Assembly (NCBI RefSeq): GCF_015207755.1
Contig: NZ_JADEWH010000026.1
Coordinates: forward strand, 1 to 39,555
DNA: 39,555 nt
Source of the DNA: Nodularia sp. LEGE 06071
GTDB lineage: Bacteria > Cyanobacteriota > Cyanobacteriia > Cyanobacteriales > Nostocaceae
Direction of reading: 5' to 3'
A program made the position numbers and the translations under genes. Positions 1 through 39,555 of this stretch are shown one piece after another (the stretch's first letter is position 1; each line of letters opens with the position of its first letter). Under the pieces are notes generated by a model. That model made no database searches, was not told the DNA's origin, and saw only the letters and a program-made list of their open reading frames with translations.

Positions 1-917
1 GATTGCAATTATTGGGTGTAGAAGTGCGCCACGGATTAACACGCAACGGCAAGAGTAAAGGTATCTCCTACGCCTGGAATGAGCAAAAATTTAGCGGTAC
101 AAGTTTAGGTGCAGCCTACACCTTCCCAGGACTACAAAAACATAAAGAAATTGACTACCAACCACAACGCGACGACCAACCCATTCAGCAACTGCTGTTA
201 AATCCAGTCAAACCGATATCCTCTGATGAGGTACAAAAGTTTCTCATTGAGATTGAACAGAAACAACAGTTGCCATTTACGCCCCCAGCAGAAGATGAAA
301 GCCTATGGCCTGCATTAAAAAATTACCTGACTGAAAAACGTGGCATCTCATCTGCATTTGTGGAAGCATTACATGACCAGGGGTTGACTTATGTAGACCA
401 GCAGCGAGCTGTTGTGTTTATCAAATGGGATTTAGATGGTGAAAAGTCAGGCGCACTGATATGGCATACCCGTAGCCAAGATAATCTCACTGTTGAGTAT
501 GACAAAACCACCAAACCTTCACCGGGTTGGTTTCATTTGAGAGTGGGTGGCAAGCCAGAGGATAAAATCGAGAGAGTATTTTTGTGTTCTTCTCCCATTG
601 ATGCCCTGTCAGTAGCAGAGATTGATATGATATCACATAAAGGGTTGCCACCAGTGAGAACAATGTACATGGTAGTGGATGACCCGAATAACTTGCCAGT
701 AGAATTTTTCCAAAATGTCAGCAGAATTGGGCTGGCTTTTAATAACAATGCTCAGGGTGATGAAACCGCTAGTGCTGTCTTAGAATTGCTGCCCCAAAGT
801 AAAAGACTTCCACCCAATGAGCAAAATTGGAATGAGGATTTGCTGGCACTGCTGCACCAACAGCAACTAGAACGCTCCTCACAACAGCGTCGGCAGGACA
901 GGGGTTTTAGTCGGTAG
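1..917 (+). CDS. Relaxase / mobilization nuclease, C-terminal part (5' end outside window)
   Basis: The reading frame is open from the first base (codons begin at position 3) to TAG at 915-917, giving about 304 residues without an initiator context, so it is the 3' part of a larger gene. The stretch around GLTRNGKSKGISYAW and AAYTFPGLQKH is, as I know the family, the linker just after the HUH relaxase domain in cyanobacterial MobA/VirD2-like relaxases. Residues 100-280 look like the DUF3991/Toprim-like C-terminal domain (EKRGISSAFVEALHDQG; SPIDALSVAEI; VVDDPNN). The catalytic Tyr and the histidine triad lie upstream, outside the window. The protein would nick oriT and lead DNA transfer. The right edge of the window starts a relaxase N-terminus, probably of this same gene on a circular molecule. 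Confidence 0.75.
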   Translation, partial: LQLLGVEVRHGLTRNGKSKGISYAWNEQKFSGTSLGAAYTFPGLQKHKEIDYQPQRDDQPIQQLLLNPVKPISSDEVQKFLIEIEQKQQLPFTPPAEDESLWPALKNYLTEKRGISSAFVEALHDQGLTYVDQQRAVVFIKWDLDGEKSGALIWHTRSQDNLTVEYDKTTKPSPGWFHLRVGGKPEDKIERVFLCSSPIDALSVAEIDMISHKGLPPVRTMYMVVDDPNNLPVEFFQNVSRIGLAFNNNAQGDETASAVLELLPQSKRLPPNEQNWNEDLLALLHQQQLERSSQQRRQDRGFSR

Positions 918-950
918 TTTAGTAATCCCTCGATGCAGCGAAGTGGGCGC

Positions 951-975
951 GAGGGAGGGGCTTTGCCCCTCCCTC
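951..975. terminator. GC-rich perfect hairpin downstream of relaxase
   Basis: An 11-bp perfect stem (951-961 with 965-975) closes a TTT loop 34 bases after the relaxase stop. There is no T-run, so it may be a repeat-derived hairpin rather than a true intrinsic terminator. Confidence 0.35.
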
Positions 976-1121
976 TGGACTCCCTCCCCAATGCCAGTTG
1001 TTGACCGAGCGCTGTAGAAACCCCTTGGTGAGGCCGACTAAATTCTTCGCAGCGCTCAGTCACCGCTTCGCTACAACTGGCTACTCAGATCAATATCCTT
1101 CAAAATTTTCTATTCAAAATA

Positions 1122-1790
1122 CTAATCTACTCCTCGTAATTTGTGTGGATTAAACTTCTCATTAATCTCATCGCAGGCTGATTTATGAAATAAATCCGTC
1201 ACCATCACTATTGAATAGATGTCGAAATCCTCAACAAATTTCCTAGCATTTTCTCTGACACCATCTTGTGGATGAAATAGAGGACTATCATATTCACCAT
1301 CTGAAATGAAACCTAAGTCAGTGCGAGTTATCTTCTGATCTCTCAGATTTCCCCCTATCTGCTCCTCCTCGGTAATTTCAAGCCATACTCTGTCTTGGGG
1401 TTGAACTATTCTAACGGCAACAATATCGGGCTTAAGATAGCGTGAATATTTTTGTTTTAGAGATTCAAAAATATCTTCAGCTTGAAATACAGATTCTTTG
1501 CTTACTGGTGGGCTATTCAGTTTTTGCAATAAAGTTATTGCCTTATCTAGTGGATACTTAAAAAACTCACGATTATTGGATATACGGAAATCATGTAGCT
1601 CTTGATGAAAATCAGCTTCAAGTTTCTCATGCTCATCTGAGAAAATTTCAAAAGCGACTTGGAATGGAGTTGGCAAACCAGTGGTAAAAAGTTCACGTGC
1701 CCTTGATCGAGAATCACGAAGAGTACGCCCCACTTTTATCATCCCAGGTAGCGAAACATTTGTGAGTATGTATACGTATCCTGAAGCCAT
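1122..1790 (-). CDS. GIY-YIG nuclease family protein (T5orf172-like)
   Basis: The N-terminus reads GYVYILTN, then PGMIKVGRT, then RARELFTTGLPTPF, then a Glu-containing helix and REFF. This is the order of the GIY-YIG T5orf172 family: GIY and YIG-like strands, the catalytic Arg and a late Glu. Family members are predicted nucleases found in phages and plasmids. The C-terminal 120 residues are not recognised; they may bind DNA. A TTG three codons upstream (1799) is in frame, but the ATG at 1790 fits the domain start better; no clear ribosome site is visible. The gene is convergent with the relaxase and divergent from parA. A second GIY-YIG protein lies at 36896-37585. Fold confident, role unknown. 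Confidence 0.7.
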   Translation of the reverse strand: MASGYVYILTNVSLPGMIKVGRTLRDSRSRARELFTTGLPTPFQVAFEIFSDEHEKLEADFHQELHDFRISNNREFFKYPLDKAITLLQKLNSPPVSKESVFQAEDIFESLKQKYSRYLKPDIVAVRIVQPQDRVWLEITEEEQIGGNLRDQKITRTDLGFISDGEYDSPLFHPQDGVRENARKFVEDFDIYSIVMVTDLFHKSACDEINEKFNPHKLRGVD

Positions 1791-1815
1791 CTTAAACAAA
1801 AATAAATATTGCCGA

Positions 1816-1846
1816 TTGACATATCACCGTTATCTTAAGTTGTAAT
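1816..1846 (+). promoter_or_regulatory. Putative parA promoter
   Basis: TTGACA at 1816-1821 and TGTAAT at 1841-1846, 19 bases apart, lie about 24 bases before the parA ATG. The spacing is slightly long, so this is a plausible but unproven sigma-70-type promoter. Confidence 0.4.
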
Positions 1847-1869
1847 GGGGCAGGTAAACCAACTCACTT

Positions 1870-2625
1870 ATGACCCGAATCATCGCAATCTTTAACCAAG
1901 CGGGAGGAGTGGCCAAAACCACCATTACCCAAAACCTGGGCTACCACCTAGCACAACTGAATCATCGCGTCCTGCTCATCGACATAGACCCCCAAGCTTC
2001 CTTAACCATTTTTATGGGCTTGGTTCCGAGAGAATTAGAGCAAACCGTCAACACTGCCATTGTGGATGAACACCCTCTGCCAATTCATGAGGGAATTCAT
2101 GGCATGGATTTAGCCCCTGCCAACATCTCTCTCAGTACAGCAGAAATGCAATTGGTCAGTGCTTCCATGCGCGATTTCCGACTCAAAGAAGCCATCGAAC
2201 CAATTGAATCAGATTACGATTTCATCTTAATAGATTGCCCTCCCAGCTTAGGGCTGTTAAGTTACATCTCCCTTGTAGCTGCCACCCACGTTCTCGTACC
2301 CCTAGAAACCCATTTCAAAGCCTTTGAAGGCACAAGCGAACTATTAAAAACAGTTGCTACAGTCCGCAACAAACCCAACCGCAAACTGCAAATAGCCGGA
2401 TTTGTCCCCACCAAATACGATGCCCGTAACTCCCAGGACACTCGTACCCTAGCAGCCATCACCGAACAACTAGCGATCGCTGGAACAGTTTTTCCTCCCA
2501 TTCCTCGTTCCACTGCCTTCGTTGATGCTTCAGAAGAGCGAAAGCCCCTGGCAGTTTACGAACCAAAGCACCCATCTGTTGCCATCTTAAAAAAAATAGC
2601 CGTTAGCTTAGAATCCTTACAATGA
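1870..2625 (+). CDS. parA: ParA family partition ATPase
   Basis: ParA ATPases use a DNA-bound gradient to separate plasmid copies, together with ParB and a centromere. The 251-residue protein starts with MTRIIAIFNQAGGVAKTT (Walker A, residues 10-18), followed by LLIDIDPQAS (residues 35-44) and the Walker B-like DFILIDCPPS near residue 120. The signature lysine that opens the deviant Walker A of most ParA proteins is Ala11 here. The C-terminus has the expected VFPPIPRSTAFVDAS element. There is no N-terminal helix-turn-helix, so it is a small type Ib-like ParA that probably relies on ParB or another protein for autoregulation. Its stop overlaps the parB start by four bases (ATGA), indicating translational coupling. 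Confidence 0.95.
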   Translation: MTRIIAIFNQAGGVAKTTITQNLGYHLAQLNHRVLLIDIDPQASLTIFMGLVPRELEQTVNTAIVDEHPLPIHEGIHGMDLAPANISLSTAEMQLVSASMRDFRLKEAIEPIESDYDFILIDCPPSLGLLSYISLVAATHVLVPLETHFKAFEGTSELLKTVATVRNKPNRKLQIAGFVPTKYDARNSQDTRTLAAITEQLAIAGTVFPPIPRSTAFVDASEERKPLAVYEPKHPSVAILKKIAVSLESLQ

Positions 2626-3974
2626 GACGCACTAAAAGCACCCTACCCCTCAAAAGTAAAATTGAAGTTCCTTGGGACACCACAGACATCAAGAATGCCG
2701 ATTCTTCTCAATCCATGCCATTAGAGCAGATAAATCTGCCACCAACACAACCGCGCCGTTACTTTGACTCCGAAGCATTAAAGCAGTTAACCGAATCCAT
2801 CAAACAGCATGGCATCCTGCAACCCCTGCTGGTACGTCCCCTTGATGGAGAAAAACATGAATTAGTAGCAGGAGAGCGCCGCTATCGTGCTGCTAAAGAA
2901 ATCGGACTAAAAGTTGTTCCCGTTGTCATCAGAGAATTAGACGACAACGCAGCTTTTCAACTGGCACTGATAGAAAACTTACTTCGAGAAGACCTGAACC
3001 CAGTCGAAGAAACCGAAGGCATCCTGCAACTGCTGGCTTACAAACTCAATCGAAACATTGAGGAAATTCCCACCGCACTTTATCGCCTACAACGCGAACA
3101 GAAAAAAGCATCCACAGTCCTCCATAACGTTATAGACAAGGATAAAGTTGAGGGTGAAGCATCTACCCATAACGTTATGGGCGAAGTCGAAAGTGACTCG
3201 ATAACCAACGTAACTGGCAAGGAAAAAGTCGAGAGTGAGACATCTACCCATAACATTATGGGCGAAGTTGAAAGTGACTCAATAACCAACGTCACTGGCA
3301 AGGATAAAGTCGAAGGTAAGACATCTACCCATAACGTTATGGGCGAAGTTGAAAATGACTCAATAACCAACGTCACTGGCAAGGAAAAAGTCGAAGGTGA
3401 GACATCTACCCATAACGTTATGGGCGAAGTTAAAAATGACTCAATAACCAACGTAACTGGCAAGGATAAAGTTGAGGGTGAAGCATCTACCCATAACGTT
3501 ATGGGCGAAACCGAAAAAGATAACTCAGTCATCAATCAGGAGCCACCCGTAAACCCAGACATAAAAATCGTTTCGGAAGTATTTGATAGCTTAGGGTTAA
3601 TGACCTGGGAATCTTTCGTTAAAAACCGTCTGCCCTTATTAAACCTGACATCAGACATCCTTGAAGCACTAAGAAGAGGCGACCTGGAATACACCAAAGC
3701 CAAAGCCATCGCCCAGATTCAGGATAAAGAAGAGCGTGTTGCCTTTTTAGAACAAGCTATTGCCCAAAACTGGTCTTTAAGCGAAATCAAACAGCGCATT
3801 AGTGAAAAGAAAACCCCAACCTCTACCCCCAAAACCGAGTCTAACGATTACAAAGAGCGCTTTAATACTGCGACCACCAAGCTAAGAAAATCGCGGATTT
3901 GGTCAGACCCTAAGAAGCGCAAACAGATAGAAAAATTGCTGGCGCAACTGGAGACGCTGACCCAAGTTGAGTAA
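2622..3974 (+). CDS. parB: ParB family partition protein with internal tandem repeats
   Basis: This is the centromere-binding partner of ParA. Residues 33-130 form the ParB/Srx-like nucleotidase domain: RRYFDSEALKQL, ILQPLLVRP, the CTP-binding GERRYRAA motif (84-91) and ENLLREDLNPVEE. Residues about 310-395 (LMTWESFVKNRLPLLNL, GDLEYTKAKAIAQI, LSEIKQRI) form the helical DNA-binding part, and the C-terminus is basic. Between them, residues 175-288 hold four near-identical 27-residue repeats plus part of a fifth, each containing THN(V/I)MGE and ITNVTGK. As I recall the family, cyanobacterial ParB proteins carry a single HNVMG-type linker, so this one appears expanded by tandem duplication. At 450 residues it is longer than usual. 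It is the second gene of the parAB operon. Confidence 0.9.
   Translation: MRRTKSTLPLKSKIEVPWDTTDIKNADSSQSMPLEQINLPPTQPRRYFDSEALKQLTESIKQHGILQPLLVRPLDGEKHELVAGERRYRAAKEIGLKVVPVVIRELDDNAAFQLALIENLLREDLNPVEETEGILQLLAYKLNRNIEEIPTALYRLQREQKKASTVLHNVIDKDKVEGEASTHNVMGEVESDSITNVTGKEKVESETSTHNIMGEVESDSITNVTGKDKVEGKTSTHNVMGEVENDSITNVTGKEKVEGETSTHNVMGEVKNDSITNVTGKDKVEGEASTHNVMGETEKDNSVINQEPPVNPDIKIVSEVFDSLGLMTWESFVKNRLPLLNLTSDILEALRRGDLEYTKAKAIAQIQDKEERVAFLEQAIAQNWSLSEIKQRISEKKTPTSTPKTESNDYKERFNTATTKLRKSRIWSDPKKRKQIEKLLAQLETLTQVE
3144..3509 (+). repeat. 81-bp in-frame tandem repeat in parB (4 full copies plus a partial one)
   Basis: Copies begin at 3144, 3225, 3306, 3387 and 3468, the last truncated after about 42 bases. 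They differ by only a few substitutions, mostly GAT/GAA and GTC/GTT changes, so the expansion is recent. The period is a multiple of three, so copy-number change would leave the ParB frame intact. Confidence 0.95.
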
Positions 3975-3986
3975 CCTGATTAAAAC

Positions 3987-4050
3987 AGGGTGTGGGGTGT
4001 AGCCTATGGGGTGTAGTCCAAGAAAGTTTGTTCCACACCCTAACTTTTTT
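3987..4050 (+). terminator. GT-rich hairpin and T-run after parB
   Basis: Arms 3987-3995 (AGGGTGTGG) and 4033-4041 (CCACACCCT) pair perfectly, and TTTTTT follows at 4045-4050. It likely ends parAB transcription. The arms belong to the same GT-rich repeat family seen inside the next gene and at 38.4-38.7 kb. Confidence 0.55.
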
Positions 4051-4137
4051 CATCTACTCAACCCCAGATGTAGAAAGCAGAAGAGTGAAATATTTTTTAT
4101 ACTAAGCTAGAGTGCCTTTCAAAGGGTTTAAGTTTCC

Positions 4138-7100
4138 ATGCTAGAGTCAGAAAAACTTATCCAGATAGTAAAAGCTTGGTTAGCCTACATCAAATTAGAA
4201 GAACTGACTCAAGCCGAGGTCGAGCGTTCTTCAGATATCTATTCAAAAGTAGTAGATAAAGGAGTGCAACTGGTTGGCAACAAATTACTTTTAGATAGCG
4301 AAATATTTACGCAATTCCAGAAACAGCAACAAGCAGCCAAAAGAGGTAACAAAAATGATGTTCAAATGGCGGTTGCTTTCCCACAAATTTATAGAATCAA
4401 CGGTAAAGGAAAAGAGCAAAAGCTGAAATATCTGCCTTTGTTCACAATTGATATTTCACCCATATTCAAAGGTAATTACCGTAAAACTGGCTGGGACTTA
4501 ACCGAATACGAGTTTCAGCCAGTAGTCGTTAATCTAATGCGACTCTACACACTAGAAGAAGAGCAAGCCGAATCACTGATTGTTGCGTCAGGAATATTGA
4601 AATTCTTAGAAGACACCTTTAAAGGAAGATTCCCGACCCTGCGAGACTTCCTGGACTTGGTAGACTTACCAAGTCCAGGAAGATACAAAACTCTTCAACA
4701 ACCTTATTTGCTACGCTGTGACTTTACACCCTATAACGCCCAAATAAAGCAAGACCTGCAAGAAATCCTCAAGCAACTGCAACACCCTGACCATAAGAGC
4801 GAATGGCAAACTGAAACTTCCCCCGCAATGCAGTACCTCTGGGGAAAGCCACAATCACCCAGACATCAACAGGGTGTAGGGGGTAGGGTGTCGGGTGTGG
4901 GGAAAGAAGAGGATGGGGATTGCAACCCCAACATGACTCTTAATTCCCAACTTGCAGATTCTCAGACTCAAAGTTTTTCCTCTACACCCTACACCCCACA
5001 CCCCACACCCAGAGCGCCCATTCCTCCCCTACCTGATACCGAGGATGGGGAGGAATGGGCGCGACCTGATGAAGTGATGTTTTGGGGAGCCTTTCCCGAC
5101 CACGCACCTGATGAATATCAAGCGGCTGTCCTCAAACACACCCAAGAAAACTGGCTAACTGCTGTTTGTGGGCCTCCAGGAACTGGAAAAACCGAAGTGT
5201 TTCTGCACCTCGTAGCACAGCAAGTAGTGAATCGGGCATTACAACTTGTTCGTGGTGAAGAGGATGAGAATAATTTAATCCTCTTTGCCTGCACCAACAA
5301 AAGCGCCATCCAAAAATTCCCACAGCGACTGACCAAGAATTTTCCGACTCAACAGTTTTATCTTCCTGGTGGCAACCAAAGCATCATCCGTAAAGAAACC
5401 CTACCCAAACTACAATCAAGCCAGGATTGGTTACGTCATACTGAATTTAATCAAGAGTCTTGGTCACAAGTCAAACTCCAACTACTGCAAGCTGAAAGTG
5501 AAATTCAGCAACTGATAGAGCAAGACCGCTTTCATACCATACAACAAGTTACCGATACCCAACAGCGATCGCAACTGGATGAAGAAATCCAATCACTCAA
5601 TAACGAGATTGCTACCAAGTCTTCCGAATTACAAGCCCTAACTGAACAGCTATCAAGTTGGGCAGATTACGCAAATTTTCCCCTTGATGCTTACCAGCAG
5701 ATACAAGAAGCGTTATCCCAGGCAGAACGAGAACTACCAAAACAGTCCGATTCCATCACCAAACGCACTTTAGATTGGCTGAACGTTACTAACGACCAGC
5801 GAATATTTAAGCGGCTGGCAAATCGAATCAACGCGGCTGTTTTAAACACCTTGGCAACAGCGCATCCCTTTCAGATACCCCTTGACCGCTTAAGTTTAAC
5901 CACTGCCCAGACAGAAGTAAACCAAAAACTGGATTTCAAAAAGCAATGGCAGAGTCTTCACCAAAAAGTCACTGAAATTCAAAGTCAACTAACAGCTTTA
6001 AACCAGCAGTTAGAGTTAAAACAAGCAGAACATCAACAAATCCAAAAACAACTCGATAGTTACCCACAAGCGGATTTCTACAGTCGTTTTTATCGTGACC
6101 ATCACTCATTGCAGTTAGAACTATTTCAACGCGCCTGGGCGTTCCTGGTGCAAGAAACTCTCCGACGCAAGGATAGCGTTATCAGGGCATTAGAAACTTA
6201 TGGCAGCGTATTGATGGGCGATGGACAGGCATTGCTCAAGTTAGAAACAGATCATGATGCCATCTACCGTGACTTGAGTTTGATTTTCCCCGTAATTGGC
6301 TCCAGTTTGCAATCAATACGTAATATGCTGCCAATTCTCCATCCCCATAGCGTTAAGCTGGCATTGGCAGATGAAGCAGGGACAACTCTTATACATCAAT
6401 TATTTCCTTTGCTGGTGCGATCGCAAAAAGCTGTAGTGGCTGGCGACCCCCAACAAATTGAGCCAATCATTAATCTTTGCGACGATACTATCAAACAATA
6501 TTTCAAAACTGCCTTTTTGGATATGGGCATGGGGAACGAAGACTACTACCGCTATGCCCCCACCGCCAAATACACTGCTACCGCTTATCATGGCGCTGCT
6601 GGTGCTAATGGTACAGAAGGGGACTTAGGCAATGGCATTGTCCTGAGAAATCACTATCGCTGTACCCCACCCATTATCCAATTTTGCCGTCCCAACTATC
6701 CTGGGGGTCTGCAAATCCTTTCAGAGGATAACGGCGAAGCAACAGTTAAGCATTTGCTGGCTTACCACATTGAGGGAAGCCACACCCATAACACCAATCC
6801 AGAAGAAATCGCTGCTGTAGAAACTATAATTGCGTCCTTGCTTCAGCACGGCTACTCTATTAGCTCGAATGACAATTCTAAGACAATTGGCGTAATGTCA
6901 CCGTTTTCGCAGCAAGCCAACGCGCTGAGGTATCGACTTTCTAACCGTTGGCGAAACTTTTCTTGGGATGATATTGGTACAGTTCATAATTTTCAAGGTG
7001 GAGAAAAAACAGCTATCATCTTTTCTCCTTACCAGTGCCAGAAAGAGCATAGTTTTTGGTTCCTTAACCGCAAACCCAATTTACTGAATACAGCTGTCAG

Positions 7101-7254
7101 TAGAGCAAAGGAATTGTTTATTTTAGTGGGTAATCTCAGGGAATTAGAATTAGCTGGTGGTGAAACCAAGCGGTTAGTTGAACATATTCGGCTACATGGA
7201 GAAATTCGTTCTGAGTTAGGCTTGAATATATGGGGTCAGCAACCGTTTTTTTGA
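4138..7254 (+). CDS. Superfamily 1 DNA/RNA helicase (AAA_11/AAA_12, Upf1-like)
   Basis: A 1038-residue protein with the SF1 order: Walker A CGPPGTGKTE (344-353), motif II LADEAGTT (743-750), motif III AVVAGDPQQIEP, then a C-terminal RecA domain with IGTVHNFQGGEKTAII and the motif VI-like LLNTAVSRAKELFILVG near residue 985. A long Gln-rich coiled coil (about residues 440-660) sits between Walker A and motif II. The N-terminal 240 residues are not recognised. Residues about 245-290 are encoded by an inserted GT-rich palindrome and read as low-complexity sequence rich in Gly, Pro and Thr. Related large cyanobacterial plasmid helicases are annotated only as AAA-domain proteins; a repair, transfer or defence role is possible. 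No clear ribosome site precedes the ATG. Confidence 0.8.
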   Translation: MLESEKLIQIVKAWLAYIKLEELTQAEVERSSDIYSKVVDKGVQLVGNKLLLDSEIFTQFQKQQQAAKRGNKNDVQMAVAFPQIYRINGKGKEQKLKYLPLFTIDISPIFKGNYRKTGWDLTEYEFQPVVVNLMRLYTLEEEQAESLIVASGILKFLEDTFKGRFPTLRDFLDLVDLPSPGRYKTLQQPYLLRCDFTPYNAQIKQDLQEILKQLQHPDHKSEWQTETSPAMQYLWGKPQSPRHQQGVGGRVSGVGKEEDGDCNPNMTLNSQLADSQTQSFSSTPYTPHPTPRAPIPPLPDTEDGEEWARPDEVMFWGAFPDHAPDEYQAAVLKHTQENWLTAVCGPPGTGKTEVFLHLVAQQVVNRALQLVRGEEDENNLILFACTNKSAIQKFPQRLTKNFPTQQFYLPGGNQSIIRKETLPKLQSSQDWLRHTEFNQESWSQVKLQLLQAESEIQQLIEQDRFHTIQQVTDTQQRSQLDEEIQSLNNEIATKSSELQALTEQLSSWADYANFPLDAYQQIQEALSQAERELPKQSDSITKRTLDWLNVTNDQRIFKRLANRINAAVLNTLATAHPFQIPLDRLSLTTAQTEVNQKLDFKKQWQSLHQKVTEIQSQLTALNQQLELKQAEHQQIQKQLDSYPQADFYSRFYRDHHSLQLELFQRAWAFLVQETLRRKDSVIRALETYGSVLMGDGQALLKLETDHDAIYRDLSLIFPVIGSSLQSIRNMLPILHPHSVKLALADEAGTTLIHQLFPLLVRSQKAVVAGDPQQIEPIINLCDDTIKQYFKTAFLDMGMGNEDYYRYAPTAKYTATAYHGAAGANGTEGDLGNGIVLRNHYRCTPPIIQFCRPNYPGGLQILSEDNGEATVKHLLAYHIEGSHTHNTNPEEIAAVETIIASLLQHGYSISSNDNSKTIGVMSPFSQQANALRYRLSNRWRNFSWDDIGTVHNFQGGEKTAIIFSPYQCQKEHSFWFLNRKPNLLNTAVSRAKELFILVGNLRELELAGGETKRLVEHIRLHGEIRSELGLNIWGQQPFF
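4870..5010 (+). repeat. GT-rich palindromic element inserted in frame in the helicase gene
   Basis: The left arm 4870-4902 is rich in GGGTGT/GGGG units; the right arm 4979-5010 is its imperfect reverse complement (CACCCC/TACACCC units). The 76 bases between are unrelated spacer. The insertion keeps the frame open and adds about 47 residues just before Walker A. Related arms occur at 3987-4041, 38394-38515 and 38599-38720. Confidence 0.75.
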
Positions 7255-7397
7255 ACTGAGATGGCACTAACCCCATGAATTTGCTCAAGAAAGCTCGCTT
7301 CAAGGATATCTCCTCGCTATCCAGAGATAAATTAAAAAACTGTTTTCAAGCAAGACACAAGTTAATATGATGATGTTGGGGGTAGCAAAGAGGAGCT

Positions 7398-7826
7398 TTG
7401 GGATTGAGGAAGTTCCCTAACCTTTTCCCAGAGGACTTGCCAATAATCATCCAAAGATCGCAGCTGGTTCTCAAGTCAGGAAAATGGCGAGAGGTGAGAT
7501 ACAAACGTGAAGAACGCACCGCATCAGGAGTGTATAATTTTGTCACCATAGAAGGACAAGTATTCATTTGTAGAGCCAGTGCTAGAGTTGGAGGCAGACC
7601 AATTGGTCATGTAGATTTAGCAATGGGAAAGGACGTGGACTACGCAGGTCGGCTTTACTTTTCAGGACGCACTAAAAGGGGTATTCTCCGCAAGTGGACT
7701 AATGAATCTGGACATTATCGACCGACCCCTGAGTTGATGAACAACGCAGGTTTACCCGCAGAACTTTTTGAGCCGGGTCAATTCAAAAGCCTAATCAGTG
7801 TAATTTCACCCCCTGATGATGATTAA
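7398..7826 (+). CDS. Polymorphic-toxin-like domain protein (SGHYRP motif)
   Basis: A 142-residue soluble protein. Its second half reads GHVDLAMGKDVDYAGRLYF, then W-x-N-E-SGHYRPTPE, then AGLPAELF. The pattern V-x-x-AG ... SGHYxP resembles, from memory, C-terminal domains of Rhs and other polymorphic toxins; I cannot name the family or its activity. It is freestanding, without delivery or repeat domains. Two TTG codons (7398, 7404) follow an AGAGGA at 7389-7394; either could start translation, and no ATG precedes the conserved part. The gene lies 105 bases before an unrecognised 213-residue gene that could be its immunity or regulatory partner. Confidence 0.6.
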   Translation: MGLRKFPNLFPEDLPIIIQRSQLVLKSGKWREVRYKREERTASGVYNFVTIEGQVFICRASARVGGRPIGHVDLAMGKDVDYAGRLYFSGRTKRGILRKWTNESGHYRPTPELMNNAGLPAELFEPGQFKSLISVISPPDDD

Positions 7827-7931
7827 AACAGAACAGCCACCGCCAAGATAGATAGAACATGACATTTACTGATGTCAGGGTGTACTTAAGTCGGATGAGA
7901 AACGTCATAAAATATTAATAGGACAGATAAT

Positions 7932-8573
7932 ATGACTAGCCGATTTATTACTGATAAAGATTTGTCAGACCATAAGGCTTTACAACGGAGGCTGATGAGT
8001 TTACCGGAGTCAGATCAGTTCGATGAGATAAACTCCCTTGTAGATCGGGATTCTGTCATTGGTTTAAAATTGGCTAATGCCGTACTCAAGAACAAAAATT
8101 ACTTTGAGGTGCTTCTAGAGCGAGGACTAGAGAAAGCAAATGCGAGTGAAATAGAACTTTGGCTCAAGTATTTACTCCCGCGTATAGGCTTCCGGCGCGT
8201 CATAGCCATCCTATCTAACAAATTATCACAACAGCCTCAGCAAGTAGCTAAGGCTTCATACTGGTTGCCTAAATTTCTACCAAAAGGTAATGAACAGGCT
8301 GCAAGATTGCTGAAAAATCTTTTGAATCAGGAGAAACAGATGTTAGGTGGAGAGTACAAAGCTGTCAACCCTTCAGGGCAAATTTACAAGTTAATTTTCC
8401 GAATCAAAAGTACAGGTGAATTTGCAGTTTTCGGTGGATATCAATTGGGTAGTAAGGGTTCTAAAATCATTGTGGAAATTCTCAATTCAGAAGACTTATA
8501 TCCAACTGGTGGAGTTAGGCAAGTATCGCCTGGGGATATAGAGATTCTCGACCCACAACCTTATGACGATTGA
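7932..8573 (+). CDS. Hypothetical protein, possible partner of the upstream toxin-like gene
   Basis: A 213-residue protein with no family I recognise. Residues 1-125 look all-helical (LQRRLMSLPESDQ, ANAVLKNKNYFEVLLERG, VIAILSNKL) and HEAT-like in spacing. Residues 130-213 look beta-rich with a small barrel character (GEYKAVNPSGQIYKLIFRI, EFAVFGGYQLG, KIIVEILNSED), and the C-terminus is acidic. There is no signal peptide or membrane segment. The ATG at 7932 has AGGACAG nearby. It follows the SGHYRP-motif gene in the same direction, an arrangement common for effector-immunity pairs; that link is inference. Confidence 0.6.
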   Translation: MTSRFITDKDLSDHKALQRRLMSLPESDQFDEINSLVDRDSVIGLKLANAVLKNKNYFEVLLERGLEKANASEIELWLKYLLPRIGFRRVIAILSNKLSQQPQQVAKASYWLPKFLPKGNEQAARLLKNLLNQEKQMLGGEYKAVNPSGQIYKLIFRIKSTGEFAVFGGYQLGSKGSKIIVEILNSEDLYPTGGVRQVSPGDIEILDPQPYDD

Positions 8574-8646
8574 CACATAGACAAAAATCTATAAATAAGT
8601 GCAATTATTGCTCTACTCTCCTATATGTTTGCGAGCCGCAACATAT

Positions 8647-8919
8647 AGGGGGTAAATGAGCATCCATTCCGAAACTTACGCTAAGGATTTGATGACCTGT
8701 TTTCAACATCATTTTCACCTACGAAAAACCTGTACCAATTGAAGCCTCTAAAATTTAGGAGCCTCAAACCACTGCTGTGCCGTATTAAATTGTTGCACCA
8801 AATAATATAGAGGTTAATTGGTACATTGAAAATTGACAAAAATATTGATTGGCAGAATGCCTATCCAGCAAGGGTTTCAGCCTTAGCGTTATTTTCTGTA
8901 CCATTGCTCATCTGACCCC
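8647..8919 (+). repeat. 273-bp terminal inverted repeat of the 15.6-kb island, left copy
   Basis: Every base matches the reverse complement of 23942-24214. The repeat itself has imperfect inverted ends: AGGGGGTAAATGAGCA on the outside and TGCTCATCTGACCCC on the inside, like a MITE or a solo IS end. Imperfect similarity runs about 14 bases further inward. A 9-bp hairpin (CTATATGTT / AACATATAG) lies immediately outside at about 8621-8648. No open frame in it looks genuine, and it encodes no transposase. Confidence 0.9.
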
Positions 8920-9184
8920 TTCCCCAAGTGTTCGTTTGTTTGGACGACCCCGTTTGAGGTTATTGCTCTGTCGCAACTTCCCAGAACCACCGCATTGGTC
9001 GAAGCGAGGAAGTAAGGCATTTTTTACTTGCCCACCTTGCCAATTTTTCTATACTTGCTTCTATACTGGCGTAATTGGAGGGGGGTGGTTGGAAAAGTGC
9101 CAATACTGGTAACTCGCTGGCTACCTACCCTACGGTACGTCTGGTTCTAAATGGGAGGGGCGGGAGATCATACTCCCCCTCGAC

Positions 9185-11692
9185 CTAACTCAATACTTTA
9201 AACAGCCGCATTCCATTTGCAGTCACTAGCAGGGAAGTTCCTGTATCAGCTAAGACGGCGATCGCTAAACCAACAAACCCAAACGTCCCCAATAGCAAAA
9301 ATAAAGCCTTAGTTACCAGAGAAAAAACCACATTCTGTTGAATCACTGACACAGTACGTCGGCTTAAATCTACTGCATAAGCAAGTTGTCTCAAGTCACT
9401 ACCTACCAGCACCACATCTGCTGTCTCCAAAGCAATGTCAATTCCACCTACAGCAAAACTAATATCTGCCGTAGCTAAAGCTGGTGCATCGTTAATGCCA
9501 TCCCCAACCATACCTACTACTCCGTGACGACGCAACTGTTGAATTGCTTGCAGTTTATCTTCAGGTAACAGTTCTGCCTGATACTCTGTAATTCCAACTT
9601 GTTGGGCAATTTGCTTGGCCACAACAGTACGATCGCCTGTCAACATCACCAACCGCTTCAATCCAACCCGCTTCAATTGTCGCAGGGCTTCGGTGGCTTC
9701 CAAGCGGATACCATCAGAAAGTGCGATCGCTCCTAATAACCCTCCGTTCGTTCCTACTAACACCGGAATTTGACCAAGTTGTTCAATTTCAGTTAACAAA
9801 AATTCAGCTTCATCAGACAAGCAAATACCTTTGTCTGAAAACAACCGTCGATTACCAACCAAATACAACATCTGACTCAAGTTTGCCTGAATTCCTTTAC
9901 CGGGTAATGCTGTAAAATCAAGGGGTGTTTCTAACTCCAGCCCCAAATCTTGAGCCTTTGCCACAATAGCTTTTGCTAGGGGATGTTCAGACTGTTGTTC
10001 TAAGGAAGCGGCAATCAGTAATATCATGTCTGCATTCACCTTCCCCAAGTCATAAACCTGCTGCACAATGGGCAGCCCTTGTGTAATTGTGCCAGTTTTA
10101 TCAAAAGCAAGGGTAGTCAGATGTCCAGCAGTTTCCAGCGCATTACCCCCTTTAAATAAAACGCCCCGCCGAGTTGCCGCACCAATGGCACTGACAATTG
10201 AAACTGGGGTAGAAATGACTAAGGCACAGGGACAAGCAATTACTAGCATTACCAGTGCGCGGTAAAGCCAGACATTAAAAGGTTGAGCAAAAGCCAAGGG
10301 CGGTATTAGAGCAATGGCGATCGCTGCTAAAATCACTATCGGAGTGTAGACCTCTGCAAACTTATCCACCCACTGCTGTGAAGGTGCGCGGCTTTCTTGA
10401 GCTTGTTCCACCAAATTAATAATTTTGGCAACGGTTGTATCGCCAGAAGTGTGCGTAACTTTGACTTCTAAAAAACCGGTCTGATTTAAAGTGCCGGCAA
10501 AGACAGTATCTCCAACGGCTTTATCTTCTGGGATTGACTCTCCTGTAATTGGAGACTGGTCAATGGCACTGTTACCAGAAACAACCACACCATCCAACGC
10601 CACACGCTGTCCTGGTCGAATCGTCAAAACTTCACTTAGCTCAATACTTTCGACGGGAACTGTAAATTCCTGATTTTCTCGCTTAACTGTAGCAGTAGGT
10701 GGAGTCAAATCCATCAGTGAGCGAATTGCGTTGCGGGTACGACCAAAGGTGAAAACTTGCAATGTTGTGCCTAAAGAGAACAAAAAGACAACCAGCCCCC
10801 CTTCAAACCAATCACCTAAAATCACTGCCCCAATCACCGAAATAGTCATCAGCAGATTCATATCAGCGCGGCGCAAGCGCAACTCAAACAAACCAGCCCG
10901 TGCGATCGGATAGCCAGCAATTACTATACCAATGCCATAAAAAGCTCGTGCAATCCAGATGGGTAGCACTAGATATTGAGTAAGTAAACCTAAAACTATA
11001 CCTATACCTGCAAGTATGACACTCTGTCCTCGACGATTTTCAATCCAGAATCTCCAGCTGGTTAAGTCGGATTTTTGTTTTTGTTTGGACTTGTTTATTA
11101 GCTGAGAATGCTCGTGGTTATGGCTATAGTCATGGTCGTGATGATGGGAACTTGCTTCAACACCCTCCTCAACCGTGTAACCTAAATCTTGAATCCGGTC
11201 ATAAATTGCTTTCTCATTCACCAATTGTGGGTCATAGGATATATGCAATCTTTCGCTGGCAAAGCTGACCGATGCTTCTTGTACGCCTATTATCTTCTGC
11301 ACCCCAACCTCAATAGTTTTCGCACAACTGCCACAATCCATCCCGCTAATTTGTAACTGTAGCGTTCTCACAGGAGCTACATCTACGTTATGGTCATGAT
11401 TTAGGTGGTCACGGTCGTGTTCACCGCCACAGGAATGAGTATGCTGATGGGATTGCGCCTCATGACTTTGCTCTATCGTATAACCTAAACCTTTTATTTG
11501 GTCATAAATACTCTTTTCACTCAATAACTGTGGATCATAAGAAACCCTAGCTTTACCAGTTGTAAAGTTTACCGTTGCTTCTGTCACACCATGTAACTGT
11601 TGCAAAGCGACTTCAATTGTATTGGTGCAGCTTCCGCAGTCCATACCGCCAACTTGCAAAGTTTGGGTTTTGAGGTCAGGAGTTTGAGTCAT
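9185..11692 (-). CDS. P1B-type Zn2+/Cd2+/Pb2+-exporting ATPase
   Basis: Exports soft divalent metals across the cytoplasmic membrane. The 835-residue protein has two N-terminal heavy-metal-associated domains, each with MDCGSC (Cys19/22 and Cys120/123), followed by His-rich tails (77-101 and 182-196). It then has TGES (383-386), the metal-site CPC (487-489), the phosphorylated Asp in DKTGT (531-535) and GDGINDAP near residue 725. An Asp in the last membrane helix (LADTGTSLLV, Asp816) is the hallmark of ZntA/ZiaA/CadA-type pumps rather than copper pumps. His-rich linkers are typical of cyanobacterial ZiaA. An SmtB-type operator sits in its promoter, but no ArsR-family gene is in the window. Confidence 0.95.
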   Translation of the reverse strand: MTQTPDLKTQTLQVGGMDCGSCTNTIEVALQQLHGVTEATVNFTTGKARVSYDPQLLSEKSIYDQIKGLGYTIEQSHEAQSHQHTHSCGGEHDRDHLNHDHNVDVAPVRTLQLQISGMDCGSCAKTIEVGVQKIIGVQEASVSFASERLHISYDPQLVNEKAIYDRIQDLGYTVEEGVEASSHHHDHDYSHNHEHSQLINKSKQKQKSDLTSWRFWIENRRGQSVILAGIGIVLGLLTQYLVLPIWIARAFYGIGIVIAGYPIARAGLFELRLRRADMNLLMTISVIGAVILGDWFEGGLVVFLFSLGTTLQVFTFGRTRNAIRSLMDLTPPTATVKRENQEFTVPVESIELSEVLTIRPGQRVALDGVVVSGNSAIDQSPITGESIPEDKAVGDTVFAGTLNQTGFLEVKVTHTSGDTTVAKIINLVEQAQESRAPSQQWVDKFAEVYTPIVILAAIAIALIPPLAFAQPFNVWLYRALVMLVIACPCALVISTPVSIVSAIGAATRRGVLFKGGNALETAGHLTTLAFDKTGTITQGLPIVQQVYDLGKVNADMILLIAASLEQQSEHPLAKAIVAKAQDLGLELETPLDFTALPGKGIQANLSQMLYLVGNRRLFSDKGICLSDEAEFLLTEIEQLGQIPVLVGTNGGLLGAIALSDGIRLEATEALRQLKRVGLKRLVMLTGDRTVVAKQIAQQVGITEYQAELLPEDKLQAIQQLRRHGVVGMVGDGINDAPALATADISFAVGGIDIALETADVVLVGSDLRQLAYAVDLSRRTVSVIQQNVVFSLVTKALFLLLGTFGFVGLAIAVLADTGTSLLVTANGMRLFKVLS

Positions 11693-11730
11693 AGCAGCTT
11701 TAGAATCAAGGCGAAAAGTTAACTGCCAAT

Positions 11731-11768
11731 ATTATAAGAGAACAATTGAACAGTTGTTCAATTGAACA
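11731..11768 (-). promoter_or_regulatory. ArsR/SmtB-type operator over the metal ATPase promoter
   Basis: Perfect palindrome AATTGAACA-GT-TGTTCAATT at 11744-11763, overlapped by a second, TGTTCAATTGAACA (11755-11768). TGAACA-N2-TGTTCA is the core recognised by SmtB/ZiaR-type repressors. On the minus strand a perfect TATAAT (11731-11736) lies just downstream and a TTGAAC upstream, so a bound repressor would block RNA polymerase and metal would release it. Confidence 0.75.
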
Positions 11769-11809
11769 ATTGTTATCATTTTAGGGTGGGGGGTCAGATG
11801 AGCAATGGT

Positions 11810-11884
11810 ATTAAACTCAACGAATCGGTCACCCGACCCGTTGGTCTTCAAAACCGTGCGTAAAACTTTCGCTTTACACGGCTC
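11810..11884 (-). ncRNA. Group II intron domains V and VI
   Basis: Domain V (rc of 11851-11884) begins GAGCCGUGUAAAGC, has a GAAA tetraloop and returns as GUUUUACGCACGG, the catalytic hairpin layout. Domain VI (rc of 11810-11848) forms a 10-bp stem capped by GUGA; below it a single unpaired A between G and GUUU is the likely branch point, seven bases from the 3' end. Confidence 0.75.
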
Positions 11885-11922
11885 CTCAATGACTTGACCT
11901 TTGTCATAGGAACCTCTAACTA

Positions 11923-12457
11923 CTATCCCAACCACTCTTCTTCAGCGGGGGTACTTCCCCAAAGCTTTGAGTCTCGGTTGTCTTGAGCAGTTTTGCTATC
12001 ATGGCAATGACGGTGTAATACTTGGAGGTTGCCGTACCTATCCTTTTTGCCTTGTGACTTGGGGATAATATGGTCTACTTCGATTAAATCGTCTTCTCTA
12101 AAATACAATCCGCAGTACAAACACTTACCTTTCTGTTCTTTCAAAAGCTTTGCAACTCTCTTAGGAACTAGGGGGTGTTCTCCTCTTCTAGCACTCCAAT
12201 ATTTCAGGTTTCCGTCGAATGGGGATGCATTACCCTTAATTTTGATATGTCTAACAATTGGTTTGCTAGCATGGTTAATTAAAGTTTCTGCTACTTTTCC
12301 ATCTTTGGTTACTGAGAATACCCAATTGTCTCCGCCTATCGTATGCCAGTACTTACTGGATACCCATGCCCCTGATTTCTTGGCATGACGACGCTTCGCC
12401 CATCTGGAGAGCTTTTGATACACCATGTGGTCAAGCGTAGAAAATGTTTCTTTGCTT
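11923..12457 (-). pseudogene. Group II intron maturase, C-terminal fragment (domain X and HNH endonuclease)
   Basis: Only the last 175 or so residues survive. SKETFSTLDHMVYQKLSRWA followed by KRRHAKKS and KYWH is the maturase domain X signature. The end carries an HNH endonuclease: CLYCG, EVDHIIPKSQGKKDRYGNLQ and HRHCHDSK, with the second Cys pair and the His residues intact. An internal ATG at 12426 would allow a 167-residue freestanding HNH protein, but the frame continues upstream to 12457 with maturase-like residues, showing truncation rather than a separate gene. The reverse transcriptase domain is absent, so autonomous retrohoming is not possible. Confidence 0.8.
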
Positions 12458-12737
12458 GGGGTAAAGTTACGGAAGCTGTCACCAGGGGCAAAGTAGTCTG
12501 TAAGTATTACGATGCAACCGTTTCAGTTTTTAAGATGATTGGATCTAGCGATCGCTTACCATTGCTAAAAAGTTCCGATTTAAATTGGAGTCGGAACTAA
12601 AGAGCGAAAATTATGGAGTGTTCAACCCTTTTTACTCACTGAACCAGAATCAAAGTGGATAAAGTTCCAACTCCTCAATAAAATTCGGTACTTTATTCTT
12701 ACTTTGCCCCTGGTGACATTTTCCGTAACACTACCCC
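12458..12737. mobile_element. 280-bp non-autonomous element with about 38-bp inverted ends
   Basis: The ends 12458-12496 and 12698-12737 are near-perfect inverted repeats sharing GGGGTA, GTTACGGA and TGTCACCAGGGGCAAAGTA. The interior has no coding capacity. It abuts the broken maturase, so insertion or an adjacent deletion likely removed the intron's 5' half. No clear target duplication was found. About 100 bases beyond it, before devA, hold only a small GAGGAG/CTCCTC hairpin. Confidence 0.6.
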
Positions 12738-12838
12738 TTTTATGTGGGGACTGAGGGGAAGGAACCCCAGGAGGAGACGGCTCCTCAGTAAAATAGGCTA
12801 CTGCCTCTACGCACAACTTTCACGTCGCGCATCTCGGC

Positions 12839-13519
12839 TCAATACCTAGAAGAGATTGCCCCATCCTCCAAATGCACAATCCGATCTGCTACATCCAAAA
12901 TTCGGTTATCATGGGTCACCAGCAAAATCGTGCAGCCTTGCTCCTGTGCGAGATCCTGCATTAAATCTACCACTGCCCGACCAGATTTACTATCGAGTGC
13001 AGCTGTCGGCTCATCAGCTAAAACCAAACGTGGACGACTGACTAACGCCCGCGAGATCGCCACCCGTTGCTTTTGTCCTCCAGACAAATCATGCGGGTAA
13101 TAATCAATATGATCGTCCAAACCGACCTGCTGCAAAATCTCCTTAGCGCGTTGCTGCATCATTTCACGACTGCAATTGGGATGTACCTCTAGTCCCATCA
13201 TAACGTTTTGTTGTACAGTCAAACTATAATGCAGGTTGTGTGCCTGGAAAATATAGCCGTTGTTGCGACGAGCATAGACCAACTTTTTTGCACTGGAGCC
13301 GCAGAGTTCCTCACCAAGAATCTTGATACTGCCTTCCTGAGCAGCCCGCAAACCACCCACTAACGTCAGCAATGTTGTTTTTCCTGATCCTGATGGACCA
13401 GTCAGAATTACGACTTCCCCCGTTTTGACCTGCAAATTGATGTTGCACAATACCTGCTTTTTCAGATTGCCGTGACCGAAGTAGTGATTGAGGTGACGAA
13501 TATCAATGGCATATTCCAT
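12839..13519 (-). CDS. devA: DevA-family ABC exporter ATPase
   Basis: Provides ATP hydrolysis for a MacB/DevBCA-type exporter. The 226-residue subunit has Walker A GPSGSGKTT (41-49), a Q-loop (FQAHNLHYSL), the signature LSGGQKQR (145-152), Walker B LVLADEP (165-171) and the switch His203 in VTHD. The N-terminal IRHLNHYFGHG stretch is typical of DevA rather than generic LolD proteins. It is the last gene of the devBCA set, 12 bases after devC. In Anabaena, DevBCA exports heterocyst glycolipids with TolC; paralogues serve other lipids or stress. Here the partner genes suggest export of the product of the adjacent acyl-modifying cluster. Confidence 0.93.
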   Translation of the reverse strand: MEYAIDIRHLNHYFGHGNLKKQVLCNINLQVKTGEVVILTGPSGSGKTTLLTLVGGLRAAQEGSIKILGEELCGSSAKKLVYARRNNGYIFQAHNLHYSLTVQQNVMMGLEVHPNCSREMMQQRAKEILQQVGLDDHIDYYPHDLSGGQKQRVAISRALVSRPRLVLADEPTAALDSKSGRAVVDLMQDLAQEQGCTILLVTHDNRILDVADRIVHLEDGAISSRY

Positions 13520-13531
13520 AGAGGTTCAAAT

Positions 13532-14767
13532 TTAGAAAATATCAGCAGGATCGGCAGATTGAAGTTTCCGCGTAGCGATCGCACCGGAAATCAAGCACAT
13601 AACAATTGTCGTGATTAGTATCCCCATTGCACGGGCAACGGTTAGGTACATTGGTAACCTCGTTGCCTCTCGCGTTAGATAGTACAACAGACTGGAAATA
13701 GCCACACCGGGGATAAATCCCAGTACCGCTAGGATTACTGCTTCCTCCAACACAATTCCCAATAAATAACGCTGTTGATAACCCATCGCTCGGAAGGTTG
13801 CATATTCCTGAAGATGGGAATTGACATCCGTGGATAGCACTTGGTAGACCAAAATTACGCCTACGATAAAGCCCATTGCCACACCTAGGCGAAAGATAAA
13901 CCCAATAGGGGTATTGGTCGCCCAGTAGTTTTTCTCGAAATCGGCAAATTCTTGTAAAGTGTACACATTTACATCATCGGGTAAATGATGCCGCAAGGCT
14001 TGGGCAACTTGGTTTGGGTCATTGCCAGGAGTAACTTTGATTAGACCTAGACTTATATTGCCAGCTCCCCGTTGAGGATAGAGCCGTAGCAACGTTTCCG
14101 CACTGGTCACCAAACTACCGTCTACACCAAACGAGGAACCGATCGCAAATAAACCCCGAATATGCTGTTTGTACCCTTTGATTTCCGTAGTCACGGGTTT
14201 GTTCTGGGCAAAATCAGCCAGCATTGCTTTGTAGTCACCTCGCGTATTCTGGTCAAAGAGTAATGTGTCTGGAATTTTCAATTCATCAAGATTTCGATTA
14301 ATATCCGGTCGGTTAATAAACTTTTGACTGGGATCAGCACCCAGTAATAGCATCATGCCTTGTTTATGCGTTGTAGGATGCTTCCAAGTTGCCAATACCA
14401 CATAAAGTGGATTGACCAATGCAACTCCTGGAACATCCAATGCCTGGTACAGCCGTCGCCGCGAGAACTCGTTAGGATACAACATATTCCGTATTTGTGG
14501 GCTGCTCAGCACAATATCCGCATTTAAGGTTTCGTGAATCCGCACTGAACTTTGGAACAGTGCCCCCTGAAACCCTAATTGCATTAACATCAAAATGTCT
14601 GCAAAAGCAACTCCCGAAATTGCTAGGATGAACGTCCCACGTTTATGCTTCAATTGCAGCCATCCCAAAGGCGTTCGACGCCGAAAGCGTTGCCAGAGAT
14701 TAAGAGGTTTTGGGGCAGTGGTACTATTCATTGAAATTGTAGATTCAGGCTTGTGAGAGAGGTTCAT
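13532..14767 (-). CDS. devC: DevC-family ABC exporter permease
   Basis: A 411-residue FtsX/MacB-fold permease. One membrane helix near residues 45-65 (TFILAISGVAFADILMLMQL) is followed by a periplasmic domain of about 230 residues (KPVTTEIKGYKQHIRGLFAIG, SLVTSAETLLRLYP). Three further helices follow (FRLGVAMGFIVGVILVYQVL; AVILAVLGFIPGVAISSLLYY; MGILITTIVMCLISGAIA). The RRRTPLGWLQLKHKRGT start is typical of DevC. Its ATG overlaps the devB stop (14764-14767, ATGA), so translation is coupled. Confidence 0.93.
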   Translation of the reverse strand: MNLSHKPESTISMNSTTAPKPLNLWQRFRRRTPLGWLQLKHKRGTFILAISGVAFADILMLMQLGFQGALFQSSVRIHETLNADIVLSSPQIRNMLYPNEFSRRRLYQALDVPGVALVNPLYVVLATWKHPTTHKQGMMLLLGADPSQKFINRPDINRNLDELKIPDTLLFDQNTRGDYKAMLADFAQNKPVTTEIKGYKQHIRGLFAIGSSFGVDGSLVTSAETLLRLYPQRGAGNISLGLIKVTPGNDPNQVAQALRHHLPDDVNVYTLQEFADFEKNYWATNTPIGFIFRLGVAMGFIVGVILVYQVLSTDVNSHLQEYATFRAMGYQQRYLLGIVLEEAVILAVLGFIPGVAISSLLYYLTREATRLPMYLTVARAMGILITTIVMCLISGAIATRKLQSADPADIF

Positions 14768-16080
14768 TGAACTCCCTCCTGTCCCAAGTCTATTGACACT
14801 TCTACTTGCAAATTAGTTAGATTCATTACCTTCTGACTTGATTTTTCATCAAGCTGCACCCGCACCTCCACAATGCGGGCATCAATATTCGCAGTAGGGT
14901 CTGTGTTGATAACATTTCGCCGTTGTACAATATGCCCGATTTCTGTAACTGTTCCTTGCAACGTTTGAGCAATTGATGTGGCTCGAACGGTTACTCTCTG
15001 CCCAGGTCTAATCTTAACTACATCACTTTCGTAAACCTCAGCTACCGCATCCATCTGCTGCGTTTGCCCTAAATCCAAAATTCCCAGTGGATCACCCATA
15101 CTACGAATAGTTTCCCCTGGACGGGTATGAATTTTCAGCACTTGTCCTGCTTGCGGCGACCGAATATAGGCAGTTTCCAAAATTGCTTCAGCTTGACGCA
15201 AATTCGCTTTTGCTTCGGTAAGCTCGGCTTGGGAAATCTGGATATCCACCGAGCGTACTTCCACAATCCCATCAAGAGTCGCTTCAGCACTCTTAATATT
15301 CTTGAACTGTCCTTCTCGAATTCGCTCCAGTGTTGCCTGAGCCTCTGCTATTTCTGCCTGACCTGAAGTCCGAATTTGGTTTAGCATGGCTTCGGCTTCT
15401 GCCCACTGCTGTTTTATAGTTTCTGCTTTCAGTCTGGCACTATCGTACTGTGATGCCGAAATAGCACCACTTTTATAAAGCTGCTCAAATCGATCTCTAT
15501 CCGTCTTTGCATTACGATACTCAGCTTCCCAGCGTTTTACCATTGCTTGTTTTGCTGCCTCCTCTCCTTGCAAATTGGCACGGATGCGGTTAATCTTGGA
15601 TTGTTGTGCTGTAATCTGATTTACCCGCTCAATCTGCAATTGTTCCACCTGGGCAGCTTGTGCCTGGATTTCTCCCTGTTTCGCACCCGCCTTTACTTTA
15701 GCCAACTGGGCTTCCACAATTCGCACTCGGCTCTGGGACTGCTCTACTGCTGCTTGATACTTTTCTTGTAGATCTAAAACTGCTAGTATCTGTCCTGCTC
15801 TTACTCGATCTCCTGTTTTGACCAGCAACTTCTCCAATCTTGCCCCAGCCGTTCCAGCCGGAGCCGCTACCTGCACAATTTCCCCTGATGGCTCTAACCG
15901 TCCCAGAGCACTGACTGTTAATAAGGGTGTAGGTGTTTCCACTTCATTCGGAACTTCACTTCCCCAAAAATGTCGTATCGTCAGTACCGATCCCACCACT
16001 ACTGTCATTGCAACTAAGCCTGAAACGAACAGCCAACGCTTCGCTTTGCTTGAACTTGGATTAGAAATTACACTACTCAT
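14764..16080 (-). CDS. devB: DevB-family membrane fusion protein (HlyD family)
   Basis: A 438-residue periplasmic adaptor that links DevC to an outer-membrane TolC channel. A single N-terminal membrane anchor (about residues 15-34) is followed by a lipoyl half-motif (LVKTGDRVRAGQILAVLD), a long Gln/Glu/Ala-rich coiled-coil hairpin (about 110-300), the second lipoyl half (AYIRSPQAGQVLKIHTRPGE) and a beta-barrel domain. The set order devB-devC-devA matches the classic cyanobacterial operon. No tolC-like gene is in the window, so a chromosomal TolC is presumably used. An 88-base gap separates it from the SRPBCC gene upstream. Confidence 0.92.
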   Translation of the reverse strand: MSSVISNPSSSKAKRWLFVSGLVAMTVVVGSVLTIRHFWGSEVPNEVETPTPLLTVSALGRLEPSGEIVQVAAPAGTAGARLEKLLVKTGDRVRAGQILAVLDLQEKYQAAVEQSQSRVRIVEAQLAKVKAGAKQGEIQAQAAQVEQLQIERVNQITAQQSKINRIRANLQGEEAAKQAMVKRWEAEYRNAKTDRDRFEQLYKSGAISASQYDSARLKAETIKQQWAEAEAMLNQIRTSGQAEIAEAQATLERIREGQFKNIKSAEATLDGIVEVRSVDIQISQAELTEAKANLRQAEAILETAYIRSPQAGQVLKIHTRPGETIRSMGDPLGILDLGQTQQMDAVAEVYESDVVKIRPGQRVTVRATSIAQTLQGTVTEIGHIVQRRNVINTDPTANIDARIVEVRVQLDEKSSQKVMNLTNLQVEVSIDLGQEGVQ

Positions 16081-16168
16081 TACTTGGGATATACCTACAA
16101 TTGATACTGACGATACGAGGATTAATATTGATGGTTAACCATGCTATGTCCATCAAAAGATACAGGCT

Positions 16169-16693
16169 TCAACCAAACAAGCTTTCTACTCGCTGGTGAA
16201 CAGCCAACAAAACAGCAGGTATATCATTACTGAGAAAGTGGTTGAATACGGGGGCTGGAATAATTGGCTTAGGTAAAACTAAAAAGTCATAAATAAGCTC
16301 AACACCACGCTGGGAATGCGATGAACTTTTTGTTTCTAACCGCCAGAAGCCAGAGAACTCCCTTAAGTCACCCTCAATCAACTGATAGTGAACTTCACAA
16401 AGATAAGTTTCCCTGATATCGACAAGTGAACGAGCAGACACCTTGATCCCCGCTAAGCTCTTTGTCCGAATCTGTTCTAAGCGAATACCTCCGGTAGGAT
16501 GCTCTATGCGGCGGCTCTGAGTCATGTTGGGAATAAATTCAGGAAAAGATTCGTAGTCTGTGATGATTTGCCATACTTGCTCTAGAGAGTAAGGAATTTC
16601 GATTTTGGCCAAGATATGTCGTCTTTGTCCCTCTAACTTATCGATTTTTAGGTTGACATCGTATTGCTGACTGAGAATTTGTGGTCTGCCCAT
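16169..16693 (-). CDS. SRPBCC / START-like (polyketide cyclase, COQ10-type) protein
   Basis: A 174-residue helix-grip protein: ILAKIEIPYSLEQVWQIITD, then YESFPEFIPNMTQSRRI, the usual DYxxFPxF/IP signature, with a C-terminal helix ending NDIPAVLLAVHQRVESL. Such proteins bind hydrophobic molecules in a deep cavity; some act as aromatases/cyclases or lipid chaperones. No catalytic residue can be assigned. AGAGGA precedes the ATG. It sits 18 bases after the monooxygenase gene, which suggests it binds or shapes the same lipophilic product before export by DevBCA. Confidence 0.8.
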   Translation of the reverse strand: MGRPQILSQQYDVNLKIDKLEGQRRHILAKIEIPYSLEQVWQIITDYESFPEFIPNMTQSRRIEHPTGGIRLEQIRTKSLAGIKVSARSLVDIRETYLCEVHYQLIEGDLREFSGFWRLETKSSSHSQRGVELIYDFLVLPKPIIPAPVFNHFLSNDIPAVLLAVHQRVESLFG

Positions 16694-16711
16694 GTCTAGA
16701 TTTTTCCTCTG

Positions 16712-17794
16712 CTACTTTTTAACAACAAGTTTTTCTGGATTGATTGAGGTTTTCAAATGCTTCTCAACCGCAGAAATCACATACTCAGCATCTTTCGGAA
16801 GTCCCATAACTAACTCTGAGGCACGACAACTCAACCATTTGCGTCCAAGAACAAATAGCCCAGGCTCCGGAGTTATACCATACTCTTCTATAAAGCCCGC
16901 TTCATTAATGCAGTGGGGTAGTTTCAGCCAGTCTGTGTGATCCCGATAACCAGTTGACCAAATGACAACATCAGCATCAGCACTTTCCCCTTGTTCAAAA
17001 AAGACGGTTTGTCCTGAACAGTCTTGTGCTTTTCCGACAATACGAACTCCCATTTTCTTGAGGTTTCGATTGTTAAAGTTGCCGCAAGGAACTGGGTTAC
17101 GCCGTTGGAGGATCTTGGCTACCACACTACGTTTATCAGCAACTAATATTCCAATTTTGTTAAGCCACCAGAAAATATCCTTACCAAGGATAGTACCTGG
17201 AGGTAAACCGCGAGATTTACCAGTTGATAATGTAACCTTGCATACACTAGCAAGTCCACCCGCAATCTGACGCCCTGTCGCGCCATCACCCACAACCACG
17301 ACCCTACTACCTTCTGGGACAAGCGTCAGACTTTGGAGAGTGCCATCCAACTGCAACACATCATCTGATAGACCAGTGCTAATCGACGGAATGTGAGGAA
17401 CTTGATTTGAACCTGTTGCATTGATAACTGACTTTGTTGATAGGCGATCGCCATCTTTTAAGGTAACGATAAATCGGTCTTGTTCTTTCGTAAGGCTGAC
17501 AACCTCAGAATTCTCACGGGTGGATACTTTAAAGGTATGAGCAAATGCTTTCAAATAATCCCCCATTTCATTCGCAGTTGGGAAGCCATTGGGATCTCCA
17601 GGAAATGGCAGCCCAGGTAGTCCGCAAAACTGTCGAGACGTAAATAATCTCATACTTTTCCAGCGATTATGCCAGACCTGCCCAATCTGCTCTCGCTCTA
17701 AAACAATGTAAGAAATACCTCGTTTATTAAGCAGATGGGCCGCATATAAACCACTCTGCCCAGCACCAATAATCACGCAATCAGAATTCAGCAT
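16712..17794 (-). CDS. FAD-dependent NAD(P)H monooxygenase (CzcO/YUCCA-like)
   Basis: A 360-residue flavoprotein. The FAD-binding fingerprint CVIIGAGQSGLYAA is at residues 6-19, and the NADPH-binding VVVVGDGATGRQIAGG is near 165-180. The intervening segment GQVWHNRWKSMRLFTSRQFC and a late WSTGYRDHTDW (ATGY-like motif) complete the class B flavin monooxygenase layout, though the canonical FxGxxxHxxxW motif is not evident. It could oxygenate nitrogen, sulfur or a carbonyl. AAGGAGG lies just before the ATG, which overlaps the acyl carrier protein stop by one base (TAATG), so the two are tightly coupled and the ACP-bound chain may be its substrate. Confidence 0.85.
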   Translation of the reverse strand: MLNSDCVIIGAGQSGLYAAHLLNKRGISYIVLEREQIGQVWHNRWKSMRLFTSRQFCGLPGLPFPGDPNGFPTANEMGDYLKAFAHTFKVSTRENSEVVSLTKEQDRFIVTLKDGDRLSTKSVINATGSNQVPHIPSISTGLSDDVLQLDGTLQSLTLVPEGSRVVVVGDGATGRQIAGGLASVCKVTLSTGKSRGLPPGTILGKDIFWWLNKIGILVADKRSVVAKILQRRNPVPCGNFNNRNLKKMGVRIVGKAQDCSGQTVFFEQGESADADVVIWSTGYRDHTDWLKLPHCINEAGFIEEYGITPEPGLFVLGRKWLSCRASELVMGLPKDAEYVISAVEKHLKTSINPEKLVVKK

Positions 17795-18081
17795 TAACCT
17801 TCCTCCTTCAGTTCAATAGCCTGTGTAAAATTTTGCTGTAAGTAATTAATCAAAGAGTTAATAGTCGGGTAATCGAAGGCCAATGCAGGATCAATCGTTA
17901 CCTGAAGATGTTCTGCGATAATAGCAGTAATTTCTACATGGGCAACGGAATCAAGACCCAAACTAGAGAACGAATTGTCAAGATGCTCTGTAGATGAAAA
18001 ACCGGGTACTTTTGCAGAAATGTACTCAATTAACTTCTCAACAAGAGCATCGTTATTTTTGATTACACACTCAGTTGTCAT
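17794..18081 (-). CDS. Acyl carrier protein
   Basis: A small carrier of 95 residues with the phosphopantetheine site SLGLDSVAHVE (Ser45 from the chosen start), followed by FDYPTINSLINYL, the usual helix III. It would hold the acyl chain as a thioester. Two in-frame ATGs exist (18102 and 18081); the second has AAGGAAG eight bases upstream and is preferred. It lies between the acyl-AMP ligase and the monooxygenase, so the ligase probably loads it. A phosphopantetheinyl transferase is not in the window and must be supplied by the host. Confidence 0.9.
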   Translation of the reverse strand: MTTECVIKNNDALVEKLIEYISAKVPGFSSTEHLDNSFSSLGLDSVAHVEITAIIAEHLQVTIDPALAFDYPTINSLINYLQQNFTQAIELKEEG

Positions 18082-18216
18082 TAAAATTTCTTCCTTTGTC
18101 ATTAAAGAGACTTAATCTGCAATAAAATTAAGAAATGCTATCAAAGGACTGAGAATTAACCATGAGAAAGTGTATCTCTGGGCGATCCCCTAAGAACTTC
18201 ATGGATAGAGATTGAA

Positions 18217-19917
18217 CTAATTCTGACTAAACCCATTAGAAATTATCAGATTTCTACAGGCAGCTCGTTTTATTTTACCACTACTTGTTTTTGGAATAGT
18301 ACCTGGTTTCACCAATACCAATTGGTCAAATACAATATTATGACGATCCATAACAGCTTCCTGCAAATCTTTGATCAACTCGCGATGGTCACATTCATTA
18401 AAAAGCTTTCGCTGTATTTCTACAATCGCTGCTAGTTTTGATTCATTACCAACATCAATCGTAAAAACAGAAGCACCATTATTTCCTGATGCATACTTGT
18501 AACTATTACAAGTATGCTCAATGTCATAAGGATAAACGTTACGTCCGCATATAATTAACATCTCCTTGATGCGTCCTGTAACAAAGAGTATTCCTTCATG
18601 AATAAACCCCATATCTCCAGTCCGTAAGTAGTGTCTACCATCGGGGTGCTTTAGTTGTGCATGGAAACACTCTTCCGTTTTTTCTTCGTTCTTCCAGTAA
18701 CCTTGCGCGACTGACGCTCCCGATACCCAAATTTCACCAATTTTCCCCTGCTCACATACCTCAGTACTATCGGGGTCAACAATACGTACCTGGAGATGAG
18801 AACTGATCAAACCACAGCCAACGAGGGTTTTTCCTCCATCACTGCTTTCTTGTACCTCACCACGATCAAATGTGTTCTTATCCAAGGTTAAAATCTGTGT
18901 ACCTGCGCCTTGGGCAGTACCAGACACAAACAACGTAGACTCAGCTAGACCATAGCAGGGTGAAAAAGCCTTTGGATCAAAACCACACCGCTGAAATTTA
19001 GCCGAGAAAGCCTCCATTGTATCAAGATTGATCGGCTCGGAGCCATTTAAAGCCACTTTCCAACAACTCAAGTCTAAGTGCGAAAGGTCTTCACTGTCCT
19101 TGATAAACTTGACACAATGCTCATAACCAAAGTTAGGAGATGCGGAACTATGAAGACGATAGTGGGAAATGAGTTCAAGCCAGCGTAGCGGACGCTGAAC
19201 AAAGTTCATGGGTGGCATAAAAATATATGTTCCACCCAGAAACAACGGTTGTAACATTTGCCCGATTAGCCCCATATCGTGGAACTGCGGCAACCATCCC
19301 CCTCCGATCAGTCCTTTGTGATAGTTATAGGCTTCCTGAATGGCTTTTTGATTATCCACAATATTGGAATGACTAACCATTACCCCTTTAGGCAAACTGG
19401 TTGAGCCAGACGTATATTGAATGAAAGCCAGCATGTCTGGGTTCAGGATGGGTAATGCGATGTCTGTTGGTGCTGATTGATATTCATCTATCCAGATCCA
19501 ACTTCTTTCAGATAATTCTGGTATTTCTTGTAGTTGTTGCTCTAGCTGAATTTTTGTAGCAGACGTTGTCAGAATTGTCTCTACTCCAGCATCATCTAGA
19601 ATTGCCACCGTACGTTCCATTTGCTGAGCATTACGAGACAAATTTAGAGGAATTGCGATGGCTCCAGAGGCAAGACAGGCCAGAAAATTAATGACAAAAT
19701 CAAGACCATTGGGAAACAACAGTGCAATGGGTTGACCCACGTATCTTCGATGAAGTAAAAGCTGAACACGTTGGAATACAAGCTCGTGCAATTCCCGGTA
19801 AGTTAGCTTTTGTGCAGTTTCAACTCCGTAGGGTTGAAAAATACATGCTAGGGATTCACCCTGTTGTTTCGCATGCTCAAAAATCACATCACATAACAGT
19901 TGGTGATTATTTTCCAT
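18217..19917 (-). CDS. Fatty acyl-AMP ligase
   Basis: Activates a fatty acid with ATP to acyl-AMP and passes it to an acyl carrier protein. The 566-residue protein has the P-loop-like YTSGSTSLPKG (about 168-178), the FAAL-typical GGGWLPQFHDMGLIGQMLQP, GLAESTLFVSG, LRTGDMGFI, and the C-terminal catalytic Lys region PKTSSGKIKRAACR. The strength of the FAAL-type motifs makes acyl-CoA synthetase less likely. The longest frame starts at TTG (19932), but ATG at 19917 is more likely. The downstream neighbour is the ACP (136 bases), the upstream one the cysteine desulfurase (27 bases). Confidence 0.92.
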   Translation of the reverse strand: MENNHQLLCDVIFEHAKQQGESLACIFQPYGVETAQKLTYRELHELVFQRVQLLLHRRYVGQPIALLFPNGLDFVINFLACLASGAIAIPLNLSRNAQQMERTVAILDDAGVETILTTSATKIQLEQQLQEIPELSERSWIWIDEYQSAPTDIALPILNPDMLAFIQYTSGSTSLPKGVMVSHSNIVDNQKAIQEAYNYHKGLIGGGWLPQFHDMGLIGQMLQPLFLGGTYIFMPPMNFVQRPLRWLELISHYRLHSSASPNFGYEHCVKFIKDSEDLSHLDLSCWKVALNGSEPINLDTMEAFSAKFQRCGFDPKAFSPCYGLAESTLFVSGTAQGAGTQILTLDKNTFDRGEVQESSDGGKTLVGCGLISSHLQVRIVDPDSTEVCEQGKIGEIWVSGASVAQGYWKNEEKTEECFHAQLKHPDGRHYLRTGDMGFIHEGILFVTGRIKEMLIICGRNVYPYDIEHTCNSYKYASGNNGASVFTIDVGNESKLAAIVEIQRKLFNECDHRELIKDLQEAVMDRHNIVFDQLVLVKPGTIPKTSSGKIKRAACRNLIISNGFSQN

Positions 19918-19944
19918 ACAACCTATTTCCAAATTCCTTCGCTA

Positions 19945-21111
19945 TCACGCTACAAGACTAATTTCCAAAAGCTGACTGGTACAGGATTCAAGGGATTGAA
20001 CAAATTTCTGTATATCATCTAGTGTTGTGAAACGACCAAAGCTGACACGAATCGAACCTTGAATTTCCCTTTCACTCATTCCCATTGCTTCTAGTACATG
20101 AGAGAGTTTTTTAGTTTTGTTGTTGCTACAGGCTGAACCAATGGACACGATGATTCCACTCTTGACTTCCATCAAAGCCGCCAATGCTTCAGCCCTAGCC
20201 CCAGGAATCAGGATATTTAATGTGTTGGAAATACTGTTCTCGTACTCAGTCAATCCATTGAACCTGAAATTGATACGAGATTTATTCAAAAGTTTCATTA
20301 GATACCTTTTACATTCCCAATTATGGGCATCCCATTGGTCAAGATTGGAATCAGCTTCTTCAGCAGCCTTAGACAAGCCAACAATAGCAACCAGATTTTC
20401 AGTTCCGGCGCGCCAACCCATTTCTTGACCACCACCATGAATGAGAGGAGAAAACCCTTCTATATCTCTTACATACAAGCCACCAATTCCTTTTGGCCCA
20501 TGAAATTTATGTCCTGAAAAAGATAGATAGTCTATACCGAGTTTCTCAACATTCACTCTGCGTTTACCAATTACCTGGACGCCATCAACGTGAAACTTGA
20601 TATTCCTCTGACGTGTTATTTGAGCGATGGCTTCCACAGGTTGGATAACACCGGTTTCGTTATTGGCATGCATCATTGACACCAACTGGGTATCAGGTCG
20701 TATGGTGCTGACAATGTCATCAATCGCTACAGCACCATTAGCTTGAGGGAATACGAAGGTTACCTCAAATCCAAACTTTTCAGCATAATACTTTACAGTA
20801 TTCAGGACTGATGGATGCTCAATAGCAGTAGTGATAATATGTCCAGGTGTTTTAAAGTGTTGAAGCAACGTACTTTTAATCGCCCAATTATTTGCTTCAG
20901 ATCCACCAGATGTAAAAAATATTTTTGCCGCCTCTGTCCCTAATAACCGCGCTACATTTTCTCTAGAACGGTTTAGTATATCTTTGTTGGCTGCTGAATA
21001 CCTGTTAATACCAGAAGGGTTAGCAAATAAATCTATAGTTTCCTTCATTACCTGTGCTACGTCATCTGATACTGGAGTAGTGGCGTTATAGTCGAAATAC
21101 CCTGAAATCAT
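19945..21111 (-). CDS. Cysteine desulfurase (IscS/NifS-like)
   Basis: Removes sulfur from L-cysteine as an enzyme persulfide using pyridoxal phosphate. The 388-residue class V aminotransferase has SGGSEANNWAI (68-78), the cofactor-stacking His99 (EHP), HVDGVQVIG (Asp176), the PLP Lys202 in SFSGHKFHGPKG and the persulfide Cys328 in GSACSNNK. The Cys loop is of the long IscS/NifS type, suited to handing sulfur to a scaffold or carrier. AAGGAGA precedes the ATG. It is separated from the IscU-like gene by 295 bases holding a branched hairpin. Its place among acyl-activating genes suggests sulfur supply to a product rather than housekeeping iron-sulfur assembly; that is inference. Confidence 0.93.
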   Translation of the reverse strand: MISGYFDYNATTPVSDDVAQVMKETIDLFANPSGINRYSAANKDILNRSRENVARLLGTEAAKIFFTSGGSEANNWAIKSTLLQHFKTPGHIITTAIEHPSVLNTVKYYAEKFGFEVTFVFPQANGAVAIDDIVSTIRPDTQLVSMMHANNETGVIQPVEAIAQITRQRNIKFHVDGVQVIGKRRVNVEKLGIDYLSFSGHKFHGPKGIGGLYVRDIEGFSPLIHGGGQEMGWRAGTENLVAIVGLSKAAEEADSNLDQWDAHNWECKRYLMKLLNKSRINFRFNGLTEYENSISNTLNILIPGARAEALAALMEVKSGIIVSIGSACSNNKTKKLSHVLEAMGMSEREIQGSIRVSFGRFTTLDDIQKFVQSLESCTSQLLEISLVA

Positions 21112-21245
21112 TCGGTTCTCCTTAAACTTTTCAATGACAAGCTACAAGCTACCTAGTTCAATGACCTCTGATTGAACGATTTATTTCCAAGTTCGACTTG
21201 AACTCAATCTCCATTAAATTCAATCCCCGCTAATCGTGAAACCTA

Positions 21246-21336
21246 TATAGGGCAGTAGTTTTAATTTTTCTATGTCACTGATCTTCAGTGACATAGAAAA
21301 AGTTTTTGCCAAGAAGCTAGGGGTTCTTGCCCTATA
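21246..21336 (-). other. Branched inverted-repeat structure in the iscU-desulfurase gap
   Basis: Outer arms 21246-21253 (TATAGGGC) and 21329-21336 (GCCCTATA) enclose two hairpins. One is a perfect 17-bp stem with a 3-base loop (21265-21301). The other is a 5-bp stem (21311-21315 with 21324-21328). As minus-strand RNA this folds as a three-way junction in the 295-base gap before the desulfurase. T-runs lie on the wrong side for an intrinsic terminator. It could be a cis-regulatory RNA, an RNase processing site or a short mobile repeat. Confidence 0.5.
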
Positions 21337-21406
21337 AAGAGACTTGAGGAATTAAGTTCTTAATTTTGGATAAAGTCGAGCTAATAAAACTTCCTTCCCT
21401 ACGGCA

Positions 21407-21793
21407 TCATAGCTGCTGAATTTTGTCCGAACTATTATTAGTAAAAGTTGCTTTCAGCTTATCGTGAAGTTCGTGCAGAATATCGAGACAATGATGCTGC
21501 GAGGGTTCTAACTTCCCCAAAATTGTATCAAGTTCACTTCTGTCATAATTGACTACCATTTCGATCTCGTTGCCGTTAATCAAAGAACAGAAAATATTAG
21601 CCGTAGCAATTGAAGTAGCACAACCCCAAGCTTGAAACACTCCTCTTGTAATTCGATTACCCTCCATTGCCATCTGAATCCTAATTCGATCACCACAAAC
21701 AGAATTTCCTACTTCCAATTCAAGATGCGGATTCTGGATTTCACCACTATGTTTGGGGTCAGAAAAGTTCGTAATGATAATGTCATTGTACAT
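21407..21793 (-). CDS. IscU/NifU N-terminal-type scaffold protein
   Basis: A 128-residue protein with all three scaffold cysteines: Cys33 with its partner Asp35 in VCGDRIRIQM, Cys58 in WGCATSIA, and Cys102 in HHCLDIL. These normally receive persulfide sulfur from IscS and assemble an iron-sulfur cluster. The usual LPPVK recognition loop for the HscA chaperone, expected around Cys102, is absent. The NPxxVG start region is degenerate (NPHLELEVGNSVCGD). It pairs with the adjacent desulfurase, so the two probably form one sulfur-transfer module. No protein in the island has an obvious iron-sulfur motif, so the acceptor is unknown. Confidence 0.88.
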   Translation of the reverse strand: MYNDIIITNFSDPKHSGEIQNPHLELEVGNSVCGDRIRIQMAMEGNRITRGVFQAWGCATSIATANIFCSLINGNEIEMVVNYDRSELDTILGKLEPSQHHCLDILHELHDKLKATFTNNSSDKIQQL

Positions 21794-21863
21794 AGTTTTA
21801 GCTTAATAAGGGACAGGGAAAATTGATGCTTTACCTACCTTTTAGGTGAACAGTTTGCACAGA

Positions 21864-23051
21864 CTAAGCAGAAACTACAGGACAGGTGGTGTTGTTCGCT
21901 TTTCCAGCTTCTAAACCATCCAATTGTTTATCAAGATTGACAGCACAACACCCAAACTCGCTCGATTCAGGCAAGCGCATAATGTACTGTAGCCGTTGAC
22001 CACTTCGCCAAGATTTATTTTCTTTTGGGAGCAGTCTTACTAAGTCTTCAGTTAGAATAAATCCCGGAGTGGAGATGGCAAGAGGATCTAAGATCGCCAA
22101 TTGCCCTGTTTCACCAATTGCAACTTCCTTATCCAACTGTTTTGGATCTCGTACAGAGAAATGAACGAATGGAGAAACATGCTTGACACCATGCTCATCA
22201 TCGATCACTACAACATTCGATTCTACAAGCGCATACATATCTCGTATTTGACTTTTCTCAACACCAAGATATTCCATGCATTCATTGTTGAAATCGACTC
22301 TGGAAATCATCTGACCGCTAAAGCGTTTCCATCCACCTAGGGTAATTACATAACTATTTTTGTCGAGTTGAACCTTTTGGTTAGTCGCTTTCAGGAAGCT
22401 AATAAAGCGATGGATAATAAAAGGTGGACCAATAACGTGCCGATCAAATTTGTTAGACCATTCATTCAACTGCATCAAGGCTTCTTCTGGTACAAATCGA
22501 TCTTTTTTAACCATAAAGCGATGAGTATCCAGCAAGCCAGCCAGCATATTCAGAGCCTTAATCATGCCCATTTCTGGAATCTCTTCTGTAGAGGGACATA
22601 AATATAATCCAGCCCCTTTAGAAATTTTGAAGAATTCGCGGTACATAGCATAGACACCTAAAACCGCGTAATCTACTGTATCTGAGCAACGACGGGCAAC
22701 GCTTGGAATGCCAGAAGTACCCGTGCTACGCATTTCCATTTCAATCGAACTTAGGCTTACCGATAACAATTTGTGACTATTGGCAGACTTGAAAATACTA
22801 ATAGGAACCAGCGGAATTTTCACCAAATCTTCAGGCGTTTGAATGGAATCGGGCGTAATTCCTTTATCATTACAGGAACCCCTGAAGAACTCATTGTTGC
22901 TATAGTGAAAGGCAAACGAGTTCTTAATCAAGGATGTCTTAAATGCGAGCAGTTTTGAGTCTGGCATCGCATACAATTCGCTAACAGAAGAAAGGGCAAC
23001 TTTGATTGGATCAAAGCCTTCTTCTTTCAAGGTTGAAAATAAGTCAATCAC
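21864..23051 (-). CDS. LuxE-like acyl-protein synthetase
   Basis: A 395-residue member of the LuxE/acyl-protein synthetase family of adenylating enzymes. STGTSG (109-114) is the ATP-loop motif, and GGWKRFSGQ, DMYALVESN and GETGQLAILDP follow in the expected order. LuxE carries its acyl group on a Cys near the C-terminus; here FGCCAVNL (Cys368/369) sits at the matching place. LuxE normally feeds the LuxC reductase, and no luxC, luxD or luxAB is present, so light production is not indicated. Translation starts at GTG with GAGGAG eight bases upstream. It is the first gene of the leftward cluster. Confidence 0.88.
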   Translation of the reverse strand: MIDLFSTLKEEGFDPIKVALSSVSELYAMPDSKLLAFKTSLIKNSFAFHYSNNEFFRGSCNDKGITPDSIQTPEDLVKIPLVPISIFKSANSHKLLSVSLSSIEMEMRSTGTSGIPSVARRCSDTVDYAVLGVYAMYREFFKISKGAGLYLCPSTEEIPEMGMIKALNMLAGLLDTHRFMVKKDRFVPEEALMQLNEWSNKFDRHVIGPPFIIHRFISFLKATNQKVQLDKNSYVITLGGWKRFSGQMISRVDFNNECMEYLGVEKSQIRDMYALVESNVVVIDDEHGVKHVSPFVHFSVRDPKQLDKEVAIGETGQLAILDPLAISTPGFILTEDLVRLLPKENKSWRSGQRLQYIMRLPESSEFGCCAVNLDKQLDGLEAGKANNTTCPVVSA

Positions 23052-23941
23052 ACTTTTAGCTCCTCACTGCTACTGATATTGATTAGCAACTGCTAACGAA
23101 GTCGTCAGAACTGCTGTAGTTGAGATGGGCTTGCCACGCATCTATGCTTTTAGATTTGGCCGCCGAACTTTATGCAACAATCTTTCTACGAATGCTGATT
23201 CTTTTTACAGAAAAGTCAGCCATTTGACCACTGATACAGTGGGTAGTTTGACGTTACGCATCGCGAGCAAGATCAACTACAGTGTCTAGCGGTTCCTTTT
23301 CGGAATCAAATAATTATTTCTCTCAATTTATGGTGGTGTCGAGTTTCACAGAGACTGCAAAGACCAAAAAATTGTTTGTGTGGGGGGGGGGAGACAGGGA
23401 CTAGCGGTATTAATAACCCCGGTGGAAAAGTATTTAGCTTTTGCGCCTCCTAAGTAAAACTTGCTATAATCAATACCTTTGCCAAAATAAGAGGCTACAA
23501 CGATTTTGGCAAAATTACCCATACGTAGGCATTTCGCTAAAAAGGTAGTTTTTCATCTCAAACCCTTATACTGCGGTTAATACGTTAAAAACCCCTTGTG
23601 GGAAACCTTGAAGGAATTTTTATGACCTATTGTTTTTGCCCAGCGTCAAAGAAATGGGAATTAATGGTTAATGCATAATCAACTCTCCCTAGTAAATTGG
23701 CGAAGGTATTGATAATACACAAGTATAAACTGTTAGTAACTGTAATCTACTTATTAACAGTAGTCAAATAAGTAAGTGGGTGCTAAAATTTTCCGCTATG
23801 TAACAGAATGTAAAATCGACAAAACCGTTGCGATTGCTTCACGCTCATTAGGCTCTGTTAGTTCCGGTCGTCGCAAGACTAAAGCTGTGACGCGACTGGG
23901 CGTGAGAGGACGATGGAAAGAAGGGTTTACCCTGGGGGAAG
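23052..23941. other. Non-coding stretch upstream of the acyl/sulfur cluster
   Basis: No convincing gene in 890 bases. It should hold the promoter of the leftward cluster. Visible structure: a run of ten G (23382-23391) about 330 bases from the luxE-like start, and a perfect 11-bp inverted repeat (TTTGCCAAAAT 23478-23488 with 23503-23513). A weak open frame (GTG 23776 to 24000, plus strand) runs into the 273-bp repeat and has no recognisable domain. Confidence 0.5.
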
Positions 23942-24214
23942 GGGGTCAGATGAGCAATGGTACAGAAAATAACGCTAAGGCTGAAACCCTTGCTGGATAG
24001 GCATTCTGCCAATCAATATTTTTGTCAATTTTCAATGTACCAATTAACCTCTATATTATTTGGTGCAACAATTTAATACGGCACAGCAGTGGTTTGAGGC
24101 TCCTAAATTTTAGAGGCTTCAATTGGTACAGGTTTTTCGTAGGTGAAAATGATGTTGAAAACAGGTCATCAAATCCTTAGCGTAAGTTTCGGAATGGATG
24201 CTCATTTACCCCCT
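23942..24214 (-). repeat. 273-bp terminal inverted repeat of the 15.6-kb island, right copy
   Basis: Exact reverse complement of 8647-8919 over all 273 bases. The outer end TGCTCATTTACCCCCT stops at 24214, immediately beside a truncated TnsD/TniQ frame. The lack of any mismatch implies recent duplication or ongoing gene conversion between the two copies. Confidence 0.9.
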
Positions 24215-24495
24215 TAAAGCGATACTTTTATCTCATCTCTCAACGATTTGGTGCTAACAAAAATCGTCTGGACAGGGAGATGGAGTTATTAAATTTGCTT
24301 AAGCAGCACTACTGTTCTGATTTACTACAACAACTTAAATGTCCACTTGAACTTCCAAATCCTCAGATTTGTTGGTTGTTTAAGTTACTGCAACCTCAAA
24401 GCACTTGTAATCCTGTTCACCATCTGCTGTTTATGCAATTTTTGGGTTTTACAGCCGAAGCATTTTTTCAATTTCCTATGGAAACGACACAATAG
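24215..24495 (+). pseudogene. TnsD/TniQ C-terminal fragment (Tn7-like)
   Basis: The frame is open from the repeat boundary at 24214, reading KRYFYLISQRFGANKNRLDR, then LLKQHYCSDLLQQL, then WLFKLLQPQ and NPVHHLLFMQFLG. The pattern of a helical segment, W-L-x-x-L-L and HP-x-x-HLLL-x-x-FLG, is the C-terminal end of TnsD/TniQ target-selection proteins as I know them. Only about 93 residues remain and the N-terminal zinc-finger part is missing. An ATG at 24280 gives a 71-residue frame that is unlikely to be functional. Three TnsB-site-like repeats follow directly, so this is probably the decayed edge of a Tn7-like transposon. Confidence 0.65.
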
Positions 24496-24535
24496 CTAGA
24501 AATGCTATACCGAGCTTCGATTTATGTAATATTTT

Positions 24536-24680
24536 AAGACTTTATTATTGTAGACTTCTGTAGTGTCGGTATTTCTCTTCATCAAAGTTTAGGACTTTAT
24601 TATTTCCTGGTTACAGAGATAGACACGTAAAATCAAGCTTTTACGTCTTTGAAATTTCAAGACTTTATTTTAAACGTACA
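24536..24680 (-). mobile_element. Candidate Tn7-like transposon end
   Basis: Three direct copies of a 15-17 bp motif, consensus TTNRGACTTTATT, start at about 24536, 24591 and 24659. Read on the minus strand, the DNA begins TGTACGTTTAAAATAAAGTC at 24680, i.e. a TGT terminus followed at once by the first AATAAAGTC site and two more inward. That is the architecture of Tn7-family ends with TnsB sites. No matching second end was found in the window. Confidence 0.55.
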
Positions 24681-24710
24681 GCTGCATTTGGCTAGACTGT
24701 GCCAAAACGG

Positions 24711-24750
24711 GCATTTAATTCGCGGAATATATCCGCGAATTAAATGCTTT
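24711..24750. terminator. Perfect 16-bp hairpin, possible bidirectional terminator
   Basis: GCATTTAATTCGCGGA (24711-24726) pairs with 24732-24747 around a 5-base loop. TTTT follows on the plus strand and, three bases out, on the minus strand. It could end both the TnsD fragment and the tyrosine recombinase gene. Confidence 0.5.
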
Positions 24751-24808
24751 TCATCACTCCACCCTTTCTTGCTCACCCTCAATCATTCAAACCCTTATCT
24801 CAACTTGC

Positions 24809-24832
24809 TTTCGGCTTATCTTAGTGCCATTC
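24809..24832 (-). repeat. Solo end of the 195-bp MITE-like family
   Basis: The sequence CGGCTTATCTTAGTGCCATT (within 24809-24832) matches the right ends of the two MITE-like copies at 38351-38750, but the rest of the element is absent. It lies 12 bases after the recombinase gene. Confidence 0.6.
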
Positions 24833-24843
24833 CAATATAGAAT

Positions 24844-25395
24844 CTAAAACCCAATCACAGAAACAGCTTTGCGCTTTTGCTCAGGCGTAACCTCCAGATA
24901 ACGCTGTAACGTCCCCAGGTCGCTGTGACCAGAGATTTCTTGAATAGTCCTCAAAGGTATGCCCGCGCTCGACATCTGGGTGAGAGCCGTTCGCCTAAAC
25001 GAGTGCGTACTAACTCCCTCCACCCCAATCCGGTTGCAAGCAGCCCGTAAAATCTTATCAGCCATAAACCGAGTCAACCGTTCAGTCACACCGCGCATAC
25101 CGGGAAACATCATCTCCCCTGGGGGCTGGTACTCCGCCAGTATTGCTGCTAACCCTGGAGGGATGTCTACAATCCGAGTTTTGTGCTTACCTTTGGTGGT
25201 AGACTTGCGGAAAGTGATGGTTCCAGATTTGATATCAGTCTTTTTGAGAGCCAAAGCTTCTGACACGCGACAACCAGTGAACAAGCAGATGCCAAACAAA
25301 GCGCGATCGCGGGAAGTGAGTAATCCTTCAGTGAACAATCGCCTCAATTCCTCTTGGCTTAATATTTTGCCTTGTCCGTTGCCGCTAACCTTCAT
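24844..25395 (-). CDS. Tyrosine recombinase/integrase, catalytic domain only
   Basis: A 183-residue phage-integrase-type recombinase with the full active site: Arg43 (TGCRVSEAL), a beta-hairpin Lys (STTKGKHKTR), His131-x-x-Arg134 (HSFRR), His157 (SGHSDL) and the nucleophile Tyr166 (QRYLEV). The N-terminal core-binding domain of full-length integrases is missing. Such short forms are common on cyanobacterial plasmids and may resolve plasmid multimers. AGAAGG precedes the ATG. A perfect 16-bp palindrome (24711-24747) and the solo MITE end lie just downstream; the palindrome is one possible recombination site. Confidence 0.9.
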   Translation of the reverse strand: MKVSGNGQGKILSQEELRRLFTEGLLTSRDRALFGICLFTGCRVSEALALKKTDIKSGTITFRKSTTKGKHKTRIVDIPPGLAAILAEYQPPGEMMFPGMRGVTERLTRFMADKILRAACNRIGVEGVSTHSFRRTALTQMSSAGIPLRTIQEISGHSDLGTLQRYLEVTPEQKRKAVSVIGF

Positions 25396-25617
25396 TTTGA
25401 CTACCTTCTAGGGGGGTACACGTTATTCCTAAATCGTGTAACGAGGGACTAAAAGTATTGTACCTTCGTTGTCACCCCGAAAGCGACAACAAGCCATCAA
25501 ATCCAACTTATCAATCGCAATCGCTACAACCCGCATTCTGTCGTTGACTGATAAAACTTGCTTATGCTTGCAGCACGATGACCAATTGGAGGTATAATCC
25601 GCATCAATAGGATTGGC

Positions 25618-25809
25618 TCATGTTGCGGCTTCCAGAACAGCAATCACCTGTTCTCGCTTCACTGTGGGAAATCCCTCTAGAAAATCATCAATGGACTCCC
25701 CTGCCTTTAAATAATCCAGCAGGGTTTGCACAGGCACTCGCGTTCCTGTGAAGACTGGCGTACCACTCATCACATCTGGCGATGCAGTAATAATTGCTGA
25801 CTGACTCAT
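25618..25809 (-). CDS. DUF433 antitoxin-like protein
   Basis: A 63-residue protein with the DUF433 pattern: SPDVMSGTPVFTGTRVPVQTLLDYLKAG, then FLEGFPTVKREQVIAVLE. DUF433 proteins are VapB-like winged-helix antitoxins, usually followed by a PIN-like DUF5615 toxin. Here the 220 bases downstream contain no recognisable PIN-like start (no LLDENLP-type motif), so the antitoxin appears to be orphaned. Spanned residues match the usual family length of about 75 minus a short tail. Confidence 0.8.
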   Translation of the reverse strand: MSQSAIITASPDVMSGTPVFTGTRVPVQTLLDYLKAGESIDDFLEGFPTVKREQVIAVLEAAT

Positions 25810-25965
25810 TATCCCCCTTCTTCAAGCATTGCTATCAATGACCAAAGAGTAATATCAACGCTGTCCAGCCGTCCCAGATTTTCACTCAATGTCAACCATC
25901 AACGGCAGTTTGCACTAACGTCTATACTATGTCTATACCGAAATCAACTGGACATAAAACTTACT

Positions 25966-26020
25966 TGACACTCCCCACGCATAGAATGCGGGGGATTCTT
26001 AACTCATTGGGAGTCCAACG
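25966..26020 (-). mobile_element. Solo right-end remnant of an IS200/IS605-type (TnpB) element
   Basis: The hairpin CCCC-A-CGCAT / ATGCG-GGGG (25973-25994) flanked by TTGACACT on one side and GATTCTTAACTCATTGGGA on the other matches, from memory, the right ends of cyanobacterial IS1341/IS605-like elements. No tnpA or tnpB gene remains; the Rpn pseudogene abuts it. Confidence 0.45.
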
Positions 26021-26072
26021 ACTTTACCCTCATTAAGCATCGTAAACTTGTAAACGCCAATCTCCCGTGCGC

Positions 26073-26916
26073 TTACTTCTGTGTGTTCTCCTGTGCAGCA
26101 AGCCGGACAGCTTCTACATCAACATTGAGTTGTTGAGCAATCTGTTCTACACTCATCCCTGTTTTTAGTAACAGTGGCACAGCTGCAAACAACATTTCAG
26201 CTTTCTGTTCTTCCCGACCTTCTTCCCGACCCTCAGCTTTCGCTTCCTGATAAACCCTTGTTTGCTCTAAACTTAGTCCCAGCATAGCAACCAAATCCTC
26301 TCTACTCAACGAAGAAAACTTGTAAACAGCAATCGTGGTGATAATATCTATGATTTCGTTTTTCGGCAGTGCATCCGTTGACTCTAATTGTACCCGCTCA
26401 ATTAATAGACGAGCTTGTTCTGCCATCCCCTTCTCTGAGGCGATTGTTAACTGAATTAAATTGATGCCTATTGGCAGAGTATTAGGATTACCTAGCTCAT
26501 CCAAATAAATGCGCTGCACTTGGTCGCTGTTTAAAAATATGCGATGAGTTCTTGTATCGCTTGGTTCTAAAGAGCGTGATGGGAAAATTACCACACAGTA
26601 CCAGTCATCGTATTCAGACCGATTCCGGTTCAAATACATCATTGATTCGGTAAAAAACCGATGATACAAACCTTCATCGCTCTGGAATTGAACTTCTGCA
26701 AAAAAGATAACTCTGGGTGTTGCACCCTCTGGAGGTAAAAAGACCCCATCAATGCGTTAGCGCAGCTTGCCGACGAAGGAGGCATAAAGAGGTTTCTTTC
26801 ACCTCAACTGACTCAAATCGGTAGTTCTGCGCCTGTTCAGGACGGTCATCAACCAGTTCAAAAATTAACCCAGGAAATCGCTTAAAAATTTGGTAATAAA
26901 TCGAGTCGCGTTTCAC
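26073..26916 (-). pseudogene. Rpn-family (PD-(D/E)XK) nuclease/putative transposase, frameshifted
   Basis: The 3' part (198 residues from 26669) is open and reads YHRFFTESMMYLNRN, then VVIFPSRSLEP, LDELGN, and a C-terminal EGREEGREEQKAEML repeat region, typical of Rpn/DUF2887 proteins. The N-terminus lies upstream: GTG at 26916 opens KRDSIYYQIFKRFPGLIFEL and ends at RFESVEVKETS. A 28-base insertion (26757-26784) then shifts the frame; removing it restores the join L-RIDGVFLPPEG. The gene is therefore split, and the nuclease core is broken. Multiple chromosomal paralogues are usual in these bacteria, so loss is probably tolerated. Confidence 0.8.
26757..26784 (-). repeat. 28-bp insertion of a small dispersed repeat in the Rpn gene
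   Basis: The minus strand here reads TGCCTCCTTCGTCGGCAAGC and eight more bases. Deleting exactly 28 bases restores the Rpn frame. Its size and the CGGCAAGCTGCGCTAA core resemble the small dispersed repeats described in Nostoc genomes. Confidence 0.65.
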
Positions 26917-27311
26917 TTAAATATGGCAATATATTGATTATTTACTAGGTATTTTATCATCAAAATAAAACAGCCATATATTTAATTTTTATACACAAAG
27001 TTATAACTAAATTTTTCCTAATAATTTAGTTATAACTGGCTTTTATCAATAAATCGAGTCATCAGTTTAATATTTGGGTGATCTCTATCCAGTCCCCAAG
27101 CTCTTTACTGAACCTCTGGGCAATCGCTACAAAAGATTTGAGTTAAAGATACAGTAGTTACAGATGAATTATCGGTAACGAAGTTGGTGATTTATTAATC
27201 CTACAGGGGCAGAGTGGGTTAGTCTAAGTGATTTTTGAGTGCTATCACTGTGAGCAGAGGCTATTTTTGGAATACAAAGGGTTTCAGCAGTCAAAAATTC
27301 TGTTTGTTATG
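26917..27311. repeat. AT-rich gap with a perfect 14-bp inverted repeat
   Basis: No gene is visible in 395 bases. AGTTATAACTAAAT (26999-27012) is repeated in inverted form at 27024-27037 around an 11-base loop. It lies between the Rpn pseudogene and the end of the leftward membrane-protein operon; it could be an element boundary or a weak terminator. Confidence 0.5.
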
Positions 27312-28739
27312 TTAATCTTCAAAATTGATGGGCTTACCGTTGAAGTGCTGGTAAATGCGCTCAGGGTGCATCCAGGTTGGTAATGTCCTCTCCTCATCCT
27401 CTAAATTGTTTCCGTTCTCATCAACCAGACCATAGCGGACAACTACCCTAGACAGTGGTGTTTCACCATTGGCGCTAAACTTCTCTAATAGGATTGTCCC
27501 TGCCTTACGTGCTGATGCTGTACCATCTGGAAAGCTTTCATTGGTGGCGTTGTGGGTGATTCCTAGCAGGTATTCTTTGGCTTTGCGGGTATCGGTGAGG
27601 GACATTTTGAAGAATGCGATCGCGCTGTCACCACACAATGATTTTAGGTTAGTAAATTCATCACAAATCACCTGCTGCTTAGTCTTTGGCTTCTGCTTAA
27701 TCCGTTGTAACCATCTATCACAACATTCATCAAAAGCTGTGCTGATATCTTCTTCAGTTTCAGCTAGTGTGTAAGCTTGTAGGAGTTTCCACACTTCGGC
27801 ATTATCACCAGTGGCGTGTCTATCAATAAGCTGGTGTACTGGTGCATCAAGGCAGTATTTTCTGATGAGTGCGATCGCTCCGGCTGTGTATGTCTTGCCT
27901 GACCCTTGATTGCCTATGAGCCACAACGGTTTAAGTGAATTGATAATTTTCCACAAATAACCATCCTCATGACCTTTTAGGGCATCTATCAAACTGGTTT
28001 TGAGCGCTTCATTAGGTGATTGGGTATCAGTTTTACTGTCAGTAATTGGTTTTGATATCTTCTCAATTTTACGGGTAGTCTCAACAGTGGATAAACGATT
28101 GTCAGCAATCGCCTTGTCCAGTTCTGATATCTGTAACTCGTGACTTTTAAGTGCAACTTCACCTTGTAATTGTCCGTTAATGTGGTCTAGTTGCTGTTCT
28201 CCCTCACTCTTTAGCTGTTCAATTGCCCCTGCCGTATCCCGTGCAATTATCTCCTTAGTTATTTGGGCTTGGTGCTGTTTGCTATATGCAGTTAGATCCA
28301 AATGATTAGACACATATATATCATTCTCCAAAGCTTTTATTTTCAACAATGAGAACTGAGAATGAATTGCTTTCTCTTGTGTATCTGTGAGTGATTTACT
28401 TACACCATACGCACCAATTAAAAGAACAGTTCCCAGGACACCATATAAAGGTGCTTTGGGTGCTTCAGGAGGAATTACCCGTAAGAATTTCACCTTGTTA
28501 TCAAAAGTAAAATTACGCCGTTCCCGGTCGATTATCCAAGTAATCCCCCGCTTGATTTGATGACCCTCGCACACGTCAGTATCAGGATTAAAGCAGAATA
28601 ATGTTTCAGGATATTTGGTAGTGTCCGCAAACAGTGGTAAACATAGCGAAACACCACCAATAAACAAAGCAGTTGATAAGAATGTTGCTGTTCTTCGTTG
28701 TGCTTTCAGTTGGTGGTTGAATTGTTCTATCTCTTGCAT
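27312..28739 (-). CDS. Membrane-anchored P-loop ATPase, probably conjugation-related
   Basis: A 475-residue protein with two membrane helices (about 18-38 and 97-113) near the N-terminus, a long charged coiled coil (about 120-235) and a cytoplasmic ATPase domain. Walker A is WLIGNQGSGKT (274-284), and the Walker B-like strand is QQVICDEFTNL near residue 358. A TraG/VirD4-type coupling protein or a pilus-assembly motor would fit, but the length and family match are not certain. It is the last gene of an eight-gene leftward set of small, mostly membrane proteins, 11 bases after the preceding gene. Confidence 0.7.
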   Translation of the reverse strand: MQEIEQFNHQLKAQRRTATFLSTALFIGGVSLCLPLFADTTKYPETLFCFNPDTDVCEGHQIKRGITWIIDRERRNFTFDNKVKFLRVIPPEAPKAPLYGVLGTVLLIGAYGVSKSLTDTQEKAIHSQFSLLKIKALENDIYVSNHLDLTAYSKQHQAQITKEIIARDTAGAIEQLKSEGEQQLDHINGQLQGEVALKSHELQISELDKAIADNRLSTVETTRKIEKISKPITDSKTDTQSPNEALKTSLIDALKGHEDGYLWKIINSLKPLWLIGNQGSGKTYTAGAIALIRKYCLDAPVHQLIDRHATGDNAEVWKLLQAYTLAETEEDISTAFDECCDRWLQRIKQKPKTKQQVICDEFTNLKSLCGDSAIAFFKMSLTDTRKAKEYLLGITHNATNESFPDGTASARKAGTILLEKFSANGETPLSRVVVRYGLVDENGNNLEDEERTLPTWMHPERIYQHFNGKPINFED

Positions 28740-28750
28740 GGTTCAATTGT

Positions 28751-28993
28751 TCACTTCATCCATACAAACAACAAAGCCAATAAAAAACTCACAATCATAA
28801 TTAACTCAATGTGAATCATCCCAGCATTGATGAAATTAATAATGCTTCTATCTATTTGGTTCTCACGCATCCAGTCTGCAAGTAATGCCAAGTTGTAACC
28901 AGTGTCGTACAATCCCATGATTAAATAGTTGGCGGATACGATGAACACTAGCACCCCTATAAACTTAGTTAAAAAACCGTTCTTTCTATACAT
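28751..28993 (-). CDS. Small two-helix membrane protein
   Basis: An 80-residue protein of unknown family with two predicted membrane helices: residues 9-26 (TKFIGVLVFIVSANYLIM) and 60-78 (IELIMIVSFLLALLFVWM). A short amphipathic loop connects them. It overlaps the end of the upstream 219-residue gene by 8 bases and precedes the ATPase gene by 11, so the three are almost certainly co-translated and may form one membrane complex. Confidence 0.65.
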   Translation of the reverse strand: MYRKNGFLTKFIGVLVFIVSANYLIMGLYDTGYNLALLADWMRENQIDRSIINFINAGMIHIELIMIVSFLLALLFVWMK

Positions 28994-29645
28994 CTGAGTT
29001 CCCCTTATTCCTGATGCTGGAAAATGCTATTAACCCCACCCCTACTACACCAGCTATTAATAGTTCTAAGCCGGGAACCTGTAACCCTCCCCCTAATGAT
29101 TCAGCCGCTTTTATCTCGCTGTAAGTTTCCTTAATGGCTGCATGGGTTTGATAGACTGCACTGCTAATTTTTCGGGTTGAGTGCCAGGAAATAACCCCAC
29201 CAATAGCAAGTTTAGAAATTGCTACTAATGGTTTACTGTGGCGTATCTCCCAGCGTTCACTAGATAATTCAAAGTTGAAACTTTCGCCAGCATCTATCAA
29301 ACCAGGAAGTAAAGCGCAAATAATGCAAGTTGCAACTATCAAACTAATGCTTACTTGTAGGGTAAACAAGAACCAACTAAGACTGACTGAACCAAGTTGA
29401 CAGACTAGAAATAACACCCCACTGTCAAGCCGTTTACGCGCTTCTATCTCTTCATACAACTTGTTCTCGATGTATTGCAGATATCGCGCTGTGTCTTGGT
29501 TTGGTTCTGAGTCTTCAGTATCTAGCAGTTCATCAAGGTGGTCAGGCTGCATAGTAGGATAGGTGGGGTTTTGAGTATATAAAACCCCAGAAATCTTGAC
29601 TGTATCAATTTGTGATTTTGGATTAACAGATTTTTTCTTTTTCAA
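28986..29645 (-). CDS. Multi-pass membrane protein of the plasmid operon
   Basis: A 219-residue protein, not recognised. A soluble acidic N-terminus (residues 1-70) is followed by two hydrophobic segments about 78-117 (GVLFLVCQLGSVSLSWFLF; ISLIVATCIICALLPG), an amphipathic middle (LVAISKLAIGGVISW, about 144-158) and a final helix (LELLIAGVVGVGLIAFSS, about 192-209). It overlaps the next small membrane gene and is probably part of the same transfer or envelope apparatus. Confidence 0.65.
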   Translation of the reverse strand: MKKKKSVNPKSQIDTVKISGVLYTQNPTYPTMQPDHLDELLDTEDSEPNQDTARYLQYIENKLYEEIEARKRLDSGVLFLVCQLGSVSLSWFLFTLQVSISLIVATCIICALLPGLIDAGESFNFELSSERWEIRHSKPLVAISKLAIGGVISWHSTRKISSAVYQTHAAIKETYSEIKAAESLGGGLQVPGLELLIAGVVGVGLIAFSSIRNKGNSDV

Positions 29646-29698
29646 TCTAAAATCGGCAATCTAAAATTGATTGACAGGCGACTGGGGTTATTTATTGG

Positions 29699-30382
29699 TT
29701 AGAAACCTAGTGCAGTTTTCAGTTGTAGCAGTTTAGCTTTTAGTCCTGGAGATGATTGATAGTCTTTCTCAGGTATCAGGTCATATCTGGCTTTGTCTCC
29801 TTTATTCAGTGCTTCGTTTAATTCCTTCTTTTCATACTGTTCATCGGCTGCTATTTGTTTTATTTCGGGTCTATTGGACTGTTCTAATAAACTGGTCTTT
29901 TGGTCGATTCCTACCAAGTGTGCATCGATATAGCCCTTAATCTGGGTGTAGTTCATTTGGTATTTATGGCGTTGTGATTCCGCAGACTTAGAAGCAACAA
30001 ATTCAGCCGCTAACTCGCTCCGCGAATGACCATATTTGGTGTTTTCGAGGGTAGCTTTCATGGTAGCTTTATCAATGGCGATTGCTGACTTGCCAGCTTG
30101 AACTAAAATATCGCTTACAGCTTGATTGTATGCTTCAGTACCAGAGATAATTTGCTCATACAATTGGGCGAGTTTAGGTGCAAATTCAGCGCTTAAACTA
30201 CCTTGTCTTGCTAGTTCGCCTATTTTTTGGGCAGCTTGGACATCACCATTTAAAGCAGCATCAAAGTCTGATAATTCTACACCAAACTTGTTTTTTAAGA
30301 CATTGCTGATTCGTTTCGCTTTTGGCTGGACGTGGTTCTTGAGTGTTGGAGATTTTGCGGCTTTGAGTAATTTTTTAGTCAT
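29699..30382 (-). CDS. Hypothetical soluble helical protein
   Basis: A 227-residue, Lys/Ala/Glu-rich, mostly helical protein with no family I recognise. The open frame extends upstream to 30664, but that N-terminal extension is repeat-derived (runs such as LLPAPCSPAS), so ATG at 30382 (MTKKLLKAAKSP) is taken as the start. Features include FGVELSDFDAALNGDVQAAQ and a repeated AIDKATMKATLENTK pattern; no membrane helix is present. It lies between a repeat insertion and the membrane-protein genes of the operon. Confidence 0.6.
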   Translation of the reverse strand: MTKKLLKAAKSPTLKNHVQPKAKRISNVLKNKFGVELSDFDAALNGDVQAAQKIGELARQGSLSAEFAPKLAQLYEQIISGTEAYNQAVSDILVQAGKSAIAIDKATMKATLENTKYGHSRSELAAEFVASKSAESQRHKYQMNYTQIKGYIDAHLVGIDQKTSLLEQSNRPEIKQIAADEQYEKKELNEALNKGDKARYDLIPEKDYQSSPGLKAKLLQLKTALGF

Positions 30383-30435
30383 TGCTGGTAATATTGGGGT
30401 GAAAATTATATGGATTATTTGCGATTTCCTCCGGT

Positions 30436-30640
30436 CAAAAGAAGCAGGGGAGCAGGGAGCGGGGAGCAAGGGAGAAGACCCAGACAGAGCTTGTACTCCG
30501 TCCCAGTTCAAGCGCCCTAAAAGGCTTGTACTGAGCTTGTCGAAGTGGCGCTTAAGAGTACCCATGCTCCGCTTTGCTTGCCGCAGAGGGTTAGGGCTTG
30601 TTCCCCCTGCTCCCTGCCCCCTTCCCCTCTGCCTCTTCGG
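30436..30640. repeat. Purine-rich inverted-repeat element in the operon
   Basis: The left arm 30438-30480 (AGCAGGGAGCGGGGAGC-like) and right arm 30600-30638 (CTCCCTGCCCCCTTCCCC-like) form an imperfect long stem around about 120 bases that include TACTGAGCTTGTCGAAG. Repeats of this style are frequent in Nostoc-group genomes. It splits the operon between the 73- and 227-residue genes. Confidence 0.55.
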
Positions 30641-30668
30641 TAATGGACTCCGTAGGAATCGCACTTTC

Positions 30669-30878
30669 TCAAGTGGTTAAGTTTTGAAGTGAGCAATTTT
30701 GAATTGGTTGGGACTGTGGTAAAGTCTGCCAACGCAGTTCTAGCAATGCTTGCTGGGCATCTCCTAATGTTAGGTCTGGGCTGTACTCTACTGCTTGAAA
30801 GTCTGGGTGCTTTTGGATTTGGTCAATTAGCGCTAGGGATTGGTTAATTAGTGTTGACAGTTCCTTACTTTCAGTCAT
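30669..30878 (-). CDS. Small hypothetical protein
   Basis: A 69-residue acidic helical protein (MTESKELSTLINQSLALIDQ..., later DLTLGDAQQALLELRWQ). Not recognised. ATG at 30878 overlaps the stop of the preceding gene by four bases (ATGA), which decides the start over the GTG at 30890. The sequence downstream is the repeat element. Confidence 0.55.
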   Translation of the reverse strand: MTESKELSTLINQSLALIDQIQKHPDFQAVEYSPDLTLGDAQQALLELRWQTLPQSQPIQNCSLQNLTT

Positions 30879-31090
30879 TTTTTGAACCACTGGGGAACCT
30901 CCAAGTAAATATTAGGATCTTGAAATTCTCTGTACTCTGGTTTGGTGACTCTATGCCTACTAAATCGGTAGTTGTCAAAGGCTACGAGTGCAGCAGCAAG
31001 GGATGAAATTATCAGAATGATGGATATGGCTTTTGAGGGGTTAAAGCTAATGACAAAGCTTTTATCCTGCCTTACTTGGTGGGAGTGCAA
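30875..31090 (-). CDS. Small single-helix membrane protein
   Basis: About 71 residues with one strong membrane helix (AISIILIISSLAAALVAF, about 21-38), then a basic then acidic tail (NYRFSRHRVTKPEYREFQD). Family unknown. The longest frame opens at TTG (31090), overlapping the upstream gene by 29 bases; the real start could be slightly further downstream. It is coupled to the 69-residue gene by an ATGA overlap. Confidence 0.5.
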   Translation of the reverse strand: MHSHQVRQDKSFVISFNPSKAISIILIISSLAAALVAFDNYRFSRHRVTKPEYREFQDPNIYLEVPQWFKK

Positions 31091-31805
31091 ATACTTTGAG
31101 GGCTTGTCTTGTTTGTTGGCGAAAGCGTTCGGAACCGCTTTTGATGTCTTGGCTAATGCTCCTTAATCCATCATTTAGCAGATCCGAATTTTCAGCGTCC
31201 AGATTGTGAATTGTCTGTTTAATTTCTTGCACAATATGTTGGATTTTCTGCCTACTCAAAGCTGCTTTGTGCTGGACAAAGGCTGTGATTGCTGACTTTA
31301 TCTCCTCCAGTTCATCATCTGAATTTGTACTGGCATAATCGAAGTTTTCAGCTATGGCTGTAACGTCTTCTATGTTGAGAGCGATACCCATGCTTTCGGC
31401 AGTAGATGCAACTAATTCTGAAGTTTCTTGCAGTGCGATTGCTGTTTCCTCTGGTTCAGGTTTTAGGATTGTTTGTGGTTCTTCTGTTTGTGCTTGAGGA
31501 ATTGTTTCGAGTGATGCGATATCTTCTTGTGCTTCTGAATTAATAGGTAGTATTGTTTCCTCTGCTTGAGGTTCTAAAGCTGTGTCAATGGGTACGCTTG
31601 TTTCTTCTTCTATCTGGTTTTCTGGTTGGGGAATTGGGGCGAGTTGATTTACAAAATATTCAGTCACGGCATTTACCTCTTCATCTGTGGGATTTTGAGG
31701 GTCTAAAACCATCTCGGAGTAGACAGACTTTATATCTCCCAAAGCGATTTTTAAACCTTTGCGAGATAGTCTTGATTGAATACGAGTTGCAATTTTATTG
31801 ACCAT
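31062..31805 (-). CDS. Hypothetical acidic protein of the plasmid operon
   Basis: A 247-residue protein. Residues 1-60 have a compact start (KIATRIQSRLSRKGLKIALG, then VTEYFVNQL). A Pro/Glu/Thr/Gln-rich linker follows (about 60-135), then a helical C-terminal part rich in Gln and Glu (SRQKIQHIVQEIKQTIHNLD). ATG at 31805, two bases after the previous stop, is preferred to in-frame upstream codons. The disordered acidic linker resembles those of plasmid regulatory or partner proteins, but no function can be assigned. Confidence 0.6.
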   Translation of the reverse strand: MVNKIATRIQSRLSRKGLKIALGDIKSVYSEMVLDPQNPTDEEVNAVTEYFVNQLAPIPQPENQIEEETSVPIDTALEPQAEETILPINSEAQEDIASLETIPQAQTEEPQTILKPEPEETAIALQETSELVASTAESMGIALNIEDVTAIAENFDYASTNSDDELEEIKSAITAFVQHKAALSRQKIQHIVQEIKQTIHNLDAENSDLLNDGLRSISQDIKSGSERFRQQTRQALKVFALPPSKAG

Positions 31806-31807
31806 GA

Positions 31808-32233
31808 TTAACTGACCTTTGCTAGTTGGTTTTTTTGGATTTTGGCTTTGTAGATAAGTGCAAGCGCACAAATGGGAATGAGAACTGTTTTGTTATAAAA
31901 CGCTTTACTTTTAAACCCTCCACAGCTTTTGAACCATCTGGATATAGTGCTTTGATTGGGGTGAATGTTTAGCTGTGACAAAAGTTTGATAAACTGTTTC
32001 CCGGTTATTCCTTCACCAATACTTGGTTCTAGTTGCTTAGAGATTTGGGCTTTTACTTTGTGGTATTGGCTAAAGTACCTGGGGGATGTTTTCTTGAGTG
32101 CAATAAACAGTTCAAATCCTGATTTGGTTAGTGGTAATTCACAGGTAATCATTGCCTGTTTTACTCTCCACCAGTGAACATCGTTGACCCTGACACCAGC
32201 AAGAGTTTCATAAATTATCCGTGGTTCCTCCAT
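31808..32233 (-). CDS. Putative helix-turn-helix protein, first gene of the leftward operon
   Basis: A 141-residue basic protein. GITGKQFIKLLSQLNIHPNQ followed by STISRWFKSCGGF looks like a helix-turn-helix, which fits a regulator or a primase-helper. The C-terminus is hydrophobic then basic (VLIPICALALIYKAKIQKNQ), possibly a membrane-proximal helix. It starts 53 bases from the 22-bp direct repeats at 32288-32352, which could be its own operator. Confidence 0.6.
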   Translation of the reverse strand: MEEPRIIYETLAGVRVNDVHWWRVKQAMITCELPLTKSGFELFIALKKTSPRYFSQYHKVKAQISKQLEPSIGEGITGKQFIKLLSQLNIHPNQSTISRWFKSCGGFKSKAFYNKTVLIPICALALIYKAKIQKNQLAKVS

Positions 32234-32287
32234 AGGGTTATTTCTTGCAATATGCGTTAGTTGTAATTTGCATAAATGCAGTAGATG

Positions 32288-32352
32288 TAATACACATCTT
32301 GCGTATTTGAATTACACATCTCGCGTATCTGAATTACACATCCTGCATTTGG
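32288..32352 (-). repeat. Three 22-bp direct repeats (iteron-like)
   Basis: Copies share TACACATCTYGCGTATYTGA and lie at exact 22-base spacing (TACACA at 32291, 32313 and 32335), the third more diverged. The core GATGT also recurs near 32889-32905. The length is typical of plasmid iterons; they may equally be operators for the leftward operon. Confidence 0.6.
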
Positions 32353-32368
32353 GGAGTGGATCTATGCT

Positions 32369-32626
32369 TCACTGAGCTAAATATGCGGTATCTGGATTAC
32401 AATATTTAAGGTTTTTACGACCTCCATTGCTTGCTGTTAGGTTGTTTTGGGTATGCGGGTGAATTGCATAACTCTCCGCTTGCACACTGTTATCAGCTTG
32501 AAAAATTAACTTCTCTACTGCTGCGGATAATGCTTGGGTTGGCACGTCTTGAGGCAGTCCAAACATTTTGCACAATTCTTCCACTGCTAAGTAGGAAATG
32601 GTGATGCGCCGAGAGTCATATTTCAT
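32369..32626 (-). CDS. Small hypothetical plasmid protein
   Basis: An 85-residue protein (MKYDSRRITISYLAVEELCK, then MFGLPQDVPTQALSAAVEKL). The first 50 residues could form a ribbon-helix-helix-like or short helical domain: a strand RRITISY, then two helices. The C-terminus is polar and probably disordered. It lies between the iteron-like repeats and the candidate origin, a location that suits a copy-number or transcription regulator; that is inference. Confidence 0.5.
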   Translation of the reverse strand: MKYDSRRITISYLAVEELCKMFGLPQDVPTQALSAAVEKLIFQADNSVQAESYAIHPHTQNNLTASNGGRKNLKYCNPDTAYLAQ

Positions 32627-33018
32627 GGGTTTACATTTCTACAAAAATTTTTGTTAACAGCTTTCATCAGCTTGATTGAGAAAATTTTTGGCTTTGGCGA
32701 ATGTTACTGTCATGGGTCAGTTTTTTTTAAGTCTTGAATTGTGGGAATTTGGCAGATATTTCAGCACAACTGGCTGTTATCCACATTCCCGACCATTGTT
32801 TAGCCTTAGCAGCACTTTCTGGCTTCTATCGCCTTTGTTTTGTGGCTGTTTTTGGCTTACAAAAATATTATAACATCTAAATAGATGCAGTTAGATGTAA
32901 TATAGCAGTATTAAAATAAAAATTACTTGATGTAGTTAACAGCGATACCGCAGCAGTTTAAACTAAAGGGGTGATCACAACGTATGATTTAGGAGAAAAT
33001 TTGAAACAAAAATGATGC
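32627..33018. other. Candidate replication origin region
   Basis: No convincing gene in 392 bases. It contains TTATCCACA (32777-32785), a perfect match to the DnaA box consensus, an AT-rich segment (32868-32945), and short repeats around AGATGCAGTTAGATGTAAT (about 32884-32902) that share a core with the 22-bp repeats. It lies between those repeats and the copG-like and rep genes. Taken together this is the best oriV candidate in the window. Confidence 0.5.
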
Positions 33019-33189
33019 ATGAGCAAGCGTTTTAGTGTAACGCTACCTGATACCGTATTTGAGCAGCTAGAAACACTAGCTGATAATCAAGGGCGGACTA
33101 CTGCCAATCTAGCGGCATACCTTCTAGAACTAGGAGTCCGCAATATGAAGCTAGAACCGCTACCGACTGAAAAAAAGAAGAAAAAATGA
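33019..33189 (+). CDS. CopG-like ribbon-helix-helix protein
   Basis: A 56-residue protein with the ribbon-helix-helix layout: strand KRFSVTLP, helix DTVFEQLETLADNQ, G-R-T turn, and helix NLAAYLLELGVRNM, ending in a poly-Lys tail. CopG-type proteins bind short palindromes as dimers and repress rep transcription on small plasmids. It lies about 490 bases upstream of the rep gene in the same direction, which supports a copy-control role. A perfect 17-base palindrome (ACTCATAT-T-ATATGAGT, 33482-33498) in the gap is a candidate operator. The only nearby AGGAG is 22 bases before the ATG, so the ribosome site is unclear. Confidence 0.75.
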   Translation: MSKRFSVTLPDTVFEQLETLADNQGRTTANLAAYLLELGVRNMKLEPLPTEKKKKK

Positions 33190-33677
33190 CCGAAACTTTT
33201 ATTGAGTAATTTCCAGTAAAAAATTAGGTCTTGTTAGATATAAGACGGACAAAAGTTCTGTAAGATCAGGCAAGAACGTAAATCAAGCTTGTAATGGAGG
33301 TAAATATACAACAGCACAAAAATTAAAAAGGCAAAGTGCTACTAGGTAGTGAACACTTTGCCTGAAAGTAAAAATTAAATATCTCGGAGCGGGGTTTATC
33401 TAAACACGACCAAACAAGTGGAACGAAGGTGAGATGTCTGACCACTAATTGGTTACTGTAAGTGATTAGTCCGCGCTGCCTACTCATATTATATGAGTTG
33501 CTGTGGCAATTTGAAAATTTCTGTTGGCAGATTTTGACAAATAAATTGAACAATCTTTTTTGAGCATCTCAAAAAAAAAGCCTAAGCAAGCAAAACAGTA
33601 AATCTCATAGATATCAGGTGTAGCAGCGCGATAACCCCCTCCGAATACTAAAAACCAAGTATTTGAGGGAAAAAACC
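33190..33677. promoter_or_regulatory. Rep leader with palindrome and antisense-oriented terminator
   Basis: No gene in 488 bases. A 10-bp hairpin (33329-33338 with 33354-33363) has its T-rich tail on the minus strand, so it terminates leftward transcription. The palindrome at 33482-33498 contains a perfect minus-strand TATAAT (33488-33493). These two fit a short countertranscript of about 150 bases running leftward across the rep leader. TTGACA at 33534 is a possible plus-strand promoter element. Confidence 0.45.
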
Positions 33678-36614
33678 GTGAAAAATAGCAACAGCGCACT
33701 TCAAGCAAATCAAGTTATCCCAGGGTACGAGACAAGATCCCGACCCTCTTATATAGAAGCAACCCACTGGAATGAATGGTTAGCCAGTGCCGTTGACCCA
33801 GGAATTATTACCTTAAACGTTATTTCCGTATCAGGTACAACCGCCTACGACTACCTGTTCTATGGTCAAAACGTCCCTCGCCGTAACGATGGACGACTCA
33901 GAGACGGGATACTGAAGAAATATCGCCATATAGAAGAACTAAACTGGTGGTGTAATGGCGTTGACCCGCTCAACGATTATAACTCCATGCTATGGGGCTG
34001 TATGAAGCCCGACCGCCCCAGACGCGACCAGAACAAAGTCCATACAGTCATCAAATACGAACATCCCCCGCGAGTACCAACACGGGCATTTTTCTTGGTT
34101 GTACCAGATTACATCTGGGAGAGCGTAGCCGCACGATATGAAAAACCCATCAGCGATGAAGATAAAGCATCGGGTTTCTGGCACTGGGTATGGAAGTACA
34201 ACATCCCCATTGTGATTTGTGAAGGAGCAAAAAAAGCCGGAGCGCTGTTAACAGCAGGCTACGCCGCCATTGCCATTCCCGGCGTAAACAGTGGCTACCG
34301 CCTTGCCAAAGATGAACTAGGGGAACCCACAGGAGACAAACATCTCATTCCCGACCTGCAACACTTCGCCACCCTGGGACGTAAATTCACCATTTGCTTT
34401 GACCACGACACCAAGCCACAAACACTCCAACGGGTCAACATTGCCATTAGCCAAACCGCGAAACTGTTAGCTGCCTGTGGCTGTCAAGTCCTGGTTACAG
34501 AGTGGAGTTACCCAGAAAAAGGTATTGATGACTTAATCCTTGCTAGAGGGCAATCTGTAGCTGATGAAATCATCTCACAAGCCCTGACCGCCGAAAAAAA
34601 GCAGGCCAAAGAATACAGCCAACTATCTCATGACGCTGCACTCATCCTCAATCAGCGTTATCTGGGAGAATTACCCATCCCCGAAACCGCCAAACTGATT
34701 TTGCTCAAATCTCCCAAAGGTTCAGGTAAAACCGAGTCATTTGCTCCCATCGTTCAAGAGGCGATCTCGAACGGTCAACCCGTTATCCTATTATCTCACA
34801 GAGTACAATTAGCCCAAGCGATCGCTAACAGGCTAGGCATCCCCTACATCACCGAAGTCAGAAACAGCGAAACCGGGATTTTACTCGGCTTTGCCCTGTG
34901 TGTAGACAGTTTACACCCCTACGGACAAGCCAAATTTAACGCCGTTCACTGGAAACAACCCCTAGTGATCATCGATGAATCCGAACAAGTTATCTGGCAC
35001 TTGCTGTCTGCCAACACAGAAGTGAAAAAACATCGGGTGGAAGTCCTCAACCAACTGTCACAGTTGTTCAAAAATGCCCTAGCCCCAGGACGTGGTAAAA
35101 TCATCCTCGCTGATGCTGACTTGTCTGATTTATCACCAGAAATGGTCATGGGTCTAGCAGAAACCAAAGTTACCCCTTGGGTAGTAGTCAACACCTGGAA
35201 AGGTCAACCCTGTAATATTTACCACTACAAACAAACTACCCCAGTGAATTGGTTAGCTGCATTAGAAGCCCACATCAAAACGGGGGGTAAACCTTTCATT
35301 GCCGTAGATAGCCAAAAAGCCAAATCTAAGTGGGGAACCAAAGTCTTAGAGGCTCGGTTAAAGAAACAATTCCCCGACCGCAAAATACTCCGCATTGACT
35401 CCGAAACCATTGCCAACCCAGAACACGCGGCTTACGGTTGCATTGAGAGACTAAATCAGGTGCTGCTGGAGTATGACATTGTACTGGCCTCCCCATCCAT
35501 CGGTACGGGGGTCAGCATTAACATTAGAGGGCATTTTACCAGTGTTTGGGGATGCTTCCAAGGGGTAGCCCCAGAAAATGCCACTCGTCAAGCTCTAGCC
35601 CGGATACGTGAGGATGTACCGCGCCATCTGTGGGTAGCCAGTCATGGACTGGGGAAAATCGGCAACGGAGCCATTAACCTCAAATCACTCTTAGCCAGTG
35701 AGCATAAACGCTTTCAAGCTAACTTGAGACTGCTGCAAGATGCCTCATTGATGATTAACAGCGACGAAATCAACATTAACCGCACTGCCCTCAACGTTTT
35801 TGCGAAAATGGGCTGTCGTATTAACGCTGGCATGATTCATTACCGTGAGTCAGTGCTGTCAGGATTAGCCGATGAAGGCCATCAGATTATCGATGTCCTA
35901 GATAACAAGACGAGAAAGAAATTAGACCAAGAGATTACTGCCCAAAAAAATGAAGTTTACAACGCTGAGTGCCAGGATGTGACTGCTGCTGACACCAGTA
36001 ATTTGACTCCTGCTAAATATGAGGCGTTGCAACAACAACGGTCTAAGACAACTACAGAACGTCACCAGGAACGCAAATACAAGCTAGAGCAGCGTTACGG
36101 TGTGGACGTTACCCGTGAACTGGTGGCAAAGGACGATTCTGGCTATTACCCGCAATTGAGGCTGTGTTATTATCTCACTCTCGGACGAGAGTTTGTGCGC
36201 GATCGCGATCGCAAGCTGGGTGAAAAAATGCTCCAAGCTAAGAGCGCATGGCTACCGGACTTTAACGGTGGTCAACTTGGGTTAGTAATTCATGCCTTAG
36301 AAATGTTCAACATCCCCAATTTCATTGCCAACGACCGGGAACTCAGGGGAACTGATGCCGACTTGGTAGAAATGGCTAATAATGCCCTATCTGTGAAGTG
36401 GCAAGTCAAAACCGTGCTGGGTTTTTCCCTCAACGATAATGATAGCCCCATCGTTATCTTACGGCGATTCCTGAAAAAAATCGGACTGAAACTGAAGTAT
36501 CAGGGTCGAGATGGCACAGGCTCACGCCAACGAGTTTACCGTGTAGTTGGCGCTGACGATGGACGCGATAAAATCTTCCAAAACTGGCTAGACAAGGATA
36601 CAGCTCTGGCTTAA
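33678..36614 (+). CDS. Plasmid replication protein, CyRepA1 family (DUF3854 primase-helicase)
   Basis: A 978-residue protein. Residues about 170-300 are the DUF3854 Toprim-like region: VICEGAKKAGALLTAGYAAI, IPGVNSGYRLA and the metal-binding FTICFDHDTKP. A helicase follows: Walker A LLKSPKGSGKTES (about 345), Walker B LVIIDESEQV (about 430), TGVSINIRG, and a motif VI-like QALARIREDVPRHLW. This primase-plus-helicase fusion defines the CyRepA1-type replication proteins of large cyanobacterial plasmids. GTG at 33678 has GAGGGA eight bases upstream and is preferred over TTG at 33663. The gene lies downstream of the copG-like gene and the candidate origin. Codon use is like the surrounding backbone, with two overlapping HIP1 sites near 36199. 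Confidence 0.88.
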   Translation: MKNSNSALQANQVIPGYETRSRPSYIEATHWNEWLASAVDPGIITLNVISVSGTTAYDYLFYGQNVPRRNDGRLRDGILKKYRHIEELNWWCNGVDPLNDYNSMLWGCMKPDRPRRDQNKVHTVIKYEHPPRVPTRAFFLVVPDYIWESVAARYEKPISDEDKASGFWHWVWKYNIPIVICEGAKKAGALLTAGYAAIAIPGVNSGYRLAKDELGEPTGDKHLIPDLQHFATLGRKFTICFDHDTKPQTLQRVNIAISQTAKLLAACGCQVLVTEWSYPEKGIDDLILARGQSVADEIISQALTAEKKQAKEYSQLSHDAALILNQRYLGELPIPETAKLILLKSPKGSGKTESFAPIVQEAISNGQPVILLSHRVQLAQAIANRLGIPYITEVRNSETGILLGFALCVDSLHPYGQAKFNAVHWKQPLVIIDESEQVIWHLLSANTEVKKHRVEVLNQLSQLFKNALAPGRGKIILADADLSDLSPEMVMGLAETKVTPWVVVNTWKGQPCNIYHYKQTTPVNWLAALEAHIKTGGKPFIAVDSQKAKSKWGTKVLEARLKKQFPDRKILRIDSETIANPEHAAYGCIERLNQVLLEYDIVLASPSIGTGVSINIRGHFTSVWGCFQGVAPENATRQALARIREDVPRHLWVASHGLGKIGNGAINLKSLLASEHKRFQANLRLLQDASLMINSDEININRTALNVFAKMGCRINAGMIHYRESVLSGLADEGHQIIDVLDNKTRKKLDQEITAQKNEVYNAECQDVTAADTSNLTPAKYEALQQQRSKTTTERHQERKYKLEQRYGVDVTRELVAKDDSGYYPQLRLCYYLTLGREFVRDRDRKLGEKMLQAKSAWLPDFNGGQLGLVIHALEMFNIPNFIANDRELRGTDADLVEMANNALSVKWQVKTVLGFSLNDNDSPIVILRRFLKKIGLKLKYQGRDGTGSRQRVYRVVGADDGRDKIFQNWLDKDTALA

Positions 36615-36895
36615 CCACAATTCCCGAATGTCAACTTAAGTAAATAGATGTGCCAGTTGTAGTCTGAAGACCACAGCCTAGTTGCCTCATGGTTTCGTTC
36701 TATCTGTAGCAGGTTTTTACCCGGCTGGGAAGCTTAACAATGTGCTAGTTGAACCAACCGCCGTCCCAAAATGCTTGTTTTCGGTTACGTCCACTAACGG
36801 TAATTATATAGATATACAAATTTACTGGACAAACCTTACAGGCCAATAGTGATAGAAACTAAACCCCCAAGATTTTATTTAGCTGAAGTAGCGAA

Positions 36896-37585
36896 TTAAA
36901 TCTGACTGATGTATTCAATAAGAGAAGCGTCAGCCTGGAACCACTCCCCAACCAGTCTGATGGCTTGAAATTGCTGATGTAATGATTGCTCTAAATCCTG
37001 AGCTTGTTCAACCCCTTCCACTTGCACCGATTTTATGAGCTTTAATTGGGTTGGGCTAGATGTTTGCAGTGACTTCATCCTCTGTTCCAAATTTTTTGCC
37101 CGACCTATCTTAATCGCGTTACTATCCTCGTTGAGGATAAAGTAGACAAAATGAGCAGTCTTAGTTAACTTCTCACCACTAAAAGAAAGTGACCTATTAC
37201 CAGGGGTCACAATTTTAGTTTCTGGACTTGCCCAAGTCCAGAGCCATGCAGACACTGCATTAATAGTTAAAGACTTTTGAGCTTTGATAGTAATCAGTTC
37301 TCCATTGATATTGAGTGTAAATTTCTTGCCAGCAGCCCTACCTCTAGATGGAACATTGAGATAGTCAGTGTATGTATTGGTATAAGTCTCAGTGTAAGGA
37401 ACAGAATCTTTGTATCGTGTGACTGTAACTTCCTTGTGCTTTGTCACCCACCTGCCCACAGGAAGTTGATGAGGAATACTAAAACGTTTGATGTCTTCAC
37501 TTAAAACTTCTACCCATCCCCAGCCCTCATCTGGATTATCTGGATTTCTATCGATGTAAATAACGTTCCAATTTTTCCTCGCCAT
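36896..37585 (-). CDS. GIY-YIG domain protein (T5orf172-like) with an unknown N-terminal region
   Basis: A 229-residue protein. Residues 150-229 carry the GIY-YIG fold: FVYFILNE, AIKIGRAKNLEQRMKSLQ, then a Glu-containing helix and GEWFQ. The N-terminal 145 residues (WNVIYIDRNPDNPDEGWGWV, a TETYTNTYTDYLN segment) are not recognised and may bind a nucleic acid or partner. ATG at 37585 is chosen because longer starts run into the upstream gene; the gap is then 7 bases. It is co-directional with the 122-residue gene. The role may be as a homing-type nuclease or in plasmid stability. Confidence 0.7.
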   Translation of the reverse strand: MARKNWNVIYIDRNPDNPDEGWGWVEVLSEDIKRFSIPHQLPVGRWVTKHKEVTVTRYKDSVPYTETYTNTYTDYLNVPSRGRAAGKKFTLNINGELITIKAQKSLTINAVSAWLWTWASPETKIVTPGNRSLSFSGEKLTKTAHFVYFILNEDSNAIKIGRAKNLEQRMKSLQTSSPTQLKLIKSVQVEGVEQAQDLEQSLHQQFQAIRLVGEWFQADASLIEYISQI

Positions 37586-37592
37586 TTGATTA

Positions 37593-37961
37593 CTAATTTT
37601 TTTTCTGGCTCTTAGTGTTACTAGCAGGTTTCTGAGCCGCAGTAGTCCCACTCGCCCCACCAGAATTTTCATTCTCTAGAGTCTTTTTCTGACGACGAGT
37701 GCTTTTCCTCAACTCACCTATTAGATACTTAATCCGGCTACCACTCAAATTGATGCCCTGCCCAGCCAACATTTCTGAAACTTCATCGTAAGTGTAGCCA
37801 TATTTATCAGAAGTCAGCTTCTCGATGTATCGCCTCATCTTGCGAACAGCTTCCCGGTCTGATACATCCTCTCGCTCCTTCGGCTTTTGCTCCTTTAAGA
37901 CGCTAATCGCCTCATCAATCTTGCCCTTAGTAATCTTTTCAGAATCTTTTGGCTCAACCAT
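37593..37961 (-). CDS. Hypothetical plasmid protein with a helical DNA-binding-like core
   Basis: A 122-residue basic protein. The central part (AVRKMRRYIEKLTSDKYGYT, YDEVSEMLAGQGINLSGSRI, KYLIGELRKSTRRQKK) looks like a winged-helix or helix-turn-helix: a T-x-D-E-V helix, the GINLSGS turn, and a recognition helix. The Gly/Ser/Ala/Lys-rich tail is disordered. Proteins of this sort are widespread beside cyanobacterial mobilization genes; I cannot name the family. It may regulate transfer or bind the repeat-rich DNA immediately upstream. Confidence 0.6.
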   Translation of the reverse strand: MVEPKDSEKITKGKIDEAISVLKEQKPKEREDVSDREAVRKMRRYIEKLTSDKYGYTYDEVSEMLAGQGINLSGSRIKYLIGELRKSTRRQKKTLENENSGGASGTTAAQKPASNTKSQKKN

Positions 37962-38045
37962 TGCTATGAAATAAAATTGCTCATCATAATTTATATATTT
38001 TCCCCTATTTTTGAGATTGTATAACTCTAAAATTTCAGCCGATTG

Positions 38046-38288
38046 CAGCTACGCTGGTTGTAATTTTCGTAATGCGGCTACGCCGTCAGCATCATTTAAC
38101 TGATGTTGATATAATTTTCCCGTTTTGGCTACGCCATTATCATCATTTTACTGATGCTGATTGTTGTCCCTCACCACTCCCAGCTACGCCGCCACCGTTA
38201 TTTAAATACTGATATAATTCTCCTCTTCTGGCTACGCCATTACCATCATTTATTAAAAGCCGATCTACTTTTCATGTCCGGCTACGCC
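38046..38288. repeat. Degenerate tandem repeats of about 50 bp (GGCTACGCC units)
   Basis: GGCTACGCC or a one-base variant occurs at 38076, 38127, 38182, 38230 and 38280 (spacings 48-55), with a weaker copy near 38047 and others past the MITE pair near 38771. Units share ATCATTT and TGATATAATT-like parts. The array lies upstream of mobC and may be a centromere, an origin or simply extragenic repeat DNA. Confidence 0.65.
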
Positions 38289-38350
38289 GTTGCTATATTC
38301 ATCCGATGCCGACTTTAGCCGACTGTAGCTAACTCTTGCTAACCATAGCC

Positions 38351-38545
38351 GAATGGCACTAAGATAACGGCAAATCTATTATTTATAAGGCTCTTGGGTG
38401 TGGGGTGTCGGGTGTCGGGTGTGGGGAATTAAGAAGATGTTGAACTCTAGAACGTACTAAAATTCAATTTTCTTAAAAACTACACCCAACACCCTATCCC
38501 CAACACCCTGCTCTGACGAGATTTCGGCTTATCTTAGTGCCATTC
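38351..38545. mobile_element. 195-bp MITE-like element, copy 1
   Basis: Ends GAATGGCACTAAGATAA and its near-perfect inverted copy. The interior carries GT-rich arms (GGGTGTGGGGTGTCGGGTGT and its complement) and no coding potential. It is preceded by AACCATAGCC (38341-38350). Confidence 0.7.
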
Positions 38546-38555
38546 GCTCATAGCC

Positions 38556-38750
38556 GAATGGCACTAAGATAACGGCAAATCTATTATTTATAAGGCTCTT
38601 GGGTGTGGGGTGTCGGGTGTCGGGTGTGGGGAATTAAGAAGATGTTGAACTCTAGAACGTACTAAAATTCAATTTTCTTAAAAACTACACCCAACACCCT
38701 ATCCCCAACACCCTGCCCTGACGAGATTTCGGCTTATCTTAGTGCCATTC
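38556..38750. mobile_element. 195-bp MITE-like element, copy 2
   Basis: Identical to copy 1 apart from a single T-to-C change (CTGCTCTG versus CTGCCCTG). It is followed by AACCATAGCC (38751-38760). The 10 bases between the copies, GCTCATAGCC, resemble this flank, so either a 10-bp target duplication was made by insertion and then altered, or one copy was tandemly duplicated. Confidence 0.7.
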
Positions 38751-39044
38751 AACCATAGCCTTGTCCCTCCCGCTACGCCCTCGCAGTAATTCAGCCCCCA
38801 CTGATATAATTATTATGTTTCAGCTAGGCTGTAATTGTCCTTCATCACCCCTGAATCTCCCTAACCCAGCCCCGGCTACCCCCGCACAGTTCCGCCCCCA
38901 CTGACCTGTCGCCTACCCCCCGCAGCGTAGCTAGAAGCAAGCCGTGTCTTTTGCCTCCGGCAAACCTCGCTCCGCTCGGACGACAGGCTTGCCAAATGGG
39001 GAAGCCTCCCCCTTTGGAAACCCCCTCCCCCACCTCCCACAGTT
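38751..39044. other. Possible oriT region upstream of mobC
   Basis: No gene. Contains another GCTACGCC unit near 38771, a CTGATATAATTATTATG stretch, and a GC-rich hairpin CCAAATGGGGA / TCCCCCTTTGG (38992-39017) about 28 bases before mobC. Relaxase-MobC systems usually have oriT just upstream of mobC, so the nick site is expected here; I cannot identify it. Confidence 0.35.
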
Positions 39045-39443
39045 ATGCGCCCAAAACTGTCCAAAAACCTGCTGCGTACCAAAACCCTAGAAGCTCGTGT
39101 CAACGTCATTGAACACGACATGATTAAGCTCAAAGCACAAGACGCAGGACTCTCAATAGCTGAATTCACCCGACGCAGCGTATTACTCAAACCACTCCCC
39201 AAACGCACCAGCAAAATCACCCTGGCAACCTACCGTGAATTATCCCGCATCGGTAATAATATTAATCAACTCACCAGAGCCACCCACACAGCCATTAAAA
39301 TGGGACTGCACCCACCCGCAGACCCAGAAGAATTAGCACAGTTACGCAACCTCCTACAAAAGATAGGACGAGAACTGTCCCAAATGGAAACCGACCCCGC
39401 CGATGAGGACGAAGAAGAAGATGAAGACTGGGAGACAGAATGA
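39045..39443 (+). CDS. mobC: MobC-like relaxosome accessory protein
   Basis: A 132-residue MobC-type protein. Residues 1-45 form the ribbon-helix-helix part (ARVNVIEHDMIKLKAQDAGL, SIAEFTRRSVL). The hallmark helix TYRELSRIGNNINQLTRATH, the NNxNQL relaxase-binding motif of the family, follows at about 66-85. The C-terminus is strongly acidic (DEDEEEDEDWETE). MobC binds oriT and helps the relaxase open DNA. Its stop overlaps the relaxase start by four bases (ATGA). ATG at 39045 is chosen; the upstream sequence has no clear ribosome site. Confidence 0.85.
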   Translation: MRPKLSKNLLRTKTLEARVNVIEHDMIKLKAQDAGLSIAEFTRRSVLLKPLPKRTSKITLATYRELSRIGNNINQLTRATHTAIKMGLHPPADPEELAQLRNLLQKIGRELSQMETDPADEDEEEDEDWETE

Positions 39444-39555
39444 TTGGCAACCAAACCAAAGGTAAAAGCTTTCGCGGACTCCTCAACTATCTCGAAAACC
39501 GAGAAAAGTCATCCTTAATTGGTGGCAATATGTTTGGCACAAATGCCGCCGAACT
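39440..39555 (+). CDS. Relaxase / mobilization nuclease, N-terminal part (3' end outside window)
   Basis: The first 38 residues are in the window and begin MIGNQTKGKSFRGLLNYLEN, then GGNMFGTNAAE. This is the N-terminal signature of the MobA/VirD2-like relaxases of cyanobacterial plasmids; the metal-binding histidines and the catalytic Tyr are beyond the edge. It is coupled to mobC. The left edge of the window carries a relaxase C-terminal part in the same direction. In the same gene on a circle, about 150-250 codons would be missing, with a length leaving remainder 2 on division by 3. Confidence 0.75.
   Translation, partial: MIGNQTKGKSFRGLLNYLENREKSSLIGGNMFGTNAAE

Follow-up and report, generated by a model that had tools for sequence, protein, structure and literature searches.

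The contig analysed here, plasmid-like and of cyanobacterial source, carries a gene cassette that probably makes and exports a sulfur-containing fatty compound, and comparison of related loci identifies LuxE-IscU-IscS as its constant core. We put at about even the chance that the cassette is a dedicated biosynthesis and export set that would add cysteine-derived sulfur to a fatty acyl group after its activation. Sequence itself gives the genes present, their retention across three phyla, the exchange of LuxC for IscU and IscS, the extra LuxE cysteine, the intact catalytic residues and the differing exporters.

A search of the window (the whole stretch of DNA analysed, 39,555 nucleotides) for circularity, as a terminal overlap of 16–500 bases, found none. 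The cassette genes lie in one co-directional run on the minus strand in the order LuxE, IscU-like, IscS-like, FAAL, ACP, FMO, SRPBCC and DevBCA, and every gene of the contiguous set described in an earlier note on this DNA was recovered at its position:

21864..23051, minus strand: LuxE-family acyl-adenylating acyltransferase, 395 aa, GTG start (PF04443, 133.7 bits, 1e-38)
21407..21793, minus strand: IscU/NifU-N-like sulfur or Fe-S carrier, 128 aa (PF01592, 71.8 bits, 7.6e-20)
21265..21301, no strand: perfect 17-bp inverted repeat with a 3-nt loop, inside the 295-nt IscU-IscS gap (from sequence)
19945..21111, minus strand: IscS/NifS-type cysteine desulfurase, 388 aa (PF00266, 255 bits, 1.2e-75)
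18217..19932, minus strand: fatty acyl-AMP ligase (FAAL), 571 aa (PF00501, PF23024)
17794..18102, minus strand: free-standing ACP with an L50-D51-S52 site (PF00550, 3.6e-12)
16712..17794, minus strand: SmFMO-type flavin monooxygenase (FMO), 360 aa (PF13738)
16169..16693, minus strand: SRPBCC/polyketide-cyclase-fold protein (PF03364, 3.6e-15)
14764..16080, minus strand: DevB-type membrane fusion protein (TIGR02971, 313 bits, cut-off 129)
13532..14767, minus strand: DevC permease (TIGR01185, 478 bits, cut-off 290)
12839..13519, minus strand: DevA ATPase (TIGR02982, 360 bits, cut-off 296)

The DevBCA exporter is assigned with all three proteins exceeding their curated NCBIfam cut-offs. From LuxE through DevA the intergenic gaps are, in gene order, 70, 295, 12, 114, −1, 18, 88, −4 and 12 nt. 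The hairpin in the IscU-IscS gap is a possible transcription break, and because of it a single transcript across the cassette is uncertain.

Relatives of the cassette LuxE were collected with a LuxE-only scan that was blind to neighbouring genes; this gave 45 loci, in Cyanobacteria, Pseudomonadota and Bacillota, and one Priestia plasmid brought the set to 46. The LuxE-IscU-IscS triad is consecutive and co-directional in 45 of the 46, the exception being a truncated LuxE adjoining a transposase gene, and in 43 of the 45 triad loci LuxE and IscU are separated by −4 to 98 nt. Such recurrence over three phyla rules out chance neighbours on one plasmid; the earlier note had asked whether its genes keep company in other genomes, and this core does. 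The gene set is nearly unchanged in distantly related bacteria, with ACP in 38/46 loci and FAAL and FMO in 37/46 each, where the FAAL count omits three AMP ligases matching FAAL queries at 24–27% (L040, L047, L048) and an ACP or FMO was counted when its tblastn match lay on the strand of LuxE and started no more than 9 kb from the LuxE start. These counts come from tblastn-guided frames, a simple gene caller having missed LuxE in the G+C-rich loci L016, L025 and L028. Four loci (L037, L038, L040 and L042) have none of FAAL, ACP and FMO near the core, the sole nearby ligase in L040 being an upstream acetyl-CoA-synthetase-type enzyme, and exporters vary between loci. The proposal that two enzymes activate carboxyl groups and a dedicated donor supplies sulfur for an oxidised, exported product fits the gene anatomy of the window, but two activators are not a fixed requirement because FAAL, ACP and FMO are not universal. 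An SRPBCC gene 70% identical to that of the window occupies the equivalent position in L004, where it is followed co-directionally by a serine acetyltransferase gene (CysE; TIGR01172, 251 bits, cut-off 211); this is what heavy cysteine consumption would lead one to expect, and it occurs in only 1 of 47 sources.

A LuxE search of the 100 nearest-kin genomes, host included, was positive for the host alone, as was a search of 386 cyanobacterial genomes at E<=1e-40; in another genome collection, Nostocales LEGE 12452 has a cassette LuxE. A DNA-level search of plasmids for cassette relatives gave no match, and BLASTP of the window ACP against the Priestia ACP gave no alignment.

LuxE enzymes are acyl-protein synthetases. 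The window LuxE is related to PDB 7xc6 chain E (LuxE; E=2e-33), its AlphaFold model (mean pLDDT 88.6) adopts a PaaK-type fold, and it has both the LuxE-type adenylation motif and the C-terminal acyl cysteine, scoring 146.7 bits against a cut-off of 550 for the LuxE equivalog NF052244, which it does not reach. LuxC, sought with four queries that each came from a different comparison locus, adjoins LuxE in 0 of the 47 triad sources (the 46 loci and the window), and IscU and IscS are both present in 46 of them; plasmid loci with distant LuxE proteins show the reverse, with LuxC in 6/7 and IscU/IscS in 0/7. A PF04443 search within one order yielded 36 matches, and among the 30 fetched loci examined (flanks of about 1.5 kb) IscU and IscS accompany all three that bear a GCC motif, two of these being re-draws of known loci; the loci without GCC have IscU and IscS in 0/27 and LuxC in 25/27. 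The cassette LuxE thus appears to have exchanged LuxC for an IscU-IscS sulfur-delivery pair, and the absence of LuxC from all 47 sources rules out a luminescence-type aldehyde pathway.

Residues S109-T110-G111-T112, G114 and C368-C369 are invariant in 45/45 aligned cassette LuxE proteins (rows L036 and L039, cut, split or mis-framed, are left out), so the clade keeps the acyl-accepting cysteine and gains an adjoining invariant one. We take the C-terminal cysteine of LuxE to be the acyl site, C364 in the canonical enzyme, and propose C369 as its counterpart in the window with C368 clade-specific, a pairing that depends on the alignment since phmmer aligns C368 and MAFFT C369. The extra cysteine could be structural. 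The earlier note did not touch on the constancy of the LuxE-IscU-IscS core, the missing LuxC, this additional acyl-site cysteine, or a UbiU/UbiV-like pair found in six FMO-less loci.

The sulfur-handling proteins look catalytically intact. C33, D35, C58, H101 and C102 of the IscU-like protein are invariant in 45/45 and align to E. coli IscU C37, D39, C63, H105 and C106, and C328 and K202 of the IscS-like protein, invariant in 44/44, align with E. coli IscS C328 and K206 (the cut, split or mis-framed rows L039, for both, and L017, for IscS, are omitted). LPPVK, presumably the chaperone-recognition motif of IscU, reads LEPSQ in the window protein; LPPVK is present in 10/10 IscU-type comparison rows (E. 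coli and nine others) and absent from one NifU row and seven SufU-type or other rows. Window scores fall under the equivalog cut-offs (IscU, 41.6 vs 192.4; NifU_clost, 68.6 vs 187.9; NifS, 360 vs 531), and the IscU tree separates cassette from housekeeping copies with support of 81, whereas the same split in the IscS tree is unsupported (0). The earlier note had allowed that the desulfurase-scaffold pair might serve only general iron-sulfur assembly. The host has separate SufB/SufD-type and NifU/NifS-type genes on another contig and LuxE is the constant neighbour of the pair, which rules out that role as the sole one; by Pfam, no other Fe-S assembly gene lies among the ten window genes.

Solved structures nearest the window FMO are 4usr, 4c5o, 4a9w and 4usq, and by sequence it is related to SMFMO, CFMO and PSFMO (the alignment of cassette FMOs omits the cut, split or mis-framed rows L010 and L039). 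Its nearest relatives oxidise sulfides, on model substrates according to the accessible part of the source (PMC4220118), and the cassette FMO may oxygenate the product, possibly on sulfur. Oxygenase genes were scored in 44 sources, leaving out L026, L036, L039 and L146: 36 have the FMO only, six a UbiU/UbiV-like pair only, one both and one neither. An FMO is absent from the cluster and, at E<=1e-15, from the genome of Photobacterium lipolyticum (L023); the genomes of L037 and L040 hold FMO relatives at other sites, and that of L042 holds none. The UbiU/UbiV-like pair is present in seven loci and absent from the window. Its second protein has a weak U32 fold match and four invariant cysteines (36, 199, 212 and 216 in L038), spaced CXnCX12CX3C in 5/7, with a longer middle spacing in two clostridial rows; the L038 protein scores 40 against a UbiU cut-off of 440.

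These cysteines, of the Fe-S type by the UbiV motif described in the available portion of PMC6747719, bear on a different role for IscS and IscU, namely assembly of an Fe-S cluster for a single cassette enzyme (such as the UbiU/UbiV-like pair or LuxE), with no sulfur going into the product. All cluster ligands are kept in IscU, and of 20 genomes searched, three have no NifU_N match besides the cassette IscU and a fourth has no other above cut-off. Yet IscU and IscS are no less constant where an FMO occurs without the U32 pair (36 of the scored sources), no other window cassette protein matches an Fe-S family above cut-off, LPPVK is replaced, CysE follows the cassette in L004, and the 20 genomes include a further IscS-type gene in 19 and a further NifU_N gene above cut-off in 16, so that we regard cluster building as quite unlikely. 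The FMO might instead act on nitrogen to give an isothiocyanate- or thiohydroxamate-type product, given that the pathway to paulomycin, which carries an isothiocyanate, likewise combines a cysteine desulfurase, an ACP, an acyl-CoA synthase and an acyl-CoA dehydrogenase; that pathway uses a ThiF-like protein, however, and LuxE goes unmentioned in the accessible part of the report (PMC4425429). The ten window genes include no ThiF-like gene, their sole aminotransferase-family member is the IscS-type gene, and we consider nitrogen chemistry a long shot.

The FAAL assignment draws on its solved relatives, which include FadD23, FadD32, FadD28 and 3pbk (fatty acyl-adenylate ligase), and on a DIP2-type C-terminal domain, at a score of 422 that does not reach the NCBIfam subfamily cut-off of 775 (the alignment of cassette FAALs omits the cut, split or mis-framed rows L026, L039 and L045). 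ACP residues L50, D51 and S52 are each present in 37/38, again without L039. With FAAL-ACP in most loci, sulfur might be attached to a chain carbon, a beta-thiol formed on ACP being one example, and LuxE would merely activate or release the acyl group; an acyl-CoA dehydrogenase (L038, L040, L042) or a MaoC-like protein ahead of LuxE (L018, L019) could supply an electrophilic enoyl chain. This too is unlikely, in that LuxE, rather than FAAL-ACP or a dehydrogenase, constantly accompanies IscU-IscS, and the clade-specific change sits at the LuxE acyl site.

Thiolation at the carboxyl group, which we prefer, could proceed as follows. IscS would draw persulfide sulfur from cysteine and pass it to IscU, and LuxE would adenylate a fatty acid and load it onto C369, as LuxE does in bioluminescence. 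The acyl group would move from LuxE to persulfide sulfur on C368 or IscU, not to LuxC for reduction, and reduction or a C368-C369 disulfide would free a thiocarboxylic acid (or acyl persulfide). FAAL would load ACP with this acyl chain or another one for tailoring or coupling, the FMO or, in other loci, the UbiU/UbiV-like pair would oxygenate the product, and the lipophilic product would leave through DevBCA or another exporter. With a confidence somewhat short of even, we suggest that LuxE-IscU-IscS is a new acyl-thiolating enzyme class, in which a persulfide relay stands in for LuxC and vicinal cysteines join acyl and persulfide into fatty thiocarboxylic acids or acyl persulfides, and that subsequent oxygenation yields an exported new lipid class that has spread over three phyla and reached plasmids. 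Counting against the preferred explanation are the unaccounted-for presence of FAAL-ACP alongside a second adenylating enzyme, the FMO-less L023, the four loci lacking FAAL, ACP and FMO near the core, the zero support for the IscS split, the single CysE and the hairpin between IscU and IscS. A regulatory reading starts from LuxE as an acyl-protein synthetase and from the invariant IscU cysteines, and has LuxE acylate an IscU or IscS cysteine to tune Fe-S or persulfide supply while the small molecule stays sulfur-free; FAAL-ACP-FMO and exporters adjoin in most loci, favouring a metabolite pathway, and we hold such regulation to be very improbable. The thiocarboxylate lipid named in the earlier note is a product that we infer, and the overall interpretation of that note is partly supported.

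To our knowledge, few routes to thiocarboxylic acids have been described, and among the open-licence literature matches listed none describes the gene set. If the thiolation proposal is right, Fe-S assembly proteins have been turned to small-molecule synthesis, perhaps with an oxygen-dependent step (FMO) swapped for an oxygen-independent one in some loci. A single marker, a GCC-bearing LuxE next to IscU, would then predict sulfur lipids in Cyanobacteria, in Pseudomonadota such as Xenorhabdus, Pseudomonas and Shewanella, and in Bacillota, Priestia plasmids among them.

Set beside known systems, the cassette LuxE shares with canonical LuxE (7xc6_E) the PaaK-like adenylating fold, an STGTSG-type motif and the C-terminal acyl cysteine, and departs from it in having IscU-IscS for LuxC, an extra invariant cysteine and an equivalog score of 147 vs 550. 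Like ISC, NIF and SUF (IscS-IscU, NifS-NifU, SufS-SufU), the cassette has a homologous, adjoining desulfurase and carrier with matching key residues; unlike them, it lacks any other assembly gene, has LEPSQ for LPPVK and sub-equivalog scores, and its copies stand apart on trees (support 81 for IscU, 0 for IscS). In the sulfenicin pathway a flavin S-hydroxylase reportedly makes an acylsulfenic acid, and its logic may be alike, with a flavin enzyme oxygenating the sulfur of a thioacid. UbiU-UbiV, an O2-independent hydroxylase in the available part of PMC6747719, resembles the pair of the seven loci in the four invariant cysteines and weak U32 fold match of the second protein, but that pair, which the window lacks, takes the place of the FMO or accompanies it in other loci, and the L038 protein scores 40 vs the UbiU cut-off of 440. 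In thioplatensimycin biosynthesis, as far as the accessible part of the article goes (Dong et al. 2018; PMC6006322), PtmA3-PtmU4 make a thioacid with an acyl-CoA synthetase, a type III CoA-transferase and ThiS-like carriers, and LuxE-IscU-IscS, if we are right, would be another route to thiocarboxylic acids. Although membership of that system is ruled out, since by Pfam neither the CoA-transferase nor the ThiS-like family occurs among the ten window genes, the logic is alike: a carboxylate is activated, and protein-carried sulfur then converts it to a thiocarboxylic acid.

The core of the cassette, the genes for LuxE, IscU and IscS (the triad), recurs in other genomes. With LuxE as the protein query, a plasmid search matched 14 Priestia plasmids at 48–49% identity, and in the Priestia plasmid locus L002 the genes run AhpD-like protein, fatty acyl-AMP ligase (FAAL), FAD oxidoreductase, ACP, LuxE, IscU, IscS and DinB. 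Two LuxE peptide patterns, run against a genome collection without regard to neighbouring genes, gave 45 loci (32 from Pseudomonadota, 12 from Bacillota and one from Cyanobacteria), which together with L002 make up the 46 loci considered here. The earlier note had taken these genes to form a cluster, and their co-occurrence in other genomes bears this out: the triad is consecutive and co-directional in 45 of the 46 loci. LuxE and IscU are −4 to 98 nt apart in 43 of these intact loci, 599 nt apart in L004 (another cyanobacterium) and 416 nt apart in L039 (Bacillota). The sole locus without an intact triad is L036, a MAG contig in which LuxE is truncated next to a DDE_3 transposase gene.

FAAL is found in 37 of the 46 loci (a count that omits the weak AMP ligases of L040, L047 and L048), ACP in 38 and the flavin monooxygenase (FMO) in 37. 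The order LuxE-IscU-IscS-FAAL-ACP-FMO is common to the window, L004 and 29 of the 32 Pseudomonadota loci, the exceptions being L023 (Photobacterium lipolyticum), which has no FMO, L026, which stops at a contig end, and the cut locus L036. Among the 13 Bacillota loci, four have the order FAAL-FMO-ACP-LuxE-IscU-IscS, two have FMO-ACP-LuxE-IscU-IscS, six have the triad followed by a pair of UbiU/UbiV-like proteins (the U32 pair), and L039 keeps the Pseudomonadota order for its six genes, the gaps being larger and IscS split. Because FAAL, ACP or FMO is missing near the triad in some loci, it is uncertain what becomes of the acyl group.

In classical systems LuxE supplies LuxC. Seven distant LuxE loci on plasmids (23–33% identical) include LuxC in six cases and IscU or IscS in none. 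Searching 197 genomes from the Photobacterium sanctipauli order for PF04443 yielded 36 matches, and the analysis covered the 30 retrieved as loci, each with roughly 1.5 kb of flank at either end. A GCC motif is present in three (L146, which is new, and L149 and L151, on contigs known already), each of which also has IscU and IscS; the 27 without the motif have LuxC in 25 cases and IscU or IscS in none. LuxC was found in none of the 47 triad sources (the 46 loci and the window), and one branch of the LuxE tree parts the 46 cluster proteins from ten others (SH-aLRT 99). These gene neighbourhoods indicate that the LuxE of the cassette has switched partner, from LuxC to IscU/IscS.

LuxE can be aligned with chain E of PDB 7xc6 as far as the GCS motif of the latter, in which C364 is, we presume, the acyl cysteine. 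The phmmer alignment places that cysteine opposite C368 of the window protein, and an ungapped count back to a conserved arginine, made on the Bacillota row L038, sets it opposite C369. It is because of this count that we take C368 as the added cysteine and C369 as the acyl-site equivalent, an assignment that is not certain. The C368–C369 pair is invariant in 45/45 members of the LuxE clade; a single cysteine occupies the acyl site in four comparison LuxE proteins and in 26 of the 27 loci lacking the GCC motif (the motif of L122 is unreadable). A predicted model of LuxE (mean pLDDT 88.6) places the pair at the start of a C-terminal helix and is less certain around it (mean pLDDT 62 for residues 361–370).

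The cassette IscU and IscS look competent, judging from their conserved residues. In IscU, C33, D35, C58, H101 and C102, which align to C37, D39, C63, H105 and C106 of E. coli IscU, are invariant in 45/45 sequences, and C328 and K202 of IscS are invariant in 44/44. We suggest that LuxE would carry the acyl group on C369 and a persulfide on C368. Where IscU of E. coli and of nine further housekeeping rows has LPPVK, the window IscU reads LEPSQ, and a single change parts the cluster from housekeeping copies on both the IscU tree (branch support 81) and the IscS tree (support 0). Contig C2 of the host assembly has SufB/SufD-type and NifU/NifS-type genes apart from the cassette. Among 20 cassette-bearing genomes, 19 have an additional IscS-type gene and 16 an additional NifU_N gene above the cut-off; the NifU_N match lies solely in the cassette in three, and a second match falls below the cut-off in one. 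In L004 a serine O-acetyltransferase (CysE) gene (17535–18401), which would boost cysteine supply, directly follows SRPBCC and precedes two ABC-2-type permeases; a relative occurs in one of the 47 triad sources. In L035 (Xenorhabdus anantnagensis) another IscS-like gene (11216–12394) lies soon after FMO.

The cassette FMO is closest to PSFMO, SMFMO and CFMO, for which sulfide oxidation has been demonstrated in vitro (PMC4220118). Six FMO-free loci (L037, L038, L040, L042, L047 and L048) encode a UbiU-like protein and a partner. The UbiU-like representative of L038 matches PF01136 and scores 40 bits against the UbiU model, versus a cut-off of 440. The partner has four invariant cysteines (36, 199, 212 and 216 in L038), spaced CXnCX12CX3C in five of seven rows and wider in two clostridial rows; the CXnCX12CX3C spacing is the UbiV cysteine motif as given in PMC6747719. 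At E ≤ 0.001, the only match to the predicted model of the L038 partner (pLDDT 75) is a U32 structure. Across 44 scored sources, 36 have FMO alone, six the U32 pair alone, one both (L043) and one neither (L023, whose whole genome has no FMO relative at E ≤ 1e-15). The genomes of L037 and L040 have FMO relatives (31–35% identical to the window FMO) outside the cluster, and none was found in that of L042. On this sequence evidence we read the pattern as exchange of an oxygen-dependent step for an oxygen-independent one, assuming that both serve the same step. L041 (7885–8394) and L043 (7908–8414) encode small proteins, one family by BLAST, one or two ORFs upstream of FMO, and that of L043 matches PrdB/GRDB reductase models. 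Both Cellvibrio loci (L018 and L019) have a MaoC-like dehydratase-domain protein immediately before LuxE (Pfam on the L018 copy).

Exporters were surveyed on a cluster map of the loci with representatives annotated, and their type varies with lineage. MMPL occurs in 18 loci, where a LolA-like protein often comes next, together with a third protein lacking a Pfam match (DUF1302-type in L018). Eight Xenorhabdus loci have MFS and an HlyD-type fusion protein, Lysinibacillus-type loci an MFS exporter, L004 ABC-2-type permeases, L047 and L048 an FtsX-type exporter, and the window DevBCA. One core with differing exporters speaks for a secreted product, which is probably lipophilic. An OsmC-like protein lies near six Xenorhabdus clusters (L027, L029–L031, L033 and L034) and an AhpD-like protein in four Bacillota loci (L002, L039, L044 and L046); protection from a thiol-reactive product is a possible role.

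The window, which is the entire contig C26 of the host assembly (39,555 bases), looks like a mobilisable plasmid from the following genes:

1870–2625, ParA
2622–3974, ParB
33663–36614, DUF3854 protein
39045–39443, NikA/MobC-like protein

A search for terminal overlaps of 16–500 bases did not show a circular form. The cassette genes lie on the minus strand, over the span that the earlier note had given (23051 to 16169), and DevB, DevC and DevA extend the run from SRPBCC to 12839 on that strand. Intergenic gaps are below 90 nt save for FAAL–ACP (114 nt) and IscU–IscS (295 nt), the latter containing a perfect 17-bp hairpin. Right past DevA on the same strand (9185–12426) are an HNH protein and a heavy-metal P-type ATPase with two HMA domains. 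Elsewhere in the window, an 81-bp unit (27 aa) is repeated in tandem, in 4.6 copies, in the part of the ParB-like gene that separates the N-terminal domain from the HTH domain (3137–3509), and two 205-bp tandem copies (96% matching) lie upstream of the MobC-like gene (38341–38760). Host contig C19 (67290–75047) bears two more FAAL paralogs (38% and 43%), which are encoded on opposite strands some 4 kb from each other.

The LuxE proteins of L004 and the window are 81% identical and fall within a 13-member set whose other 11 members are gammaproteobacterial (support 99), a set that the IscS tree recovers (support 99). Among 386 cyanobacterial genomes, one, the host itself, has a cassette-clade LuxE. 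Most likely the cassette was transferred between cyanobacteria and marine gammaproteobacteria.

We found no account of the LuxE-IscU-IscS gene set in the open-licence papers searched for it. Acylsulfenic acids have reportedly been described for sulfenicin, and the chemistry of the cassette may be related.
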